IMG/VR virus record: IMGVR_UViG_3300030102_008735
Span: 766 to 64,765 of that record
DNA length: 64,000 nt
From: a virus
Reading direction: 5' to 3' (one strand)
Below, one piece after another: positions 1 through 64,000 of this stretch (position 1 is its first letter; the number at the start of each line of letters is the position of its first letter). The notes beneath the pieces are model-generated. The model was not told where the DNA came from, searched no databases, and saw only the letters and a program-made list of their open reading frames with translations. The translations under genes and the position numbers were made by a program.

Positions 1-485
1 CAGTTGAATATATAGGAAGGCCTTCCGGAACAGCAGTGTATCAAAACACGCAAAGATCATTATCATTTAGTTTTAAAGTATATGCACAAATGCAAGCTGA
101 AATGGCTGGGATGTGGAATAAAATAAATAAATTAGCTACATATTGTTATCCAAAGTATGTAGGAGTTGATGGCGATAGAATGCAAGGTCCTATGATGTCT
201 TTAACTATAGGTGACTTATATGTAGATTTAAAAGGCTATATGACAAGCTTATCATATTCCTTTCCAGACGATTTATATTGGGATGTAAATCAAGTAAGTG
301 CAACATTAAGCCCAGACAACTCACAATATCAACTACCTAGAGCAATTGATGTAACATTACAATTTGTACCTCTAAATCACCAATTAGAAGACAGAGGAAA
401 ACAACTTAATTTATATGGCCCAGCAATAGATACTGATAAGCCATTAATTGCTCAAGGAAGTAGAATAAAATATTATGATGATTAG
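1..485 (+). CDS. Tail/baseplate structural protein, 3' part (5' truncated)
   Basis: The reading frame is already open at base 3, so this gene starts before the window; the GTG at 36 is an ordinary internal Val codon. About 160 residues are visible. They are rich in aromatic residues and look beta-stranded (for example GDLYVDLKGYMTSLSYSF), with no catalytic motif. The stop codon overlaps a strong AGGAGG ribosome site that serves the next gene, a gp53-like wedge protein, which places it in a tail operon. In T4-type phages a tube-terminating or baseplate protein (gp48/gp54 type) often sits here. That identity is inferred from context, not from a recognised motif. Confidence 0.6.
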   Translation, partial: VEYIGRPSGTAVYQNTQRSLSFSFKVYAQMQAEMAGMWNKINKLATYCYPKYVGVDGDRMQGPMMSLTIGDLYVDLKGYMTSLSYSFPDDLYWDVNQVSATLSPDNSQYQLPRAIDVTLQFVPLNHQLEDRGKQLNLYGPAIDTDKPLIAQGSRIKYYDD

Positions 486-496
486 GAGGTATGTAA

Positions 497-802
497 ATGT
501 CAAGCAGATATTCAAATACAAAAATTAAAAAGGATGATAAAGGTAAACTTCAATATGGCACAACTATTTATCCAACACTTCCTCCACAATCAAGTGATGT
601 ATTTGTTATGACCCAACCTGGCGATAGATTAGATCTATTGGCAAATCAATATTATGGTGACCAGGATCTTTGGTGGATAATTGCAAATGCAAATGATGAT
701 TGCGGAAAAGGTTCAACAGCTGTACCACCTAATAAACAACTTAGAATACCTATGAATCCTACTGCATATAAACAGGCCTTAAAGCAAGCGCAAGGAGACT
801 AG
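497..802 (+). CDS. Baseplate wedge protein, gp53/LysM-like
   Basis: This 101-residue protein has a short basic leader and then a LysM-like core: GDRLDLLANQYYGDQDLWWIIANAN, given here as the pieces GDRLDLLANQYYGD and QDLWWIIANAN at about residues 42-68. It finishes with PPNKQLRIPMNP. The pattern 'G-D-x-L-x-x-L-A-x-x-Y-Y-G-D-x-x-L-W-W-I-I-A' is typical of T4 gp53 and tail protein X-like folds, which join baseplate wedges around the hub. AGGAGG seven bases upstream of the ATG fixes the start. The next gene follows after three bases. The structural role is well supported; the exact position in the baseplate is inferred. Confidence 0.75.
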   Translation: MSSRYSNTKIKKDDKGKLQYGTTIYPTLPPQSSDVFVMTQPGDRLDLLANQYYGDQDLWWIIANANDDCGKGSTAVPPNKQLRIPMNPTAYKQALKQAQGD

Positions 803-805
803 TTT

Positions 806-3277
806 ATGAGAGGGTTATTCTTAGAACCTATTGACAATGTAATACAACAAGAGCTTGTTCGTAGGAGAAAAATATTATCGGCTGCAAACAGAAGTAAATC
901 GGCAACAACAGGTACAAGTTTTGAATGGGAAGAATACTTTGGTAAAACGCCTTGGATAAAAATAGTATCTAATGCAATGATTAAAAAGGCCGATGGAAGT
1001 TATGATGATCAAATAAGATTAAATCATATTCTTCAATCAGGTGTTGTTGATCCAAATGCACTAATACCTGGTACATTGGCGCAAACGGCCGACCTATTTA
1101 GGCCAGATATGAGAATGACTCCCCTCCCTGCACTAACAAGATTAACTGTTGAAACAAAGGGAAAATTAGGATCAATCAAGGAAGCAAAATTTACATTCAC
1201 AGTTTATCACGAAGATGACCTAGACCTATATGAACAATTATATATGGTACCTGGGGTAACATTATGTGTTGAATATGGATGGAGTATTTACCAAGGAGTC
1301 ACTATAGGTCAAGATCCAAGCTTGGTATCAAAGGATGATTATGCAAAAGCAATAATTGATGGAGTATTTAATTCAGACGGACCAGGTAGATATGATGGTT
1401 TATTAGGAATAGTTAAAAACTTTAATTATAGTGTACAGCCAGATGGTTCATATGAATGTAGTGTAGAAGCAACTAGTCCTAATTCAATATTAATGGGTCT
1501 TACTAATCAGGACAGTGACAGATATCCTAAGTATGAAATGGTAATGGAAAACCAAGATGGTGAACCAGGACAAGTTAGACCTGTAAGACCAACGTCAATG
1601 ATATATAGAATTTTAAGAAAAGGTGGATTGACGAAGGATGATTTAGATGGTACAGGAATATTAAAATATAATATATATGATACAGCTGCTGCTTCACCTA
1701 AAGAAGTTACTGGAAAAACAATACTTGCCAATGCAGGTATAAAGGCTGACGGGGATTCACTACCTCACTGGATGAAAGTAAAAAGAGGTGATGAAAAATA
1801 TAAGTACTATCATATAGTTGAACGTGAACAAAATAAATATAAAGTAAATGGAACAGACTATGGTGCAGTAACTGGAGAAGAATCCGCCATTATTGGATTT
1901 GAAACTTTATTTTCAGGTGAATCAAAATCAACTACATATGTATCATACGGATTTGTAGAAGACATAATAGTAAATAAATTTATGACACCTTTAGCTGTAA
2001 ATGATAATGGTGACAATAAAGGAATAGCCACATTTGCAAGTATAGTTCCAGAATCAGATGGAAGTGGAGGAATAGCTAGCCTAGAAGGTGTTAAAATTGC
2101 AAATCCTAAAGGATTAATATCATGTGATCCAAAAATATGTATACTACCAGGACAACAAAATATATTTACTAATGATAATGACGCAAAAGCACTGGCTGAA
2201 GAAGAATTCAATAAAACATATTTGTCTGAAAAACAAAAGAAGGCGTATAAAAAGGCCAAACAAAAGCCACCAAAATTTAAAGATGAAGCACACTATAGGC
2301 ATATAAATACTCCAGGTGATTTTGCAAGATTCCAAGAAAAAGATGTAAAATCTAGACTTCAACAGGATGGAAAAGGTGAAACTCTAAACGCCTTTGATGC
2401 AGGTGATAACAAAGGATATCTTAGAAACATAATGATAAATTTAGATGTTGTAGAGCGTGCACTTCAATCTGTAAGAGACGATGAAAAAGTAAATGCAGTA
2501 CAGTCATTTTTAATATCAATTTTAAACAATGTAAATAGTGCATGCGGAGGTGTATGGGATTTTGTTGTTAGAACAGTAGATGAAGGAATCTGGCCAAGAT
2601 GTACAGTAATGGATGCATCTGAATCTGAAGATGTAGAAGTTAGTGATGGACCATCTGAACAATTTCAAGATGTTTTTGATTTAGGAGGCCTTTCAAAGTT
2701 TACACTATTACAGTCAATGACAATGCAATCAAAGATACCTAATGGAATGAAGGCTATGGCGTATTTAGGTGCAGTATCTAAATTATCTGACGGAGGTCAG
2801 GCAAAAAAGACTTTTGGCCAAAGTGCATATTCAAATAGCGTTGTTGATAGACTAACACAAAGTAGTGATATAGCATCAGACATTGAAGAACAAGAAAAAA
2901 GTGTAGAGACAGATCCCCAAGGAAACCCAACCGGAGATGCAGAGTCAGCAAAGACAAGAATGATTTTGTCACACTGGGTTCATACAGGTGGAGATGAAAC
3001 TGCAATATCTGATACCAAGGAAGCATTAAAAGAATATGTGTTACAGGAAGAGTCAACAGGAAATGGACACTATAAGGCACCAATACTTGCAATGGAGGGA
3101 GACTTTACACTTGAAGGTATAAGTGGAATATTTATAGGTGCAGCTGTTACGTCAAAACATGGACTTCCTAAAAGAAACCAAGATAGAGTTGCATTTCAGG
3201 TAATGGGTGTTTCACATAACATTGATGGAAAAACATGGACAACACAACTTAGAGGTATGATGAGAATAGTTTCATAA
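806..3277 (+). CDS. Large baseplate/tail hub-region protein
   Basis: This 823-residue protein follows the gp53-like gene directly. GGAG at 793-796 is the likely ribosome site. No enzyme motif is visible. The N-terminal third (about residues 110-180) has a beta-rich stretch with the piece TVETKGKLGSIKEAKFTFTV, then DLYEQLYMVPGVTLCVEYGW, which resembles hub or tail-tip domains of contractile tails. The middle is hydrophilic and repetitive in Lys and Glu. The C-terminal part (about 780-823) is again beta-rich (FQVMGVSHNIDGKTWTTQL). Its stop codon overlaps the next start (TAATG). It could be a hub (gp27-like) or wedge protein. The family is not firmly recognised. Confidence 0.5.
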   Translation: MRGLFLEPIDNVIQQELVRRRKILSAANRSKSATTGTSFEWEEYFGKTPWIKIVSNAMIKKADGSYDDQIRLNHILQSGVVDPNALIPGTLAQTADLFRPDMRMTPLPALTRLTVETKGKLGSIKEAKFTFTVYHEDDLDLYEQLYMVPGVTLCVEYGWSIYQGVTIGQDPSLVSKDDYAKAIIDGVFNSDGPGRYDGLLGIVKNFNYSVQPDGSYECSVEATSPNSILMGLTNQDSDRYPKYEMVMENQDGEPGQVRPVRPTSMIYRILRKGGLTKDDLDGTGILKYNIYDTAAASPKEVTGKTILANAGIKADGDSLPHWMKVKRGDEKYKYYHIVEREQNKYKVNGTDYGAVTGEESAIIGFETLFSGESKSTTYVSYGFVEDIIVNKFMTPLAVNDNGDNKGIATFASIVPESDGSGGIASLEGVKIANPKGLISCDPKICILPGQQNIFTNDNDAKALAEEEFNKTYLSEKQKKAYKKAKQKPPKFKDEAHYRHINTPGDFARFQEKDVKSRLQQDGKGETLNAFDAGDNKGYLRNIMINLDVVERALQSVRDDEKVNAVQSFLISILNNVNSACGGVWDFVVRTVDEGIWPRCTVMDASESEDVEVSDGPSEQFQDVFDLGGLSKFTLLQSMTMQSKIPNGMKAMAYLGAVSKLSDGGQAKKTFGQSAYSNSVVDRLTQSSDIASDIEEQEKSVETDPQGNPTGDAESAKTRMILSHWVHTGGDETAISDTKEALKEYVLQEESTGNGHYKAPILAMEGDFTLEGISGIFIGAAVTSKHGLPKRNQDRVAFQVMGVSHNIDGKTWTTQLRGMMRIVS

Positions 3278-4524
3278 TGGCAAAGACATCATCAAAATAC
3301 GGAGGAAATATAATACCACAATCACCTGGTAGTTTCCTTACACCTGCTTCAAAGCAAGTAAGAATAGGTATTTCTGGAACATATCCTAATAGGAGGTATC
3401 CCGATAATAAACCTGTTCCTACAAAATTACCTGCAAACTATAATTTACCTCAGGTTTTAAAACAGAGATGTGGAGCTTGCGGATTTTTCCTTTCAGCAGC
3501 GGATCCTAGAGATGGAGGATATTGCCTTAAGTGGCAAGTATTAGTTAGACAAAAGTATTGGTGTAAAAGCTGGAAATCAAAAATTACTGATATAAATCAA
3601 TCTGGAAACTATAAGCATTTATATACTGCAGGATTTGAATTTGTTGATGAACAAGGACAGCTATATGAAGGATGGTATCACATACATCCGGATAAAGGTG
3701 CAATGGAAGGAAAGGTTCATCAACCACAGCCACATAGAAGATTAACTGCATTGACTGTTGATGCAAAAGAATACCTCCTATCTGTCCAAGGAGAATTATT
3801 ACAACCAGGATCTGTTCCACCTGTTGGACAGTACTTACCTTGGCCAACTTTAAAGGATTTTGAAAAAGGAACAATAAAAAGGGCATTTATTGAAAAAAGA
3901 AATGAACCTTTTATATTTGAAGTTAATCCTAAACTTGCAGGAAAAATCCATACTAAAATGGGACTAAATTTATATAAGTTAATAAAAATAGATTGGTACA
4001 TATCAGGTCCAACTGAATTTTTAGAAAAAAAGAATTCTGAAGTTTTAGCTGAAGCTGAAGAAAATACTTTACTTTTAAAGGGAATGCTACAAAATCTAAC
4101 ACAACTATCCGATTTAAGGGAAACTGCCGCAAGACCAACAGAGGTTTCAAACTTGTATCATCCATCACCTATATCTAAGGGTGCACTTAATGCAGCTGGA
4201 AGTCCAGTTAATGAAAATGCAACATTCAATCTTGATATGAAAACAGGTCCTGCATTTACAAAAACATATCAGCCTGCTAAACAACCTATTAATGAACCAC
4301 CTCCTTCAAAGATAGTAAATATTCCAACAGCACCTTTTACTAGAGGAACATCAGGTAAATCTGGAAAAACAGGAACCCTGGTAGATGTAGCTGGTGTAAC
4401 TGTATCTGCTAAAAAATCAGGACTATTACCAAAAGGTGAACCTATTACAAAAGTATCAGTTGCTAAGAATAGACCTGTAAAAATGGTTAAGTTTTCAAAA
4501 GGTAAAGGCGGATCATCATATTAG
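3277..4524 (+). CDS. Virion protein with HiPIP-like four-cysteine motif
   Basis: This 415-residue protein is translationally coupled to the baseplate gene upstream. Residues 65-96 hold C65-x2-C68-x14-C83-x12-C96 followed by KSW. That resembles the spacing and the final aromatic-Cys-x-x-Trp signature of high-potential iron-sulfur proteins. A second recognisable block at about 118-150 (YEGWYHIHPDKGAMEG, then VHQPQPHRRL) looks like a motif I associate with marine myovirus structural proteins. The C-terminal 150 residues are low in complexity, rich in Pro, Ser, Thr and Lys, and probably extended. No other cysteines of note occur. A zinc site is an alternative to an Fe-S cluster. A virion location is inferred from neighbours. 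Confidence 0.55.
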   Translation: MAKTSSKYGGNIIPQSPGSFLTPASKQVRIGISGTYPNRRYPDNKPVPTKLPANYNLPQVLKQRCGACGFFLSAADPRDGGYCLKWQVLVRQKYWCKSWKSKITDINQSGNYKHLYTAGFEFVDEQGQLYEGWYHIHPDKGAMEGKVHQPQPHRRLTALTVDAKEYLLSVQGELLQPGSVPPVGQYLPWPTLKDFEKGTIKRAFIEKRNEPFIFEVNPKLAGKIHTKMGLNLYKLIKIDWYISGPTEFLEKKNSEVLAEAEENTLLLKGMLQNLTQLSDLRETAARPTEVSNLYHPSPISKGALNAAGSPVNENATFNLDMKTGPAFTKTYQPAKQPINEPPPSKIVNIPTAPFTRGTSGKSGKTGTLVDVAGVTVSAKKSGLLPKGEPITKVSVAKNRPVKMVKFSKGKGGSSY

Positions 4525-4561
4525 CGTCACCGCTGTTGTGCTTCCCTTGTTTTTATCATTA

Positions 4562-4596
4562 AAATATTTTTTTATTTCAATTATTTTTGTTATATT
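4562..4596 (+). promoter_or_regulatory. Phage promoter, T-box/N13/GTTATATT class (P1)
   Basis: TTTTTTTAT at 4567-4575, then 13 bases, then GTTATATT at 4589-4596, with an extended TG before the TATATT hexamer. The start codon of the PolA-like gene is 15 bases downstream of the hexamer, so the leader would be only about 8 bases. Six other intergenic sites have the same layout. Confidence 0.7.
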
Positions 4597-4610
4597 ATAG
4601 ACAATAAGTT

Positions 4611-5942
4611 ATGTTTATAGAAAAAGAAAAATTACCAATTTTATTAGATATAGTTAATAAAGAACCTATAGTTGCATTACCAATAATGTCTGACTATAGC
4701 AAGCACTATATGAATAGTGATATTAGTTGTCTATACATATTTACAGTAAAATCAAACAAGGAATTTATTATTTCATATAATCATTATGATATAGAAAGTA
4801 ACATAACATATTCTAAAGACCTACTAAAAAACTGCCCACAAATACATGTTTGGGATAGTAAAATATTTAGAAACTTATATATAAATGACAATGTAATTGA
4901 TCATGGATTGATTAATTATTTGGATATTAACTCTCAGCTAGATGCACAAAATTATGAAACACATACTCATAAATTTTATCAAAATGAATATTGGAAATAT
5001 GGTAATATAAATAACATAATACCAATAATGAAACATCTAGAAACATGTAGGCACATGACTAAATTGATCACAAATAAAATATCAATAGATTTACCAGAAT
5101 CGTTTACACCATATAATGATGATGTTATTAGGGTATACTCTCAAATTGAAAAATCAGGTTTATGTATTAATACTGATGAATTTTTAGAATCATTTGGTAA
5201 ATATTCAAAAAAACATATAAAAGACAATATTGTATTTACTCAATACAATATGTATACAACAACAGGCCGGCCAAGTAATAGTCATGGTGGGGTAAATTAT
5301 GCTGCACTTAATAAAGATGATGGTTCACGTAAATGTTTTATTAGTAGGCATAAAAATGGACGTTTAGTTGAATTTGATTTTGATTCATATCACTTAAGAT
5401 TGATAGCAACAATAATAAATGAAAAATTACCTGATTCTTCAATTCATAAATACTTTGGAAAAATGTATTTCAATAAAGAAAATCTATCGGCAGCTGAATA
5501 TGTAAAGTCTAAGGAAATATCATTTAAAATATTGTATGGTGGTGTACCTGATGAATATAAACATATACCATTCTTTTCAAAAATAGATAGATTTATTAAT
5601 GATTTATATAATGATATGCTAACATTTGGTTATATAAAAACGGCATTACTAAATAGAAAAATGATTGGTAAAAATTACGAATCATTAACCAGAACTAAAC
5701 TATTTAATTATTACATACAGGCAATGGAAACTGAAAGTAATGTAATAATGTTCGATAAAATACTAAACCTATTAAATGGTAAAAACACCAACCTAGTTTT
5801 AACCACATATGATTCTTTACTTTTTGATTTTGATATTAATGAAGGAAAAAAATTACTAAATGATATAGAGTTATGTTTTGACTATCCTGTTAAAATGTCA
5901 GTTGGCAAAAATTATGATTCAATGAAAATAGTGAATAAATAA
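4611..5942 (+). CDS. Divergent, reduced family A DNA polymerase
   Basis: The 443-residue protein carries the PolA palm and finger motifs but no recognisable 3'-5' exonuclease. TGRPS at 218-222 matches the TGRLSS motif. Motif A is EFDFDSYHLR with D256 as first catalytic Asp. The O-helix is SKEISFKILYGG with K301, F305 and Y309 in the E. coli K758/F762/Y766 pattern. Motif C is TYDSLLF with D401, where the usual HDE has become YDS, so the second acid is lost. The N-terminal 200 residues match nothing I know. A full family B polymerase is also encoded at 26412-28898, so this one may have a repair, primer-related or non-catalytic role. It is the first gene behind promoter P1. The family assignment is firm; activity is uncertain. 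Confidence 0.75.
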   Translation: MFIEKEKLPILLDIVNKEPIVALPIMSDYSKHYMNSDISCLYIFTVKSNKEFIISYNHYDIESNITYSKDLLKNCPQIHVWDSKIFRNLYINDNVIDHGLINYLDINSQLDAQNYETHTHKFYQNEYWKYGNINNIIPIMKHLETCRHMTKLITNKISIDLPESFTPYNDDVIRVYSQIEKSGLCINTDEFLESFGKYSKKHIKDNIVFTQYNMYTTTGRPSNSHGGVNYAALNKDDGSRKCFISRHKNGRLVEFDFDSYHLRLIATIINEKLPDSSIHKYFGKMYFNKENLSAAEYVKSKEISFKILYGGVPDEYKHIPFFSKIDRFINDLYNDMLTFGYIKTALLNRKMIGKNYESLTRTKLFNYYIQAMETESNVIMFDKILNLLNGKNTNLVLTTYDSLLFDFDINEGKKLLNDIELCFDYPVKMSVGKNYDSMKIVNK

Positions 5943-5981
5943 AGTCCGGCTTTATATTTATTATTTGTAAAGGATAATAAT

Positions 5982-7931
5982 ATGAAGAAAATTGACAGAC
6001 TAATACGTGAGTGGTTCTACTTACATCCTGCAGGATATGCAAATAAGCCATATTCACAAAATGACTTAAAAATACTTGAGTCAGCAATGGTTGCTCTTGA
6101 CTTCAATTATAATGAAATAGAATCAGTACTAAAAAAATTATTTGAAAAAATTGATCCAGATAAAACTATAAAATATAAAGATAGTGATGGTCAATCTAAA
6201 GAAATGCCTTTTAGCTCAGCTGTGAAATTAAAAAAGGATCATCCTGCAAGAATAGAAGCTGAAAAGCTCAAATCAAAAGATACACCAGGACAAGACTCAG
6301 GTCAAGAACCCGTAAAAGGTGCTAGTTTATTCAAAACGGTAGAACCTGGTTCATCAGCAGCAAAAGATATTGATAAGAAGAAAAAGTCACAACCTCCATC
6401 TCCTGAACAATTAAGTAAAAATTTAAAACAAACACTTAGTCCTGAGGTAAGAATTACTAACCCTGAGGTACAGGCTGAAATGAAAGCTGATGATAGCGAA
6501 GAACAACAAAGGTTAAACGAACTTTCTAAATTAAAGAATCAAATTAAAATGGAAGGTGACTTTAAACAAAAATCATCAACATTAGTTGCAATAGGTCATC
6601 TATATGGAAAGAGAAGCAATTCAGGATTTGGAAAAAATTTAATTGGAGAAGTTGATAGGGATCAATTAAATTTAAATAAGGATAATCTTATTGAAGGATA
6701 TGATGACGCAAAACCAGAGCTTGTTGAAAAATATGTTAGAGGTGTTAGAAAACATAAAGTAACAGAAGATTTTGTAAACAAGTCATATGACTCTTTGCCA
6801 TCATCGTTAAAATCTGCACTTAATGGAAAAGGAAAAGTTGGTGATAGGGAAATAGGTCCTGTTGGTGGCCACTTTCTAGGATATAGAAAAAATGATGGAT
6901 CCACAACTACTGATTTTAGTGATTCAGATATTGCTAAAGATAGTGATGGAAATCCAGTAATCATAAGAGGAAATGTTGGTAACACCTCAAGAGGTAAACT
7001 TGTTTGGAGAATATATCTAGAACAAGGAGGAATAGATGCATATACAGGACTTCCTCTAAATTTAGAATCAATGGACCTTGAACATGTTGTAGGCTTTAAA
7101 AACTCAGATAAAGGTGAACCAACAACTAAAGATTATGGTGATAGGGAACATGAGGCAAATCATGTACTAACATCGTCAAAGGCGAATCAAAATAAATCAG
7201 ACATGTCAATGAAAGAGTTTTTTGAAAAGCAAGTGGATCCTTTAGCCGATAAAACTCCTGAAGAATTTGGAAAGCTTGAAAAAGGAATAGAAAAAGCAAA
7301 TCAAATAACACCAAGAACTGAACAAACTGCATTAAGATTAATGGATGACCCTGAGTTTAAATTAAAAGGTGGTGGAACAACAAAAGATCCAAATGATCCA
7401 AACATACAAACTACAGACCTTGGAACCCCAAGAGTAGAAGATGCAAACTTGTCTAAAAATATTACGCCAAATAGTTTACAACAGGAATTTGACTATGAAG
7501 AAGAAGAGTATAATACATTAAGGGCCAGTTTACTAAAGGATATCACAGATCCTGCAGATGTTAAAAAAATAAAAAGACTAAATACTAAAATAGGTAAAAG
7601 AACTATAAATGCACTTGGATTACCAGCTGGTATACCTGATCCTAGTGGTAGAAGAACAAATGCAATATCAGGTTCTGATAACTTTTATAGGGGATTTTTA
7701 TTATCTATGGCTGAAGCTAAACCTGAAGATCGTGGTAAATTTAAAGAATGTTGGAGACTTGCAACTAAAATTGCAAGTTCACAAGAGGTAAGATCACAAG
7801 GTAGGACATCACAATCACAAAAATTTTTAAAACATTTAAGGGATAATAAATGTATTAGTGAAAGTGTACTAAATGATAAAAGGTACTCAAAATTGTTTAG
7901 ATATAAAAATGAAAAAGGTGAAATTATATAA
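5982..7931 (+). CDS. HNH-domain protein (Cas9-type HNH), function unknown
   Basis: This 649-residue protein has three visible parts. The N-terminal 65 residues begin MKKIDRLIREWFYLHP, a helical leader. Residues 70-330 are charged and Lys/Ser/Gln rich, with a likely coiled or linker region. An HNH nuclease domain lies at about 345-415: YTGLPL, then DLEHVV (D365, H368), then NHVLTSSKANQNKSD (N393). This is the Cas9/HNH_4 style without zinc CxxC pairs. No RuvC-like motif is present, so it is not a Cas9. The C-terminal 180 residues are basic (RSQGRTSQSQKFLKHLR). It follows the PolA-like gene by 39 bases. Possible roles are packaging, DNA processing, or degradation of host DNA. Domain call firm, role unknown. 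Confidence 0.65.
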   Translation: MKKIDRLIREWFYLHPAGYANKPYSQNDLKILESAMVALDFNYNEIESVLKKLFEKIDPDKTIKYKDSDGQSKEMPFSSAVKLKKDHPARIEAEKLKSKDTPGQDSGQEPVKGASLFKTVEPGSSAAKDIDKKKKSQPPSPEQLSKNLKQTLSPEVRITNPEVQAEMKADDSEEQQRLNELSKLKNQIKMEGDFKQKSSTLVAIGHLYGKRSNSGFGKNLIGEVDRDQLNLNKDNLIEGYDDAKPELVEKYVRGVRKHKVTEDFVNKSYDSLPSSLKSALNGKGKVGDREIGPVGGHFLGYRKNDGSTTTDFSDSDIAKDSDGNPVIIRGNVGNTSRGKLVWRIYLEQGGIDAYTGLPLNLESMDLEHVVGFKNSDKGEPTTKDYGDREHEANHVLTSSKANQNKSDMSMKEFFEKQVDPLADKTPEEFGKLEKGIEKANQITPRTEQTALRLMDDPEFKLKGGGTTKDPNDPNIQTTDLGTPRVEDANLSKNITPNSLQQEFDYEEEEYNTLRASLLKDITDPADVKKIKRLNTKIGKRTINALGLPAGIPDPSGRRTNAISGSDNFYRGFLLSMAEAKPEDRGKFKECWRLATKIASSQEVRSQGRTSQSQKFLKHLRDNKCISESVLNDKRYSKLFRYKNEKGEII

Positions 7932-8332
7932 TGAATACTCAACTATTATGTACATTTACAGCTCAAAATAATTTACAACAAACTGTTGATGTAATAGTTG
8001 ATACTTATGATGTTTTATATAATAAAATATTTATTCTATGTAATGTTGAAGATAATCGTGAATTGATGTGCACATATAATATTCAAAAAACACAAAATTT
8101 TGAAATATTAAATAATACCATAAGTTTACACAGAAAAAAACAAACAAATACACTATATACTATTAATGCATTAAATAGATTAATTGAATCCTTAAATAAC
8201 GGTGTATTAGATACTTCATATAAAATAATATGGGAAAATTATAGAAACTGCTTATTAACAACTAATGAATTAGGTCTTAAACAAATAAATACAAATATTC
8301 ACGAAATAGTGCGCATAAAGATTAAAGATTGA
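7931..8332 (+). CDS. Conserved-looking phage protein, 133 aa
   Basis: The start overlaps the stop of the HNH gene (TAATG), so the two are translationally coupled. The protein starts with LLCTFTAQNN and has a conserved-looking block NTISLHRKKQTNTLYTINAL, followed by a helical segment with NGVLDTSYKIIWENYRN. It has no signal peptide, membrane helix or metal motif. Similar small proteins are, from memory, frequent in marine T4-like phages and have no known function. The Cys pair near the N-terminus (C7, C38) is not arranged as a metal site. Confidence 0.6.
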   Translation: MNTQLLCTFTAQNNLQQTVDVIVDTYDVLYNKIFILCNVEDNRELMCTYNIQKTQNFEILNNTISLHRKKQTNTLYTINALNRLIESLNNGVLDTSYKIIWENYRNCLLTTNELGLKQINTNIHEIVRIKIKD

Positions 8333-8362
8333 TATTTATATCGGATTGGAAAATAAAACATA

Positions 8363-8397
8363 AATAATTTTTTTATATGACAAATTTTTGTTATATT
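8363..8397 (+). promoter_or_regulatory. Phage promoter, T-box/N13/GTTATATT class (P2)
   Basis: TTTTTTTAT at 8368-8376, 13 bases, GTTATATT at 8390-8397 with extended TG. The next start codon is at 8429, giving a leader of roughly 25 bases. It lies in the 96-base gap after the 133-aa gene. Confidence 0.7.
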
Positions 8398-8428
8398 ATA
8401 TAAAAAATAAAAAAATACAAAATAGCAA

Positions 8429-8773
8429 ATGAAAGACTTATTATTAGCCTTAGCCTTTTATACTATAGGGCATACATTAATCTGGTTTCAAACCAACGGA
8501 CAATTTCTTTGGAAATGGTTTGAAAAAAATCCATTTTTACTTTCAATAACTTTAGGAACAATTATATCATATACATTTATACTTGGTACAAAACACATAG
8601 TACTGTATTCAGGTGGATTGTTATGGCCTGGACGACTATTAGGATTTGGAATTGGAATAACCGCATTTACAATATTAACATTAATATATTTTGGTGAAGG
8701 ACTTTCATCAAAAACTATAACATCACTAATATTGGCAATAGGTTTGGTTTGTATACAGATTTTTTGGAAATAA
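8429..8773 (+). CDS. Small four-helix inner-membrane protein
   Basis: This 114-residue protein is almost entirely hydrophobic, with four predicted membrane helices at about residues 3-20, 35-53, 64-86 and 93-112. Short charged turns separate them (WKWFEKNPF, TKHIV, GEGLSSK). The conserved-looking turn SGGLLWPGRLLGFGIG could bind a ligand. No transporter signature is certain; the size and four-helix plan recall half-size EamA/SMR-type transporters, but a holin or superinfection-exclusion protein is equally possible. It stands alone between promoters P2 and P3, so it is probably expressed with the replication genes rather than with lysis genes. Confidence 0.6.
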   Translation: MKDLLLALAFYTIGHTLIWFQTNGQFLWKWFEKNPFLLSITLGTIISYTFILGTKHIVLYSGGLLWPGRLLGFGIGITAFTILTLIYFGEGLSSKTITSLILAIGLVCIQIFWK

Positions 8774-8803
8774 TTTTTTTATATGCGAAAATTTTGTTAT
8801 ATT
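8769..8803 (+). promoter_or_regulatory. Phage promoter, T-box/N13/GTTATATT class (P3)
   Basis: TTTTTTTAT at 8774-8782, 13 bases, GTTATATT at 8796-8803 with extended TG. It overlaps the stop codon region of the membrane-protein gene and drives the H1-like gene at 8834, then probably the SSB and recombinase genes. Confidence 0.7.
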
Positions 8804-8833
8804 GAGTATTAATAAATAATAAAGGAGAAAAAC

Positions 8834-9007
8834 ATGGATAGTGTTGAAAAAATTCAAGAAGTATTGGATAACATACAACCTGATGTTACCAAGTTTAGCG
8901 GAGGTAATAAATCTGCTGGAACAAGAATTAGAAAAGCAATGCAGGAAATTAAAAAATTGGCTCAAGACGTAAGAGTTGAGGTCCAAGATAAAAAAAATAG
9001 TAAATAA
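8834..9007 (+). CDS. Histone H1-like DNA-binding protein (Bacteroidetes Hc1 type)
   Basis: This short gene encodes 57 residues. An AAGGAG ribosome site lies ten bases upstream. The second half, NKSAGTRIRKAMQEIKKLAQ then DVRVEVQDKK, closely follows the pattern I know from Bacteroidetes histone H1-like proteins (GN-x-AAGTRxRKAMQELKxLAQDIRxEVQ-x-x-K). The protein is helical with alternating acidic and basic faces. It probably coats or bends DNA. It is placed directly ahead of the gp32-like SSB under promoter P3, so it is made with replication proteins and not with the virion. The family call is from memory and strongly suggests a Bacteroidetes host. Confidence 0.7.
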   Translation: MDSVEKIQEVLDNIQPDVTKFSGGNKSAGTRIRKAMQEIKKLAQDVRVEVQDKKNSK

Positions 9008-9026
9008 TAATTAAAAGGAGTAAATA

Positions 9027-9797
9027 ATGGCATTAGATTTAGAAGCTATAAGACAAAAGTTAAATAACTTACAAAGTCAAACTGGAAAACAGGATAACTT
9101 ATGGAAACCTGAACCAGGAAAAAATCAAATTAGAATTGTACCATATCAGTATAATAAAGATAACCCGTTTATTGAATTATACTTTCATTATGATTTAGGT
9201 AAGAAAAACTACTTATCACCTATTACATTTGGTGAAGCTGACCCAGCAGTTGAATTTGCTGAAAAGTTAAAAGCAACTGGAAATCAAGATGATTGGAAAA
9301 TGGCAAGAAAACTAGAACCAAAAATGAGATGTTATGTACCTGTATTAATTAGAGGTAAAGAATCAGAAGGTGTTAAATTTTGGGGATTTGGTAAAACTGT
9401 ATATCAAGAACTGTTAAGTTTCATAGCAGACCCAGATTATGGTGACATTACTGATTTAAGATCAGGTAGAGATGTTGTAGTTGAGTATCTTACACCAGAA
9501 GAAGCAGGTAATAGTTTTGGTAAAACAACAATTAGAGTTAAGCCAAATCAAACAGCTGCAACAGAAGATAAAAATGTTGCTGAAAAAGTTGTAAGTGGTC
9601 AAAAAGATATAAACGAAATCTTTAGAAAAGTTTCATACGATGATTTAAAAGCTGCATTGGAAACTTGGTTAGATCCAGAAAGTGAATCAGGAGAAAGTCC
9701 TTCACCAACTGGAAATGGCCAAACTACACAAGCAGATACAACAGTTAAAAAGACTGATGATATATCGGCAGCATTTGATAATTTGTTTGATAACTAG
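9027..9797 (+). CDS. Single-stranded DNA-binding protein, gp32-like
   Basis: This 256-residue protein has the gp32 layout. There is a short N-terminal helix for cooperative binding (LEAIRQKLNNLQ). An OB-fold core follows, starting LWKPEPGKNQIRIVPYQYN and containing GVKFWGFGKTVYQEL and TDLRSGRDVVVEY. A flexible linker and an acidic tail come last (DDISAAFDNLFDN) and usually recruit partner proteins. The zinc site of T4 gp32 is not obvious, as only one Cys is visible in the core. An AAGGAG site lies eight bases upstream of the ATG. It is followed after ten bases by the UvsX gene, as expected for a recombination-replication operon. Confidence 0.85.
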   Translation: MALDLEAIRQKLNNLQSQTGKQDNLWKPEPGKNQIRIVPYQYNKDNPFIELYFHYDLGKKNYLSPITFGEADPAVEFAEKLKATGNQDDWKMARKLEPKMRCYVPVLIRGKESEGVKFWGFGKTVYQELLSFIADPDYGDITDLRSGRDVVVEYLTPEEAGNSFGKTTIRVKPNQTAATEDKNVAEKVVSGQKDINEIFRKVSYDDLKAALETWLDPESESGESPSPTGNGQTTQADTTVKKTDDISAAFDNLFDN

Positions 9798-9807
9798 GAG
9801 GATATAG

Positions 9808-10935
9808 ATGGCAAAGAAAGTAACAACAAATAGAGATTCTTTAGCAGACATACTTGCTGACAGTTTAAATAAAAAGTTTAAAGACTATAAGGTTGCTTAT
9901 TTTCTTGACGGTACTGAAGAAACTCCAACCGACCTAACAGAATGGATAAGCACAGGGTCATCAATGTTAGACATTGCAATTTCAAACAGAAAAAATGGTG
10001 GAATACCAGTTGGTAGAATTACCGAAATAACTGGTTTGGAAGGAAGTGGTAAAAGTCTTATGGCTGCACATATTCTTGCAAATACACAAAAGCAAGGTGG
10101 TATGGCCGTATACATTGATACTGAAAATGCTATGAACGAAGAATTTGCTCGAGCAGTAGGTATAGACATTAAAAATATGTTATACATACAATTGGAAACA
10201 ATAGAGGAAATATTCGAGGTTATGGAAAACATAGTAACAAAAGTTAGGGAAGGTGATAGTGATAGGTTAGTTACAATAGTAGTTGATTCATTGGCTGGAG
10301 CTACAACTAAAGTTGAAAGCGAAGCTGACTATAGTAAAGACGGATGGGCTACTAGTAAGGCTATCATTTTGTCAAAAGCAATGAGAAAAATTACTCAAAT
10401 GATTGGAAGACAGAGAATATGTGCTGTATTTACAAATCAGCTTAGACAAAAAATGGGAGTAATGTTTGGTGATCCTTGGACTACTTCTGGAGGAAAGGCA
10501 GTTGCTTTTCACTCTAGTTGTAGATTAAGGTTAAAGCCAATGGGTCAGATAAAGGCCAAGGTAGATGGCCAAGACCAGGTAATAGGAATAAAAACAGTTG
10601 CACAAGTTGTAAAAAATAGAATGGGACCACCATTAAGAAAATCACAATTTGAAATATACTTTGAAAGTGGAATTGATGATTTAGGTGGATGGTTACAGGT
10701 TATGAAAGACTACAAACTTGTAAAACAAGGAGGAAGTTGGTATACATATACTGATAAATCTGGTAAAGACCATAAATTTATGTCAAAGGATTGGAATGAT
10801 TTACTAACAAACAATCCAGACCTAAAGCAAGAAATTTATGATTTAATAACTGAAACTGTTATTATGAACTATAAGGTTGATAATTTTGGAATTGATGATA
10901 TTGAAATTAGCAATGAACCGGTACCTGAAAATTAA
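9808..10935 (+). CDS. uvsX: UvsX/RecA-type recombinase
   Basis: This 375-residue recombinase catalyses strand exchange for recombination-dependent replication and repair. The Walker A loop is GLEGSGKS at about residues 75-82. The Walker B strand is LVTIVVDSLAG near 150-160. The segment TNQLRQKMGVMFGDPWTTSGGKA near 210-230 (broken here as TNQLRQKMGVMFGDP and WTTSGGKA) matches the L2 DNA-binding loop region. A clean AGGAGG lies seven bases upstream of the ATG. The C-terminus is acidic, as in UvsX and RecA, and probably regulates DNA access. It is co-transcribed with the SSB gene from P3. A 370-base non-coding stretch follows. Confidence 0.92.
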   Translation: MAKKVTTNRDSLADILADSLNKKFKDYKVAYFLDGTEETPTDLTEWISTGSSMLDIAISNRKNGGIPVGRITEITGLEGSGKSLMAAHILANTQKQGGMAVYIDTENAMNEEFARAVGIDIKNMLYIQLETIEEIFEVMENIVTKVREGDSDRLVTIVVDSLAGATTKVESEADYSKDGWATSKAIILSKAMRKITQMIGRQRICAVFTNQLRQKMGVMFGDPWTTSGGKAVAFHSSCRLRLKPMGQIKAKVDGQDQVIGIKTVAQVVKNRMGPPLRKSQFEIYFESGIDDLGGWLQVMKDYKLVKQGGSWYTYTDKSGKDHKFMSKDWNDLLTNNPDLKQEIYDLITETVIMNYKVDNFGIDDIEISNEPVPEN

Positions 10936-10944
10936 TATATCCTT

Positions 10945-11240
10945 ATATGATGGGAAGCAAGTCTTCCCTGAGTCTTACGATAACGGCCACCTTCACGTGG
11001 TGTAAGACGTTACGGTCAAAAGTCCTCACGAGTATAATGACTATTTTGATCAACTAAGAGCCGTAAATTTTAGTAGTATTAGAGGTAACATTGATTGGTC
11101 CAGTGACCCCAATTAAATGTAAATAATATGACAGAACAAATAGTTTTGATGTAAAGCTGATACCAAGTGTCTTTTAACCGTCACTGTTGAAAGAAATAGA
11201 AAATACATCTAAATATTAGCTTCTAATACTACATTTTTTC
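10945..11240 (+). ncRNA. Candidate structured non-coding RNA, two domains
   Basis: The uvsX to exonuclease gap has dense, nested complementarity. In the 5' domain, GGGAAG 10952-10957 pairs with CTTCCC 10963-10968, GTCTTAC 10972-10978 with GTAAGAC 11002-11008, and CCAC 10987-10990 with GTGG 10997-11000. TTACGG 11010-11015 pairs with CCGTAA 11061-11066, enclosing TCAAAAGTC and its partner GAC-TA-TTTTGA at 11039-11049. TAACG 10981-10985 can also pair with CGTTA 11008-11012, which gives a pseudoknot or switch. In the 3' domain an 11-bp perfect helix (GTAGTATTAGA 11073-11083 with TCTAATACTAC 11222-11232) closes about 140 bases of smaller hairpins and is followed by six Ts. I recognise no known class. 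It could be a trans-acting RNA or the leader and terminator of uvsX. Confidence 0.6.
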
Positions 11241-11244
11241 TCTT

Positions 11245-11279
11245 AAAAATTTTTTTATCCCAATTGTTTTGGTTATATT
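11245..11279 (+). promoter_or_regulatory. Phage promoter, T-box/N13/GTTATATT class (P4)
   Basis: TTTTTTTAT at 11250-11258, 13 bases, GTTATATT at 11272-11279, preceded by G rather than the extended TG. It begins immediately after the T-run that ends the candidate RNA and serves the exonuclease gene at 11306. Confidence 0.7.
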
Positions 11280-11305
11280 TAATTAAATAAATAGATTAGA
11301 AGATT

Positions 11306-12352
11306 ATGAACAAAAAGTATTTTTCAATTTTAGAAACACTAAAAGAAAATAAAAACACAGAATCAGGACCAAATGATAGGATATTACTTATTGATGGACT
11401 AAATACTTTCATTAGAAGTTTTGCAGCAAATCCAGTTACAAATGACGATGGAATTCATGTAGGAGGAATAACAGGATTTTTAATGTCAATAGGCTATGCA
11501 ATTAGAAACATAAAACCAACAAGAGTAATTATATGCTGGGATGGAAAAGGTGGTAGCCAAAGGCGTAGAAAATTGTTTCCGGAATATAAAGGAAATAGGC
11601 GTGTAAGATCTAGGTTAACAAGACATGTTAGTATCGGAACTATGGAAGATGAAAAAGTTGCAATGAAAAACCAATTACTAAGACTTTCACAATATATTGA
11701 TACATTACCTCTTCACATGGTATCAGTGGAGAATATTGAAGCTGATGATTCTATTGCATATATATGCGAGCAATTGTATCCAAAGAGTCAAGTATTTATT
11801 ATGTCAACTGATAAAGACTTTATGCAACTTGTAAGTGATCGTGTAACAGTATGGTCACCAACAAAAAAGAAGTACTACTTTGCAGATACAATTAAAGAAG
11901 AATATGGAATCCATCCAAATAATTTTTTAATGTTTAGAACAATAACAGGTGATGGTTCAGATAATATACCTGGAATACGTGGTGCAGGACTAAAGACATT
12001 AATAAATAGAATGCCTATAATTGCAGGTAAAGAAAACATAACGGTTGATCAAATTGTTGAATTCTGTAAGAAAAATACAAATATTAAAATACTAAAAACA
12101 ATTTCAGAGTCGGCTGATTTATTAAACTTAAATTATGACTTAATGCAATTAAACAATGTTGATATATCAGGCTCAGCAAAATTAAAAATAAATAATTGTG
12201 TAAAGGAAAAAATACCAAGATTAGTTAAATATGAATTTTTAAAAATGATGATAGAGGATAACATAAACAATGCAATCAAAAACCCAGAGTTTTGGTTAAG
12301 AGATACTTTTCTATCGTTAGATACTTATGCAGGAATGACACATGGCAGATAA
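11306..12352 (+). CDS. 5'-3' exonuclease / flap endonuclease (T4 RNase H-like)
   Basis: This 348-residue protein belongs to the FEN/PIN-like 5' nuclease superfamily that removes RNA primers and flaps. Metal-binding acids appear in order: LLIDGLNTFIR near residue 28, ICWDGKGGSQRRR near 74, VENIEADDSIAY near 145, and MSTDKDFMQL near 170. GDGSDNIPGIRGAGLKT (near 213-230) is the helix-hairpin-helix plus acid motif typical of the family. The basic patch KGNRRVRSRLTR lies in the arch region. Its end overlaps the helicase start by 11 bases. No clamp-binding peptide is seen at the C-terminus. It is probably made with the helicase from promoter P4. Confidence 0.85.
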   Translation: MNKKYFSILETLKENKNTESGPNDRILLIDGLNTFIRSFAANPVTNDDGIHVGGITGFLMSIGYAIRNIKPTRVIICWDGKGGSQRRRKLFPEYKGNRRVRSRLTRHVSIGTMEDEKVAMKNQLLRLSQYIDTLPLHMVSVENIEADDSIAYICEQLYPKSQVFIMSTDKDFMQLVSDRVTVWSPTKKKYYFADTIKEEYGIHPNNFLMFRTITGDGSDNIPGIRGAGLKTLINRMPIIAGKENITVDQIVEFCKKNTNIKILKTISESADLLNLNYDLMQLNNVDISGSAKLKINNCVKEKIPRLVKYEFLKMMIEDNINNAIKNPEFWLRDTFLSLDTYAGMTHGR

Positions 12353-13691
12353 ACTATCAGAATTTGGATATAATTTTCAGATAAAATTAATAGCATCACT
12401 ATTTACAGATAGGGCATACTTACAACAAATATCTGATATTTTAGAACCTAATATGTTTGAAAGCGAAGCTAATTATTTTATAGTTGATACTATTAAAAAA
12501 TATTTTCAAACATACAAATCTCCACCTACTATGGAAGTAATGAAAGTACAGGTTGAAGAAATTGATAATGATGTACTAAAGACAACTGTAGTGGATCATC
12601 TAAAGGATTCATACAAACAATTAGAATCAGATGACCTTGAATTTGTAAAAGAAAAAACTTTAATGTTTTGTAAAAATCAAAAATTAAAAAAGGCAATTAT
12701 TAGGTCTGTTGATTTACTAAAGGACAACGATTTTGAATCAATTAAAACAGTAATTGATGAATCACTAAAGGCAGGTTCAGATAGAGATGTCGGCCATGAA
12801 TATTTAGAGGAAATAGATCTAAGATATGAAGAAAGTGTTAGAAATGTAGTAACTACAGGATGGGAAGTAATTGATGATCTTGCTGATGGTGGTTTAGGTA
12901 AAGGTGAACTTGGAGTTATGGTCGCCCCTGCAGGTATTGGTAAGTCGTGGGCACTAGTAAATATAGGTGCAAATGCTGTTAAAGCAGGACTAAAAGTTAT
13001 ACATTATACACTAGAATTAAATGAACACTATGTAGGTCTAAGATATGATAGTGTATTTACAGGTATTGCTGCACAAGATTTAAAATACAATATTGATGAT
13101 GTAAAGAAAAGGCTTACTAATGTAGAAGGAAATCTTATTGTAAAGTATTATCCAACTAAAGGTGCATCTGTGAATTCAATATCTGCACATATTGAAAAAT
13201 GCATGGTACAAGGATTTAAACCTGATATGGTAATAGTAGATTATGCAGATCTATTAAGAGGTTCTGGAAAATCTAGAGAACTAAGACATGAACTTGGAAA
13301 TCTATATGAAGATCTTCGAGGAATTGCAGGTGAACATGAAATACCAGTTTGGACAGCATCTCAAGCAAATAGGTCAGCTTTGGAGGAAGATGTTATCGGT
13401 GCAGAAAAAATAGCAGAGTCATATGCAAAAATAATGACGGCTGACTTTGTAATATCATTAAGTAGAAAAATTGAAGATAAGATAGCAGGCACAGGAAGAT
13501 GGCATGTTATTAAAAATAGATTTGGTCCTGATGGTATTACACTACCAAGTAAAATGAATGCGAGTAATGGTCAAATAGATATCTATGAATCGGATTCAAT
13601 ACAAGGTCAAGAAACCAGAAAAGATATGAATAATCATTCTGAGTATTTAAGAAAAATGATGGCAAATAAATATAAAGAACTTGATAGTTAA
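12342..13691 (+). CDS. dnaB: Replicative DNA helicase, DnaB/gp41 type
   Basis: This 449-residue RecA-fold hexameric helicase unwinds the fork. The N-terminal 150 residues are the helical DnaB-like domain (FQIKLIASLFTDRAYL). The ATPase domain has Walker A in APAGIGKSWALVN near residues 198-210 and Walker B in PDMVIVDYADLL near 300. The Q/R-loop segment AGEHEIPVWTASQANRSA follows. The C-terminal acidic and polar tail shows no added domain. It overlaps the exonuclease gene by 11 bases. No separate primase is visible in this window, so the primase is likely elsewhere in the genome. Confidence 0.88.
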   Translation: MADKLSEFGYNFQIKLIASLFTDRAYLQQISDILEPNMFESEANYFIVDTIKKYFQTYKSPPTMEVMKVQVEEIDNDVLKTTVVDHLKDSYKQLESDDLEFVKEKTLMFCKNQKLKKAIIRSVDLLKDNDFESIKTVIDESLKAGSDRDVGHEYLEEIDLRYEESVRNVVTTGWEVIDDLADGGLGKGELGVMVAPAGIGKSWALVNIGANAVKAGLKVIHYTLELNEHYVGLRYDSVFTGIAAQDLKYNIDDVKKRLTNVEGNLIVKYYPTKGASVNSISAHIEKCMVQGFKPDMVIVDYADLLRGSGKSRELRHELGNLYEDLRGIAGEHEIPVWTASQANRSALEEDVIGAEKIAESYAKIMTADFVISLSRKIEDKIAGTGRWHVIKNRFGPDGITLPSKMNASNGQIDIYESDSIQGQETRKDMNNHSEYLRKMMANKYKELDS

Positions 13692-13729
13692 CTTTATATA
13701 TGTATATTTTGATATTTATAGTTACATAC

Positions 13730-13748
13730 AGGACTATAAGTCCTTTTG
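13730..13748 (+). terminator. Short hairpin with T-tract, possible weak terminator
   Basis: AGGACT at 13730-13735 pairs with AGTCCT at 13739-13744 around an ATA loop and is followed by TTTG. The stem is six base pairs and the T-run is short, so termination would be partial at best. It lies between the helicase gene and nrdB. Confidence 0.4.
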
Positions 13749-13769
13749 TTATCTAATAGGAGTTATTAA

Positions 13770-14765
13770 ATGAATAAATTATTTGAAGAAAGAATCCCAT
13801 ACAAACCGTTTGAATATCCAGTTTATTATACTGAAGGTTGGCTAAAACAGGCACAAGCATTTTGGTTACATACTGAAATATCAATGCAAGGTGATGTAAA
13901 GGATTGGAAAGAAAAATTAACACCAGCTGAAAAAAATTTAGTAGGAAATATACTTTTAGGATTTGCACAAACCGAATGTGCAGTAAGTGATTACTGGACT
14001 GGAATGGTTACAAAGTGGTTTCCTAAATATGAAATACAACAAATGGCAATGATGTTTGGAAGTCAAGAAACAATACATGCAGTTGCTTACAGCTACTTAA
14101 ATGAAACATTAGGACTTGAAGATTTTGAAGCATTTTTACACGAACCTGCAACGGCAGATAAGTTTGAACTGCTTATGAATACAAGTGCAGATTACACACA
14201 TAAGGATTTGGCCAAAGATGGAAAGGCAAGGCAGGAGGTTGCAAGAAGTCTAGCAATCTTTAGTGCATTTGCAGAAGGTGTAAGTCTTTATAGTTCTTTT
14301 GCTGTTTTATATAGCTTCCAAATGAGAAACTTTTTAAAAGGGATTGGTCAACAAATGAAATGGAGTGTAAGAGATGAGTCTTTACACAGTAGAATGGGAT
14401 GTAAATTATTTAATCACATGTGTGAAGAATATCCAGAACTACGTGAACAGTCAAAGGATTCAATAGTTGAAGCTGCAAAAATGATTGTTGAATTGGAAGA
14501 AAAGTTTATTGACAAAATGTTTGAAATGGGAGACTTAGAAAATTTATCTGCATCAGATCTAAAGGAGTTCATTAAGCAAAGAACAAATGATAAATTACGG
14601 GAGTTAGGATATGAAGAAATATTTATTGTCAATCAAGAACAAGCTGGTAATTTGGATTGGTTCTATCATCTTACTGGTGGGCACACTCACACTGACTTTT
14701 TTAGTGTTAGGCCTACTGATTATAGCAAGGCTGGTGAAGATGATGATTGGGATGATTTATTTTAA
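13770..14765 (+). CDS. nrdB: Ribonucleotide reductase class I, small (radical) subunit
   Basis: This 331-residue NrdB subunit houses the di-metal tyrosyl radical cofactor. The segment SQETIHAVAYSYLNE gives the E-x2-H-x3-Y pattern, so the radical tyrosine appears intact. A second metal-ligand helix is seen at WSVRDESLHSRMG (E-x2-H). The C-terminus ends in DDDWDDLF, the kind of acidic aromatic tail that docks into the large subunit. TAGGAG nine bases upstream of the ATG fixes the start. It is followed after 12 bases by nrdA, so the order is small then large subunit. The enzyme supplies dNDPs for phage DNA synthesis. Confidence 0.92.
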   Translation: MNKLFEERIPYKPFEYPVYYTEGWLKQAQAFWLHTEISMQGDVKDWKEKLTPAEKNLVGNILLGFAQTECAVSDYWTGMVTKWFPKYEIQQMAMMFGSQETIHAVAYSYLNETLGLEDFEAFLHEPATADKFELLMNTSADYTHKDLAKDGKARQEVARSLAIFSAFAEGVSLYSSFAVLYSFQMRNFLKGIGQQMKWSVRDESLHSRMGCKLFNHMCEEYPELREQSKDSIVEAAKMIVELEEKFIDKMFEMGDLENLSASDLKEFIKQRTNDKLRELGYEEIFIVNQEQAGNLDWFYHLTGGHTHTDFFSVRPTDYSKAGEDDDWDDLF

Positions 14766-14777
14766 GAGGTTATAATT

Positions 14778-16547
14778 ATGAAAAATCATGCAGAACATTT
14801 AGGTTGGGAAGTTGATGTAGATTTTCCAAGTTGGGCAAATAATCAAGTATATGTTGATACAATATCTAGAGGATATTTGTATAATGGTGAAAAACCTAAA
14901 GATGCTTATTGGAGGGTATGTACCACCGTTGCAAAAAGACTAGGCAAACCAGAATTAGCAACAAAGTTTTTTGATTATATATGGAAAGGTTGGTTATGTT
15001 TAGCCAGCCCGGTACTTAGCAATACAGGATTAGAGAGAGGATTACCAATAAGTTGTTTTGGGATTGATGTTGCCGATAGTATACATGACATTGGTAGAAA
15101 GAATCTTGAAATGATGTTGTTGGCAAAACATGGTGGCGGGGTAGGTATTGGTATAAATCAAATCCGACCTGCAGGAAGTCCAATTACTGGAAATGGAACT
15201 ACCGACGGTGTTGTTCCTTTTTGTAAAATCTATGATTCAACAATATTGGCAACAAATCAGGGAAGTGTTAGAAGAGGGGCTGCCAGTGTAAACTTAAATA
15301 TAGAACATAATGATTTTGAGGATTGGCTAGAAATTAGGGAACCTAAAGGTGATGTAAATAGACAATCACTTAATCTCCATCAGTGTGCACTCGTTGGTGA
15401 TAAATTTATGAGAAAATTAGAGGCAGGTGACAAAGAATCTAGAAGAAAGTGGGCAAACTTATTGAAGAAGAGAAGACAAACTGGTGAACCATATATTATG
15501 TACAGAGGTAATGTTAATAAACAAAACCCAGAGGCATATAAGAAAAATGCACTAAAATGTTATATGACTAATATATGTAGTGAAATTGTATTACATACGG
15601 ATGAGAGCCATAGCTTTGTGTGTTGTCTTAGTTCATTAAATTTAGCAAAATATGATGAGTGGAAAGATACTGATTTAATTTATACATCTACTTGGTTCCT
15701 GGATGGTGTCCTTGAGGAATTTATACAAAAGGCAAAATATAGACAAGGATTTGAAAATTCTGTAAGAAGTGCAGAAAAAGGTAGGGCATTAGGTTTAGGC
15801 GTATTAGGATGGCATACATATTTACAACAAAGAGGTGTTTCGTTTGAAAGTTTAACTGCACAATTTGAAACACGTAGAATATTTGGTCAAATACAAACTG
15901 AAACTGAGCAAGCATCTAGGGATTTGGCAACTGAATATGGTGAACCATTATGGTGCGTAGGTACCGGGATGAGAAATACTCACTTAAGAGCAATTGCACC
16001 TACAGTTTCTAATAGTAAATTAGCTGGTGGTGTTAGTTCAGGTATAGAACCAATACCAGCAAATGTATATACTGAACAGAGTGCAAAAGGAACATTTATT
16101 AGAAAAAATAAAGAATTAGAAAAAGTATTAAGAAAGGCAGGAATAAATAATAAAGAAACATGGGATAAAATATTGGCAGATGGTGGAAGCATACAGGACA
16201 TCAATGAATTGGATAAATGGTGTTACTTAAAAGGAAAAATAACATTATGTGAAAATGTACCTAAAGAAGATGAGCCAATACCGGTTAAAGAGGTTTACAA
16301 AACTTTTAAAGAAATTAACCAATTAGAATTAGTAAGACAGGCTGGCATTAGACAACAATATGTTGACCAGGCAGTTTCACTAAATCTTGCTTTTCCTAAA
16401 GAGGCTACGCCAAAATGGATAAACCAAGTTCACCTTGAAGCTTGGAAGCAAGGCGTAAAAACTCTTTACTACGTAAGAACCGAAAGTGTACTTAGAGGTG
16501 ATATTGCTGCAAATGCTATGAAGGAGTGTACTGTTTGTGAGGGGTAA
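14778..16547 (+). CDS. nrdA: Ribonucleotide reductase class I, large (catalytic) subunit
   Basis: The 589-residue NrdA catalytic subunit is shorter than the roughly 750-residue bacterial form. It has no N-terminal ATP-cone, so allosteric dATP shut-off is probably absent. Visible motifs are SPVLSNTGLERGLPISCFG (first redox Cys), AKHGGGVGIGINQIRP, NICSEIVLHTDESHSFVCCL (active-site Cys and Glu; second redox Cys region), and APTVSNSKLAGGVSSGIEP. It ends in KECTVCEG, the CxxC tail that passes electrons from thioredoxin. A thioredoxin-like gene lies at 19765. The loss of the ATP-cone is typical of phage enzymes tuned for high dNTP output. Confidence 0.92.
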   Translation: MKNHAEHLGWEVDVDFPSWANNQVYVDTISRGYLYNGEKPKDAYWRVCTTVAKRLGKPELATKFFDYIWKGWLCLASPVLSNTGLERGLPISCFGIDVADSIHDIGRKNLEMMLLAKHGGGVGIGINQIRPAGSPITGNGTTDGVVPFCKIYDSTILATNQGSVRRGAASVNLNIEHNDFEDWLEIREPKGDVNRQSLNLHQCALVGDKFMRKLEAGDKESRRKWANLLKKRRQTGEPYIMYRGNVNKQNPEAYKKNALKCYMTNICSEIVLHTDESHSFVCCLSSLNLAKYDEWKDTDLIYTSTWFLDGVLEEFIQKAKYRQGFENSVRSAEKGRALGLGVLGWHTYLQQRGVSFESLTAQFETRRIFGQIQTETEQASRDLATEYGEPLWCVGTGMRNTHLRAIAPTVSNSKLAGGVSSGIEPIPANVYTEQSAKGTFIRKNKELEKVLRKAGINNKETWDKILADGGSIQDINELDKWCYLKGKITLCENVPKEDEPIPVKEVYKTFKEINQLELVRQAGIRQQYVDQAVSLNLAFPKEATPKWINQVHLEAWKQGVKTLYYVRTESVLRGDIAANAMKECTVCEG

Positions 16548-16552
16548 CCGTC

Positions 16553-16750
16553 ATGAAAAAAGCAGACAAAATAATAGAGCAACAAAGGTTATTAAAAAAG
16601 GAATTAGAAAAAATACAAAAAAAATGTAATCACAATAGTAAAGCTATAAAGTTCAATAATGATGAAAATAGGTATATGTGGACATGTGATGAATGTCAAA
16701 GCTCATTGAGTTATCCATCACCAAATGAAATTGAAGATTATTTAAAATAA
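16553..16750 (+). CDS. Small zinc-finger-like protein, 65 aa
   Basis: The N-terminal half is a basic helix (KIIEQQRLLKKELEKIQKKC). The C-terminal half has Cys-Asn-His near residue 25-27 and WTCDECQSSL near 45-54, giving a C/H...CxxC arrangement that could hold one zinc ion. It starts six bases after nrdA and is followed after seven bases by the next gene, so it belongs to the same transcript. Such small zinc ribbons often bind nucleic acid or other proteins. I do not recognise a named family. Confidence 0.55.
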   Translation: MKKADKIIEQQRLLKKELEKIQKKCNHNSKAIKFNNDENRYMWTCDECQSSLSYPSPNEIEDYLK

Positions 16751-16757
16751 AGGTTAT

Positions 16758-17690
16758 ATGAAAAACTATTTAATTGGATCAAATAATTATGCACTACTTG
16801 CTTCTTATCTTTTAAGTGACATAACAATTATACCAACAAGTAAATTTGAAGCAAACAATGTAGAACCCGAATTCTTACCTAACACTCCGGAAATAATTAA
16901 TATCGTAAATTCATTAGGACTAAAATATAAGGTAAAAATATTAAATGCATTTTTTGATGATAGAGGCAAAATATCAACAGTACCTTCAGATTCATTTAAA
17001 AATGTATATGCACTATCAACTAGGGGAAAACTTGCAGTTGAAAATAGTTACTTTGAAAAATTTAAAGGTAGCATGGAATATGTTTCAATAAAAAATAAAG
17101 GACCATTTGAAAGTTTCTACTTACTATTTAAAGAGATTAAGAAAAATATTGTTCTTAAGGATATGATAGATTCTGAGATAGATTCTATTAGTGTTAAAGA
17201 TAGTAACATAATACTATCAGATGGAAATATACTTGAATATAAAAGACTAATATGGACTGGTGATATAAAAAATTTAGATAAAAAACTTAATTTATTTACA
17301 AAAAAAATATATGTATATGTATGTGAATACAATAACGAGGCTGATAAAAAAATGTCAAACTTTTTTAGCTTTGGATATTCAACAGGTAAAACATACTTTA
17401 GAACTATTTATTTAAAAGACAAAATTGAATATCATTGTATGAAGAGAACATTTAAAGATGAAATTGATGGCAATAAAATAGTAAACAGTTTTAATACGGA
17501 ACAAATAATTGATAATTTAAGAAAAACAAACATGTATAATATAGATCTAATAAGTATGTACTCACAGTGGAATTTAGGTTATTCAATTAGTCAAGCATAC
17601 CGTGATTGTAAAGAATTGTATGAATATTACAATTTAGATAAAAAAATAGGTGATAATATTTTTAAATCCCAACAAAATTTGTTATATTAG
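16758..17690 (+). CDS. Unknown protein with a degenerate Rossmann-like N-terminus
   Basis: This 310-residue protein begins MKNYLIGSNNYALLASYLL, which looks like a beta-alpha-beta dinucleotide start with a broken glycine motif (GSNNYA instead of GxGxxG). The middle shows ILEYKRLIWTGD, similar to the late strand of FAD-dependent oxidoreductases of the UDP-galactopyranose mutase type. The end has SQWNLGYSISQAYRDCKEL, again a plausible FAD/NAD-domain helix. It sits between nrdA and the ThyA-fold gene. A degenerate flavoprotein that has become a scaffold is possible. I do not assign a reaction. An AAAGG site lies upstream of the ATG. Confidence 0.45.
   Translation: MKNYLIGSNNYALLASYLLSDITIIPTSKFEANNVEPEFLPNTPEIINIVNSLGLKYKVKILNAFFDDRGKISTVPSDSFKNVYALSTRGKLAVENSYFEKFKGSMEYVSIKNKGPFESFYLLFKEIKKNIVLKDMIDSEIDSISVKDSNIILSDGNILEYKRLIWTGDIKNLDKKLNLFTKKIYVYVCEYNNEADKKMSNFFSFGYSTGKTYFRTIYLKDKIEYHCMKRTFKDEIDGNKIVNSFNTEQIIDNLRKTNMYNIDLISMYSQWNLGYSISQAYRDCKELYEYYNLDKKIGDNIFKSQQNLLY
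17654..17688 (+). promoter_or_regulatory. Phage promoter, T-box/N13/GTTATATT class (P5, variant box)
   Basis: TTTTTAAAT at 17659-17667 replaces the usual TTTTTTTAT. It is followed by exactly 13 bases and GTTATATT at 17681-17688 with extended TG. The site overlaps the last codons of the upstream gene. It precedes the ThyA-fold gene at 17717 and would drive the whole modification cassette. Confidence 0.6.
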
Positions 17691-17716
17691 ATAAAATAAA
17701 TAATAAAGGTTATATT

Positions 17717-18559
17717 ATGAATATTTACAAAAATCTTAATGAAGCATTCTGGCATGAACTCAATAGTATATCTATAATGGGTAAAAATGTAGAAAGCCGT
17801 GGTACAAAACAAAAAGAAATACTTTTTAGAAATTTTACCATAGAAGATCCAACAGACTTAGATATAGTTTGGCCAAGTAGAAAATTTAATACAACATATA
17901 CACTTGCTGAATTTCTTTGGTATCTGTCAAGAAATCCTAACTCAGTTAACATTGGAAAATTTGCAAGAATTTGGTTAAACATCAAAGATAACGAAGATAA
18001 TGTAGAATCAAATTATGGCTGTTATGTATTTGGTAGTCAATGGGACTGGGCAGTAAAAGAATTGTTAGATGACAAGGATAGTCGACGTGCAACATTTGTA
18101 ATTGGTCAACCATATCACAAAACAAAAAATCCTAATGATATACCATGTACACAATATCTTCAATTTTTTATACGTGACAATAAACTTCATATGGGAACAT
18201 ACATGAGAAGTAATGACATTGTATTTGGTATGTCAAATGATATTTTTATATTTTGTTTGTTTCAACAATTAATGTTTAATGAATTAAAACAACATTACCC
18301 TGATTTACAAATAGGTACATACCATCACCATGCAGGAAGTTTACACTTATATGAAATGCATTATGATATGGCTGCACAAATATTGGAAGGTGATAGGGCA
18401 TCTGAGGATTATGAATTCTCAAGCAATATATTTACTCTTAAACCTAATATAACACTAGATTATATACAACAAAACAATCTGTATTTACCAGCCAAAGATA
18501 TGACTAAAGAAGAAATTGGTGAATATGCAAAAACAACTGGTGAAAAATTATTTATATGA
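17717..18559 (+). CDS. Thymidylate-synthase-fold enzyme, candidate dCMP hydroxymethylase
   Basis: This 280-residue protein has the ThyA fold. The nucleophile is C144 in IPCTQYLQF. The substrate-binding block TYMRSNDIVFGMSNDIFIF aligns with the bacterial Y-x-R-S-x-D...G-x-x-x-N segment, but the Asn that selects dUMP (E. coli N177) is D175 here. The Cys-to-Asp distance is 31, the same as C146-N177 in E. coli and, from memory, C148-D179 in T4 dCMP hydroxymethylase. The folate and nucleotide end GSLHLYEMHYD is present. The change argues for dCMP as substrate and 5-hydroxymethyl-dCMP as product. No other thymidylate synthase is visible in the window. Plain thymidylate synthase activity remains possible. 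Confidence 0.75.
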   Translation: MNIYKNLNEAFWHELNSISIMGKNVESRGTKQKEILFRNFTIEDPTDLDIVWPSRKFNTTYTLAEFLWYLSRNPNSVNIGKFARIWLNIKDNEDNVESNYGCYVFGSQWDWAVKELLDDKDSRRATFVIGQPYHKTKNPNDIPCTQYLQFFIRDNKLHMGTYMRSNDIVFGMSNDIFIFCLFQQLMFNELKQHYPDLQIGTYHHHAGSLHLYEMHYDMAAQILEGDRASEDYEFSSNIFTLKPNITLDYIQQNNLYLPAKDMTKEEIGEYAKTTGEKLFI

Positions 18560-18837
18560 AAAAGAAATCAATACTAAATAAGGCTGATGAAATAATTAAT
18601 AATCGTTCAGAAGAAAAAGAAAGAATGTACGGTCCTTTTAGTGAAGGAATGGAAAGGGCTGCAAAAATAGCAAGTGGCATGACAGGTAAAGACTTTACTG
18701 CTGAAGATATGTATGCTGCATTGGTTGCACTAAAACTATCAAGACATTCATATAATTATCGTGAAGATAATTTATTAGATTGTGTTGCATATTTAGGTGC
18801 ATTAGATAATTACATAAAGGAGAATAAGAATGGCTAA
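18556..18837 (+). CDS. DUF6378-like phage protein, 93 aa
   Basis: The start overlaps the end of the ThyA-fold gene (ATGA). The protein matches the pattern of DUF6378 family proteins: an N-terminal helix with ADEIINNRSEEKERMYGP, then FTAEDMYAALVALKLSRHSYNYREDNLLDCVAYLG. The Asp and Glu spacing recalls small all-alpha NTP pyrophosphatases, but no activity is known to me. It overlaps the next gene, a MazG-like protein, by eight bases. Co-location with nucleotide enzymes suggests a role in nucleotide pools. Confidence 0.6.
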   Translation: MKKKSILNKADEIINNRSEEKERMYGPFSEGMERAAKIASGMTGKDFTAEDMYAALVALKLSRHSYNYREDNLLDCVAYLGALDNYIKENKNG

Positions 18838-19297
18838 TTTTGATAATGAATGTAAAGATTTAAATGTAAAGGATTCATATAGTGAATCAACAACTCATTT
18901 GCATGATATAATGAGTCACCAAAAGTATATGCAAGAATATACTTATAAGTTAGATTTTTCAGAAATGACTATTGCTGAAATTATGAAGTTTTGGCATGCA
19001 AACAATCATGCAATTATTGATGAAATACATGAAATGACAGATGCTCTAGGTGGAATAAAGGATGGCTCAGGTAGTGCGGTTTGGAAGTACTGGAAACAGG
19101 ATCATAAGAAATACGAGAGTATGAAAATATCAGATCTATCTGAAGGTGATAGAAAAGAGTTATATATGGAATTTGTTGATGTACTACATTTCCTAATGAA
19201 CTATGCAGCATCAATAGGTTTGGATGCAAAAACAGTGTATAACTATTATTTTGCAAAGGCTGAGGAAAATAAGAAAAGACAACACCGAGGATATTAA
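18830..19297 (+). CDS. All-alpha NTP pyrophosphatase (MazG/dUTPase-dCTPase type)
   Basis: This 155-residue protein carries the two acidic metal-binding helices of the all-alpha NTP-PPase superfamily: IIDEIHEMTDALGG (E-x3-E/D pattern) near residues 62-75, and LYMEFVDVLHFLMNYA (E-x2-D) near 114-129. Such enzymes cut dUTP, dCTP or both to the monophosphate. In T4 the analogous dCTPase gp56 keeps unmodified dCTP out of the DNA, which would fit the candidate dCMP hydroxymethylase upstream. AAGGAG lies seven bases before the ATG. The substrate is inferred from context. Confidence 0.75.
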   Translation: MANFDNECKDLNVKDSYSESTTHLHDIMSHQKYMQEYTYKLDFSEMTIAEIMKFWHANNHAIIDEIHEMTDALGGIKDGSGSAVWKYWKQDHKKYESMKISDLSEGDRKELYMEFVDVLHFLMNYAASIGLDAKTVYNYYFAKAEENKKRQHRGY

Positions 19298-19713
19298 TGG
19301 ACAAACAAAGTAGATACGACATGGCATATATGAAAATGGCTAAAGAATGGAGTCAACTATCATTTGCAAATAGAATGAAGGTTGGTGCAATTATAGTCAA
19401 AGACCAGCAAATTATTAGTGATGGTTTCAATGGTATGCCAAGTGGTATGGATAATTGTTGTGAAGGTAATGACGGACAAACAAAAAAGGAAGTTTTACAT
19501 GCAGAGGCAAATGCAATTCTTAAATGTGCAAAACATAGAGGAGGTTGTGCAGGTTCAACTTTATATATTACATTAAGTCCATGCCAAGATTGCGCAAAAC
19601 TAATTCACCAAGCAGGAATTAAAAGAGTTGTTTACAGTGATATCTATAGACATGGAAATGGATTAGAATTCCTAAATAGTTGCGGAATAAAAACTGAAAA
19701 AATTAATCTATGA
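19297..19713 (+). CDS. dCMP deaminase
   Basis: The 138-residue protein has the cytidine-deaminase zinc site HAEANAIL (His, catalytic Glu) near residues 68-75 and LSPCQDCAKLI (two Cys ligands) near 94-104. It also has the N-terminal KVGAIIVKDQQIISDGFNG block typical of dCMP deaminases. It converts dCMP to dUMP. In a phage that also hydroxymethylates dCMP, it balances thymidine against modified cytosine, as gpCD does in T4. Its ATG overlaps the stop of the pyrophosphatase gene (TAATG). Confidence 0.88.
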   Translation: MDKQSRYDMAYMKMAKEWSQLSFANRMKVGAIIVKDQQIISDGFNGMPSGMDNCCEGNDGQTKKEVLHAEANAILKCAKHRGGCAGSTLYITLSPCQDCAKLIHQAGIKRVVYSDIYRHGNGLEFLNSCGIKTEKINL

Positions 19714-19764
19714 AAACACCTGCTTTGAACTTTTCAACTTGTATTTATATGAGAGACAAAAAAT

Positions 19765-20040
19765 ATGGTATATGCAAATAAAAAAATAGATTGGAAAATA
19801 AATATGGTTACGGTCGGCAATTGTGATGAATGCAAAAGAGTACATCCATTAGTTTCAAAATTCTGTGCAAAAAATAACATTAAGTTAAACATAATTCCTA
19901 ATGCGGAATATGATCCAAAGAAATGGAATTTTGTAAATCAAATATGGCCATTTTTTATTTTGGAAAAAAATGGTGAAAGTGTTTTAAAAATTAATGGATA
20001 TAGAGGTGAATTTAAAAAAATTGAAAGGATGATATTATGA
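19765..20040 (+). CDS. Thioredoxin/glutaredoxin-like protein
   Basis: The 91-residue protein has a thioredoxin fold. The redox motif is NCDECKRVHP (C-x2-C) near residues 19-28, and the cis-proline strand is QIWPFFIL near 64-71, followed by GYRGEFKKIE. The likely role is reduction of the phage ribonucleotide reductase C-terminal CxxC. It lies 51 bases after the deaminase gene, behind a TATTTATAT element. Its end overlaps the glycosyltransferase start by four bases. The first 15 residues are basic and extend slightly beyond typical phage glutaredoxins. Confidence 0.75.
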   Translation: MVYANKKIDWKINMVTVGNCDECKRVHPLVSKFCAKNNIKLNIIPNAEYDPKKWNFVNQIWPFFILEKNGESVLKINGYRGEFKKIERMIL

Positions 20041-21332
20041 AAATAGGAATAGGTAAAATGGGGAAATCAATGTTATTTTCTCAAAGTAAATGGGGATTGA
20101 TTGGTGGCGATGCTGCACCATCAATACTTTACACATCACTGGCATCAATAAATCCAAACATTACATTTTACATTGTAGGACGTTCTGACTTTTCAAAATT
20201 AACCAATGATGAAAAATCAAGACTATTTCCAAACAATAATGTTATAGACTGTTGGTCAGAAGCTGATATGAAAAATGCACATAGCAAATTTCATGCACCA
20301 CTTGAATATGTAAACCAACACAACATAAAATTGGATGCATTTGTTATGATGTCAGGAATGTGTAGTAGTGTTAATATGAATGATATGATTTGGAGTGTAA
20401 AGAATCCAGGAAAATATTCAAAGACATTATATCAATTCCATCACTATGCAGGTCCAATAATTCACTTTCTAAACATGACGCAAGTTCCAATGTTTACAAT
20501 TAGTGAAGATCCTAGACACATAAGACTTAATGCAAAAGATTTATTCAATAGGGAAAAATTTTGTTTAAGTCAAGAAAACTCAGTACAGAAAGTAAAGCAT
20601 ATAGTTAATTATGATGATCAATCAACTGTTGAGTATGATATACCTGTTAAGTATGGTCAAACTGAAAAGATATTTTTAATTGGTGAAACTAAAAGAAATA
20701 CATTAGAACTAAAAAAGGATATTCCAATAACAATGTTTATGAATAGTCACACAATGAAATCAAAAGAAACCAGAAAACCATTCATAGATGAATACATACA
20801 CAGTAACTTTCCAGATTCAAAGGTTTATGGTAAATGGCCAAAGGAACTACTAGAAAGTGATAATAGATATGAAGCTATTAGAATGGGAGATATCATGGAT
20901 GAAGTATTAAGAACAAAATATACATTAGTGGTATCAATAAAGCCAGGGTTTGTAACTTGTAAACCTTGGGAAATGATAAATTTTGGAATCATACCATTTT
21001 TACATCCAACATATGACACTAACAATCTACTAGGATTTCCAGAATGGCTGCATGTAAAAGATGCAAATGATTTTAAAAATAAGGTTGAATTTTTAGAAAA
21101 CAATCCTGATAAGTATATGAAGTTACGTGAATTACTACAAGATATGTTAGAACCAGAATTTTATGACGGAACATATATGAACAATTTAATTATGAGTAAT
21201 GTATGTAATATGATAGGTAAAGAATATGAAAATGCTAATCAAGGAACATCAGTAAAAATGTCATCATTTTCAGAAAAAGAAAGTGTACAGAAAAAATTAA
21301 AAAAAGATAAAAAACAAATGGAGTTATTTTAA
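20037..21332 (+). CDS. GT-B glycosyltransferase, candidate DNA beta-glycosyltransferase
   Basis: The 431-residue protein follows the layout of T4 DNA beta-glucosyltransferase. It starts MKIGIGKMGKS (T4: MKIAIINMG). A Rossmann strand is followed by FTISEDPRHIR (T4 FTDIRLPF). The second domain has ITMFMNSHTMKSKETRKPFI and then KVYGKWPKEL, and the nucleotide-sugar motif VTCKPWEMINFG with E312 matches RVWETM. A helical C-terminus follows. The extreme C-terminus is KKQMELF (Q427-F431), a good match to the sliding-clamp peptide QLxLF. T4 alpha-glucosyltransferase is reported to bind its clamp. The sugar donor is unknown. A polysaccharide transferase is less likely because of the clamp-like tail and the nucleotide-enzyme context. 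Confidence 0.65.
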   Translation: MKIGIGKMGKSMLFSQSKWGLIGGDAAPSILYTSLASINPNITFYIVGRSDFSKLTNDEKSRLFPNNNVIDCWSEADMKNAHSKFHAPLEYVNQHNIKLDAFVMMSGMCSSVNMNDMIWSVKNPGKYSKTLYQFHHYAGPIIHFLNMTQVPMFTISEDPRHIRLNAKDLFNREKFCLSQENSVQKVKHIVNYDDQSTVEYDIPVKYGQTEKIFLIGETKRNTLELKKDIPITMFMNSHTMKSKETRKPFIDEYIHSNFPDSKVYGKWPKELLESDNRYEAIRMGDIMDEVLRTKYTLVVSIKPGFVTCKPWEMINFGIIPFLHPTYDTNNLLGFPEWLHVKDANDFKNKVEFLENNPDKYMKLRELLQDMLEPEFYDGTYMNNLIMSNVCNMIGKEYENANQGTSVKMSSFSEKESVQKKLKKDKKQMELF

Positions 21333-21697
21333 TGAATGATACAAGACCTAAAACAATATTTTGTGATATAGATGGAACATTGGTTGAACATATGAAACCT
21401 AGCGAAGCAACCACGCCTTTTTCACGAATGAAACCTTTACCAGGTGCAGTTGATAAATTATTAGAATGGGAAAGAAAAGGGTACAATATTATACTTACAA
21501 CTGGTAGAAGAAATTGTGCAAGAAAACAAACAGAAGAACAATTAGCAAATGCAGGTATAGTTTATGATCAATTGATTATGGGATTTGGTGGTGGAAAGAG
21601 ATATTTAATCAATGATAGAAAACCTAATGGTCAAGAAGACTATGCAGTTGCAATAAACATAGAAAGAAATACAGGAATTGGAAATATAGAATTATGA
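21332..21697 (+). CDS. HAD-superfamily phosphatase
   Basis: The 121-residue protein has the HAD motifs. Motif I is FCDIDGTLVE (nucleophile Asp and acid-base Asp) near residues 10-19. Motif II is LTTGRRNC near 52-59. Motif III/IV is YLINDRKPNG near 92-101. It is a compact, capless HAD enzyme of the kind that removes phosphate from sugar phosphates or acts as a bacterial polynucleotide phosphatase. Its start overlaps the glycosyltransferase stop (TAATG) and its end overlaps the SIS-isomerase start. This suggests dephosphorylation of a sugar phosphate before C1 activation. Confidence 0.75.
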   Translation: MNDTRPKTIFCDIDGTLVEHMKPSEATTPFSRMKPLPGAVDKLLEWERKGYNIILTTGRRNCARKQTEEQLANAGIVYDQLIMGFGGGKRYLINDRKPNGQEDYAVAINIERNTGIGNIEL

Positions 21698-22245
21698 ATT
21701 ACGCTGAATTAAAAACAACAGTGATGTCAGAAATAAATGATGTATTAACATCAGTAGATGAAAAATCATTAGACATAATGTGTGACATAATACAATCATC
21801 AAATAAAATAGTTGTAGCTGGTGCCGGTAGAATGGGGTATTCAATAAAATGCTTTGGTATGAGATTAGGTCATATGGGATATCAAGCTTGGACTTTAGGT
21901 GATTCAACTGTACCTCAAATAGGAAAAGGTGATTTACTAATAGTTGCATCAGGAAGTGGTGAAACTGAAACCATCTACAATATAGTTTTAAAAGCAAAAC
22001 AGAATCGTGCAAAGGTGATATTAATAACAACTAAAAAGGAATCAAGAATGGCTTCTTCATCAGACCATTTAGTAATTATGAATGCCGTTTCTGCCTTTAC
22101 AGGTGATAGAGGAACTATTCAGCCTATGAAAACATATGTAGAGCAGTCATTACTTATCTTATTGGATATTATGGCACTAAAACTTATGCAAGAGTCTGGT
22201 GAGACAAATTTCACAATGTCAAAAAGGCATTCACTTTTAGAGTAG
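21694..22245 (+). CDS. SIS-domain sugar-phosphate isomerase (6-phospho-3-hexuloisomerase-like)
   Basis: The 183-residue protein is one SIS domain. KIVVAGAGRMGYSIKCFGMR closely follows the HxlB pattern GAGRSG..KAFAMR. IGKGDLLIVASGSGETET is the phosphosugar-binding loop. The length fits hexuloisomerases rather than KdsD/KpsF, which carry extra CBS domains. It should interconvert keto- and aldo- or 3-keto-sugar phosphates. It is coupled to the HAD gene by ATGA and precedes an RPE-like epimerase by five bases. Arabinose-5-phosphate isomerase activity is the alternative I would test, because phage RB69 arabinosylates its DNA. Confidence 0.72.
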   Translation: MNYAELKTTVMSEINDVLTSVDEKSLDIMCDIIQSSNKIVVAGAGRMGYSIKCFGMRLGHMGYQAWTLGDSTVPQIGKGDLLIVASGSGETETIYNIVLKAKQNRAKVILITTKKESRMASSSDHLVIMNAVSAFTGDRGTIQPMKTYVEQSLLILLDIMALKLMQESGETNFTMSKRHSLLE

Positions 22246-22250
22246 AAAAT

Positions 22251-22949
22251 ATGAAAAACAAATTTATGATAGGTGCATCTTTAATATGTGGAAATCAAGC
22301 AGATTTAAAAGGTGACGTTGAATTACTAAAAAAATCAGGTCAAGTTGACTTTTTACATGTTGATACTATGGATGGATTGTTTGTACCTAGATATGGAATG
22401 TATCCTGAACAAGTAAAACACATTAAAGAAATATGCGACATACCTGTAAATGTACATATGATGGTATCAAATCCTGAACCATTCATTGACTGGTTTGCAG
22501 AATCAGGTGCTGATATAATTACAATTCATGTAGAACCTAATCAGCAATTAGGAAGAACTATTGCAATGATAAAAAAGGCAGGATGTAAAGTTGGACTTGC
22601 ATTTAATATACATTCACAATATCATATCATTGAAAGTTTTATAGATGATATAAGTTTAGTTATGTTAATGGCAATAAATCCGGGAATCCTAGGACAAGGT
22701 TGTTGGCCAGGAATCTACAATAAGATTGATAGATTTAGAAAGTATTTGGACAACAACGGAAGAAGAGATGTTATAATTGAGATAGATGGAGGTGTAACAC
22801 CAGAAACAGCTCCTAAATTAATAAAGGCAGGTGCAAATATGTTAACTTGTGGAACTGGAACAATATATAGACCTAAAGAGGCACCATTAGATATTAAGAT
22901 TGGTCAATTTAAAAATAAAGTAAATAGGGAATTAGAATATGCAGTATAA
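22251..22949 (+). CDS. Ribulose-phosphate 3-epimerase-like enzyme
   Basis: The 232-residue TIM barrel has the RPE signatures in order: LHVDTMDGLFVPRYG (metal Asp) near residues 36-50, VNVHMMVSNP near 66-75, IHVEPNQQL, MAINPGILGQGCWP (phosphate loop) near 141-154, and IEIDGGVTPETAPKLIKAGA near 177-196. It should epimerise at C3 of a ketose phosphate, either ribulose/xylulose 5-phosphate or a hexulose such as allulose 6-phosphate. Tight linkage to the SIS and nucleotidyltransferase genes suggests that it supplies a dedicated sugar rather than serving central metabolism. Confidence 0.78.
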   Translation: MKNKFMIGASLICGNQADLKGDVELLKKSGQVDFLHVDTMDGLFVPRYGMYPEQVKHIKEICDIPVNVHMMVSNPEPFIDWFAESGADIITIHVEPNQQLGRTIAMIKKAGCKVGLAFNIHSQYHIIESFIDDISLVMLMAINPGILGQGCWPGIYNKIDRFRKYLDNNGRRDVIIEIDGGVTPETAPKLIKAGANMLTCGTGTIYRPKEAPLDIKIGQFKNKVNRELEYAV

Positions 22950-24567
22950 AGTATTATTAACAACTTCAGGTATAGGTAGTAGATTAGGTGAAATAACCGA
23001 CTATACAAATAAAGGATTAGTCAAGGTTGGTAAAAAACCAGCAATATCTTACATTATTGAATCATATCCAAAAACAATGGAATTTGTTGTAACCATAGGA
23101 TACTTTGCAGACCATGTAAGACAATTTCTAAACATTGCATATCCTGATAGAAAATTTACGTTTGTGGAAATTGATAACTATTCAGGTGAAGGAAGTAGTT
23201 TAGGATATTCTCAATTATGTGCAAAGGAACATTTACAATGCCCATTTATATATAATGCATGCGATACTATAGTACTTGATACAATACCCGAACCTGATAG
23301 AGATTGGGTAGGTGGATTTAAACAAAAAGGATCCAGCCAATATGACAGCTATTGTGTTACAAATGGTGATGTTAAAGAGTTTTATACTAAAGGAAATATA
23401 GATTCTGATTATGTATATATTGGACTAATAGGTGTTAATGATTATGAAAACTATTGGGAAACAATGGAAAAACTATATAATGAAGATCATAATATGAGAT
23501 CATTATCAGATCTATATTGTGTAAAGAATCAACTAAAAGAAGGCAAAAAAATATATCACAAACAATTTATGACATGGTATGACATAGGAAATGTTGAGTC
23601 TTTAAATAAAGCAAGGACTGATATTCCAGACTCATTTAATATTTTAGATAAGTTAGAAGAATCTATTTATTTATTTGATGACCATGTTATTAAGTTTTTT
23701 GCAAATGAAAAAATGTCAACACAAAGAGTTGATAGAGCATCTATCCTTGATGGTATGGTACCAAAGATTGTTGCTAAATCCCCAAACTTTTATAGATATG
23801 AATATGCCGAAGGTGATTTATATTCAAAGGTTGCAAATCCAATTACATTTGTTAAACTATTAGATTGGGCAAAGGAAAATTTATGGAAAGAAAATGATGT
23901 TGTTAGTGAAACAGATTTTAGAAAAGCATGTATAGATTTTTACTATGAAAAAACAATATCAAGAATAAATAAGTTTTATGATTCAACTCGTAACCTTGAT
24001 AAAGTAGAAACGATTAATGGTTTGCAAACACCAACAATAAATGAAATGCTTAAAGCCATAAATAGTGATTGGTTATGTAAGCCAAAACAAACAGGCTTTC
24101 ATGGTGACTTTATATTAGACAATATAATTTTAGGAGAAGAAGGATTTACTTTACTTGATTGGAGACAAAATTTTGGAGGTCTTATTGAGTGTGGTGATAT
24201 GTATTATGACTTGGCAAAACTTAATCACAACTTAGTAGTTAATCATGAAATAGTAAACAATAATCAATTTAAAGTTACAAAATCAAAAGATAATATTATA
24301 GTTGATATACATAGACGTCAATCCCTAATTGAATGTCAACAGGTTTATCATAAATGGATTGTTGATAACGGATATGATTTAAGTAAAGTAAAAGTTTTAA
24401 CATCTTTGATTTGGTTAAATATGTCCGCACTTCACCATCATCCATTTGATGAATTTTTATATTATTATGGAAAATACACATTATTAAAAACATTAGGAGA
24501 ATTAGAAAATGAATACGTTCCAACCTACAAACTTCAGTCCTCTAACAAAGTCTCAAACATACTTTAA
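22939..24567 (+). CDS. Fused sugar nucleotidyltransferase and APH-type kinase
   Basis: This 542-residue protein has two domains. The N-terminal 220 residues are a nucleotidyltransferase: LLTTSGIGSRLGEITDYTNK is a variant of the G-x-G-x-R-L...P-K signature, and FIYNACDTIVLDTIP carries the metal Asp. The C-terminal 310 residues are an aminoglycoside/choline-kinase-like fold with GFHGDFILDNIILG (H-G-D-x-x-x-x-N, catalytic Asp) near residue 392 and FTLLDWRQNFGG (metal D-W) near 412. The two steps would phosphorylate a free sugar at C1 and then join it to a nucleotide, as in the separate AmgK and MurU enzymes. Which sugar and which nucleotide cannot be read from the sequence. Confidence 0.75.
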   Translation: MQYKVLLTTSGIGSRLGEITDYTNKGLVKVGKKPAISYIIESYPKTMEFVVTIGYFADHVRQFLNIAYPDRKFTFVEIDNYSGEGSSLGYSQLCAKEHLQCPFIYNACDTIVLDTIPEPDRDWVGGFKQKGSSQYDSYCVTNGDVKEFYTKGNIDSDYVYIGLIGVNDYENYWETMEKLYNEDHNMRSLSDLYCVKNQLKEGKKIYHKQFMTWYDIGNVESLNKARTDIPDSFNILDKLEESIYLFDDHVIKFFANEKMSTQRVDRASILDGMVPKIVAKSPNFYRYEYAEGDLYSKVANPITFVKLLDWAKENLWKENDVVSETDFRKACIDFYYEKTISRINKFYDSTRNLDKVETINGLQTPTINEMLKAINSDWLCKPKQTGFHGDFILDNIILGEEGFTLLDWRQNFGGLIECGDMYYDLAKLNHNLVVNHEIVNNNQFKVTKSKDNIIVDIHRRQSLIECQQVYHKWIVDNGYDLSKVKVLTSLIWLNMSALHHHPFDEFLYYYGKYTLLKTLGELENEYVPTYKLQSSNKVSNIL

Positions 24568-24871
24568 GACTTGGGGTGAGAATAAGTCTGAATTATTAAA
24601 AGATCTATTCACAGACGATATATTATTACAAGACTGGGATAATAAAGCAACTGGTATAGATGAAGTATTAGAGGCAAATGCAGCAATATTTGCCGGTGTA
24701 ACAGATATTAAAGCAGTTCCTTTAATGATAAGAGTTGTTGATAACATAGCCTATTGTGAACTAGAAGTATTAGTAAAGGCAGAAGGTACTATAAGTAAAA
24801 TTTTAGTATTGGATATAATAACTTTTGACGAGGAAGGAAAAATTAAATCAATAAGAGCATATAAAGGGTAA
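24509..24871 (+). CDS. NTF2/SnoaL-like fold protein
   Basis: The 120-residue protein looks like a cone-shaped NTF2-like fold. A long N-terminal helix (SQTYFKTWGENKSELLKDLF) leads into TDDILLQDWDNKATGIDEVL and then curved strands ending ILVLDIITFDEEGKIKSIRAY. Its first 59 bases overlap the end of the kinase gene in another frame. TTAGGAG before the ATG supports this start. NTF2-like proteins are either small enzymes (isomerase, cyclase) or binding subunits. The place in the sugar cassette suggests a catalytic or carrier role on the sugar nucleotide; this is inference. Confidence 0.65.
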   Translation: MNTFQPTNFSPLTKSQTYFKTWGENKSELLKDLFTDDILLQDWDNKATGIDEVLEANAAIFAGVTDIKAVPLMIRVVDNIAYCELEVLVKAEGTISKILVLDIITFDEEGKIKSIRAYKG

Positions 24872-24873
24872 AC

Positions 24874-26121
24874 ATGAAACACGCAACAATAATTCCTTTA
24901 ATAGGTGGTATGACACTTGCAAATAAAAAGATAACTGGTAAAGATCCAGAAGTTATATTATCATACTCACCGTTTAAGGCAAACGATAGTCACATAACCA
25001 AATATCTTCCAAAAGTACCATATAAAGTATTAGATGATATGGGAGATGATGAAAAAAATATATTAATTGAAAAACTAAAAGGAAAACTTGATTTTGTTTC
25101 AACTGTTTGTCCTTGTGCAGGATTGGCAGGTACAAATACTGCACCTAAAACAAGTAGTAAAGGTCGTGGAGCACATGCAGAACAAAATCAATGGATGTAT
25201 AAAAGTGCAAAGCTAATTTTAGAAGATATAAAACCAAAAGTATTTTGGGGAGAAAATGCGCCAGGCCTATTTACTAAAATGGGTGTAGAGGTTGCAGATA
25301 ATCTTAGAAAAATTGGTGAAGATGCAGGATATAGCTTTTCAATGATTAAGACAAATACAGAGCTACATGGAATACCTCAGAGAAGAATTAGAACATTTTA
25401 TTTTTTCTGGGATAGTCCTTCTCCACCACTCTTTAATTGGGTTAAGAGAGATACTCCAAAACTATTAGACTATCTTGGTGAAATACCAAAAGATGCAACA
25501 CAATTTGATATGAGAATATGGATGGATCCCGTTACTGTTAAATATCCACCATATAAATTTTTATTAGATAAATTAGGTTTGACTCATGAACAAATGGTTA
25601 AAAAAGTTGGAAAGGGAACTGTATTTAGATATATGCAAGACAATGATTTATTTGATGAGTGCCTAGACTGGCTAAAAGTACACGCACCAAATGATGGTCC
25701 TAGTGGAGGAAAACCTGGAACAAATACTTATATTGATATCATTAATCATATAAAAAATAAATTGGCTGATGGGAAAGGATATTGGGATAGTTCACCGCAT
25801 TTATTTCACGAATCATTTAATGCAGTTATTGGAAGAAATATGTTTGATGGTGTACATCCAATTGAAAATAGATATATGAGTGTTAGAGAATATATTCATA
25901 TGATGGGAATGCCTCATGACTTTGAACTTGACAATATTAAAAACATAAATCATATTGCACAAAATGTTCCTGTAGGTACGGCATCAGATATGACTCAACA
26001 TGTTGTTGACTATATAAACGGAAAGTCATCATTATCAGATTCAAAGTTTTTAAAACAAGATAATGTTTCTAGAAAAACTGATGTAATTACAAATGAAAAA
26101 CAACTTGAACTTTTTTCATAA
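24874..26121 (+). CDS. C5-cytosine DNA methyltransferase with clamp-like tail
   Basis: The 415-residue protein has the Dcm family motifs. The catalytic Cys loop is STVCPCAGLAG near residues 71-81. Motif VI is FWGENAPG near 127-134. Motif VIII is GIPQRRIRTFYFF near 166-178. The C-terminal motifs IX and X are YMSVREYIHMMGMPHDFEL, then AQNVPVGTASDM. The N-terminal SAM motif I is unusual (PLIGGMTLA instead of DLFAGxGG). The extreme C-terminus is NEKQLELFS (Q410-F414), like the sliding-clamp peptide. There is no restriction endonuclease beside it. It should make 5-methylcytosine, which is puzzling if all dCMP is hydroxymethylated. It may act on a subset or be repurposed. Confidence 0.8.
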   Translation: MKHATIIPLIGGMTLANKKITGKDPEVILSYSPFKANDSHITKYLPKVPYKVLDDMGDDEKNILIEKLKGKLDFVSTVCPCAGLAGTNTAPKTSSKGRGAHAEQNQWMYKSAKLILEDIKPKVFWGENAPGLFTKMGVEVADNLRKIGEDAGYSFSMIKTNTELHGIPQRRIRTFYFFWDSPSPPLFNWVKRDTPKLLDYLGEIPKDATQFDMRIWMDPVTVKYPPYKFLLDKLGLTHEQMVKKVGKGTVFRYMQDNDLFDECLDWLKVHAPNDGPSGGKPGTNTYIDIINHIKNKLADGKGYWDSSPHLFHESFNAVIGRNMFDGVHPIENRYMSVREYIHMMGMPHDFELDNIKNINHIAQNVPVGTASDMTQHVVDYINGKSSLSDSKFLKQDNVSRKTDVITNEKQLELFS

Positions 26122-26155
26122 AATATTTTTTTATATCGTGAGAAATGGTTATATT
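26121..26155 (+). promoter_or_regulatory. Phage promoter, T-box/N13/GTTATATT class (P6), leaderless
   Basis: TTTTTTTAT at 26126-26134, 13 bases, GTTATATT at 26148-26155. The next ATG at 26162 is only six bases after the TATATT hexamer, so transcription should start at or next to the start codon. No ribosome-binding sequence can fit in the mRNA. Confidence 0.7.
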
Positions 26156-26161
26156 TAATAT

Positions 26162-26389
26162 ATGTCACCGGAAATACAAAAAATAATATATGAAGCAGCC
26201 ATAAAGGCAGGTGACGAACTAAAAGGTAAACTGCCTCCCCACCGCTTTCATCCTAATGGAAGAAACCCATATGCGCATGTATTCGAGAGAATAAAAAGTA
26301 AAATGGGTAAAAGCTATAAGGAATGTCAAGACTGGGAGGCAGATAAAATATTGGATTTAATAGAATACTATGTTAAAAATCCATGCTAA
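26162..26389 (+). CDS. Small protein with HPNGRNPYAHV motif, 75 aa
   Basis: The 75-residue protein has an N-terminal helix (IQKIIYEAAIKAGDEL), then a striking central motif RFHPNGRNPYAHVFERIK near residues 28-45, and a C-terminal helix (WEADKILDLIEYYVKN). The H-P-x-G-R-N-P-Y-x-H block resembles segments I have seen in phage and plasmid proteins of unknown function. The start is directly downstream of promoter P6 with no room for a leader. It precedes the main DNA polymerase by 22 bases and may be a regulator or accessory of replication. Confidence 0.55.
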   Translation: MSPEIQKIIYEAAIKAGDELKGKLPPHRFHPNGRNPYAHVFERIKSKMGKSYKECQDWEADKILDLIEYYVKNPC

Positions 26390-26411
26390 CTAATAATAAA
26401 ATTATTGCTAT

Positions 26412-28898
26412 ATGAAAAACAATTTTAAACTATCAAGAATTACAAGTAAATTTGACAAAGGTTATTTTAACATATATCAATTTGGTTATGATGAAAACAA
26501 TAAATTTGTAACTAAAGTTGATAAAATAAGAGACTATTTTTACTACTCTGCAAATAACATTGATGATATAATGGACACACCTAACATGGATTTTGGGGAT
26601 ACACAGTTCTATGATAGCTTTAATGGTGAAAAAGTAAATAAAGTTTTCTATAATTCCATAAAGATAAAAAATAAAATTGTTAGAGAAAAAGCACCAAGAA
26701 CATATCATGGAGATGTAAGCCCAGAGTTTAAACATATACTCGATAAAGGTTTAGAATGGACTAATAATAGACATATTATTTATTATGATATTGAGACATG
26801 GGTAGACTTAGAAAATCCAACGGACAATAAACCAGAAAATGCCAAACAACCAATAACATCAATACAGTGTTATTCAACTGATAAGAAACAATATTTTGTA
26901 TTTGCATGGCACCCAGAAAAAACAAAAGACTTATCTGAGCCTTCAATGAAAACTGAAGGAAACACAACTTATGTAATGTGTAAAGATGAAGAAGATGTAA
27001 TTATGGGATTCATAAATTTACTATCAATTAGTCATTGTGATATTTTAACAGGGTGGTACTGTTCAGGTTATGATATGCCATACATTATTAATAGATGTAA
27101 AAAACTAGGACTACCTTATGAAGAGATATCTCCAATCAAAGATGTATTTATGAAAAGGCGTGGTGAATATTGGAGAATTAACATACGAGGACTAGATCAC
27201 GTTGATATGATGGAGGCTTTACAAGATATGGGTTACAATCTTCCTAATTGGAAATTAGCAACGGCATCAAAGGAAATACTTGGTATGGGCGAAATGGAAA
27301 AGTTAACAGAAGTCACTTGGAGAGATTGGATTGATAACTTTGACGGATTTATTAAGTATGGTATACGTGATGTACAAATATTGAAAGAAATATCTGAAAA
27401 GATACAGATGTTTGAATTATATACAACATTACAGCAAATTAGTAACATAGAAATATTAACACATGCATTTTTTAAATCGGTTGTAGTTGATAACTATATA
27501 CTTAAAGAATTTCATGGCCAACTTGCGTTTCCAACTAGAAGAACAGGAAAAAGACAAAATTACGCCGGAGCAATAGTGTTCAATCCAACAGAACCCGGCC
27601 GCCATAAAGATGTAACTGTAATGGACTATACTTCACTATATCCTACAAGCATTATGGCATTTAACATTAGCCCAGAAACATTTATATGTTCTAAGCAACA
27701 ATGTGATTCTGCAGGATTTAAAATAGATGAAGTCATTGATAAATTAAAATCAGAAAATACTCCTTACATAGATACTGGAGAAGACAGTACTTTATTTGGT
27801 GATAGATATCTTTTTTATGGCCATGATGAAAAGGAAGGACTATTACCTTATGTATTAAGAAAGCTTTTTCTAAAAAGAGTTGAAATAAATAAAAACTTAT
27901 CGGAAGGTAAATATAAAGGTGATGAAAAAATTGCAATGGAAAAAAGGCAATGGACCTATAAGATCATCTTAAACAGTGCTTATGGTGCAATGGGATTCCC
28001 ATTCTTTAGATTATATAAACCTGAATGTGCAGATGCAATTACATACTTTGCAAGACAGGCATTAAAGTTTGCAACCGTTAAGTTTAATAGTGATCATAAA
28101 GTTTTATATGGTGATACTGATAGTATATTTGTAAAGTCAAATGGAAAGTCTGAAAATGAAATGAAAGATGCATTGGTTGAATTTAATCATCAATTAAGAA
28201 ATGAATTTATAGCAAAATACAATACAGGACTACCAGATGAATATATGTTAATGGACCTTAAGTTTGAATATGATTTAGAATACATATATTTTGGAAACTC
28301 AAAAAAGAGATACTATGGAATAGTAAGGGATACAGGTAAAAAGTATATTAGAGGTATGAACATTATTCGTAAAGATGCACCAACATTTTTAAAGAAGGCA
28401 TTAAATGTTGTAACTGAAATGGCTGTAAGAGACAAATTAACATTGGATCATTTAGTAAAGTTAAGACAGAAAATAACAACTATTGACTATAAGGATATTG
28501 GAATATCAAAAAAGTTTACTAAAAAGTTTAATCAGTATACAAAAAATAAACCTCAACATATAAAGGCATCAATGTGGGCCAATGATAAATTAGGAACATC
28601 AATTACACATACAGATACTCCATATCTATTTTATATAAAAAGTAAATGTGAAGATGATCTTAAACCTAAAGAAAGACAAACTGCAATATGTTTAAACGAA
28701 GAAGATTTGCATCTAATAGATAAGCATAATGAAATATTTGAAATTGATTATGATACATACTATAAGAAGCAAGTAACTGAACAATTAAAAGAATTTGATT
28801 TAATACCAAACGTAAAAAAGTTACTAGAAAATGAAAAAAATAACAATGAATTTAATATTTATTCTGGTAAAGAGGTTACAGGATCACATATAAATTAG
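26412..28898 (+). CDS. Family B replicative DNA polymerase (gp43-like)
   Basis: This 828-residue polymerase has an intact proofreading domain and palm. Exo I is IIYYDIETW near residues 118-126. Exo II is ILTGWYCSGYDMPYII near 209-224. Exo III is YGIRDVQILKEI. Polymerase motif A is VTVMDYTSLYPTSIMAFN near 401-418, motif B is YKIILNSAYGAMG near 516-528, and motif C is VLYGDTDSIFVKS near 564-576. The C-terminus (EVTGSHIN) shows no clear clamp peptide. This is the likely main replicase, and the PolA-like protein at 4611 is the extra one. It is preceded by the 75-aa gene and probably driven from P6. Confidence 0.93.
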   Translation: MKNNFKLSRITSKFDKGYFNIYQFGYDENNKFVTKVDKIRDYFYYSANNIDDIMDTPNMDFGDTQFYDSFNGEKVNKVFYNSIKIKNKIVREKAPRTYHGDVSPEFKHILDKGLEWTNNRHIIYYDIETWVDLENPTDNKPENAKQPITSIQCYSTDKKQYFVFAWHPEKTKDLSEPSMKTEGNTTYVMCKDEEDVIMGFINLLSISHCDILTGWYCSGYDMPYIINRCKKLGLPYEEISPIKDVFMKRRGEYWRINIRGLDHVDMMEALQDMGYNLPNWKLATASKEILGMGEMEKLTEVTWRDWIDNFDGFIKYGIRDVQILKEISEKIQMFELYTTLQQISNIEILTHAFFKSVVVDNYILKEFHGQLAFPTRRTGKRQNYAGAIVFNPTEPGRHKDVTVMDYTSLYPTSIMAFNISPETFICSKQQCDSAGFKIDEVIDKLKSENTPYIDTGEDSTLFGDRYLFYGHDEKEGLLPYVLRKLFLKRVEINKNLSEGKYKGDEKIAMEKRQWTYKIILNSAYGAMGFPFFRLYKPECADAITYFARQALKFATVKFNSDHKVLYGDTDSIFVKSNGKSENEMKDALVEFNHQLRNEFIAKYNTGLPDEYMLMDLKFEYDLEYIYFGNSKKRYYGIVRDTGKKYIRGMNIIRKDAPTFLKKALNVVTEMAVRDKLTLDHLVKLRQKITTIDYKDIGISKKFTKKFNQYTKNKPQHIKASMWANDKLGTSITHTDTPYLFYIKSKCEDDLKPKERQTAICLNEEDLHLIDKHNEIFEIDYDTYYKKQVTEQLKEFDLIPNVKKLLENEKNNNEFNIYSGKEVTGSHIN

Positions 28899-28900
28899 TT

Positions 28901-29197
28901 ATGAAAAATTACTATCAACAATATTTAGACAATCATTCAAATCCAAAATGTAGACTATTACATTTTATTGGACAGTGGTTTACAATATTTTTTACAATTG
29001 GTGTAATTTATTTTCAGTACTGGTTATTGGTACCTTTTATTCCTCTAGTAGTATATCCTTTTGCAATAAGTGGCCATTACTTTTTTGGCAACAAAGGTGA
29101 AAAACCATCATTTACTAAAATGGGATTTTTACAAGCAAAGCTATCCGATTGGAAAATGTTTTTTGATATACTACGAGGAAAGATAACAATATGGTAA
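28901..29197 (+). CDS. Mpo1/DUF962-like membrane protein
   Basis: The 98-residue protein fits the Mpo1-like (DUF962) family: YLDNHSNPKCRLLHFIGQW (H12, H21) at the start, two hydrophobic helices (about residues 25-55), and PFAISGHYFFGNKGEKP (H59) after them. In yeast and bacteria the family uses iron bound by His residues to shorten 2-hydroxy fatty acids. In a phage it would be an auxiliary lipid gene acting at the inner membrane. It follows the polymerase gene by two bases and precedes groES. The reaction is inferred from the family. Confidence 0.65.
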   Translation: MKNYYQQYLDNHSNPKCRLLHFIGQWFTIFFTIGVIYFQYWLLVPFIPLVVYPFAISGHYFFGNKGEKPSFTKMGFLQAKLSDWKMFFDILRGKITIW

Positions 29198-29217
29198 AAT
29201 TAATTTAGGAGATAAAA

Positions 29218-31158
<1,941 letters not shown>

Positions 31159-31159
<1 letters not shown>

Positions 31160-31410
31160 TGAATATGAATAAAAACCAAGGGTTAAATCTAAATATAAAT
31201 CCAAATGAATTGGATGATGTTGTTTGCGATAGTTGTGGAAACTCTACATTTATACAGGCAGTACTATTAAAAAGAATTCCGGCATCTCTATCGCCAAATG
31301 GAAAAAAGACTTTTTTACCAATGCCTATATTTGAATGTAGTGAATGTGGAAATGTAAACGATGAATTGATACCTAAAGTAAAAGGAAGTGATGACGAAAT
31401 TATCAAATAA
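31159..31410 (+). CDS. Zinc-ribbon phage protein, 83 aa
   Basis: The start overlaps the groEL stop (TAATG). The protein has a clear four-Cys zinc ribbon: VVCDSCGNSTFIQ near residues 22-34 and FECSECGNVNDEL near 58-70 (two CxxC knuckles). The linking strands KRIPASLSPNGKKTFLPMP are typical of a small ribbon protein that is, from memory, common in marine T4-like phages. Such ribbons bind DNA, RNA or RNA polymerase. No experimentally defined role is known to me. It overlaps the next gene. Confidence 0.65.
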
Positions 31411-31597
31411 GGTAGAACATCCAAACCACTATAACCAAGGAATTGAAATGTGGGACTATGCAATGTCTCATAATCTTGATTTTATGGAAGGTAATATTGT
31501 AAAATATGTTACCAGGTGGCGTCACAAAAATGGAATTGAAGACCTACTCAAAGCCAAACAATACCTTGATAAGCTTGTAGAAAAAAACACTAAATAA
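31391..31597 (+). CDS. DUF3310-like protein, 68 aa
   Basis: The protein carries the DUF3310 signature: VEHPNHYNQGIEMWDYAMSH, then FMEGNIVKYVTRWRHKNGIE, then DLLKAKQYLDKLVE. The family is often labelled nucleotide kinase-like because of T7 gp1.7. I choose the ATG at 31391 over the in-frame GTG at 31388, because AGGA at 31383-31386 would sit too close to the GTG. It overlaps the zinc-ribbon gene by 20 bases and is followed by promoter P7. A role in the deoxynucleotide supply is plausible. Confidence 0.7.
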   Translation: MTKLSNKVEHPNHYNQGIEMWDYAMSHNLDFMEGNIVKYVTRWRHKNGIEDLLKAKQYLDKLVEKNTK

Positions 31598-31627
31598 TTT
31601 TTTTATCCCAATAGAAATGGTTATATT
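31593..31627 (+). promoter_or_regulatory. Phage promoter, T-box/N13/GTTATATT class (P7), leaderless
   Basis: TTTTTTTAT at 31598-31606, 13 bases, GTTATATT at 31620-31627. The ATG of the nuclease gene is at 31633, five bases after the hexamer, so the predicted mRNA has essentially no leader. This is the last site of the class in the window. Confidence 0.7.
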
Positions 31628-31632
31628 TAGTT

Positions 31633-32559
31633 ATGCAACTTAAAACACCTAGAGATTTAGCAATAAAGGCAAGAATGATGGGTAAGAAGACAATTTCTTA
31701 CAGTCAATTCAATATGTATAAAACTTGCCCGCATCAATGGAAGTTAAACTATATAGATAAACATAGGGACTTTGAACCTTCTATATATCTAACATTTGGT
31801 ACCTCCATGCATGAAGTTATTCAACATTATTTAGATGTTATGTACAATGACTCAATAAAGGCGGCTGATAATATTGATCTTCATAAAATGCTTAAAGAAA
31901 GAATGGCACATAATTACAAGGAGACTTGCGATGAATTTGGTGAACACTTTTCTAGTAAAGATGAAATGATGGAGTTTTACTGGGATGGAGTTGAAATCAT
32001 AGATTATCTAAAAAGAAAGCGTGGTGGATACTTTAGCAAAAAAAATTGTGAGTTGGTTGGAATTGAAATGCCTATTTTCCATGAAATAGAATCCAATCCA
32101 AATATTATGATGACTGGATTTATTGATCTTGTCATTAAAGAACATGATAGGATAAAAATAATAGATATAAAAACCAGTACTATGGGATGGAAACCTGCAC
32201 AGAAAAAACAAAATGGTGACCAACTTAGAATCTATAAGGAATATTTTGCAAAACAATATCATGTTGATGTTAAAGATATAGAAGTTGAATATTTTATTGT
32301 TAAAAGAAAATTATATGAAAATTTAGATTTTCCTCAAAGAAGAATACAGCAATATAGGCCTGCTGCCGGTAAACCAAGTTTATCAAAGGTAAATAAAAAT
32401 TTAAATAAATTTATTAAGGAAGCATTTACAGTTGATGGAAAACATAACAAGGACGGTATATACCCAGCAATAAAAGGCGAAAAGAATAAAAATTGTAGAT
32501 GGTGTCCCTTTAAAACTAATTATGAATTATGTCCTAAGGAAAATAGAGTATTGGTATGA
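31633..32559 (+). CDS. Cas4/RecB-type PD-(D/E)XK nuclease with Fe-S cysteines
   Basis: The 308-residue protein has the RecB-like nuclease core. The N-terminal Cys is in YKTCPHQWKLNYI (near residue 35), and the family helix FGTSMHEVIQHYL supplies the catalytic His. The active site is MMTGFIDLVIKEHDRIKIIDIKTS near 158-181 (Asp...D-x-K). The C-terminal cysteines CRWCPFKTNYELC complete a four-Cys iron-sulfur site as in Cas4, AddB and Dna2. It likely resects DNA ends or processes single strands during recombination-dependent replication. No CRISPR array or other cas gene is visible, so an immune role is not supported. It is transcribed from leaderless promoter P7. Confidence 0.8.
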   Translation: MQLKTPRDLAIKARMMGKKTISYSQFNMYKTCPHQWKLNYIDKHRDFEPSIYLTFGTSMHEVIQHYLDVMYNDSIKAADNIDLHKMLKERMAHNYKETCDEFGEHFSSKDEMMEFYWDGVEIIDYLKRKRGGYFSKKNCELVGIEMPIFHEIESNPNIMMTGFIDLVIKEHDRIKIIDIKTSTMGWKPAQKKQNGDQLRIYKEYFAKQYHVDVKDIEVEYFIVKRKLYENLDFPQRRIQQYRPAAGKPSLSKVNKNLNKFIKEAFTVDGKHNKDGIYPAIKGEKNKNCRWCPFKTNYELCPKENRVLV

Positions 32560-32954
32560 AGATTGGAGTTATAGGAAATTCAAGATATGAAAACAAAAGA
32601 CGAATAAAAAAAGTCATATTTGATCTTAAGAATAGGTTTGGTGATAAATTAATTGTTGCAACTCTAGGAAACAGAAATGGTGCAGAAAAATATGTAAAGA
32701 AATATGTACTAGAAATGGGAATGCAATATAAAGAATTTAATCCTGCGCATACGCAAAAAACTTTATACAGTGCAATGAATGAATCATACTACAATAAACC
32801 ATATCGTCCTAGAAATTTTTTTCATAGAAATACAATGTTAGTAAAATATATTGACTACATAATTGCATTTATTGATAATGCACCAGAAACTGGGATTGAT
32901 GATATTTTAAAAAATGCAAAAAAATTTGAAAAAAAAGTAATGGTAATTGAATAA
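32556..32954 (+). CDS. SLOG/DprA-like Rossmann protein
   Basis: The 132-residue protein begins MKIGVIGNSRYENKRRIKKV, like the phosphate-binding start of SLOG/DUF2493 proteins (G-S/N-R-x-F). It continues with VATLGNRNGAEKYVKKY, matching the 'G-x-x-x-G-A-D' turn, and ends with strands YIIAFIDNAP and KVMVIE. SLOG proteins bind nucleotides or their derivatives and some act as sensors. It overlaps the nuclease gene by ATGA. A role in binding a nucleotide signal or DNA is inferred. Confidence 0.6.
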   Translation: MKIGVIGNSRYENKRRIKKVIFDLKNRFGDKLIVATLGNRNGAEKYVKKYVLEMGMQYKEFNPAHTQKTLYSAMNESYYNKPYRPRNFFHRNTMLVKYIDYIIAFIDNAPETGIDDILKNAKKFEKKVMVIE

Positions 32955-33011
32955 TATTTGTTTCATTTATATATTTATATTCAAATATATAGATATACAA
33001 GGATATGAATT
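32955..33011 (+). promoter_or_regulatory. AT-rich control region before the RHH gene
   Basis: This 57-base gap carries TATTTATAT at 32973-32981, a motif that also appears in seven other intergenic gaps, followed by AATATATAGATATAC. Short imperfect direct repeats of ATATA/GATATA fit the spaced half-sites an RHH repressor often binds. AAGGATATG gives a weak ribosome site for the gene at 33012. Confidence 0.35.
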
Positions 33012-33200
33012 ATGAAAAATGGATTGATGAAATTAACTTCTGTAAAAATTAAAAATGATTTACATCGTAAGTTTAAAATTAAATGTATTGAGGATGATAT
33101 AACAATTCAAAAAATACTAAACAGGTCTATACATTTATACTTAAATAATCGTGATTTTAAGCAAAAAATATTAGAAACAACAATTGGAAACAATTTATAG
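33012..33200 (+). CDS. Ribbon-helix-helix DNA-binding protein
   Basis: The 62-residue protein fits an RHH/CopG fold. LTSVKIKNDLHRKFKIK is the beta-strand and first helix, and ITIQKILNRSIHLYLNN is the second helix. Such proteins dimerise and insert the strand pair into the major groove as repressors or activators. It has its own 57-base upstream gap with TATTTATAT at 32973-32981 and a run of AT-rich direct repeats that could be its operator. It stands at the border between the replication genes and the glycan island, so it could regulate that switch. Confidence 0.7.
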   Translation: MKNGLMKLTSVKIKNDLHRKFKIKCIEDDITIQKILNRSIHLYLNNRDFKQKILETTIGNNL

Positions 33201-33217
33201 ATTAAGGAATAAAGGTT

Positions 33218-34678
33218 ATGGATATAAAATTACCAAAATTAAAAAAGATTAATCTCAACAAAGTAAAAAAGAAAAAGATACTTTTAATGTCAGATGACAT
33301 GAGGGTACATAGCGGTATAGGAACAATGTCAAAAGAATGTGTAATTGGTACTGTACATAAATATGACTGGGTACAATTGGCAGGTGCAATAAAACATCCA
33401 GAGGAAGGAAAGGTTATTGATATGTCAGCTGATGTTGCAAAACTATCAGGAGTTGATGATGCATCAGTTAAACTATACCCAATAACAGGATATGGAAGTT
33501 CCGATATCTTACGCCAAATAATTGATCTTGAAAAACCAGATGCAATACTACATTTTACAGATCCAAGATTTTGGGGATGGTTATATAATATGGAACATGA
33601 AGTAAGACAACAAATTCCAATAATGTATTACAACATCTGGGATGATCTCCCATACCCACATTGGAATGAAAATTTTTATGAATCATGCGATTTACTTATG
33701 GCAATATCAAAACAAACATATAACATTAATGCAAATGTTTGTCAAAGAAAGCCTAGGACAGATTGGGACTTAACATATGTACCTCATGGAATAGATGAAA
33801 AATCGTACTTTCCAATAACTCAAGATCATAAAAATTATGAAGATTATATAAAATTTAAAAATCATTCACTCAATAATAAGGAATATGATTTTATTTTAAT
33901 GTACAATAGTAGAAACATTAGAAGAAAAAGTACCTCAGATTTAATGTTAGCATTTAGATTATTTTGTGATAGCATTCCTAAAGAAAAGGCAGATAAATGT
34001 GTAATTATACTACACACAGATCCTGTTGATGATGCAGGTACTGATTTACCAGCCGTATCTAAAAACATAATGAATGGTCACAATGTTATATTTTCAAATA
34101 AAAAACTTGATAGCAAGCACTTAAACTATTTATATAATATGGCAGATCTAGGATGTAATATTAGTTCAGCCGAAGGGTTTGGATTAAGCTGTATGGAATC
34201 AATAATGTCAGGAACTCCAGTGTTAGTCAACTGCATAGGAGGTTTACAGGACCAACTAGGACTAACAAAGGACGATGGTACACCTGTTACATTAGAAGAT
34301 TATAACACTAAGTGGCCAAGTAATAGTGATGGAAAATATAAAAATCATGGCGAATGGTCGTATGTTGTATGGCCTCAACATAATCTTCAAGGTTCTCCAA
34401 TGACACCATACATTTATGATTCAAATTGTAACATTAGAGATGTGGCATTACAAATAAAAAAGGCATATGAAAATAGAGATAAGTTAAAAAAGCAAGGTTT
34501 AGTTGGTAGGGAATGGGCAATTGAGAATGGATTCACTGCAAAAGGAATGTGTGATTCAATGATTAAATCTATTGAAGGTTGCTTTGAAAATTGGAAACCT
34601 AGAAAAAGATTTACATTAATTGATACTAATGAACCTAAACCGATATACCCAGATGGTATAATATTGGAGGAGATATAA
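33218..34678 (+). CDS. Glycosyltransferase, GT-B (GT4-like)
   Basis: The 486-residue protein has a basic N-terminal tail (KLPKLKKINLNKVKKKK) and then a GT-B fold. KILLMSDDMRVHSGIGTMSK is the acceptor-domain start. FILMYNSRNIRRKSTSDLML begins the donor domain. The nucleotide-sugar loop AEGFGLSCMESIMSGTPVLV carries the E-x7-E motif near residues 319-338. It opens the glycan island. AAAGG lies nine bases upstream of the ATG. The acceptor and sugar are not readable. The Lys-rich tail suggests binding to membrane phospholipid or nucleic acid. Confidence 0.8.
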   Translation: MDIKLPKLKKINLNKVKKKKILLMSDDMRVHSGIGTMSKECVIGTVHKYDWVQLAGAIKHPEEGKVIDMSADVAKLSGVDDASVKLYPITGYGSSDILRQIIDLEKPDAILHFTDPRFWGWLYNMEHEVRQQIPIMYYNIWDDLPYPHWNENFYESCDLLMAISKQTYNINANVCQRKPRTDWDLTYVPHGIDEKSYFPITQDHKNYEDYIKFKNHSLNNKEYDFILMYNSRNIRRKSTSDLMLAFRLFCDSIPKEKADKCVIILHTDPVDDAGTDLPAVSKNIMNGHNVIFSNKKLDSKHLNYLYNMADLGCNISSAEGFGLSCMESIMSGTPVLVNCIGGLQDQLGLTKDDGTPVTLEDYNTKWPSNSDGKYKNHGEWSYVVWPQHNLQGSPMTPYIYDSNCNIRDVALQIKKAYENRDKLKKQGLVGREWAIENGFTAKGMCDSMIKSIEGCFENWKPRKRFTLIDTNEPKPIYPDGIILEEI

Positions 34679-34681
34679 GTT

Positions 34682-35959
34682 ATGAATAAACCACTTTTAA
34701 TTATGAGTGCACCAGTTGCAACCAGGTCAGGGTATGGGGATCACTCAAGGGATTTATTAAGAAGCTTAATTGCAATGGATAAATATGATATAAAGGTTAT
34801 GAGCCAAAGATGGGGTGACTGTCCATTAAATGCACTTAATGATAAAGAAGATCAAGATATAATATCCAGACTATGGTTTGGAAATCAGCTTCCTAAACAA
34901 CCTGATATATGGATTCAGGTAACAGTACCTAATGAGTTTCAACCAGTTGGTAAATATAATATTGGTGTTACAGCAGGTATTGAAACAACTCATATATCCC
35001 ACCAATGGATAGAAGGTTTAAATAGAATGGACTTAAACATAGTTCCATCTGTACATTCACGAAATAGTATTCTCAATTCAGTATATGATAAAATGGATGA
35101 AAAGACTAAACAGAAAGTTGGTGAACTTAAATGTGAAAAACCAATTGAAGTTTTATTTGAAGGCCTTGATACTAATGTATTTAAAAAAGTATCTGATGCA
35201 CCATTATCCTTTGTAAACGAAATGAAAAATATAAAAGAAGAATTTTGTTTTCTATTCGTTGGTCACTGGCTAAAGGGTGATTATGGTCATGATAGAAAAG
35301 ATGTTGCTGGTATGATAAAAACATTCTGTGAAACTTTTAAAGGTCATAAAACTCCAAAGCCTGCACTAATACTAAAATCAAGTCATGCAACGTTTAGTGT
35401 AATAGACAGGGAACAAACAATAAACAAAATAAATGAGATTAAACAAATGGTTGGTGGATCTTTACCAAGTATATATGTACTACATGGTGATATGACTCAA
35501 GAAGAAATGAATGCATTATATAACCATCCAAAGGTTAAGGCTCATATTAGTTTTACTCATGGTGAAGGATTTGGTAGGCCACTATTAGAAGCAAGTTCTA
35601 CTCAAAAGCCTGTCATTGCAAGTAATTGGTCAGGGCATATAGATTTTTTAAAACATTCAGTATTACTTCCAGGCCAATTGAATAATGTACATAAATCAGC
35701 TGCTTGGAAAGATGTTATATTGAAAGAATCAAAATGGTATTATGTTGATCATGCATATGCAAAAAAAGTTCTAAAAGCAGTATACAAAAAATATAAAAAG
35801 TTTTTACCTGCAGCTAGAATACAGGCCAAGTATACAAGAGACAACTTTAGTTTAGATAAAATGACAAAGGATTTTCAAAGTATATTGGAGTCATCAGTAC
35901 CAGCTGTACCGGAACAAGTTAAATTAACCTTACCTAAATTGAAAAAAGTGGGAGTATAA
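34682..35959 (+). CDS. Glycosyltransferase, GT-B (GT4-like)
   Basis: The 425-residue GT-B enzyme begins LLIMSAPVATRSGYGDHSRD (glycine-rich acceptor loop). The segment FCFLFVGHWLKGDYGHDRKD opens the second domain. The sugar-nucleotide motif is HGEGFGRPLLEASSTQKPVI near residues 291-310. It ends LTLPKLKKVGV, echoing the KLPKLKKI leader of the gene before it; the two genes may be related by duplication. It follows by three bases, with a GGAGGAGAT ribosome site. Confidence 0.8.
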   Translation: MNKPLLIMSAPVATRSGYGDHSRDLLRSLIAMDKYDIKVMSQRWGDCPLNALNDKEDQDIISRLWFGNQLPKQPDIWIQVTVPNEFQPVGKYNIGVTAGIETTHISHQWIEGLNRMDLNIVPSVHSRNSILNSVYDKMDEKTKQKVGELKCEKPIEVLFEGLDTNVFKKVSDAPLSFVNEMKNIKEEFCFLFVGHWLKGDYGHDRKDVAGMIKTFCETFKGHKTPKPALILKSSHATFSVIDREQTINKINEIKQMVGGSLPSIYVLHGDMTQEEMNALYNHPKVKAHISFTHGEGFGRPLLEASSTQKPVIASNWSGHIDFLKHSVLLPGQLNNVHKSAAWKDVILKESKWYYVDHAYAKKVLKAVYKKYKKFLPAARIQAKYTRDNFSLDKMTKDFQSILESSVPAVPEQVKLTLPKLKKVGV

Positions 35960-35960
35960 A

Positions 35961-36440
35961 ATGGATAATAAAACCATTGATAAAGAAACATTAGATATAA
36001 GTCCTTTTACAGGAAATAAAGATGTACTAATTGAAAATGACCAAACTAATGGTGAAAGTAGATTATGTTTAGTATCAGGATATAATACTAGGGAATTATA
36101 CAAAATAGATAATCCTGATGTTGAAAAGTTTGAATCAACTTCAACTGAGTTAATAAGAAGCCTAAGGTATGAAGATAAAAAATTAGGTCAGTACTGGTAT
36201 TTAACAACGGTTGTAACTGACAAAGGAATGATATATCCAGACCACCATGAAGTTGATGGATATGAATGGATATTTGCACCACTCATAACAATTGATGAAA
36301 GTGAAAAGGAAAAATATCCTATACCAGATAAACCTGGTGAATTCTATGCACAACGTTTAGCAATAGAAGTACAAAGGAAGTTTCATAAAGATAGTTTCAT
36401 GGCAGCATGTAGAGAACTAGGAGCGCTTAGAGCACAATAA
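35961..36440 (+). CDS. Unknown phage protein, 159 aa
   Basis: No family is firmly recognised. The protein is acidic, with a central aromatic stretch LGQYWYLTTVVTDKGMIYPD near residues 74-93 and a helical C-terminus RLAIEVQRKFHKDSFMAACR. Similar small proteins occur, as far as I remember, in marine T4-like phages, so it is likely phage core rather than part of the glycan pathway. It starts one base after the previous gene and ends by overlapping the next (TAATG). Confidence 0.5.
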   Translation: MDNKTIDKETLDISPFTGNKDVLIENDQTNGESRLCLVSGYNTRELYKIDNPDVEKFESTSTELIRSLRYEDKKLGQYWYLTTVVTDKGMIYPDHHEVDGYEWIFAPLITIDESEKEKYPIPDKPGEFYAQRLAIEVQRKFHKDSFMAACRELGALRAQ

Positions 36441-37033
36441 TGCCTAGAAAATCTGACATAGCAAAAAAGTCAAAGTTTCTGTTTGCTCACTTAAGATTAG
36501 GTGGAATTAAGAAAGCAATAACAGTTAATTCTTTAGAATCTGGTATGATTGTTGAAGCTGTATATACATCTGATTCAAAATCAGGTGGAGGCGATAGATA
36601 TATGCTTCTTATTTTAAATCCATCTAAGTCAGGAAAGGTGCATGCATTATCTTTAGGTGATATATCTGTAAATTCATTTAATGTATTGGTAAAAGAATTT
36701 GGTGTCTCACTAAATGGATCCTTTAATGACAAAGGATTTAAAGCAAAAGGTTTACATCTAGAAGAGTCACCTCAATCCGTGTATAATGATTTAGATTCAA
36801 AGTTTAAAAAGAATTCACCATTTTCAGGAAGTTACAGAACACTATTTAAAGGAGGATTTAAAAAATTACTTCTATGTGATTATGAATTTGATGAAACAAT
36901 TGTTAATAGGGATTTACCAAGATTAGAAATTGAAAAGAAATTGGAATCTTTAAATCCTAAGGATGACCTTGCAAAAAAGTTAACTGAGGAAATGAATCAG
37001 TTACCAGAGAATAAAATATTAAGACCTAACTAG
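36440..37033 (+). CDS. Unknown phage protein with SH3-like barrel, 197 aa
   Basis: The N-terminal 90 residues look like a small beta-barrel (SGMIVEAVYTSDSKSGGGDR, then YMLLILNPSKSGKVHALSL). The middle holds ESPQSVYNDLDSKFKKNSPF and SGSYRTLFKGGFKKLLLCDY. From memory this 'GKVHALSL ... S.YRTF' layout is frequent in marine T4-like phages and of unknown role. It overlaps the upstream gene by one base. Its presence among sugar genes may reflect insertion of the glycan island around older phage genes. Confidence 0.5.
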   Translation: MPRKSDIAKKSKFLFAHLRLGGIKKAITVNSLESGMIVEAVYTSDSKSGGGDRYMLLILNPSKSGKVHALSLGDISVNSFNVLVKEFGVSLNGSFNDKGFKAKGLHLEESPQSVYNDLDSKFKKNSPFSGSYRTLFKGGFKKLLLCDYEFDETIVNRDLPRLEIEKKLESLNPKDDLAKKLTEEMNQLPENKILRPN

Positions 37034-37043
37034 GGAATTAGAC

Positions 37044-37673
37044 ATGAAGATAAGTTATGCAATAACAGCATGTAATGAACATAAAGAAATAGAAAGATTA
37101 TTAACATTTCTATTTGAACATAAGAGGGATGAAGATCAAGTTGTGGTTCAAGTTGATATGGATAATGGAACAAAAAAGGTTGTGGATATATGCGAAAAGT
37201 TTGAAAACAGACCACTAGATGAATATAAACTACATGAATACTCATTAAATAAAAATTTTGCAGAATATAAAAACTATCTTAATAAAAATTGCGATGGAAA
37301 TTGGATATTTCAAATAGATGCAGATGAACAACCAAGTGAATATTTAATTAAAGCCCTCCCTTTTATTTTAGAAGCAAATCAAGATACAGAAGCATTTTGG
37401 GTACCAAGGGTAAACACAGTTGCCGGCATAACAGATTCTCACGTTGCTAAATGGGGTTGGAAAATGAATGAATATGGTTGGGTTAATTTTCCTGACTGGC
37501 AGATGAGAATATATAAAAATAATGAAAATATATATTGGATTAAACCTGTACATGAACAATTAAAAGGCTATACAAAATTTACCAATCTGCCAGCAGAAGA
37601 AAAGTTTGCATTATATCATCCAAAGGATATTGGAAGACAGGAAAAACAAAATGCATTTTATGAGACAATATAA
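37044..37673 (+). CDS. Family 2 glycosyltransferase, short
   Basis: The 209-residue GT-A protein begins ISYAITACNEHKEIERLLTF, the usual GT2 nucleotide-binding strand and helix. The metal motif appears in GNWIFQIDADEQPSEYL (D-A-D) near residues 90-106. VNFPDWQMRIYKNNENIYW near 150-168 matches the WaaE/KdtX-like group that adds sugars to lipopolysaccharide core. It ends by overlapping the next gene (TAATG). The acceptor is unknown. Confidence 0.75.
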   Translation: MKISYAITACNEHKEIERLLTFLFEHKRDEDQVVVQVDMDNGTKKVVDICEKFENRPLDEYKLHEYSLNKNFAEYKNYLNKNCDGNWIFQIDADEQPSEYLIKALPFILEANQDTEAFWVPRVNTVAGITDSHVAKWGWKMNEYGWVNFPDWQMRIYKNNENIYWIKPVHEQLKGYTKFTNLPAEEKFALYHPKDIGRQEKQNAFYETI

Positions 37674-38542
37674 TGGCTGAATTTTGGAGACTATATAACA
37701 ATAAATTATACAGGCTATACGATACTTCTGAATTAGGTTTCCCTGAAGCAGATCCTTCATATATACCTGATGAATATTTAAGTAGTAAGAATTTTGTTCT
37801 ATTTAGAACCTGTCATGCAATTGGTGATTGGGCAATCCTATCAGCCATGCCTAGATTGCTAAAAAGAAAATATCCTGACTGTAAAGTATATTTACCATCT
37901 GAAAAATTATTAGAATCAATATTTGAAATGTATAGACATCAGTGGGGATCTTGGAATAATCCATTTAGTAATGTTACAAAGGTATTTGAAAACAATCCCT
38001 ATATAGATGACTATGTTGATTCAGTTGAAGGTGATGTTTTTCATGATCACTATAGAATTTATCCAAAGGATAAAAATATTCCTTTAATAAAACAAATGTT
38101 AAAGTTTTGGCAATTTAAAGAAAACGAAATGAATGATTGCCAACCAGAATTATACTTTTCAGAAAAAGAAAAAGAATTAGGTGACAAAATAATAAATGAA
38201 CATTCATCAGGTAAAATAGGCACAATACTTTTATCAGATAGATTTGATTATTCACCTAAAAAAATTGAAAAAATACAAAACTTAATTAATGAAAATGATT
38301 TTGAATATTTCTATTGGACAAGTATACCTAACACTGGATTAAATTTTAAAAAGGCTTTAGATATGAGACACATTGATATTAGAGTTCAGTGGTATATAAA
38401 AACAAAGTCAAATATAAATATAGGTAATCAGACAGGTGTTAATGATATGATTGCAAGATACGCACCAACCTATACTATACCTCACGGAGAGTTGGAATCG
38501 AGTTTAGGAGGAAATGTTATAGAGGATCAAAACTATATATGA
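37673..38542 (+). CDS. GT9-like (heptosyltransferase-type) protein
   Basis: The 289-residue protein has FRTCHAIGDWAILSAMPRLL near residues 43-62, matching the G-x-G-D/A-x-x-x-T/S-x-P-x-L start of ADP-heptose transferases, and KYPDCKVYLPSEK after it. The second half shows KIGTILLSDRFDYSPKKIEK as the donor-domain strand and helix. The C-terminal NIGNQTGVNDMIARYAPTYT fits the GT9 donor loop (H/N-x-x-x-G-x-x-H). It starts at the stop of the upstream GT2 gene and ends overlapping the next by ATGA. Confidence 0.6.
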   Translation: MAEFWRLYNNKLYRLYDTSELGFPEADPSYIPDEYLSSKNFVLFRTCHAIGDWAILSAMPRLLKRKYPDCKVYLPSEKLLESIFEMYRHQWGSWNNPFSNVTKVFENNPYIDDYVDSVEGDVFHDHYRIYPKDKNIPLIKQMLKFWQFKENEMNDCQPELYFSEKEKELGDKIINEHSSGKIGTILLSDRFDYSPKKIEKIQNLINENDFEYFYWTSIPNTGLNFKKALDMRHIDIRVQWYIKTKSNINIGNQTGVNDMIARYAPTYTIPHGELESSLGGNVIEDQNYI

Positions 38543-39225
38543 AAAAAGTAATATACACAGCAATATTTGGCGACTACGATAACTTACATGAACCTGAAGT
38601 TATACCTCCTGGATTTGACTTCATATGTTTTACTGATTGTGATTTTAAAAAGGAAGATACTGTTTGGGATATTAGGAAGGTAACTCCAATATATCAAGAT
38701 TCAACCAGAAATGCAAGAAAGTATAAAATATTGGCACATAGGTATTTATCTGAATATGATTTTAGTTTATGGATAGATGGAAATAAAATTATAGTTGGTG
38801 ATGCAAATAATTACATAAACATGTTAGGTGATCTATCTTTTGCAACCTTTGATCATATGAAATGTTTTGACAAAAGAAACTGTGTATATAAAGAAGCACA
38901 AGCAATATTTGATTTAGGAAGTAATGATAGTAACAATTGGAAAGATAGTCCACCAGTTATAGTTAAACAAATGGAAAAATATCAAAGAGAAGACTACCCA
39001 GGAAATAATGGTTTAGTTTTTACTTCGAATTTAGTTAGAATGCATAATGACGAAAAATGTATAAATGCAATGGAAGAATGGTGGACTGAACTTAAGTACG
39101 GATCTAAACGTGATCAACTTAGCTTTAATTATGTTGCTTGGAAAAATAATTTTAAATTTAACTATCTACCCGGCGATGGTCGTGATGATGGTTATGTTAA
39201 GCAGGTTATTGGCCATAAGAAATGA
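38539..39225 (+). CDS. DUF616-type glycosyltransferase
   Basis: The 228-residue protein begins KKVIYTAIFGDYDNLHEPEV and has FDFICFTDCDFKK, then STRNARKYKILAHRYLSEYD and FSLWIDGNKIIVGD near residues 73-86. This follows the DUF616/TOD1-type pattern where the D-x-N/D motif (W-I-D-G-N) binds the nucleotide sugar. The end EWWTELKYGSKRDQLSFNYV matches the family's 'R-D-Q-L/I-S' segment. It is translationally coupled on both sides (ATGA). Confidence 0.75.
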   Translation: MKKVIYTAIFGDYDNLHEPEVIPPGFDFICFTDCDFKKEDTVWDIRKVTPIYQDSTRNARKYKILAHRYLSEYDFSLWIDGNKIIVGDANNYINMLGDLSFATFDHMKCFDKRNCVYKEAQAIFDLGSNDSNNWKDSPPVIVKQMEKYQREDYPGNNGLVFTSNLVRMHNDEKCINAMEEWWTELKYGSKRDQLSFNYVAWKNNFKFNYLPGDGRDDGYVKQVIGHKK

Positions 39226-40256
39226 AAAAGATTCTTTTTGTGACAACTCAGTATAGAACTGGAGAAAGAATATATCCTGTTTTGCCTTGGCTGTGCAAAA
39301 ATTTTAGTGTTGACCTATTCAGATCATATCAGATGGACTATAGCCACAAATGGGTTGGTGATATTGATATGAGAAAAATATTTGACCAAAAGTACATCAA
39401 CTTATTTAAAAAAGTATATGCACTTTCAGAATTTTCATCTATAAACGTATCTGATTATGACATAATATTAACTGATGACAACAGAAGTAGAAATTTATTA
39501 CCTGAATTTTACAAAAATAGAAAAGGAATAATGATAGGTTGTAGTCATGGAAATGCAACTGTGAAACATTACAATCACAATTATGGAAAGGCATTTGATA
39601 AATGTTTTGTATTTGGTGATAAAGAAAAGGAAGACCATACAATTCCTATTGGTATTCCTGCAAATGATAACTTAAAAAAATATAGAAACATTGAAAAAGA
39701 ACACATATTAATAATAGTTAACTTCCTAGGAAATCGTTCGCATCCATTTAGGGTTTCATTTGATAAAAAATTATTTTTCAATTGTAATCTCCATCATTTA
39801 CAAAAGTACTATAAGAAGAAAATTATTTTAAAATTAAAAAGTAGGGCTGATGAAGGTGGATATGAAAAAAACCTATCCTATTTAAATTCAATAATGCCTA
39901 GTGATTTAGATTGGTCAGTTACAATAGATAGCAAAAATGATAATGAATTAATTGCAAAATCCTGTTGTGTAATATCTGCACCATCAACACTTACATTTAA
40001 ATCAATACAATTATCAATACCTACAGTGGTAATAAATGATTCTGGGCAAATAGGATTATTTAATGATTTTTGTGGTTTAGTTGATATTAATAGTGTTGGT
40101 CAAAATAGATTAAAAATATTTGAAAATTTAATTATGCAAGAGTCAAATAGTAATTTACTTAATGATTTTATTTTAAAAACAATAAAGGGTGGAAGTAATT
40201 TTTCGTCAACTAAAATCATGATAAAAGAATTGGAAAAAATATCAAATGAAATATAA
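39222..40256 (+). CDS. GT-B-like protein (CDP-glycerol transferase or related)
   Basis: The 344-residue protein starts MKKILFVTTQYRTGERIYPV, a Rossmann strand and loop. GIMIGCSHGNATVKHYNHNY near residues 104-123 resembles the H-G linker motif of TagF-type polymer enzymes. KSCCVISAPSTLTFKSIQLS near 246-265 is the 'S-x-P-S/T-x-x-x-E/K' donor motif. The function is probably transfer of a polyol phosphate or sugar. The end overlaps the next start by 11 bases. Identity beyond GT-B fold is uncertain. Confidence 0.55.
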   Translation: MKKILFVTTQYRTGERIYPVLPWLCKNFSVDLFRSYQMDYSHKWVGDIDMRKIFDQKYINLFKKVYALSEFSSINVSDYDIILTDDNRSRNLLPEFYKNRKGIMIGCSHGNATVKHYNHNYGKAFDKCFVFGDKEKEDHTIPIGIPANDNLKKYRNIEKEHILIIVNFLGNRSHPFRVSFDKKLFFNCNLHHLQKYYKKKIILKLKSRADEGGYEKNLSYLNSIMPSDLDWSVTIDSKNDNELIAKSCCVISAPSTLTFKSIQLSIPTVVINDSGQIGLFNDFCGLVDINSVGQNRLKIFENLIMQESNSNLLNDFILKTIKGGSNFSSTKIMIKELEKISNEI

Positions 40257-41178
40257 AACAATAGCACTCATAACACCGGTAAGTCATTTAAATGGAATTG
40301 GTGAACTACTAAAATCAAAGGGGTTAGTATACTATTTGGAAAATGGTAATAAATATGAAGTTAGAAATTTATTACTTAAAACTAAAGCAAATACTATACT
40401 GTGTAATCCTAATCAGCAAACATATAAAATAGATAGCCAATTATTAGATGGTACTAATGTAAAACTAATAAATACATGTTCTACAGGTATGAATCATATA
40501 GATGTAGAATATTGTAATAAAAATAATATTGAAATATATTCATTAACTAAAGATATGGATTTAATAAATAATCTACCATCAACATCGGAGTTGGCATTTG
40601 GTTTAATGATGTCTCTTTTACGAAAAATACCAGATTGTAAAAATCACGTTAGTAATTATGAATGGGACTATACTCAATTTATGGGAAGACAAGTTAAAGA
40701 CTTAAACATAGGAATAGTTGGTTATGGTAGATTAGGTAAAATGATGTCTGATTATTGTAAAGCCTTTGGTGCAAAAGTTACAATATATGATCCATACGTG
40801 TTTCCTTCACAACATAAATCAAACCTAGTTGAAATGTTTAAACAATGCGATGTAATATCACTTCATGTTCACGTAACAAATGAAACTATTGGAATAATAA
40901 ACCAAGAATTATTTTCAAATATCAAGAAAAATTGTTATATTGTAAATACAAGCAGAGGAGAGATAGTTAATGAAGTTGATGTTGTAAATGCACTCAAAAG
41001 TGGAAAGTTAACAGGTTATGCAACTGATGTTATTGAAAATGAGTTTGATGATTTACATAAGTCAACAATAATTAAAGCAATGAATGAAGGTGAAAACATA
41101 ATAGTAACTCCACACATCGGAGGTATGACTTATGAAGGACAACAAAAAGCATATGAATGGGCAATAAATAAATTATGA
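40246..41178 (+). CDS. D-2-hydroxyacid dehydrogenase (SerA/PdxB-like)
   Basis: The 310-residue NAD-dependent enzyme has the family layout. NIGIVGYGRLGKMMSDYCKA near residues 155-174 is the GxGxxG nucleotide loop. DVISLHVHVTNETIGIINQE follows. CYIVNTSRGEIVNEVDVVNA gives the catalytic Arg. The acid and His come in DVIENEFDD and TPHIGGMTYEG. It oxidises or reduces a 2-hydroxy acid, perhaps supplying a precursor for the sugar-acid genes that follow (NeuA, NeuB). The N-terminal substrate domain is shorter than usual. Confidence 0.82.
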   Translation: MKYKTIALITPVSHLNGIGELLKSKGLVYYLENGNKYEVRNLLLKTKANTILCNPNQQTYKIDSQLLDGTNVKLINTCSTGMNHIDVEYCNKNNIEIYSLTKDMDLINNLPSTSELAFGLMMSLLRKIPDCKNHVSNYEWDYTQFMGRQVKDLNIGIVGYGRLGKMMSDYCKAFGAKVTIYDPYVFPSQHKSNLVEMFKQCDVISLHVHVTNETIGIINQELFSNIKKNCYIVNTSRGEIVNEVDVVNALKSGKLTGYATDVIENEFDDLHKSTIIKAMNEGENIIVTPHIGGMTYEGQQKAYEWAINKL

Positions 41179-41714
41179 AAGTATTAGCAATTATACCAGC
41201 AAAAACAGATTCAAAAAGATTACCAAAAAAGAACTTGCAAAAAATAAACGGTAAAACATTAATTGAACATTCTATTGATTATGCAAAAGAATGTAAATAT
41301 GTAGATGATATAATTTTATCAACTGAATCATCGGATGTTATAAGTATAGCTATTCAAAATAGCATAAGAGGTATTATTAGAGATAAAAGTTTATGTGGAG
41401 ATACTGAAGTTACTGATGTATACATTGATGTATTAAATAATATTGATGAAAAATATGACTATGTTGTATGCCTTCAACCAGATCATCCTGATAGAGAACA
41501 TTCTCTTAAATACTGTTTAGATTATATGATAGATAATAATTATGATGACATTATAACAATAGAACCTAATTTCAAAAGAAGTGGTTCAGTTAGAATATTT
41601 AAGTATGAACATTTATTGAGTGGAAATGTAAGTAAAAGAATTGGCTGCATTAAAGATGACGCAACTGATATACATTACCAAAAAGATTTAGAAAAAGCAA
41701 GAAAAAGATTATGA
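41175..41714 (+). CDS. neuA: Acylneuraminate cytidylyltransferase-like (CMP-sugar synthetase)
   Basis: The 179-residue protein opens VLAIIPAKTDSKRLPKKNLQ, a close match to the A-R-x-x-S-K-R-L/I-P-x-K-N signature of NeuA enzymes, though the first Arg is Thr-Asp here. YDYVVCLQPDHPDREHSLKY near residues 95-114 carries the usual Q-P-T/D-x-P segment. It should activate a nonulosonic acid with CTP. It is shorter than the 220-residue family norm, with the C-terminal dimer segment reduced. It is coupled by ATGA to the neighbours, including NeuB. Confidence 0.75.
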   Translation: MKVLAIIPAKTDSKRLPKKNLQKINGKTLIEHSIDYAKECKYVDDIILSTESSDVISIAIQNSIRGIIRDKSLCGDTEVTDVYIDVLNNIDEKYDYVVCLQPDHPDREHSLKYCLDYMIDNNYDDIITIEPNFKRSGSVRIFKYEHLLSGNVSKRIGCIKDDATDIHYQKDLEKARKRL

Positions 41715-42538
41715 TACAAGTAATAGCTGAAATAGGATGGAATCATTGTGGTGATATGGAATTGGCAAAGAAAATGATTAAGGCTGCCGCCGATAATGGA
41801 GCTACATATGCAAAATTTCAAACATGGAGTGTAGACAGATTAAAGCCAGGTAGTTGGGACAATGATGGAAGACGTCAAATATATGAAAAGGCTGAACTAT
41901 CCAAAAAGGATCATATTGATTTAATAAACTACTGTAATAAAGTTGGCATTAAATTTTTATCAAGTGTATTTAGTATTGATGATGCAATGTTATTATTTCA
42001 ATTAGGATGTGAAGAAGTTAAAATACCAAGCTTTGAATCTAGAAATCATTCACTTATTAAATATTGTGATAATAATTTCAATACTGTGTTTATGTCTACA
42101 GGTACATCAACAATGGACGAGATAACAGAGTCTTGTGATTTAATTAGTCAACGTACTAAGCTATATCTTCTTCATTGTGTTTCAACATATCCATGTAAAC
42201 CTGAAATTGCAAATATTAGAAAAATTGAATCATTAAAAAGGGCATGTCATTTACCAACTGTGGCATATGCTGATTGGATAGGATATAGTGATCATATGCA
42301 AGGAGTTGAATCAGCTAAGGTTGCAATAGGATTTGGTGCAACAGTTATTGAAAAGCATTTCACTATAGATAACAATTTACCAGGCCGTGATAATAAGTTT
42401 GCAATATTACCGCATGAATTAAAGGATTTATCTAACTTTATTGAATTAAGAGAAAAGATGATGAAGGATCATGGTGATGATTATCAAGATTGTGAATTAG
42501 ATTCAAGAAAAAATTATACAGGAAGATTTGATGGATAA
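41711..42538 (+). CDS. neuB: Sialic/nonulosonic acid synthase (NeuB-like), no SAF domain
   Basis: The 275-residue TIM barrel has IAEIGWNHCGDMELAKKMIK (metal and PEP site), NGATYAKFQTWSVDRLKPG, KFLSSVFSIDDAMLL, VKIPSFESRNHSLIKY, and IGYSDHMQG, then GATVIEKHFTIDNNLPGRDN near residues 218-237. These are NeuB motifs in order. NeuB joins PEP to a 6-carbon amino sugar. Typical NeuB has about 350 residues with a C-terminal antifreeze-like (SAF) lid, which is absent here, so the substrate pocket may differ. It sits next to neuA, so together they would make a CMP-activated acid. Confidence 0.8.
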   Translation: MIQVIAEIGWNHCGDMELAKKMIKAAADNGATYAKFQTWSVDRLKPGSWDNDGRRQIYEKAELSKKDHIDLINYCNKVGIKFLSSVFSIDDAMLLFQLGCEEVKIPSFESRNHSLIKYCDNNFNTVFMSTGTSTMDEITESCDLISQRTKLYLLHCVSTYPCKPEIANIRKIESLKRACHLPTVAYADWIGYSDHMQGVESAKVAIGFGATVIEKHFTIDNNLPGRDNKFAILPHELKDLSNFIELREKMMKDHGDDYQDCELDSRKNYTGRFDG

Positions 42539-43169
42539 TATAAGTATAGTAATTAGGAATAGAAATGAAAAGGATTATATTGGATTTGCAATACAATCTT
42601 GTCTAGACTTTTTTAAAGATCCTGAAATAATAATTGTTGATAATGGTACAACTGATGATTCATTAAGAATAGTTGACCTATTTAACTGGTCTAATATTAG
42701 AGTAATGAACATAAATAACTACTCACCAGGAATTGCATTAAATACAGGGGTAAGACAAACATCAAATTCTCATGTTTTAATAATGTCAGCTCATACACAA
42801 ATAACTAAACTTAATGCCGATATAAAAGGCTTATTAAATGAATACAAAGCAGTGTTTGGAAACCAAATACCCATTTATAGAGGTAAGAGAATAAATAAAA
42901 GATATATATGGTCTCACTTTATTAAAGGTGATGTAATGAACATGTTTTCTAAAATTGAAGATAGACATTTTTTACATAATGCATTTTGTTTTTATGATAG
43001 GGATTTTTTATTGGAACATCCATTTGATGAAACTTTAGCTGGAAAAGAAGACAGGTACTGGGCCGATAATTTGGTAAATGTATTGGGTGAAAAATATTTC
43101 TATACATCACAACTTGAATCAAATCATTATTGGACACCAAATGGTGCAACATGGAAGGGATTAGGATAA
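42528..43169 (+). CDS. Family 2 glycosyltransferase, short
   Basis: The 213-residue GT2 protein starts ISIVIRNRNEKDYIGFAIQS (R-N-R/E-x-x-x-I). The acidic strand is EIIIVDNGTTDDSLRIVD near residues 36-53. The metal site would be near HVLIMSAHTQI, where the usual D-x-D is replaced by S-A-H, so metal dependence is doubtful. FDETLAGKEDRYWADNLV near 162-179 is the E-D-x-x-W/L catalytic base motif. Overlaps NeuB by 11 bases. Confidence 0.75.
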   Translation: MMDNISIVIRNRNEKDYIGFAIQSCLDFFKDPEIIIVDNGTTDDSLRIVDLFNWSNIRVMNINNYSPGIALNTGVRQTSNSHVLIMSAHTQITKLNADIKGLLNEYKAVFGNQIPIYRGKRINKRYIWSHFIKGDVMNMFSKIEDRHFLHNAFCFYDRDFLLEHPFDETLAGKEDRYWADNLVNVLGEKYFYTSQLESNHYWTPNGATWKGLG

Positions 43170-43170
43170 T

Positions 43171-43965
43171 ATGAAAGTAGCATTATGTTTATATGGATTG
43201 GTTGGAAGCACAGCAGGTAAATCATCTGATAAAAAGGGTGGTACAAAGGAAGTTTTAAATTTATGTTATGACGCATTTAAAAAAATGATAATTGACAAAA
43301 ACGATACTGATGTTTTTTTCCATACATGGGACACTGATGTTGAAAATGAATTGGTTGAAAAATATGAACCAAAAAAATATCACTGTGAAAATCAAATTGT
43401 TTTTCCTATGGGTAAATGGGCAAATGATGTATGTACTAAATATGAAGGAAAAGTTAATTTTGATATAAGAAAACGAATTCAGTCACATTATAGTAGATGG
43501 TATAGTACACAGGAAGTTTTAGATTTAAAATCACAACATGAAAATGAAAAAGGTTTCAAATATGACATGGTTATGATATGTAGGTTTGATGTTGTATGGA
43601 ATAAGCCAGTAATTTTTAAACAATTTAATAATGAACTTTTCTATATATCAAATACATATAAAAGAAACAAACCTTGGGGTTGGCCTTTTGGAAAGGAGAT
43701 GGACGAAGTTGATGACCTGTGGTTCTTTTCAAATAGTGTTAACATGGATAGGTTTGGTATATTATTTGAAATGATTGATTCATATATGGAATCAGGTTGC
43801 CCAGATTACAATGGAATATCCAATCATATGTTGGCAAAATGGCATTTAGAAAAGTTAGGTTTATTACCAGATAGTATAGGATTTGCTTTTCGCAATGATT
43901 GGTTTGGAATGACATTTTTACATACATCTCCAACGGCTAGACATTTTTATGGAGTTAAGATATGA
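43171..43965 (+). CDS. Glycosyltransferase-like protein, 264 aa
   Basis: The protein begins KVALCLYGLVGSTAGKSSDK and has DVFFHTWDTDVENELVEKYE, then YDMVMICRFDVVWNKPVIFK near residues 130-149 (R-F-D in the position of a DxD motif) and DDLWFFSNSVNMDRFGILFE. This is the arrangement of DUF-type GT-A proteins in phage and capsule clusters. It starts one base after the GT2 stop and overlaps the carbamoyltransferase by four bases. The function is inferred from layout. Confidence 0.55.
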   Translation: MKVALCLYGLVGSTAGKSSDKKGGTKEVLNLCYDAFKKMIIDKNDTDVFFHTWDTDVENELVEKYEPKKYHCENQIVFPMGKWANDVCTKYEGKVNFDIRKRIQSHYSRWYSTQEVLDLKSQHENEKGFKYDMVMICRFDVVWNKPVIFKQFNNELFYISNTYKRNKPWGWPFGKEMDEVDDLWFFSNSVNMDRFGILFEMIDSYMESGCPDYNGISNHMLAKWHLEKLGLLPDSIGFAFRNDWFGMTFLHTSPTARHFYGVKI

Positions 43966-45602
43966 GAATAGTTGGTTTCCAATCTGGTGCACACGATGTA
44001 GCTTACTGCATATTAGAGAATGGTGTACCAATTATACATGAAGAACTTGAAAGATTAATAAGAATAAAGGAACCTAGAGGTGATGGTTTAAAAATGTACT
44101 TTGATAGGGTAGGTGAAGATTTACATGTAGATAATTTTGCATTTGGAAATCCAGGATTTGCATATCCAGGTGATAGTGAAAAGGCAAAGAAAATGAGAAA
44201 AGATTGTTATAATCAATCTTCAATGGATGCAATGGAAAGGGTACTAGAAAAAAGTGGAGGTAAAATGCATGAAATAGGACATCACCAAAGTCATGCAGCA
44301 AATGCATTTTTCTCAAGTAATTTCAATGATGCTATAATATTCACTATAGATGGTGGTGGAGTTGATTTTGCAATGCCGCATCAACTAAAAGGTGGTAGTC
44401 ATATTCAAACTGCAACCACTGTTTGGTTAGGAAAAGAAAATAAGATACACCCAGTTGATATAATGGATGTAAAGTTAAGAAATATTGGATCACCTTGGAG
44501 ATTATACACTAGGCAAATATTTGGACTATCATCAGGATATCCTAAAGGTAACCAAGTTGGAACAGTTATGGCATTGGCATGTGTAGGAAATCCTGATAAA
44601 TATTTTAGTGAATTTCTTTATGGATTTGAAGCAGGTGGTGGTGGTCATACACCTTTAACAAAAGGAATATGCGAAAAGTATAGAAAAATTGTACAGAGGT
44701 CTGAACAAGATAAGTATGATGTAGCGGCTGCAATACAAAAGGCAACTGAAATAGCAACATTTGAATTTATGGATTTTCATATCAAACAAGGAAACTATAA
44801 AAACATATGTTTATCTGGAGGAGTGGCATTAAATTGCTTAATGGTTGGAAAAATGTTGGATTGGTGGCCTGGTGTAAATATTTATGTTGACCCTGTCCCA
44901 TATGATGGAGGATTGGCTATTGGTTGTGCAAGATATTTATGGCATCATATATTAGATAATCCTAGAATAGAGTGGAAAGATAATTCTTCACCATACCTAG
45001 GAACAAAGTATGATTTGGAAGACATAGAGACTGCAATAGATAATCATAATGTAAAGTATAGAAAAGTTACAGATGATGATATTGTAAAAATGTTATGTGA
45101 TCAAAAGATAGTGTCAGTATTTGGTGGAGGTTCAGAATCAGGAAGAAGGGCATTAGGAAATAGAAGTATACTTGCTGACCCAAGATATAAGGAAATGAAA
45201 GATACTATTAATGAAAAAGTAAAACACAGGCAGTGGTTTAGACCATTCGCACCTGCTATATTATCTGAAGAAACTAAAAATTGGTTTGAAAAAGATGTTA
45301 ATAGTCCGTATATGAGTTTTGCAATTCCATTCAAAAAAGAAGTAAGGGACAAGGTACAAGCAGTTGTACATTTTGACGGTACAGGTAGATTACAGACAGT
45401 TAGTAAAAATGATAATAAATGGTTTCATGGATTAATATCAAAATTTAAGAAAAAAACAGGAGTACCAGTTTTATTAAACACGAGTTTTAATGATAGAGAA
45501 CCAATTGTAGAAACACCGGAAGATGCAATAAAATGTTTTATGGGTACAGATATTGACGTCTTATACTTTTTTGATGTTGGTTTAATAGTGGAGAAAAAAT
45601 AA
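43962..45602 (+). CDS. Carbamoyltransferase (NodU/TobZ family)
   Basis: The 546-residue protein has both domains of the family. The Kae1-like half shows IVGFQSGAHDVAYCILENGV at the start, IGHHQSHAANAFFSSNFNDA and IIFTIDGGGVDFA near residues 105-140, and ICLSGGVALNCLMVGK near 283-298. The YrdC-like C-terminal part has VSVFGGGSESGRRALGNRSI, DTINEKVKHRQWFRPFAPAI and TGVPVLLNTSFNDREPIVET. It adds a carbamoyl group to a sugar hydroxyl using carbamoyl phosphate and ATP, a decoration known from Nod factors and O-antigens. Confidence 0.88.
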   Translation: MRIVGFQSGAHDVAYCILENGVPIIHEELERLIRIKEPRGDGLKMYFDRVGEDLHVDNFAFGNPGFAYPGDSEKAKKMRKDCYNQSSMDAMERVLEKSGGKMHEIGHHQSHAANAFFSSNFNDAIIFTIDGGGVDFAMPHQLKGGSHIQTATTVWLGKENKIHPVDIMDVKLRNIGSPWRLYTRQIFGLSSGYPKGNQVGTVMALACVGNPDKYFSEFLYGFEAGGGGHTPLTKGICEKYRKIVQRSEQDKYDVAAAIQKATEIATFEFMDFHIKQGNYKNICLSGGVALNCLMVGKMLDWWPGVNIYVDPVPYDGGLAIGCARYLWHHILDNPRIEWKDNSSPYLGTKYDLEDIETAIDNHNVKYRKVTDDDIVKMLCDQKIVSVFGGGSESGRRALGNRSILADPRYKEMKDTINEKVKHRQWFRPFAPAILSEETKNWFEKDVNSPYMSFAIPFKKEVRDKVQAVVHFDGTGRLQTVSKNDNKWFHGLISKFKKKTGVPVLLNTSFNDREPIVETPEDAIKCFMGTDIDVLYFFDVGLIVEKK

Positions 45603-46369
45603 TGAAAAATATAGTATTTATACCAAATGTAAAATTTAATGGAAGAGGTGGAAACTACCACTACTCAATAAAGAGTTGGACACATTGGTGTAAAAAAAAT
45701 AATTGTGAATTGTTAGTTTGGGAAGATCCTATTCATGATCCTAACTTTATGACTATTATGTGGCAAAGATATTATTTGTTTGATATACTAAAGGCAAATG
45801 AAATAGATTATGATCAAATACTTATGGTTGATGCAGATACAATTGTACATCCAGATTGTCCTAATTTCTTTAATGAAACTGAACATAAATATTGTGGAGT
45901 AATGAATGATGGATGTTATGAATGGGTATTAAGAAGTTTAAATGTTTACAGCAAAAATGTATTTAATGGTGATTGGGTAAATCCTTGGGAATATATAAAT
46001 GGAGGGTTTCAAATAGTTAATAAGAAACATAAAGATTTTTTTGATAGTGTTGTAAAATTTTATTTAGATAATCAGAAAAATCTCTATTCAATACAAAAAG
46101 CAAACGGATTAGGCACTGACCAAACTCCAGTTAACTTTTTAATAAAAAATAGCGATGTTGAATTAAAGATATTACCTCAATGTTATAACTTACACCAAAT
46201 GGCTACAAAAAATCTATTATTTTTACATGAGTCACATTGGTGGGGCGATACACTAGAAAATATGTATAAATCTGGATGGGTATATCACTTTAATGCTATG
46301 CCAGGAAATCCTTTAAATAGAAACACAAATTATTGGTTAGAGAGATGTTACAATGAACTTTACGGATAA
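45602..46369 (+). CDS. Glycosyltransferase, GT-A (GT8-like)
   Basis: The 255-residue protein has IDYDQILMVDADTIVHPDCP near residues 72-91, a clear D-A-D metal motif, and WEYINGGFQIVNKKHKDFF near 131-149 (the N-G-G acceptor strand). The end FLHESHWWGDTLENMYKSGW supplies His residues that often complete the metal site in GT8 enzymes. It starts at the carbamoyltransferase stop (TAATG) and overlaps the following GT by 17 bases. Confidence 0.72.
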   Translation: MKNIVFIPNVKFNGRGGNYHYSIKSWTHWCKKNNCELLVWEDPIHDPNFMTIMWQRYYLFDILKANEIDYDQILMVDADTIVHPDCPNFFNETEHKYCGVMNDGCYEWVLRSLNVYSKNVFNGDWVNPWEYINGGFQIVNKKHKDFFDSVVKFYLDNQKNLYSIQKANGLGTDQTPVNFLIKNSDVELKILPQCYNLHQMATKNLLFLHESHWWGDTLENMYKSGWVYHFNAMPGNPLNRNTNYWLERCYNELYG

Positions 46370-47321
46370 AAAAATTGCATTCTTTACTGAAATGCCTTTT
46401 ATTGGAAAGGTAGGTAGGGATCATATACACATGAGAACTGAATTTGCTCAAATGTGTGCAATGGAGGTTGATCATTATTCATATTACAATTTAGAAAGAT
46501 TATTTACAAAACACACTGGGTATGATCATGTAATAATGTTAGTTAGTAAAACAACTAAGCTAAGAGATTGGATGGTAGATCATGATCTTATGCATTATGC
46601 AAGATATATGGGTAAAAAGGTTTGGTTTATGCAAGAAGCAACATGTTGGATTCACCAAACAATGAAACTACACCACCAGATTAATCACTATAATTTATTA
46701 AATGAAGTTGATGGAATATTGGCTGAAAATTTTACAGACTTTGAATACTATCGTGGTATAGCTCCAGAAAAGCCTGTTCATGTAATTCCAACACTTATGA
46801 TTGAAGAACCTCTTTTAAATGCAAGAAAAGTTGAAAGAGAAGACAAATCAATGATAGGTGGAAACTGTAATAGTTGGTATGGTGGATTTGATTCATACTT
46901 AGTTGCAAGTCATTTTAAAAATAAAATAAGTGTACCTAAAATGAGAAATGTTGAAAATGAAAATCAATTAGATAATCTGGAAATATTACCTCATATAAAA
47001 TTTAGAGAATGGATATATCATTTGGCATCGTATAAATATGCTGTTCACTTAATGCCTTCAGTCACTGCAGGTACATTTAGTTTAAACTGTTCATTTTTAG
47101 GAATACCTTGTATAGGATATAAACAATCTGATACACAAAGATTATGCCAACCAGATTTATCAGTTAATCATTGGGATTTAGAAAAAGCAATGCATCTTGC
47201 AAAACGTCTTAAAGAAGATGATAAATTCTATAAGCACTGTAGTGAAACAGCAATAGAAAATTATAACAAACACTTCAATGAAGAAGTATTTATTAAACAT
47301 ATGAGAAAAGTTTTATCATGA
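46353..47321 (+). CDS. Glycosyltransferase, GT-B-like
   Basis: The 322-residue protein begins DKKIAFFTEMPFIGKVGRDH, a GT-B acceptor-domain start. VWFMQEATCWIHQTMKLHHQ and VDGILAENFTDFEYYRGIAP lie in the first domain. YAVHLMPSVTAGTFSLNCSF and LGIPCIGYKQSDTQRLCQPD near residues 227-268 replace the usual E-x7-E loop. It has no membrane segment. The sugar and acceptor are unknown. It is coupled on both sides. Confidence 0.6.
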   Translation: MNFTDKKIAFFTEMPFIGKVGRDHIHMRTEFAQMCAMEVDHYSYYNLERLFTKHTGYDHVIMLVSKTTKLRDWMVDHDLMHYARYMGKKVWFMQEATCWIHQTMKLHHQINHYNLLNEVDGILAENFTDFEYYRGIAPEKPVHVIPTLMIEEPLLNARKVEREDKSMIGGNCNSWYGGFDSYLVASHFKNKISVPKMRNVENENQLDNLEILPHIKFREWIYHLASYKYAVHLMPSVTAGTFSLNCSFLGIPCIGYKQSDTQRLCQPDLSVNHWDLEKAMHLAKRLKEDDKFYKHCSETAIENYNKHFNEEVFIKHMRKVLS

Positions 47322-48517
47322 AAATAAGTTTTATTCAACCAAGTAGAAACAATCTTAAGTATTTAAAATGGTCTTATGATTCAATTAGAAAAAATCAAGG
47401 TGATCACACTGTGGAAATTTGTGTGGCTGATGATTTTTCTAATGATGGTACATGGAATTGGTGTCAAGAAACAATGAAGAATGATTCTAATTTTAAAGCA
47501 ATTAGAAATGAAGGACCAACTAGATTAGGACATACAATACTATATGACAGATTAGTTAATGAAGTGGCAAGTCATGACATCTGTATGATATATCATGCCG
47601 ATATGTATTTATGCCCAGATGCATTAGATGCAATTGAAAGATATATAAAACCAAAAGAAATTGTATCATTAACAAGAATAGAACCACCACTACACCCAGA
47701 AGGACCAGAAAAAATATTAAAAGATTTTGGAATAGAGCCTGAAGAATTTAAAGAAGACGACTTATTACATTTTTTATATAGAAATGAAAAATTATTAGGA
47801 AGAGTTACTGAAGGTATATTTGCTCCATGGGCTTTCTATAAAAAAGATTTTCAGGAGATAGGTGGCCATGATAAAATATTTGCACCTCAATCAAAAGAAG
47901 ACACTGATATATTTAATAGGTTTCAATTGAATGGGGTTAAATTTACTCAAACATGGCGAGGTTGTGTTTATCATATGACTTGTAGAGGTAGTAGGTTTGC
48001 CGATGGTGCAAAAAGAAATCCTGATGGTCAAGTATTTATGAAGAACAGGGAAACAGATGAATGGTTGAAACAAAATCAAAAAGCAACTAGGGAATTTATT
48101 AGAAAATGGGGACACTTTTGTAAACATGATGAATATATGAAACCAATTATTCCACCGAAGTATGATATAGGATTTGTCATTAATAATATCCATGAACAAT
48201 TAATAGGTGCTTTAGAACCTTGGTGCAGTACAATATATACCGATGATAGTTATATTCCAATCGGAGATTATATTGAGAATGAAGATACATCATTTGATAT
48301 GAATGCTAAATTTAAACCACTATCTAGTAAAAAGGAAAATGATATTTTAGTTGAAATAGAAGGAAGATTATTTAACCAAAACGATTTTCAGTATATACAA
48401 CAACTGTCTGAAATAATCAATGATAGTGGTGAAATAGGATCTTTTAATTTAGGCAATTTAAAAATAACCATTAATAGTTTAAATACATATGAAAAGGAAT
48501 TGATAGTCTGTGAATAA
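47318..48517 (+). CDS. Family 2 glycosyltransferase with C-terminal extension
   Basis: The 399-residue protein starts with a GT2 fold: KISFIQPSRNNLKYLKWSYD, EICVADDFSNDGTWNWCQET, and MIYHADMYLCPDALDAIERY with H-A-D in place of DxD near residues 89-108. FAPQSKEDTDIFNRFQLNGV near 185-204 has the E-D catalytic pair. About 130 further residues follow with no recognised domain. The extension could bind a partner. It overlaps its neighbours by a few bases at both ends. Confidence 0.72.
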   Translation: MKISFIQPSRNNLKYLKWSYDSIRKNQGDHTVEICVADDFSNDGTWNWCQETMKNDSNFKAIRNEGPTRLGHTILYDRLVNEVASHDICMIYHADMYLCPDALDAIERYIKPKEIVSLTRIEPPLHPEGPEKILKDFGIEPEEFKEDDLLHFLYRNEKLLGRVTEGIFAPWAFYKKDFQEIGGHDKIFAPQSKEDTDIFNRFQLNGVKFTQTWRGCVYHMTCRGSRFADGAKRNPDGQVFMKNRETDEWLKQNQKATREFIRKWGHFCKHDEYMKPIIPPKYDIGFVINNIHEQLIGALEPWCSTIYTDDSYIPIGDYIENEDTSFDMNAKFKPLSSKKENDILVEIEGRLFNQNDFQYIQQLSEIINDSGEIGSFNLGNLKITINSLNTYEKELIVCE

Positions 48518-49589
48518 GTTTATACATATATTAGGTGCTAGACCTCAATTTGTTAAAGCAGGTATAATTGTTAATAAGATGATCAATAAAGGATGGGACT
48601 GTAAAATAATTCATACAGGACAACACTTTGATTCAAATATGTCAGATATCTTCTTTAGTGAAATGAATTTACCAACTCCAGATTACAATTTAGGTATACA
48701 TTCAATGTCACATGGTGAAATGACTGGAGAAATGATTATACAAATTGAAAGATTATTGGTTAAAGAAAAACCAGACTTTATAGTTATTTATGGTGATACA
48801 AATTCAACTTTGGCCGGTGCAATTGCTGCAAAGAAATTAGATATAAAAATTATTCATATTGAAGGCGGAATAAGAAATTATGATTTTAAAATGCCTGAAG
48901 AAATAAATAGAATATTGGTTGATAAAATATCAAACATAGTACTTTGTCCAACAGAACATTCAATGGACAATATGATTATGGAAGCATGTGATAGACATGA
49001 ACAAAAATGTTATTTTACAGGTGATATAATGTATGACTGTTATTTACAATCAAAGAATATTTTTAAATATGATAATGTTCCTAATAACGATTATGCATTA
49101 GTAACAATCCATCGCCAAGAAAATGTTGATGATCACATAGAACAAATTGTTGATTTTCTAAATTCAGTAAATGAAAAAATACAAATTTTATTTCCTATAC
49201 ATCCTAGAACTAGAAATAAAATAAATAAAGAAAAACTAACTAATAGAGTCAAGTTTAAAACAATAGATCCAGTTGGTTATTTAAATATGCAAGGACTTAT
49301 AGAAAAAAGTAGTTTTGTAATTACTGATAGTGGAGGTTTGATTAAAGAGGCATACTATCATAAAAAACCAAGCCTGTGTTTATTGAAAAATCCAGTTTGG
49401 CCGGAACTAGAAAAGGCTTCTATAAATTCATGGATTGGCGATTCAGAATTACTAAATAAATGTGATAGTATAATTTATGGATTGGAATATATGAATAAAC
49501 ATATTGATGCACAACACCAAAAAAGTCATATTTTTGGAAATGGTACAACATGTGATTTAATAATTAAAAGTATTGAAGAAAATATATAA
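48510..49589 (+). CDS. wecB: UDP-N-acetylglucosamine 2-epimerase (WecB/NeuC type)
   Basis: The 359-residue protein has the family order: IHILGARPQFVKAGIIVNKM, IIHTGQHFDSNMSDIFFSEM, IVIYGDTNSTLAGAIAAKKL near residues 91-110, IIHIEGGIRNYDFKMPEEIN, RILVDKISNIVLCPTEHSMD, and SFVITDSGGLIKEAYYHKKP near 270-289. It makes UDP-ManNAc or, as NeuC, free ManNAc. Within this island it could serve either the NeuB/NeuA route or a UDP-mannosaminuronate route with the genes at 49589, 53498 and 54363. Confidence 0.88.
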   Translation: MNKFIHILGARPQFVKAGIIVNKMINKGWDCKIIHTGQHFDSNMSDIFFSEMNLPTPDYNLGIHSMSHGEMTGEMIIQIERLLVKEKPDFIVIYGDTNSTLAGAIAAKKLDIKIIHIEGGIRNYDFKMPEEINRILVDKISNIVLCPTEHSMDNMIMEACDRHEQKCYFTGDIMYDCYLQSKNIFKYDNVPNNDYALVTIHRQENVDDHIEQIVDFLNSVNEKIQILFPIHPRTRNKINKEKLTNRVKFKTIDPVGYLNMQGLIEKSSFVITDSGGLIKEAYYHKKPSLCLLKNPVWPELEKASINSWIGDSELLNKCDSIIYGLEYMNKHIDAQHQKSHIFGNGTTCDLIIKSIEENI

Positions 49590-50455
49590 TGAAAAAATTT
49601 GCATTAATAGGGGCAAGCGGCTATATAGCACCAAGACATGTTGAGGCAATAAAACATATAGGTGGTGATTTAGTTGCATTACTAGATCCATATGACGGAA
49701 TAGGATACATAGATAAATATTTTCCTAATGCATCATACTTTAAGGAAACTGAAAGATTTGATAGACATTTAGACAGACTTAGGAGAAAGGGAAATGGAGT
49801 GGATTATGTATCAATATGTTCCCCAAATTATTTACATGATTCTCACATAAGACTAGGACTAAGGAATGGTGCAAATATAATATGTGAAAAACCTATAGTA
49901 CTAAAACATGAACACATACAGTCGCTTTTAAATATACAGAATGAAACAGGAAAAACAATAAATACTATTTTGCAATTAAGACATCATCCAACAATAGTTT
50001 CACTAAGAGAAAGATTTAAGGATACAAAAAATATTCATGACATTACCTTAAAATATATAACTCCAAGAGGGTTGTGGTATAAGTATTCATGGAAAGGTGA
50101 TATAGATAAATCAGGTGGTGTAGCATCAAATATTGGTGTACATTTTTTTGATATGCTAATTTGGATTTTTGGAAATGTAAGAATTGTTGATGTAAAAAAT
50201 ACTGAGACAAGTTCAAAAGGTACTCTTATACTTGATAATGCAAATGTAAAATTCAACCTAAGTATAAATCAAGAAGATTTACCTTGGAATGAATGGAAAG
50301 CATTTAGGTCTATAACAATAAATGGTGAAGAACTTGAGTTCTCAGACGGATTTACAGAATTACATAACGTTAGTTATGATAAGATTATTAATGGAAATGG
50401 ATGGGGTTTAACCGATGTTGAAAAAACTATAGAATTAGTCGAGAAATTAACATGA
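49589..50455 (+). CDS. Gfo/Idh/MocA oxidoreductase (WlbA/WbpB-like)
   Basis: The 288-residue NAD-dependent enzyme starts KKFALIGASGYIAPRHVEAI. VDYVSICSPNYLHDSHIRLG and ANIICEKPIVLKHEHIQSLL near residues 71-112 include the catalytic E-K-P motif. SGGVASNIGVHFFDMLIWIF near 175-194 is the G-G-x-x-x-D-x-G/H-x-H-x-x-D motif. The start AxGYIAPRH is typical of UDP-GlcNAc-uronate 3-dehydrogenases that prepare the 3-keto sugar for amination. The aminotransferase that normally follows is not in the window. Overlap with wecB is one base. Confidence 0.78.
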   Translation: MKKFALIGASGYIAPRHVEAIKHIGGDLVALLDPYDGIGYIDKYFPNASYFKETERFDRHLDRLRRKGNGVDYVSICSPNYLHDSHIRLGLRNGANIICEKPIVLKHEHIQSLLNIQNETGKTINTILQLRHHPTIVSLRERFKDTKNIHDITLKYITPRGLWYKYSWKGDIDKSGGVASNIGVHFFDMLIWIFGNVRIVDVKNTETSSKGTLILDNANVKFNLSINQEDLPWNEWKAFRSITINGEELEFSDGFTELHNVSYDKIINGNGWGLTDVEKTIELVEKLT

Positions 50456-51426
50456 AAGATAATATAATAATATATGTATCATCAAAAAATAACTATGATA
50501 TGTTGGAACATGAAGTACTTAAAAATATAAAACTTAATGGGTTTGAGTTTATTAATGTTGATGACAATTCATATGATATTGAAAAGGAAAATGGTATTGA
50601 TCTATGTAAAGAAAAAAACATAACATTTTTGGAAAATGAAGGCATAGGAGTACAATGGGCAACTCAAACTTTAATTAATTTCATAAATAAAAATAGACCT
50701 AATTGTAAATGGATATTATGTTTTCAGCATGATAATTATCCTATAACTCCAAACTTTTTTGAAAGAATAAGTAATCTTACTAATACTGGAAAAATTGACG
50801 AGTTTGGCTTATTAGGATTCAATGTACTTGACAGGGGCAAATATTGTAAGAACCATTATGAAAAGTGGAAAGACGGAGAATATGTACCAGGAATGTTAGG
50901 TCTTTGTCATTTAAGTGTAAAAAGTGAAAGTAAAAGATGGATATCGCCTAGTCACAACTATGACCTATGTGTAGATAATTGGGATAACTGGAAAAATCCG
51001 TTTATAGTTGAAATGCCTATGTGGGCAGCTGTTGGAATAAATGTTAAAAAGTGGAATGATAATATAGAACCTTGTAATGATTATAGGTTTCATCTTTGGT
51101 TACCAGATATTGCAATGAAATTTAATTCATTAAATATTCCAACAATTATTCTTCCTAAATTATATTGTATGAATGATCAGGACTTAAAGGAAAAATATGA
51201 CATACCTAGTAAGTCAGTTACCTCAGGATTTAAACATTATTTTGGTGATGTAAGTTCAAAGGATTCTCAAAAAATATTTAATTCAAGATGGGGTTGGAAA
51301 TATAATGATGCAAAAAATACTTTTGGTAAAGTTGAAAAAAAATATAGTAATACTTTATTAAGTGATTATTTCAATAATGATCCATATAAAGGTGCTTTAA
51401 AAACATACGACTTTGGAGAATACTAA
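50452..51426 (+). CDS. Glycosyltransferase-like protein, 324 aa
   Basis: The protein opens IIIYVSSKNNYDMLEHEVLK and has FEFINVDDNSYDIEKENGID, then GVQWATQTLINFI and CKWILCFQHDNYPITPNFFE near residues 81-100 (H-D in the metal position). VEMPMWAAVGINVKKWND near 187-204 is a plausible acceptor strand. It has GT2-like order but weak motifs. The end contains a Trp- and Lys-rich tail. Coupled to the next gene by one base. Confidence 0.55.
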   Translation: MKDNIIIYVSSKNNYDMLEHEVLKNIKLNGFEFINVDDNSYDIEKENGIDLCKEKNITFLENEGIGVQWATQTLINFINKNRPNCKWILCFQHDNYPITPNFFERISNLTNTGKIDEFGLLGFNVLDRGKYCKNHYEKWKDGEYVPGMLGLCHLSVKSESKRWISPSHNYDLCVDNWDNWKNPFIVEMPMWAAVGINVKKWNDNIEPCNDYRFHLWLPDIAMKFNSLNIPTIILPKLYCMNDQDLKEKYDIPSKSVTSGFKHYFGDVSSKDSQKIFNSRWGWKYNDAKNTFGKVEKKYSNTLLSDYFNNDPYKGALKTYDFGEY

Positions 51427-52385
51427 TGAATATAATGGTAACAGGTGCAGCAGGACTTATAGGTTCGCATTTAGTTGATAAACTATTGGTTGATGGCCAT
51501 AATGTAATTGGTTTAGATAACCTATCATTTGGAACAGCTGACAATTTAAAATTTGCAAGAAAATTTAAAAATTTTATATTTCATAAAAATCAATCTAAAA
51601 ATTATTCTAATATTGATTTTGTGTTTCACTTAGCATCTGGTAAAAAGGCATATCCTAATAGCTCAAAAAATATTATGAGTCAAGAAATGTCATGTTCTGA
51701 TGTGCTAAAAAATAATTCACAAATGATTATGGATATATCAAAATATTGTATGCAGAGAAACATTCCTATGATATTTACTTCAACATCAGATGTATATGGA
51801 GATCATCATGATTTTAAAGAAAGTAGTTCAGTACAAATAGGACCAACAAATATTGAGAGGTACAGTTATTCAATGACTAAATTATTTGAAGAACAATATC
51901 TTTTAAATTTATATAATGAAAATAAAATAAATGTATGCATTCCAAGAATATTTGGATGCTTTAGTGAAAGGTCAAAAAAAGGTTGGTCTGCAGGACATAT
52001 TCCAATTTTTATTAATAATGCATTAAATAATAAAGACATTGTAATTCATGGTGACGGAAAGCAAACACGTACAATGGTTTATGTAAGTGATATTGTTGAA
52101 GGACTAATTAAAATAATGGAAAACTTTGAAAAAGTAAATGGTGAAATAATCAATCTAGGTGGTGAAGAAGAAATGAGTATATATGATCATGCAAAAATGA
52201 TATTGGAAATCACAAACTCAAATTCAGATATAAAATTTGTTGATGAAAAGTCAATTCATGGAAAGTACAAGGACATAAGAAGAAGAAAACCTAACTTAAC
52301 AAAAATAAAAAATTTATTAGGATTTAAACAGAAATCCAATTTTAAAGAATCCCTAATAAAAGTAATAGATGATTGGAAAAATTAA
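51426..52385 (+). CDS. NAD-dependent sugar epimerase/dehydratase (SDR)
   Basis: The 319-residue extended SDR begins NIMVTGAAGLIGSHLVDKLL (GxxGxxG). FVFHLASGKKAYPNSSKNIM, MIFTSTSDVYGDHHDFKESS (catalytic Ser/Thr) and IERYSYSMTKLFEEQYLLNL with Y-x3-K near residues 149-153 complete the site. VIHGDGKQTRTMVYVSDIVE follows. It acts on an NDP-sugar, as a 4-epimerase or 4,6-dehydratase. The next gene is a second SDR of the same size but clearly different sequence. Confidence 0.85.
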   Translation: MNIMVTGAAGLIGSHLVDKLLVDGHNVIGLDNLSFGTADNLKFARKFKNFIFHKNQSKNYSNIDFVFHLASGKKAYPNSSKNIMSQEMSCSDVLKNNSQMIMDISKYCMQRNIPMIFTSTSDVYGDHHDFKESSSVQIGPTNIERYSYSMTKLFEEQYLLNLYNENKINVCIPRIFGCFSERSKKGWSAGHIPIFINNALNNKDIVIHGDGKQTRTMVYVSDIVEGLIKIMENFEKVNGEIINLGGEEEMSIYDHAKMILEITNSNSDIKFVDEKSIHGKYKDIRRRKPNLTKIKNLLGFKQKSNFKESLIKVIDDWKN

Positions 52386-52386
52386 A

Positions 52387-53298
52387 ATGAAAAAATTACA
52401 AAGAGCAATAGTAACTGGTGGGGCTGGATTTATAGGATCACATTTAGTTGATAAATTAATTGATATGGGAGTAAGAGTTACTATTATTGATGACTTTTCA
52501 ACAGGTAAACGTGAAAACATCAACCCAGCCGCATATTGTTGGGAACAGGATTTATCAACAGTCGAGGTAAGTACTCTAACTGAATATATGAAAAATGTAG
52601 ATGTAGTATTTCATATGGCTGCATTGGCAAGAGTTCAACCATCAATAGAAAATCCTGTAGACTATCATAATGTAAATGTTACAGGTACACATAACTTATT
52701 GGTTGCTGCAAGGGATGGAGGAGTAAGAAGATTTATATACAGTTCGTCAAGTTCAATATATGGTGATGCAAAAGTTCCAACATTAGAAGAACATCCAAAA
52801 AATCCAATGTCACCTTATGCACTACATAAATTAATTGGAGAACAATACTGTAAATTGTTTAATACATTATATAATATTGATGCAATATCATTAAGATACT
52901 TTAATGTATATGGTGACAGAATGTCATTGGATGGTGCATATAGATTGGCCATTCCAATATTTGCAACTCAAATCAAAGAAGGTAAACCTTGTACTATTAA
53001 TAATGATGGTAATCAAAAAAGAGACTTTACTTATGTAGGTGACGTTGTTGAAGCAAATATATTGGCAGCAATGGATGAAGATATTAAAGGAGAAGTATTT
53101 AATATTGGTAATGGAAATAACTATTCAGTTAATGAACTAGTTGATATGATGGGTGGAGAAAAAAGTTATGGTAATAAAGTTATCGAACCATTTGAAACTT
53201 TAGCCGATAATTCAAAAGCTTATTTTGATTTTGGCTGGAGTCCAAAAGGAAATTTAGAAAAATGGATAAAAAATTATATGGAGAAATTAAGGTTATGA
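52387..53298 (+). CDS. NAD-dependent sugar epimerase (UDP-glucose 4-epimerase-like)
   Basis: The 303-residue extended SDR starts AIVTGGAGFIGSHLVDKLID. DVVFHMAALARVQPSIENPV, FIYSSSSSIYGDAKVPTLEE and MSPYALHKLIGEQYCKLFNT (Y-x3-K) follow in order, then LRYFNVYGDRMSLDGAYRLA near residues 174-193. I set the start at the second in-frame ATG (52387), two bases after the upstream stop, because the earlier ATG at 52369 adds six residues before the beta-strand and overlaps the previous gene. It interconverts C4 epimers of a UDP-sugar, most likely UDP-GlcNAc or UDP-Glc. Confidence 0.87.
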   Translation: MKKLQRAIVTGGAGFIGSHLVDKLIDMGVRVTIIDDFSTGKRENINPAAYCWEQDLSTVEVSTLTEYMKNVDVVFHMAALARVQPSIENPVDYHNVNVTGTHNLLVAARDGGVRRFIYSSSSSIYGDAKVPTLEEHPKNPMSPYALHKLIGEQYCKLFNTLYNIDAISLRYFNVYGDRMSLDGAYRLAIPIFATQIKEGKPCTINNDGNQKRDFTYVGDVVEANILAAMDEDIKGEVFNIGNGNNYSVNELVDMMGGEKSYGNKVIEPFETLADNSKAYFDFGWSPKGNLEKWIKNYMEKLRL

Positions 53299-53501
53299 AA
53301 AAATCAAAAAGAGGAAGACCACCAAAAAAAGTAAAAAAATGGAATCCTATGTATACTAAAATTATGGTTAGAAAAATTTTACAAGAAAAGCTTAGGGAAA
53401 ATGATCATGATATAGCGGAGTTGGTTGACATAAGATCTAAATTTATAGACTCAGTATTGGAGGAACTTGATAAAACCGTTAAGGGAGAAAATGAACAATG
53501 A
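53295..53501 (+). CDS. Small AT-hook DNA-binding protein
   Basis: The 68-residue protein begins MKKSKRGRPPKKVKKWNP. KRGRPPKK contains the AT-hook core R-G-R-P that binds the minor groove of AT-rich DNA. The rest is helical and charged (KILQEKLRENDHDIAELVD, then KFIDSVLEELDKTV). I choose the ATG at 53295, which overlaps the epimerase stop (ATGA), over an upstream ATG at 53262 that adds 11 residues from inside the epimerase gene. It might be a nucleoid or regulatory protein for this AT-rich genome. It overlaps the next gene by four bases. Confidence 0.65.
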   Translation: MKKSKRGRPPKKVKKWNPMYTKIMVRKILQEKLRENDHDIAELVDIRSKFIDSVLEELDKTVKGENEQ

Positions 53502-54373
53502 AAAAAATAGGAATAGTTGGTAGAGGATTTGTTGGCTCAGCAGTTGAATATGGATTTTCACCACAAACAGGATGTGATGCACAAGTTATGATTTATGATA
53601 AAGATCCGTCAAAGAGTATACATTCTTTGGAAGAAACTGTAAATAATTCAGACTTTATATTTATATCTGTACCAACACCTTCAAATCCAGATGGCAGTAT
53701 GAATGTTGATATACTACATTCTGCACTTTCTGAAATAGAAAAAATAAATAAAAGAAAAGGAAATATATTTTTAATAAGATCAACTGTTACCCCTGGAACT
53801 ACAACTTGGTTAGCAAGAAATTTTACAAAACTTAATATAGTTTTTAATCCTGAGTTTTTAACAGAAAGATCTGCTAGATTTGACTTCATAAATCAATCAA
53901 GAATAATTCTTGGAGGTAGAAAAAGAAACACGGCAAGAGTTTCAGAACTATTTAGATGGAGATTTGGTGATTCAATGTCAATAATTGAAACAAACTTTGA
54001 AACGGCAGAAATGATAAAGTACATGAATAATTGTTATTTTGCAACAAAGGTATCCTTTATGAATGAAATGAAAATGGTTGCTGATGAGTGTAGTGTAGAC
54101 TGGGACATGGCTGTTGAAGGATTTGTTCGTGATGGAAGAATAGGTCATAGTCACTTAGCAGTTCCAGGTCCTGATGGTAGAAAAGGATTTGGTGGAAGTT
54201 GCTTTCCAAAGGATGTACAAGCAATGATACATTTTGGTGAAGAACTAGGATTAGGTATGCATACACTAAATGGTACTTGGAAAACTAATTTAACTGTAAG
54301 ACCTGAAAAAGATTGGGAACAACTAAAAGGTAGAGCAGTTGTAGAAAATAAAGGAGAAGAAAATGATTCATGA
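53498..54373 (+). CDS. UDP-sugar 6-dehydrogenase family, truncated form (WbpA/Ugd-like)
   Basis: The 291-residue protein has the first two domains of UDP-glucose/UDP-GlcNAc dehydrogenases: GIVGRGFVGSAVEYGFSPQT (NAD site), FIFISVPTPSNPDGSMNVDI, FLIRSTVTPGTTTWLARNF, VFNPEFLTERSARFDFINQS and, near residues 228-240, KGFGGSCFPKDVQ with the catalytic Cys. The normal C-terminal UDP-binding domain (about 130 residues) is missing. It would oxidise C6 of a UDP-sugar to the uronate. The truncation may change substrate or require a partner. Confidence 0.8.
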   Translation: MKKIGIVGRGFVGSAVEYGFSPQTGCDAQVMIYDKDPSKSIHSLEETVNNSDFIFISVPTPSNPDGSMNVDILHSALSEIEKINKRKGNIFLIRSTVTPGTTTWLARNFTKLNIVFNPEFLTERSARFDFINQSRIILGGRKRNTARVSELFRWRFGDSMSIIETNFETAEMIKYMNNCYFATKVSFMNEMKMVADECSVDWDMAVEGFVRDGRIGHSHLAVPGPDGRKGFGGSCFPKDVQAMIHFGEELGLGMHTLNGTWKTNLTVRPEKDWEQLKGRAVVENKGEENDS

Positions 54374-54752
54374 AACAGCAAATGTTTTTGATTCTGCAAT
54401 ACTTGGTGAAAACGTAAAGGTTGGAGCATTTGCAGAAATAGGAAGAAACGTTGAAATAGGGGATGGTTCAAACATATCTGCAGGAGTTTATATTCCTGAA
54501 AATGTTGTGATTGGTAAGAATGTATTTATAGGACCTCATGCAGTATTTACAAATGATAAAAAACCACCATCAAATGGCGAATGGAGAAACACTGAAAAGA
54601 CTTATGTAAATGATGGTGCGTCTATAGGTGCAAATTCAACAATACTTCCTTCAGTTACAATTGGAAAGAATTCATTAATAGGTGCAGGTTCAGTTGTCAC
54701 TAAAAATGTTCCAGATAATACAACAGCTTATGGAAATCCAGCAAAATGGTAG
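54363..54752 (+). CDS. Hexapeptide-repeat acyltransferase (WlbB/WbpD-like)
   Basis: The 129-residue protein is a left-handed beta-helix with imperfect hexapeptides ([LIV]-G-x-x-x-x): ILGENVKVGAFAEIGRNVEI, GDGSNISAGVYIPENVVIG, KNVFIGPHAVFTNDKKPPSN and SIGANSTILPSVTIGKNSLI. The N-D-K-x-P segment near residues 61-65 is the loop that WbpD-type N-acetyltransferases use for UDP-sugar and acetyl-CoA. It should acetylate an amino sugar. It overlaps the dehydrogenase gene by 11 bases, which supports a shared pathway. Confidence 0.8.
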   Translation: MIHETANVFDSAILGENVKVGAFAEIGRNVEIGDGSNISAGVYIPENVVIGKNVFIGPHAVFTNDKKPPSNGEWRNTEKTYVNDGASIGANSTILPSVTIGKNSLIGAGSVVTKNVPDNTTAYGNPAKW

Positions 54753-54973
54753 AATACTATTTAATATATAATAACGAAGATGAACCTATAACTATAGGTA
54801 CTGATAATGGCTTTGGCGTTTTCTGGACAGATCAAGGAATGACAGCATTAATGAACATGGTTGATAAACATCCTGAAGAATTAGTGAATGTAATAATAAA
54901 AACAGATAAAGGAAAAAAATTTGGAATAACAGAATTCCTAGAGAAAATAAAAAATTTAAAGGTTAGAACATAA
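54746..54973 (+). CDS. Unknown phage protein, 75 aa
   Basis: The small acidic protein YYLIYNNEDEPITIGTDNGF, then WTDQGMTALMNMVDKHPEEL, then VIIKTDKGKKFGITEFLEK has a likely alpha-beta fold with no metal or catalytic motif. It overlaps the acyltransferase gene by seven bases and the next small gene by one. It marks the return from sugar genes to small phage proteins. No family recognised. Confidence 0.5.
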   Translation: MVEYYLIYNNEDEPITIGTDNGFGVFWTDQGMTALMNMVDKHPEELVNVIIKTDKGKKFGITEFLEKIKNLKVRT

Positions 54974-55098
54974 TGACTCCAAAATTAGATTTAAAAAAAG
55001 TTTTTGAAATAGACGATGATATTATCCTAAAAAAACAAAAAATAAAAAAAAGAAAGGATAAAACTGAAAAACAACAGAAAAAAAACAATAATAAGTAA
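54973..55098 (+). CDS. Very small basic protein, 41 aa
   Basis: The start overlaps the upstream stop (TAATG). The first 20 residues are amphipathic (KLDLKKVFEIDDDIILKKQK) and the rest is almost pure Lys, Arg, Gln and Asn (KIKKRKDKTEKQQKKNNNK). The base composition matches its neighbours. It may bind nucleic acid or be a fragment; the tight coupling supports that it is translated. Confidence 0.5.
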   Translation: MTPKLDLKKVFEIDDDIILKKQKIKKRKDKTEKQQKKNNNK

Positions 55099-55118
55099 TA
55101 TATACATATATTTATATA

Positions 55119-55376
55119 GTGTCAGCAAAGAAAAATAAAATAAAGTACGGAAACTATTTATGTAACGTTGGATACTTTGATATTCGACAAAAAATAGTAC
55201 TCTCTAAAAAAATAAAAAAGTCCGGAAAACTAGTTTCAACTAAGGGCTCAGTTGACATCTTTGTATATCATGGCAAACACCAGGTTGCTGGACCGTTTAA
55301 GGATAAAGCTTTGGCGATTGAAAAAGCAAATAAACTATTAAGTGAAAATTTTAAATATGATAAACATAGAAAGTAA
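55119..55376 (+). CDS. Unknown phage protein, 85 aa (GTG start)
   Basis: The reading frame opens with GTG at 55119, right after a TATTTATATAGT element. The protein has strands NYLCNVGYFDIRQKIVLSKK, GSVDIFVYHGKHQVAGPFKD and a C-terminal helix KALAIEKANKLLSENFKYDK. It is basic, with no recognised motif. It might be a small beta-sandwich. The start lacks a clear ribosome site, so the GTG call is tentative. The end overlaps the following gene by 20 bases. Confidence 0.5.
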   Translation: MSAKKNKIKYGNYLCNVGYFDIRQKIVLSKKIKKSGKLVSTKGSVDIFVYHGKHQVAGPFKDKALAIEKANKLLSENFKYDKHRK

Positions 55377-55545
55377 TCTCATAGGAAAAAAGGTTAAAGC
55401 AACTGAAACTATTACAACTCATAATGGTGCAATATATGCTGGTACTATTCTAAAAGTAAATGATATTAGGTCAGAAAAATTAATGGTTGAATGTCCTATG
55501 GGAAAGATACATTGGCTATCTAAAAATCATATAACTCTTATGTGA
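55357..55545 (+). CDS. Unknown small beta-barrel protein, 62 aa
   Basis: The protein (IESNLIGKKVKATETITTHN, then GAIYAGTILKVNDIRSEKLM, then KIHWLSKNHITLM) looks like a five-strand SH3-like barrel. I choose the ATG at 55357 over the in-frame GTG at 55342. The first 20 bases overlap the gene upstream in another frame. No catalytic motif is seen. A role as a small structural or regulatory protein is plausible. Confidence 0.5.
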   Translation: MINIESNLIGKKVKATETITTHNGAIYAGTILKVNDIRSEKLMVECPMGKIHWLSKNHITLM

Positions 55546-55593
55546 GATTGATATTTATTTAATAATTAAAAATCAAACCTTAGGAGTTTATAT

Positions 55594-56196
55594 ATGTACA
55601 CAAAAGAAAAAATTGAAGCCGCTGTTAAATCTAAAGGATATGCTTGGTTTGAAACAGGCGACTATAATCTTAACATAGTAGGTGTTAGAAATTCTGAAAC
55701 TGGCACTGAAGTAACAAACAAATTTGACGATAAAATTACGCTATCATTTATGTGTGATGGACAATGGGAATTTTATTGTTATGATTGCACAACAGATCCT
55801 GGAAGATACTGGGTTGAAAACATTATGAGAAAAGAAGGTGTAGCTGTCTTAAAGGAAGGACAATACAGAGGAAGCCATATTATTAGATTGCATCAAGGTA
55901 GATATGAAGCATTAGGTCAAGATAGAAATGTAACAGTTTACAGGGATAATAACAAAGATGGTAAATATGACCTAGATCCAAACAATACTCAAACAGGACT
56001 ATTTGGAATCAATATTCACAGGGCTACTAAATGGGGTGGTAAAAAATCTAGCCAAGTAGATAAGTGGAGTGCAGGATGTCAAGTAATAGCAGCTAATGAT
56101 GATTGGCATGAATTTATGGATATATGTAGAGTTGCTAGGGATAAGTGGGGTAACAGATTTACATATACTCTACTAGAAAGTAAAGATATAATATAA
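55594..56196 (+). CDS. YkuD-like cell-wall protein, candidate endolysin
   Basis: The 200-residue protein has a fold order similar to L,D-transpeptidase (YkuD) domains. The central GLFGINIHRATKWGGKKSS near residues 137-155 supplies the first His, and VDKWSAGCQVIAANDDW near 157-173 gives S-A-G-C with the putative catalytic Cys (S-x-G-C in YkuD). SFMCDGQWEFYCYDCTTDP near 51-69 is the preceding strand region. It has no signal peptide, so export would need a holin. The enzyme could cut or modify peptidoglycan cross-links at lysis or entry. TTAGGAG lies ten bases upstream of the ATG. Confidence 0.6.
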   Translation: MYTKEKIEAAVKSKGYAWFETGDYNLNIVGVRNSETGTEVTNKFDDKITLSFMCDGQWEFYCYDCTTDPGRYWVENIMRKEGVAVLKEGQYRGSHIIRLHQGRYEALGQDRNVTVYRDNNKDGKYDLDPNNTQTGLFGINIHRATKWGGKKSSQVDKWSAGCQVIAANDDWHEFMDICRVARDKWGNRFTYTLLESKDII

Positions 56197-56283
56197 GTAA
56201 ATTTCATTTTTTGAAGCCACTATATTATATTTATATTAATAGATATATAGTGAAAAAAGCTTATAACATAGGAAAAGAAAATT

Positions 56284-57519
56284 ATGAAAAAATCCCAACT
56301 AAGAAAACTGATAAAGTCTACAATCTCCGAAGTTTTATCAGAAGCAAGAATCAAAAAAGGAAGTATTGTAATTGCCAAAACAGGTGTACACAAAGGTGAT
56401 AAACATGAAGTAATACATGATTTTGGAAATGGAAAATTCAATGTTACACCTCTTTCATTTAGAAACAAATATCGTATGGGAGCTGCCGGTGCAGATGCTA
56501 AGGACTTAATACTTGTTAAAGAAACTAGAGAACAGGTACTTAATGAAAGGTTTGCGTCACGATTAGTACAAGACATGTTTAATAAAATGACTAGGTCTAG
56601 GGGATTTGGTAGTAGAGGAGACAAAAAGTTTTTTAATGCAGCATCAAAAGCGTATGGTATTGAATGGGATAAATTATCTGATGACGCAATATCAGGTCCT
56701 ACTGCAAGGATGAAAAGACAAGGCCTTGAGTTTATACTATCAAAGACAAATCAAACAGTAAAAGGTACTGGGAAGTATGATTATGAACGTGCTATTCAAG
56801 CAGGACAATTATTAGGTGTTGCAATGAATGGTAAAGCAGTATACTTTGGAAAGAGTGGATTGAAAACTGGTGCACCTAGTAGCCGTGATTTTCCTGAATA
56901 TGTAGGACTTAATGTAATGGGATTTAAAAATGCAGATAGCATTATCAAAAGACTTAGTCCTAATGTTGAAGTATACCAAGTAGACATTAGTAAAGCTGGT
57001 GGTGCTAAGGAAAAACAACAAGCTAGGAAAGATGCAAGAAGAGGAGCAACTGCACTTCTGGACTTTAATACAATTAAAAGAGAAAACCAAGCAAGATATG
57101 AAAAGGCACTAAGAGATAGGTTGGCAAATTCAAGTCCTGTTGATCAGGCCTATAAAATGGTTGAGGCCACTCAAAAAATGGCAGTTGCAGTTTCAAATAA
57201 AGATATTGAAATGTTGAAAAAAGGAATGGTCAGGGATAGTTGGTCTAGTAGAGGTGGTCAAATCAATAATGCATACAATCAAATGTTTACATCAATGCAA
57301 AGATTACTAAGTTTTGAAAATCAAGCAATCAAGGCAGCCGATAAAGATAAGGCAATGAAATTGAAAAATGGTGAAAAACCTGCATGGAGTGAAGAAAAGT
57401 ATTATTTAGATCAAATGATATCCGAGGCACGTAATATACAAAGAGTGTTTAAGGAACTAAAAGCTGATTTATCTAAACTTAGCAAAGATAAAGACTATGT
57501 ATCAATAAATCCAAGATAG
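56284..57519 (+). CDS. Candidate head-internal protein with capsid-targeting-like leader
   Basis: The 411-residue basic protein begins MKKSQLRKLIKSTISEVLSE, then Ala. This is similar to the T4 internal-protein leader MKTYQEFIAE followed by Ala, which the prohead protease gp21 cuts after (I/L)-x-E. The next part is a small beta-barrel (KGSIVIAKTGVHKGDKHEV). Residues 100-330 are helical with many Arg and Lys (KSGLKTGAPSSRDFPEYVGL; AGGAKEKQQARKDARRGATA). The end is a coiled-coil-like segment. No toxin or nuclease motif is recognised. It could be injected with DNA. The assignment rests on the leader and neighbours. Confidence 0.5.
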   Translation: MKKSQLRKLIKSTISEVLSEARIKKGSIVIAKTGVHKGDKHEVIHDFGNGKFNVTPLSFRNKYRMGAAGADAKDLILVKETREQVLNERFASRLVQDMFNKMTRSRGFGSRGDKKFFNAASKAYGIEWDKLSDDAISGPTARMKRQGLEFILSKTNQTVKGTGKYDYERAIQAGQLLGVAMNGKAVYFGKSGLKTGAPSSRDFPEYVGLNVMGFKNADSIIKRLSPNVEVYQVDISKAGGAKEKQQARKDARRGATALLDFNTIKRENQARYEKALRDRLANSSPVDQAYKMVEATQKMAVAVSNKDIEMLKKGMVRDSWSSRGGQINNAYNQMFTSMQRLLSFENQAIKAADKDKAMKLKNGEKPAWSEEKYYLDQMISEARNIQRVFKELKADLSKLSKDKDYVSINPR

Positions 57520-57528
57520 GAGATCCAA

Positions 57529-57828
57529 ATGAAACTAAAAAAATTAATCAATGAACATCATATTTTAGGAGATCTTCCATCATCAAAATTGAAAAAAATG
57601 AAGTGGAATCCAGTAACTGAAGAAGAAAAACTAGATGAAGCTCCAATGGATAAATCATTTGCAAAAGATTTTGAAAAAAGTACAAATGCATTTATTAATC
57701 ACGTTCAATCAGAAATGAAAAATTCAGATAGTGGAGCCGACAGATTGGTGTTTAAAAAAATGTTACAAAATCTTCGAACAGTACAAGGCTACCCACAATT
57801 AATGACAAGATTGGTAGGAAGTAAATAA
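57529..57828 (+). CDS. Small protein with capsid-targeting-like leader, 99 aa
   Basis: The protein starts MKLKKLINEHHILGDL, another short amphipathic leader with (L/I)-x-E (LINE) at residues 6-9. The rest is helical (DKSFAKDFEKSTNAFINHVQ; KKMLQNLRTVQGYPQLMTRL). GGAG at 57518-57521 supports the ATG. It is nine bases after the previous gene and one base before the next start. It may be a companion internal protein. No other family is recognised. Confidence 0.5.
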   Translation: MKLKKLINEHHILGDLPSSKLKKMKWNPVTEEEKLDEAPMDKSFAKDFEKSTNAFINHVQSEMKNSDSGADRLVFKKMLQNLRTVQGYPQLMTRLVGSK

Positions 57829-58085
57829 TGCAAACATTTAATGATTCAGAATGGAGAAGAAAAATTCGTGAAACATCAATGACACGAGGATTTACAGCTG
57901 CTGTTGAAAAATTAAAAAAGGTTCAACTTCAACAACAGGAGCTTAGGAAAGATTTTGTGAAAGAACAAGATCCTAAAAAGAAAGAACAATTAAAAAATAA
58001 ATTAGTGAAATTGCATAAAGATGTACAAAAGGCTGAGGCTGAATTCAATAAGGCAGTTTTAAACGAACCAATAGACTTGGACTAA
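57828..58085 (+). CDS. Coiled-coil protein, 85 aa
   Basis: The start overlaps the upstream stop (TAATG). Residues 20-80 form a long heptad-like helix (KLKKVQLQQQELRKDFVKEQ; DPKKKEQLKNKLVKLHKDVQ). The N-terminus is NDSEWRRKIRETSMTRGFTA. The protein is very charged and probably oligomeric. It could be a scaffold-like or internal head protein. No enzyme motif is present. Confidence 0.5.
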   Translation: MQTFNDSEWRRKIRETSMTRGFTAAVEKLKKVQLQQQELRKDFVKEQDPKKKEQLKNKLVKLHKDVQKAEAEFNKAVLNEPIDLD

Positions 58086-58098
58086 AGGATATTAAATT

Positions 58099-58419
58099 AT
58101 GGCAAAACGAGCAAAAAAAGTAAAAAAAGTTGTTAAGAAAGCGGTTAAAAAGACCGTTAAAAAAGTTTTAGATAAAACAACTGTTGATGAAAAAGTGGTT
58201 AAACACGTAAATGAAAATAGAAGTTTATACAATTTAATTTTATGTTACATTAAATGTTATGGTGGATATGTATTAGCATTAGGAGCTGGTTGCACATTCG
58301 GCGTTAATATTTGGGCAGGATTAGGATTAATAGTTGCAGCAGCAGCTTGGGGATGGTGGTCTACATGTGGATGTAAATTATGTAAAGGAGGTAAAAAAGG
58401 AAGTTGCTGTAAGGAATAA
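58099..58419 (+). CDS. Lys-rich / membrane / Cys-rich small protein, 106 aa
   Basis: The protein has three unlike parts. Residues 1-30 are a histone-like Lys tail (KRAKKVKKVVKKAVKKTVKK). Residues 45-90 contain two hydrophobic helices (YNLILCYIKCYGGYVLALGA and VNIWAGLGLIVAAAAWGWW). The end is a Cys cluster, STCGCKLCKGGKKGSCC. It could be a small membrane pore or holin with a DNA- or lipid-binding tail, or a membrane anchor for DNA. It lies four genes from a YkuD-like enzyme. No family recognised. Confidence 0.5.
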   Translation: MAKRAKKVKKVVKKAVKKTVKKVLDKTTVDEKVVKHVNENRSLYNLILCYIKCYGGYVLALGAGCTFGVNIWAGLGLIVAAAAWGWWSTCGCKLCKGGKKGSCCKE

Positions 58420-58424
58420 CTGTT

Positions 58425-58814
58425 ATGGATAAGTATGTTTATAGAGGTAAATTAGAAAGAGTTGTTGACGGAGATACTATTGATGCTCTTATTGATGTTG
58501 GCTTTGATATTTGGATTAAGAAAAGAATCAGATACAAAGGAATTGACTGTTGGGAAAGTAGAACTAGAGACTTAGAAGAAAAAAAGAAAGGCCTAGCTGC
58601 TAAAGAAAGAAATAAAGAGCTCTTAGAATCAGTGAGTTCTAAACCAGGACTTTTTAGATTAAAGAGTTATGGTGTTGGAAAATATGGTAGAGTTCTTGGT
58701 GAAATATTCATAGAGGATACAGAAGGTAAACAATATAGTATAAATGAAACTTTAATAAACGAAGGCCATGCATATACATATGAAGGTGGTAAAAAAAAAT
58801 TATTTAAAGGATAG
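58425..58814 (+). CDS. Staphylococcal nuclease-like (SNase) protein
   Basis: The 129-residue OB-fold nuclease shows KLERVVDGDTIDALIDVGFD (metal Asp) near residues 8-27, then KRIRYKGIDCWESRTRD (catalytic Arg and Glu) near 33-49, and YGVGKYGRVLGEIFIEDTEG near 82-101 (second catalytic Arg). There is no signal peptide, so it acts in the cell or virion and not after secretion. It may degrade host DNA or RNA or process phage DNA. It starts five bases after the membrane-protein gene. Confidence 0.82.
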   Translation: MDKYVYRGKLERVVDGDTIDALIDVGFDIWIKKRIRYKGIDCWESRTRDLEEKKKGLAAKERNKELLESVSSKPGLFRLKSYGVGKYGRVLGEIFIEDTEGKQYSINETLINEGHAYTYEGGKKKLFKG

Positions 58815-58820
58815 AATATT

Positions 58821-59183
58821 ATGAAAATGAAAAACATACTTAGTGAAAAAGGCAAAGGACTTTGGCATAATATTCATGCAAAGAAAAAACGTGGTGAAAA
58901 ATCAGATCCTAGATCTAAATCATATAAGGCAGCAGTAAAAGCAGGCGAGAAAATAAGAAGAAGTGAAACAACTAAGGACGGGGTTAATGTACCTGCACCA
59001 CCAAATGTAACAGGACTTTTAAATGCCAACATGGATGAATTACTTATGGATATTAATGATCCTAAAACATTAAAAGAATTAGCAAAAAAACTTTATGAAA
59101 AATTAGTTTTCTATAGGGACAAACAGAAGAGAATCAGAAGATTTGATACTGAAAAGAGTAAAAACGATAAATTAAGGAAGTAG
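58821..59183 (+). CDS. Phage protein with GLWxNIHAKKKRGE motif, 120 aa
   Basis: The 120-residue protein begins MKMKNILSEKGKGLWHNIHA, then KKKRGEKSDPRSKSYKAAVK. From memory, the G-L-W-x-N-I-H-A-K-K-K-R-G-E block recurs in many marine phage proteins. The start NILSE is again an (I/L)-x-E site like the two leaders upstream. The C-terminal helix carries a basic end (RDKQKRIRRFDTEK). It is probably nucleic-acid or capsid associated. AAGGAT lies nine bases before the ATG. Confidence 0.55.
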   Translation: MKMKNILSEKGKGLWHNIHAKKKRGEKSDPRSKSYKAAVKAGEKIRRSETTKDGVNVPAPPNVTGLLNANMDELLMDINDPKTLKELAKKLYEKLVFYRDKQKRIRRFDTEKSKNDKLRK

Positions 59184-59215
59184 TTTTTACTATACTAAAT
59201 AAAGGGGAAAATGTT

Positions 59216-59368
59216 ATGAAAGTTAATTGGATAAATGGCTTTGATGCCGGAAACAAAAAAGAGAAGTACTATCTTGAATTTAGAGTTGGTACTTTTACTA
59301 TTTTAGAAATAAAATGGGAAAAATCTAGATTTAGATTTATGTTATTAAATATGGGATTTGAAATATGA
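59216..59368 (+). CDS. Small unknown protein, 50 aa
   Basis: This short gene encodes MKVNWINGFDAGNKKEKYYL, then EFRVGTFTILEIKWEKSRFR, then FMLLNMGFEI. It has an AAAGGGG ribosome site eight bases upstream and overlaps the giant repeat gene by ATGA. The coupling suggests it is made together with that protein; an assembly factor is possible. No family is recognised. Confidence 0.5.
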   Translation: MKVNWINGFDAGNKKEKYYLEFRVGTFTILEIKWEKSRFRFMLLNMGFEI

Positions 59369-62300
59369 AAAAATTTCTGTTCAGTTTATTGTTGTTACCA
59401 CTGTTTGTAATTTCACAAGACACAATTGTTGATCCACCATCTTATGGGTCAATTATGGAACCAGTCACTTTTAGATTGGATCTGAACGATATCACAGATG
59501 AGATACCTAATTATGAAGATGCACAAGTATTTATACAAACTAGTGTTGCAAATTGGGTTGACATACCAATGGAGGATATTGGAGGAAATGGTATATGGAG
59601 AAAGAATATTAATATTAGTCATCCGGAAGATGAAAACATAGATGTATTTTATAGATTTAAGATAACATCTTTTGGTGATAATGGTTTACCATATACAATG
59701 TGGGAAGGAGGTAATGTAGATACTACTTGCCTTTTTGATCCCGGTACTCAAGGTTTAGCACAAGGTGATATAAGACAGATACTATTTCCGCAAGAGTTAA
59801 TTGATAATGGTACTTATGTTAATCCAACAGGTGAATATAAATTAACACATTGCTTTAATGAATGTGGTAATGAACCATGCGCACCAGAAGTAATAATATA
59901 TGATTCTTGGATCAATATAGATGTTCATACGGATGATTGGCCTGAAGAAACAACATGGGAATTAGTAGATTCAAACGAAAATGTAATAGCAGAAGGTGGC
60001 CCATACGATTTAGATCAAACTTTATATAGTGAAATAGTAGAATTAAATTCGGGAGAATATTATTATTTCTTATTTGATTCTTATGGTGATGGTTTATGGA
60101 CAGGTGGGTATGTTGAAATAACAAATACATGTGATAGCGTATTATTTTTTCATGAAGGATCATTTACCGGAAATACAATTGAAGAAATAGAAAATGGTGC
60201 AGAGTGGGAACAAAATGAATTAATAGAATCATTAACAATTGCACCATGCGCTCCACCAACATTAGGCTGTACAGATGAAATAGCAATCAATTTTAATGAA
60301 GAAGCATATGAAGACGACGGAACATGTGAATATTTAGAAGGATGTACAAATGAAAATGCATCTAACTATGATCCAGAGGCGGCAGTATTTCCATCAGGAC
60401 TAATTTTTCCAGGAGGTAGTTGTAATACCACTGTGTGGGGACAAAACTATTTTGGTGTAGATCCTGATTTTTATTTTAATGGAAACCAAGATATATTTGA
60501 AGTTGGTAATAAATTATACATAGGTGAAAATACTTTCTATGTAGATTTTGTTGCAGAGGTTCAAGGTAACTGTAATGCTCCAGCAGTATTAATTTATGTA
60601 TGTTATACAGAGGCAGAAGCTGATGGAAACTTAGGAACATTTTCACCAGGACTAAATGTTAATGCTGTAGTAGGTGAATATTGGTATATGGACCCATGTA
60701 CATTTATTTATGGTTGTACAGATCCAAATGCATTAAACTTCAATCCTGAAGCAGGGGTTAATGACGGTTCTTGTATCAATATACCAGGTTGTACAGATCC
60801 AACATCTAATATGTACAATCCAGCAGCAACTATAGATGATGGTTCATGTGATGGAACCGACATATCTTGTTCTCCAGGAAAGACGGTAGTAACAGTAGAA
60901 ATAACATTAGATCAATATCAAGAAGAAACTGGCTGGGCAATTTATGACGGAGGAGGAACTGTATTGGATTTAGTTGCACCAGGAACATATAGTGATATTC
61001 CTGATTATGGTATTGTTGAAAAACAAGTTTGTATTGATAATGGAACATCAGTTTTATTTAGTATAACAGATACTTATGGTGATGGTTTAGCTGGTTCAAT
61101 ATGGGGTGGTGTAGATGGATCTTGGATAGTATATACTCCTTGTGATACACTTTCAACTGGTGGTGGTAATTTTGGTCCTATATTTCAAGAAAACATATTT
61201 GTTCAAGAATGTATTGATGAAGTAATACCAGGATGTACAGATTCTGATTATGTGGAATATGATGTTTATGCTACAGAGGACGATGGAACTTGCTTAAATT
61301 TAAATGTTTATGGCTGTACAGATACTGATGCATATAATTACGATGAAGAAGCAACTTCAACACTATTTACTCCAAATTGTGATAATACATTAACATTGCA
61401 AGATTGGGGTGATAATGGCTGGGCTGGATCTTTCCTAGTAGTAACACAAGGTGATGATTGGTGGGGACCATTTACATTGGAGTCAGACCAATTACAATTA
61501 GACACAGTTTTAAATTTAAATACATCTGAAATGGTAAACACTTATTTTTACTCCTTTGGAAATTCTCAACAAACGGCAGAACAATGTAGATTTACAATAA
61601 CAAATCCAGTAGGATTGGTAATAGCAAACGGAGGAACAAATCCATATACAAATCCAATACTATCTTACAATCAATATGGATTTATATACAAGGCAGAAGC
61701 TAAGTGTGGTGATAGTTGCATACCAAAAATTTATGGATGTTTAGATGAAGAGGCTATTAATTATATAGCAACAGCAAATACAACTGATGGCTCATGTTAT
61801 TACAATCCAGGTTGTGATAATGAAGCATATACTGAATATTATACTTACATAGATGAATATGGAGTAGAAGCCGACTTTAATGATGGTTCATGCGAAGAGT
61901 TTGCAGTATTTGGATGTATGGATGATACACAATTTAATTTTGATTATAATGCAACAGTTAATGCAACAGCAATAGGGGATCCTACAGATCCATGTATACC
62001 TTACATATTAGGATGTACAGATGGAACTGCATTTAATTATGATCCAAATGCTAATTTTGATTTTGATGGATTGATTTGTGAACCGTTCATTTATGGATGT
62101 ACTGATGAACTAGCATTTAATTACGATTCATCCGCTAACTCAGATAATGATTCTTGTATTCCAGTAGTTTATGGTTGTACTGAAGATGATGCCTTTAATT
62201 ATGATATAGAAGCAAATGTAGATGATGAATCATGTATACCAGTAATAGAAGGATGTACACAAACAAATCAATTTAATTATGATCCAGAAGCCAATACAGA

Positions 62301-64000
62301 CGATGGTTCGTGTTATCCATTTGTTTATGGTTGTTTAAATCCTAATTCATATACCTATAATGATTATGATAATGATGGTGTAGGAAATCCACTAACAGGA
62401 ATAGATGGTGTAGATGTAAACACAAATAATAATTTATGTGAACCATTTATATACGGTTGTTTGGATGAAACAGCATTTAACTATAACCCTGAAGCAAATA
62501 CAGAAGATGAAAACAATCCATGTGAGCCATTTGTTTATGGCTGTATGGATCCTACACAATTTAACTTTAACATCAATGCAAATACGGATGATGGTTCATG
62601 TATTGAATATGTATATGGATGTACAGATCCAGAAGCATTTAATTATGATGAGTTAGCAAATACAAATGTTGGCTGTGTATCATTTGTTTATGGCTGCACA
62701 GATCCTGAAGCTTTTAATTACAATCCTCAAGCCAATACAGAAGATGGTAGTTGTGAAGAAGTAGTAATAGGATGTACAGATGATACAGCCAATAATTATA
62801 ATGAACTAGCAAACACTAACTCAGGCTGCATATATCCATCATTAGGATGTACAGATCCAGAAGCATTCAATTTTGACATCAATGCAAATGTTGATGATGG
62901 TAGTTGTGAAGAAGTAATAATTGGCTGCACCGACAATACTGCATTAAATTATGATGACTTGGCGAATACTAATAGTGGATGCATTTATCCTATTTTAGGC
63001 TGTACAGATCTTGAAGCATTTAATTTTAATGTTAATGCAAATACAGATGACGGAAGTTGTGTTCCAGTTATAATTGGTTGTACTGATTCTACTGCTAATA
63101 ATTATGATGAAACAGCAAATACTAATAGTGGATGTATTTATCCAGTACTTGGTTGTACTGACCCCAATGCATTTAATTATGATGTTAATGCCAATGTAGA
63201 TGATGATAGCTGTGAGCCAGTAATTATTGGTTGTACAGACGACACAGCTCTTAACTATAACTCTTCTGCAAACACAAATTCAGGATGTACTTATGCAATA
63301 TATGGATGTACAGATCCAAATGCATTTAACTATGATGTTAATGCAAATGTTAATAATGGTTCATGTATAGATGTTGTAATTGGATGTACAGATTCAACCG
63401 CATTAAATTACAATTCAAATGCCAATACTAATAACGGTTGTATATATCCTATTTTAGGTTGTACGGATGAAGAAGCATTTAACTATAACTCAAATGCCAA
63501 TACAGATGACGGAAGTTGTATTCCTCTTATATATGGATGTACAGATAATACAATGTGGAATTACAATGAAGAAGCAAATACTGAGAATGGTTCTTGTATA
63601 GAATTCGTTTATGGCTGTATGGATTCAACAGCATTTAATTATGATCCAACAGCCAATACTGATAATGGAACTTGTATTCCATTTATTTATGGTTGTACAG
63701 ATCCTAGTGCGTTTAACTATAATGTAGATGCAAACACTGAAGACTTTTCGTGTATTGAAGTTGTGATAGGTTGTACTGACCCAGATGCAATTAATTATGA
63801 TCCACTGGCAAATACAGATTCAGGAGCTTGTATAGATGTATTAACAGGATGTACTGACGTTGATGCATATAATTATAGTTTCACAGCAAATACAGACGAC
63901 GGAAGTTGTGTTTATGATGCAGGATGTAGTGGAGGACCTGGTGTTCCATATTGGTTACCTAATGAATGTTTTGCATGGGTAATATCAGTAGACGATGAAT
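59365..64000 (+). CDS. Giant repeat protein with signal-peptide-like start (3' truncated)
   Basis: The frame stays open from the ATG at 59365 to the window end (about 1545 residues so far). It starts MKKFLFSLLLLPLFVISQ, a textbook Bacteroidetes signal peptide with a likely cut before Gln18 or after it. Beta-sandwich domains follow (about residues 20-300), with DSYGDGLW-type Asp-rich loops and one later copy DTYGDGLAGSIW. From about residue 300 on there are some 33 units of roughly 25 residues, G-C-T-D-x-x-A-x-N-Y-x-x-x-A-N-x-D-D-G-S-C, the two Cys probably forming a disulfide in each. This repeat is common in marine Bacteroidetes secreted proteins. It may be a host-derived adhesin or receptor-binding fibre. 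No autotransporter or T9SS tail is visible because the end is missing. Confidence 0.75.
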   Translation, partial: MKKFLFSLLLLPLFVISQDTIVDPPSYGSIMEPVTFRLDLNDITDEIPNYEDAQVFIQTSVANWVDIPMEDIGGNGIWRKNINISHPEDENIDVFYRFKITSFGDNGLPYTMWEGGNVDTTCLFDPGTQGLAQGDIRQILFPQELIDNGTYVNPTGEYKLTHCFNECGNEPCAPEVIIYDSWINIDVHTDDWPEETTWELVDSNENVIAEGGPYDLDQTLYSEIVELNSGEYYYFLFDSYGDGLWTGGYVEITNTCDSVLFFHEGSFTGNTIEEIENGAEWEQNELIESLTIAPCAPPTLGCTDEIAINFNEEAYEDDGTCEYLEGCTNENASNYDPEAAVFPSGLIFPGGSCNTTVWGQNYFGVDPDFYFNGNQDIFEVGNKLYIGENTFYVDFVAEVQGNCNAPAVLIYVCYTEAEADGNLGTFSPGLNVNAVVGEYWYMDPCTFIYGCTDPNALNFNPEAGVNDGSCINIPGCTDPTSNMYNPAATIDDGSCDGTDISCSPGKTVVTVEITLDQYQEETGWAIYDGGGTVLDLVAPGTYSDIPDYGIVEKQVCIDNGTSVLFSITDTYGDGLAGSIWGGVDGSWIVYTPCDTLSTGGGNFGPIFQENIFVQECIDEVIPGCTDSDYVEYDVYATEDDGTCLNLNVYGCTDTDAYNYDEEATSTLFTPNCDNTLTLQDWGDNGWAGSFLVVTQGDDWWGPFTLESDQLQLDTVLNLNTSEMVNTYFYSFGNSQQTAEQCRFTITNPVGLVIANGGTNPYTNPILSYNQYGFIYKAEAKCGDSCIPKIYGCLDEEAINYIATANTTDGSCYYNPGCDNEAYTEYYTYIDEYGVEADFNDGSCEEFAVFGCMDDTQFNFDYNATVNATAIGDPTDPCIPYILGCTDGTAFNYDPNANFDFDGLICEPFIYGCTDELAFNYDSSANSDNDSCIPVVYGCTEDDAFNYDIEANVDDESCIPVIEGCTQTNQFNYDPEANTDDGSCYPFVYGCLNPNSYTYNDYDNDGVGNPLTGIDGVDVNTNNNLCEPFIYGCLDETAFNYNPEANTEDENNPCEPFVYGCMDPTQFNFNINANTDDGSCIEYVYGCTDPEAFNYDELANTNVGCVSFVYGCTDPEAFNYNPQANTEDGSCEEVVIGCTDDTANNYNELANTNSGCIYPSLGCTDPEAFNFDINANVDDGSCEEVIIGCTDNTALNYDDLANTNSGCIYPILGCTDLEAFNFNVNANTDDGSCVPVIIGCTDSTANNYDETANTNSGCIYPVLGCTDPNAFNYDVNANVDDDSCEPVIIGCTDDTALNYNSSANTNSGCTYAIYGCTDPNAFNYDVNANVNNGSCIDVVIGCTDSTALNYNSNANTNNGCIYPILGCTDEEAFNYNSNANTDDGSCIPLIYGCTDNTMWNYNEEANTENGSCIEFVYGCMDSTAFNYDPTANTDNGTCIPFIYGCTDPSAFNYNVDANTEDFSCIEVVIGCTDPDAINYDPLANTDSGACIDVLTGCTDVDAYNYSFTANTDDGSCVYDAGCSGGPGVPYWLPNECFAWVISVDDE
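61735..63920 (+). repeat. Tandem array of about 27 GCTD...DGSC units (protein-coding)
   Basis: Consecutive units of about 75 bases encode the pattern G-C-T-D-P-x-A-F-N-Y-x-x-x-A-N-T-D-D-G-S-C-x-x-x-x-Y/I. Between 62692 and 63456 units alternate between two kinds, one ending D-D-G-S-C and one ending N-T-N-S-G-C-I-Y-P, so the array grew there by copying a two-unit block of about 150 bases. Codon choice varies between units, so the copies are not brand new. Six more degenerate units lie upstream from 60265. Confidence 0.8.

Follow-up and report, generated by a model that had tools for sequence, protein, structure and literature searches.

The operon at positions 17,717 to 26,121 of the analysed viral DNA (64,000 nt of the IMG/VR record IMGVR_UViG_3300030102_008735, in the following the window) probably encodes a T4-type cytosine-replacement and glycosylation pathway that has acquired a donor-sugar module and includes a C5-cytosine-methyltransferase-like enzyme (C5MT) acting on the base. 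Its core, i.e., a T4-type pathway for the glycosylation of 5-hydroxymethylcytosine (hmC), is well supported by homology.

In the proposed pathway, a ThyA-fold enzyme would produce 5-hydroxymethyl-dCMP (hmdCMP) while a gp56-like enzyme would destroy dCTP, such that hmC is incorporated into DNA. A ribulose-phosphate 3-epimerase family enzyme (RPE) and a sugar-phosphate isomerase (SIS) are expected to provide a sugar phosphate, most likely D-arabinose-5-phosphate from xylulose-/ribulose-5-phosphate, from which a HAD phosphatase would remove the phosphate. The kinase and nucleotidyltransferase halves of a fused enzyme (NTK) would then yield the sugar-1-phosphate and subsequently the NDP-sugar. Finally, a glycosyltransferase (GT) resembling T4 beta-glucosyltransferase (BGT) would place the sugar onto hmC in DNA. 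At some step, the C5MT, which is as a rule co-translated with the GT, would act on the base via flipping and C6 attack.

Operon layout and predicted hmC synthesis

The operon is composed of the following predicted features.

17717..18559, + strand, dCMP hydroxymethylase, ThyA fold with Asp at E. coli position 177 (PDB matches, diagnostic residues)
18556..18837, + strand, DUF6378 protein (PF19905, 42.1 bits vs. cut-off 27.1)
18830..19297, + strand, dCTPase of the T4 gp56 family (28.7% identity to T4 gp56, 74.7 bits; phrog_173, 1.5e-15)
19297..19713, + strand, dCMP deaminase (PF00383, 7e-25)
19765..20040, + strand, small CxxC protein (CDEC motif; thioredoxins at E 0.26, weak)
20037..21332, + strand, DNA glycosyltransferase, BGT type, GT-B (family profile, AF2 model with Foldseek, conserved residues)
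21332..24871, + strand, inserted block HAD-SIS-RPE-NTK-NTF2, separating the normally coupled GT-C5MT pair; its parts are the next five features
21332..21697, + strand, HAD phosphatase (HAD family matches; 56% identity to the HAD of the module in marine virus L210)
21694..22245, + strand, SIS sugar-phosphate isomerase, HxlB type (TIGR03127, 169.8 bits vs. cut-off 160)
22251..22949, + strand, RPE family enzyme (PF00834, 1e-53; best matched by RPE structures)
22939..24567, + strand, NTK, fused sugar-1-phosphate nucleotidyltransferase and APH-type sugar kinase (Pfam, motifs, relatives)
24509..24871, + strand, SnoaL/NTF2-like protein (PF12680, 33.1 bits vs. cut-off 27)
24874..26121, + strand, C5-cytosine-MTase-like enzyme with altered cofactor motif (GT partnership, catalytic residues, C5-MTase fold)

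All ORFs named by the first-pass annotation are present and lie on the same strand. They mostly overlap by 1-11 nt or are separated by gaps of 2-52 nt, with a longer overlap of 59 nt between the NTF2 ORF, as called, and its neighbour. Terminator-like matches within the operon are at chance level (1 found vs. 2.3 expected). The annotation's proposal of one uninterrupted operon is confirmed. Conserved synteny in related phage genomes, which it had suggested to look for, recurs across dozens of loci; a chance arrangement is excluded for this reason. The family matches listed above confirm the identities given to the ThyA-fold, DUF6378, dCMP deaminase, HAD, SIS, RPE, fused NTK, SnoaL/NTF2 and C5-MTase ORFs. 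The DUF6378 protein is possibly an accessory nucleotide-pool protein, judged from its position. For the small protein called thioredoxin-like, the CxxC motif is found without a significant match, i.e., it is possibly thioredoxin- or glutaredoxin-like. Upstream, a 310-aa protein at 16758 was considered as UDP-galactopyranose mutase and rejected, given that it has no Pfam, PHROG or PDB match and relatives only in near-identical contigs.

The Asn-to-Asp switch reported for the ThyA-fold enzyme is indeed present at position 177. Its best PDB matches are the CMP 5-hydroxymethylase MilA (6e-25) and T4 dCMP hydroxymethylase (2.5e-17), with all thymidylate synthases ranking lower, and its ten diagnostic residues (EWYCRDGDHY) are all identical to those of T4 gp42. 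Homology thus argues for hmdCMP synthesis, as annotated, and likewise for dCTP destruction; the enzyme described as a MazG-like NTP pyrophosphatase is better named a T4 gp56 dCTPase homolog. We found no Tet/JBP dioxygenase in the phage's own genome in a search for which no positive control responded.

The glycosyltransferase and its C5MT partner

The GT alone has no significant Pfam match. Its family profile, on the other hand, matches T4 BGT (E 4.9e-4), and T4 BGT (1nzd) is also the top Foldseek PDB match of its AlphaFold model (pLDDT 80; E 7e-8). The BGT residues E163, R195, R269(K) and E272 are conserved in 16/16 sequences, and Asp158-Pro-Arg, a motif matched by eye, probably corresponds to the BGT Asp100 site. 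Profile and predicted fold therefore uphold the annotated BGT-like type of the GT.

The C5MT accompanies the GT in 36/39 nonredundant loci. Their median spacing is -3 nt, i.e., the genes usually overlap by a few bases, and 33/36 pairs are within 19 nt. The family is also found with other DNA GTs, it accompanies DNA-sugar genes in many marine phages, and more than 500 candidate stretches were confirmed in IMG/VR. The annotation had considered the C5-MTase an ill-fitting component of the pathway, while we find that no other gene partners the GT as consistently and that it is the most constant part of the operon, with base-activating residues intact and a consistently altered SAM motif. That is, Cys81, Glu119, Arg163 and Arg165 (HhaI numbers) are invariant (97/97), while G20 is replaced by L in 96/97 and N304 by Q in 97/97 members. 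Motif I changes from FxGxGG to [IV]PLIGG, PCQ to PCA and GNS to QNV, and the motif II acid is variable.

It is quite possible, if somewhat short of an even chance, that the C5MT is an ordinary SAM-dependent methyltransferase that marks leftover cytosines as a second, independent modification, as the annotation suggested; the remainder of the pathway could stand alongside it. It shares the fold and the catalytic Cys, Glu and Arg with C5-cytosine DNA methyltransferases (PF00145; M.HhaI, M.HaeIII, Dcm), and its model retains the Rossmann topology. However, the family-wide loss of motif I, the motif II acid and GNS contrasts with our comparison set, where these features are retained by Dcm, HhaI and the majority of five phage MTases that we sampled. 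Furthermore, the family profile aligns to M.HaeIII only past the motif I/II region, and the genomic tie to hmC genes and DNA GTs is unexpected for an independent mark. A bolder reading, which we regard as doubtful, sees in this family a novel type of enzyme that modifies DNA after replication and combines base flipping and Cys-C6 attack without ordinary use of SAM. It would act on hmC or place the hydroxymethyl group at C5, regularly assisting DNA GTs in many marine phages. SAM-free chemistry of C5-MTases is known in vitro, where formaldehyde allows M.HhaI to convert C into hmC, and thiols are attached to hmC by M.SssI (PMC7176277). With its widespread occurrence, intact active-site chemistry and altered cofactor site, the C5MT family is possibly useful as a DNA-labelling tool.

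Origin and probable role of the nucleotide-sugar block

By homology, HAD-SIS-RPE-NTK is a mobile nucleotide-sugar module that is here spliced between GT and C5MT. Both NTK halves predicted by the annotation are recovered, although weakly with regard to Pfam (NTP_transferase and APH both under cut-off); the enzyme shows Arch_glmU-type matches, contains the GxGxR and HGDxxxxN motifs and is 47-55% identical to the NTKs of AG-345-E15 and Patescibacteria. The SIS matches B. subtilis HxlB/YckF (2.6e-30) and is 51% and 47% identical to its counterparts in Patescibacteria L167 and in L210, respectively. The RPE shares 49% identity with that of L167, which exceeds the RPE equivalog cut-off. SnoaL/NTF2 homologs are located near the NTK in 11 other loci. 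The SIS is of the 6-phospho-3-hexuloisomerase (HxlB) type, not of the KdsD type of RB69. HxlB is known to interconvert fructose-6-P and hexulose-6-P rather than to use ribulose-5-P, which we count against our explanation.

Other phages carry the nearest relatives of the module in clusters of glycan type, and further close relatives occur in Patescibacteria. The order HAD-SIS-RPE-NTK is kept in L210, while SIS-RPE-NTK is found in Patescibacteria L167/L168 and the marine viruses L198 and AG-345-E15, with 45-57% identity. Glycan genes surround these modules, and hmC genes are missing (in L210 and L167/L168 from the vicinity), in contrast to the window, where the module is part of an hmC operon. 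Single-protein scans of viral contigs with NTK or GT recovered one near-identical contig only, such that alignment-based scans were required.

We consider it likely from the gene arrangement that the block supplies the sugar put on DNA. The main competing explanation is that glycan genes merely landed in the operon and feed the phage's own glycan cluster, while the GT takes host UDP-glucose as in T4. We regard this as rather unlikely. In its favour, a hydroxymethylase, GT or C5-MTase is found within 10 kb in 0/74 other viral loci with the window's NTK type, and 5 bacterial loci with this type have no hmC genes nearby either. Hydroxymethylase-type ThyA likewise occurs in 0/20 records with only this NTK type; its presence in 19/26 GT/C5MT records in comparison (Fisher 2.5e-7) supports our explanation. 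A glycan cluster of the phage's own is located at 33-55 kb of the window, with NeuB, a cytidylyltransferase, UDP-GlcNAc 2-epimerase, a UDP-sugar dehydrogenase and epimerases. This cluster and the glycan-type surroundings of the relatives count against our explanation, as does the absence of SIS and RPE from all other GT/C5MT cassettes. On the other hand, the block was inserted precisely between GT and C5MT, which are otherwise nearly always contiguous, and spacing is tight throughout. Moreover, of the other GT loci for which enough sequence is available, most have their own HAD or NTK, a pair adjoining the GT that the window lacks outside the inserted block. In the related loci L088 and L091, the GT-to-C5MT gap is filled by other genes, including a GDP-mannose 3,5-epimerase in L088 (6e-82), which suggests that this position serves as a slot for genes of sugar supply. 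We deem it very improbable that SIS and RPE are auxiliary genes of the RuMP cycle (formaldehyde assimilation) of a methylotroph phage, unrelated to the NTK. The SIS score above the HxlB cut-off and RPE being a RuMP enzyme fit this idea; we rejected it because other phages and Patescibacteria have SIS-RPE-NTK as a conserved unit and hexulose-phosphate synthase (PF00215) is absent from the record, while 14/14 positive controls were detected.

Returning to supply of the DNA sugar by the block, RPE and a split transketolase adjoin SIS-NTK in L198, which points to pentose phosphates; our best guess for the sugar is D-arabinose. The annotation's dedicated phage-made sugar is weakened by the glycan-type loci of the relatives, yet the block lies inside an hmC operon here. 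The annotation had named, as evidence against its claim, that such sugar genes always occur in capsule clusters without ThyA-fold and GT genes; this largely describes the relatives but not the present locus. If our reading is correct, phage DNA hypermodification is modular, i.e., a fixed core (hmC synthesis, DNA GT, C5MT-like enzyme) is combined with a slot that takes different nucleotide-sugar pathways from glycan clusters. Phages could thereby swap their DNA sugar and evade modification-dependent restriction.

Comparison with known systems

T4 shares the dCMP hydroxymethylase, gp56-type dCTPase, dCMP deaminase (cd) and BGT-type GT with the window. In contrast to T4, the window's genes are all in one operon, to which a phage-encoded nucleotide-sugar module and the C5MT are added. 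A gp1-type dNMP kinase (PF21448) was not found in the 81-kb record, which may be partial; this difference also counts against our explanation.

The layout, described by the annotation as unfamiliar, has an analogue in RB69-type phages, where SIS, HAD and a fused NTP-transferase-kinase adjoin a ThyA homolog and a GT (RB69 sugar-supply ORFs ORF055c, ORF051c and ORF053_052c; TH1_060 in Thanatos). RB69/Mosigvirus carry arabinosyl-5-hydroxycytosine (Mahler et al. 2025, as cited in PMC13390438), the Shewanella phage Thanatos pentosyl-cytosine. Given this equal functional set, the cassette might produce arabinosyl-5-hydroxycytosine instead of glycosyl-hmC, which we regard as highly unlikely and rejected based on the ThyA signature: RB69 ORF048c shows EAFCRNVDHF at the ten diagnostic positions. 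The 5-hodCMP-synthase signature (A80, F94, N169, V173, F209) is absent from the window's ThyA, which has the T4 gp42 residues at all five positions; an apparent outlier bearing the signature turned out to be RB69's own protein. Kinship is also remote: the SIS is not of the KdsD/GutQ A5P isomerase type (27% identity to RB69 SIS over 118 aa, E 0.005), and the NTK is about 22% identical, with E 0.008 to the Ac42 homolog of the RB69-type NTK. The window further differs by the RPE and C5MT in its operon.

Enterococcus Denvervirus (9183, Planchet) and Pseudoalteromonas phage XG4 are without SIS or RPE, and Denvervirus also without C5MT. In common with the window, both have a hydroxymethylase-type ThyA (Asp177), HAD, NTK and a homologous GT, and XG4 additionally encodes a C5MT and a dCTPase.

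Operon content and base chemistry

The operon's ORFs lie where the first-pass annotation had placed them, all on one strand and mostly overlapping by a few bases, with the remaining gaps not exceeding 52 nt. A single terminator-like match was found within the operon, which is no more than chance. The features used below are (window positions):

17717-26121 (+): operon, i.e., putative ThyA-fold hydroxymethylase, DUF6378, dCTPase, dCMP deaminase, CxxC protein, GT, HAD, SIS, RPE, NTK, NTF2, C5MT
18556-18837 (+): DUF6378 gene, whose relatives are labelled 'phosphofructokinase' by PHROGs (phrog_474), apparently a mis-annotation
20037-21332 (+): GT, BGT-like DNA glycosyltransferase
21332-24871 (+): sugar block, HAD-SIS-RPE-NTK-NTF2
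22939-24567 (+): NTK, fused sugar-1-phosphate nucleotidyltransferase and APH-type kinase
24874-26121 (+): C5MT, C5-cytosine-MTase-like enzyme
29218-31159: phage copies of GroES and GroEL, recognised from their sequence, downstream of the DNA polymerase

Immediately before the operon and within its gene run, 16758-17690 encodes a 310-aa protein with a Rossmann-like N-terminus (YLIGSNNYALLASYLL); it has zero matches in Pfam, PHROG and PDB, and its homologues are confined to near-identical contigs.

The source record (IMG/VR; 81,421 bases, of which the window covers 766-64765) holds one ThyA-family gene, i.e., that of the operon. Its best PDB matches are MilA CMP 5-hydroxymethylase (6e-25) and T4 dCMP hydroxymethylase (2.5e-17), while all thymidylate synthases (TS) rank lower. 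The comparison covered ten residues of the active site (E. coli numbering: 58, 80, 94, 146, 166, 169, 173, 177, 207, 209). Here, the window's protein reads EWYCRDGDHY, identical to T4 gp42, E. coli TS reads EWYCRDGNHY and RB69 ORF048c EAFCRNVDHF. RB69-type phages carry arabinose on 5-hydroxy-dC, which is made via a ThyA homolog distinct from the hydroxymethylase (PMC13390438); from this report and the RB69 annotation, we read ORF048c as the 5-hodCMP synthase. The residue test thus separates the hydroxymethylcytosine (hmC) from the 5-hydroxy-dC route, and by its residues the window's enzyme falls on the hmC side. By residues alone, the enzyme could also be an Xp12-type dCMP methylase. The gene annotated as a 'MazG-like' NTP pyrophosphatase is present, but the label is to be replaced, since the product aligns with T4 gp56 dCTPase (28.7% identity, 74.7 bits). 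By homology, hydroxymethylase, gp56-like dCTPase and dCMP deaminase form the T4 cytosine-replacement set; a T4-type dNMP kinase was not found in the 81,421-base record, which is perhaps incomplete.

Coupling of glycosyltransferase and C5MT

Pfam gives at most a weak glycosyltransferase signal for the GT. The profile of its family (18 relatives) has T4 beta-glucosyltransferase (BGT) as top match (E 4.9e-4), as has its AlphaFold model (pLDDT 80) within the PDB (E 7e-8), and the BGT residues E163, R195, R269 (as Lys) and E272 are conserved in 16/16. With moderate to good confidence, sequence and model indicate a DNA glycosyltransferase of BGT type, which denotes family and fold class, not the donor sugar.

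The C5 methyltransferase had earlier been considered no simple fit to this pathway, a view contradicted by its genomic company. A C5MT homolog is found in 36/39 nonredundant GT loci (IMG/VR), the exceptions being the type seen in Enterococcus phage 9183, a fragment of 4 kb and the locus of a GT paralog. Both genes share the strand throughout and are at most 19 nt apart in 33/36 loci (median spacing -3 nt), as would be expected for translational coupling. No description of this coupling was found in openly licensed papers, and we consider it new to recognise that phage DNA glycosyltransferases have a constant and coupled partner in a C5-MTase-like family whose cofactor motifs are altered. In C5MT loci without a window-type GT, other DNA-modifying enzymes occupy the same slot:

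Enzymes beside C5MT, assigned from a representative member of each cluster
DNA alpha-glucosyltransferase (PF11440, 1e-71): 19 loci
TET-associated glycosyltransferase (PF20691): 11 loci
5-hmdU DNA kinase domain (PF18723): 6 loci

In three comparison loci (L161, L165, L166), C5MT adjoins a PF18723 kinase-domain protein and a hydroxymethylase, possibly a non-glycosyl branch of the C5MT cassette. Pseudoalteromonas phage XG4, cyanophages S-TIM5/S-TIM54 and Bacillus phage G each combine the C5MT family with a hydroxymethylase-type ThyA, i.e., a homolog with Asp at E. coli position 177.

On the level of whole records, hydroxymethylase-type ThyA is present in 19/26 C5MT/GT records vs. 0/20 records with window-type NTK only (Fisher 2.5e-7, which is indicative since records were chosen by size and are phylogenetically non-independent). 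The one TS-like match among the latter is weak, below cut-off and without the full signature; PF00145 genes are likewise found in 0/20. Among the other 7/26, one has a canonical TS only and six have none, five of these being fragments below 70 kb. The sixth, the 155-kb record of L013, has ThyX in its place, adjoining the C5MT.

We surveyed C5MT residues among 97 non-identical members (M.HhaI numbering). The catalytic Cys81, Glu119, Arg163 and Arg165 are invariant, while motif I FxGxGG is changed to [IV]PLIGG (G20 to L and A19 to P, each 96/97), N304 to Q (97/97) and Q82 to A (94/97); no conservation is seen for the motif II acid. The standard forms of these motifs are retained by Dcm, by M.HhaI and by most of the five ordinary phage MTases compared. 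With M.HaeIII, the family profile aligns past the motif I/II region only, and the predicted fold is a complete C5-MTase. Base activation thus appears kept and the cofactor site altered, such that C5MT would use either an altered mode of SAM binding, another cofactor or none. In vitro and without SAM, hmC is formed from C and formaldehyde by M.HhaI and linked to thiols by M.SssI (PMC7176277). Given this precedent, action of C5MT on hmC is possible, albeit unproven.

Origin and role of the sugar block

The sugar block splits the usually coupled GT and C5MT. Its NTK has relatives at 50-55% identity in Patescibacteria, where L167 and L168 share the SIS-RPE-NTK order, and SnoaL/NTF2 relatives lie near window-type NTKs in 11 loci. 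None of 74 other viral loci with a window-type NTK has hydroxymethylase, GT or C5MT within 10 kb; one of them, L210, shows HAD-SIS-RPE-NTK exactly as the window (56, 47, 45 and 45% identity), amid glycan genes. From this company, the block is part of a mobile module for nucleotide sugars that is known from glycan clusters. The GT-to-C5MT gap is also filled, by other genes, in L088 and L091 and, inferred from the same spacing, in L089 (C5MTs 46-48% identical); in L088 these include a GDP-mannose 3,5-epimerase (6e-82).

In the simplest interpretation, the GT receives its donor from the block. Most other GTs of the family with enough upstream sequence have a HAD or NTK of their own, the window's GT only via the block. 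The rival reading assigns the block to a glycan cluster located at 33-55 kb of the window, for which its NeuB, cytidylyltransferase, UDP-GlcNAc 2-epimerase and UDP-sugar dehydrogenase speak. This large cluster (33218-54752; NeuB is PF03102) also holds many glycosyltransferases, a carbamoyltransferase, NAD epimerases and a hexapeptide transferase.

If the block feeds the GT, we favour a pentose as donor sugar, most likely D-arabinose. This is suggested by RPE together with split transketolase halves adjoining SIS-RPE-NTK in the viral contig L198 (6551-7629), and by the arabinose of RB69, which has an analogous SIS-HAD-NTK set. The route would lead from xylulose-5-P via ribulose-5-P to arabinose-5-P, and on via arabinose and arabinose-1-P to NDP-arabinose. 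The HxlB type of SIS speaks against arabinose, the reaction known for this type being fructose-6-P/hexulose-6-P. A RuMP reading of SIS and RPE is unlikely, with hexulose-phosphate synthase not found in the record.

Known systems and other cassettes

The first-pass annotation knew of no such layout for a phage-made sugar supply. The isomerase-kinase-NTP-transferase idea is already published, as are the T4 set and the BGT fold (PMC6024577, PMC12838424, PMC13390438). New is that a glycan-type HAD-SIS-RPE-NTK module has been spliced into a hydroxymethylase cassette.

In L013 (IMGVR 3300025012_000031, 5262-14552), the GT-C5MT cassette also holds kinase, HAD and NTP-transferase as separate genes and what looks like a radical-SAM protein, and ThyX replaces the hydroxymethylase. 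Bacillus phage G (L010; TS at record position 233481) has kinase, HAD, NTP-transferase, alpha-glycosyltransferase and a C5MT relative near its Asp177 ThyA, a gene set that suggests a glycosyl-hmC system. Enterococcus phages 9183 and Planchet (L002, L001) combine hydroxymethylase-type ThyA, a dUTPase-like protein, HAD, NTK and BGT-like GT in one cassette and thus probably have sugar-modified cytosine in their DNA; existing 9183 annotations of these genes read TS, phosphoheptose isomerase and hypothetical.
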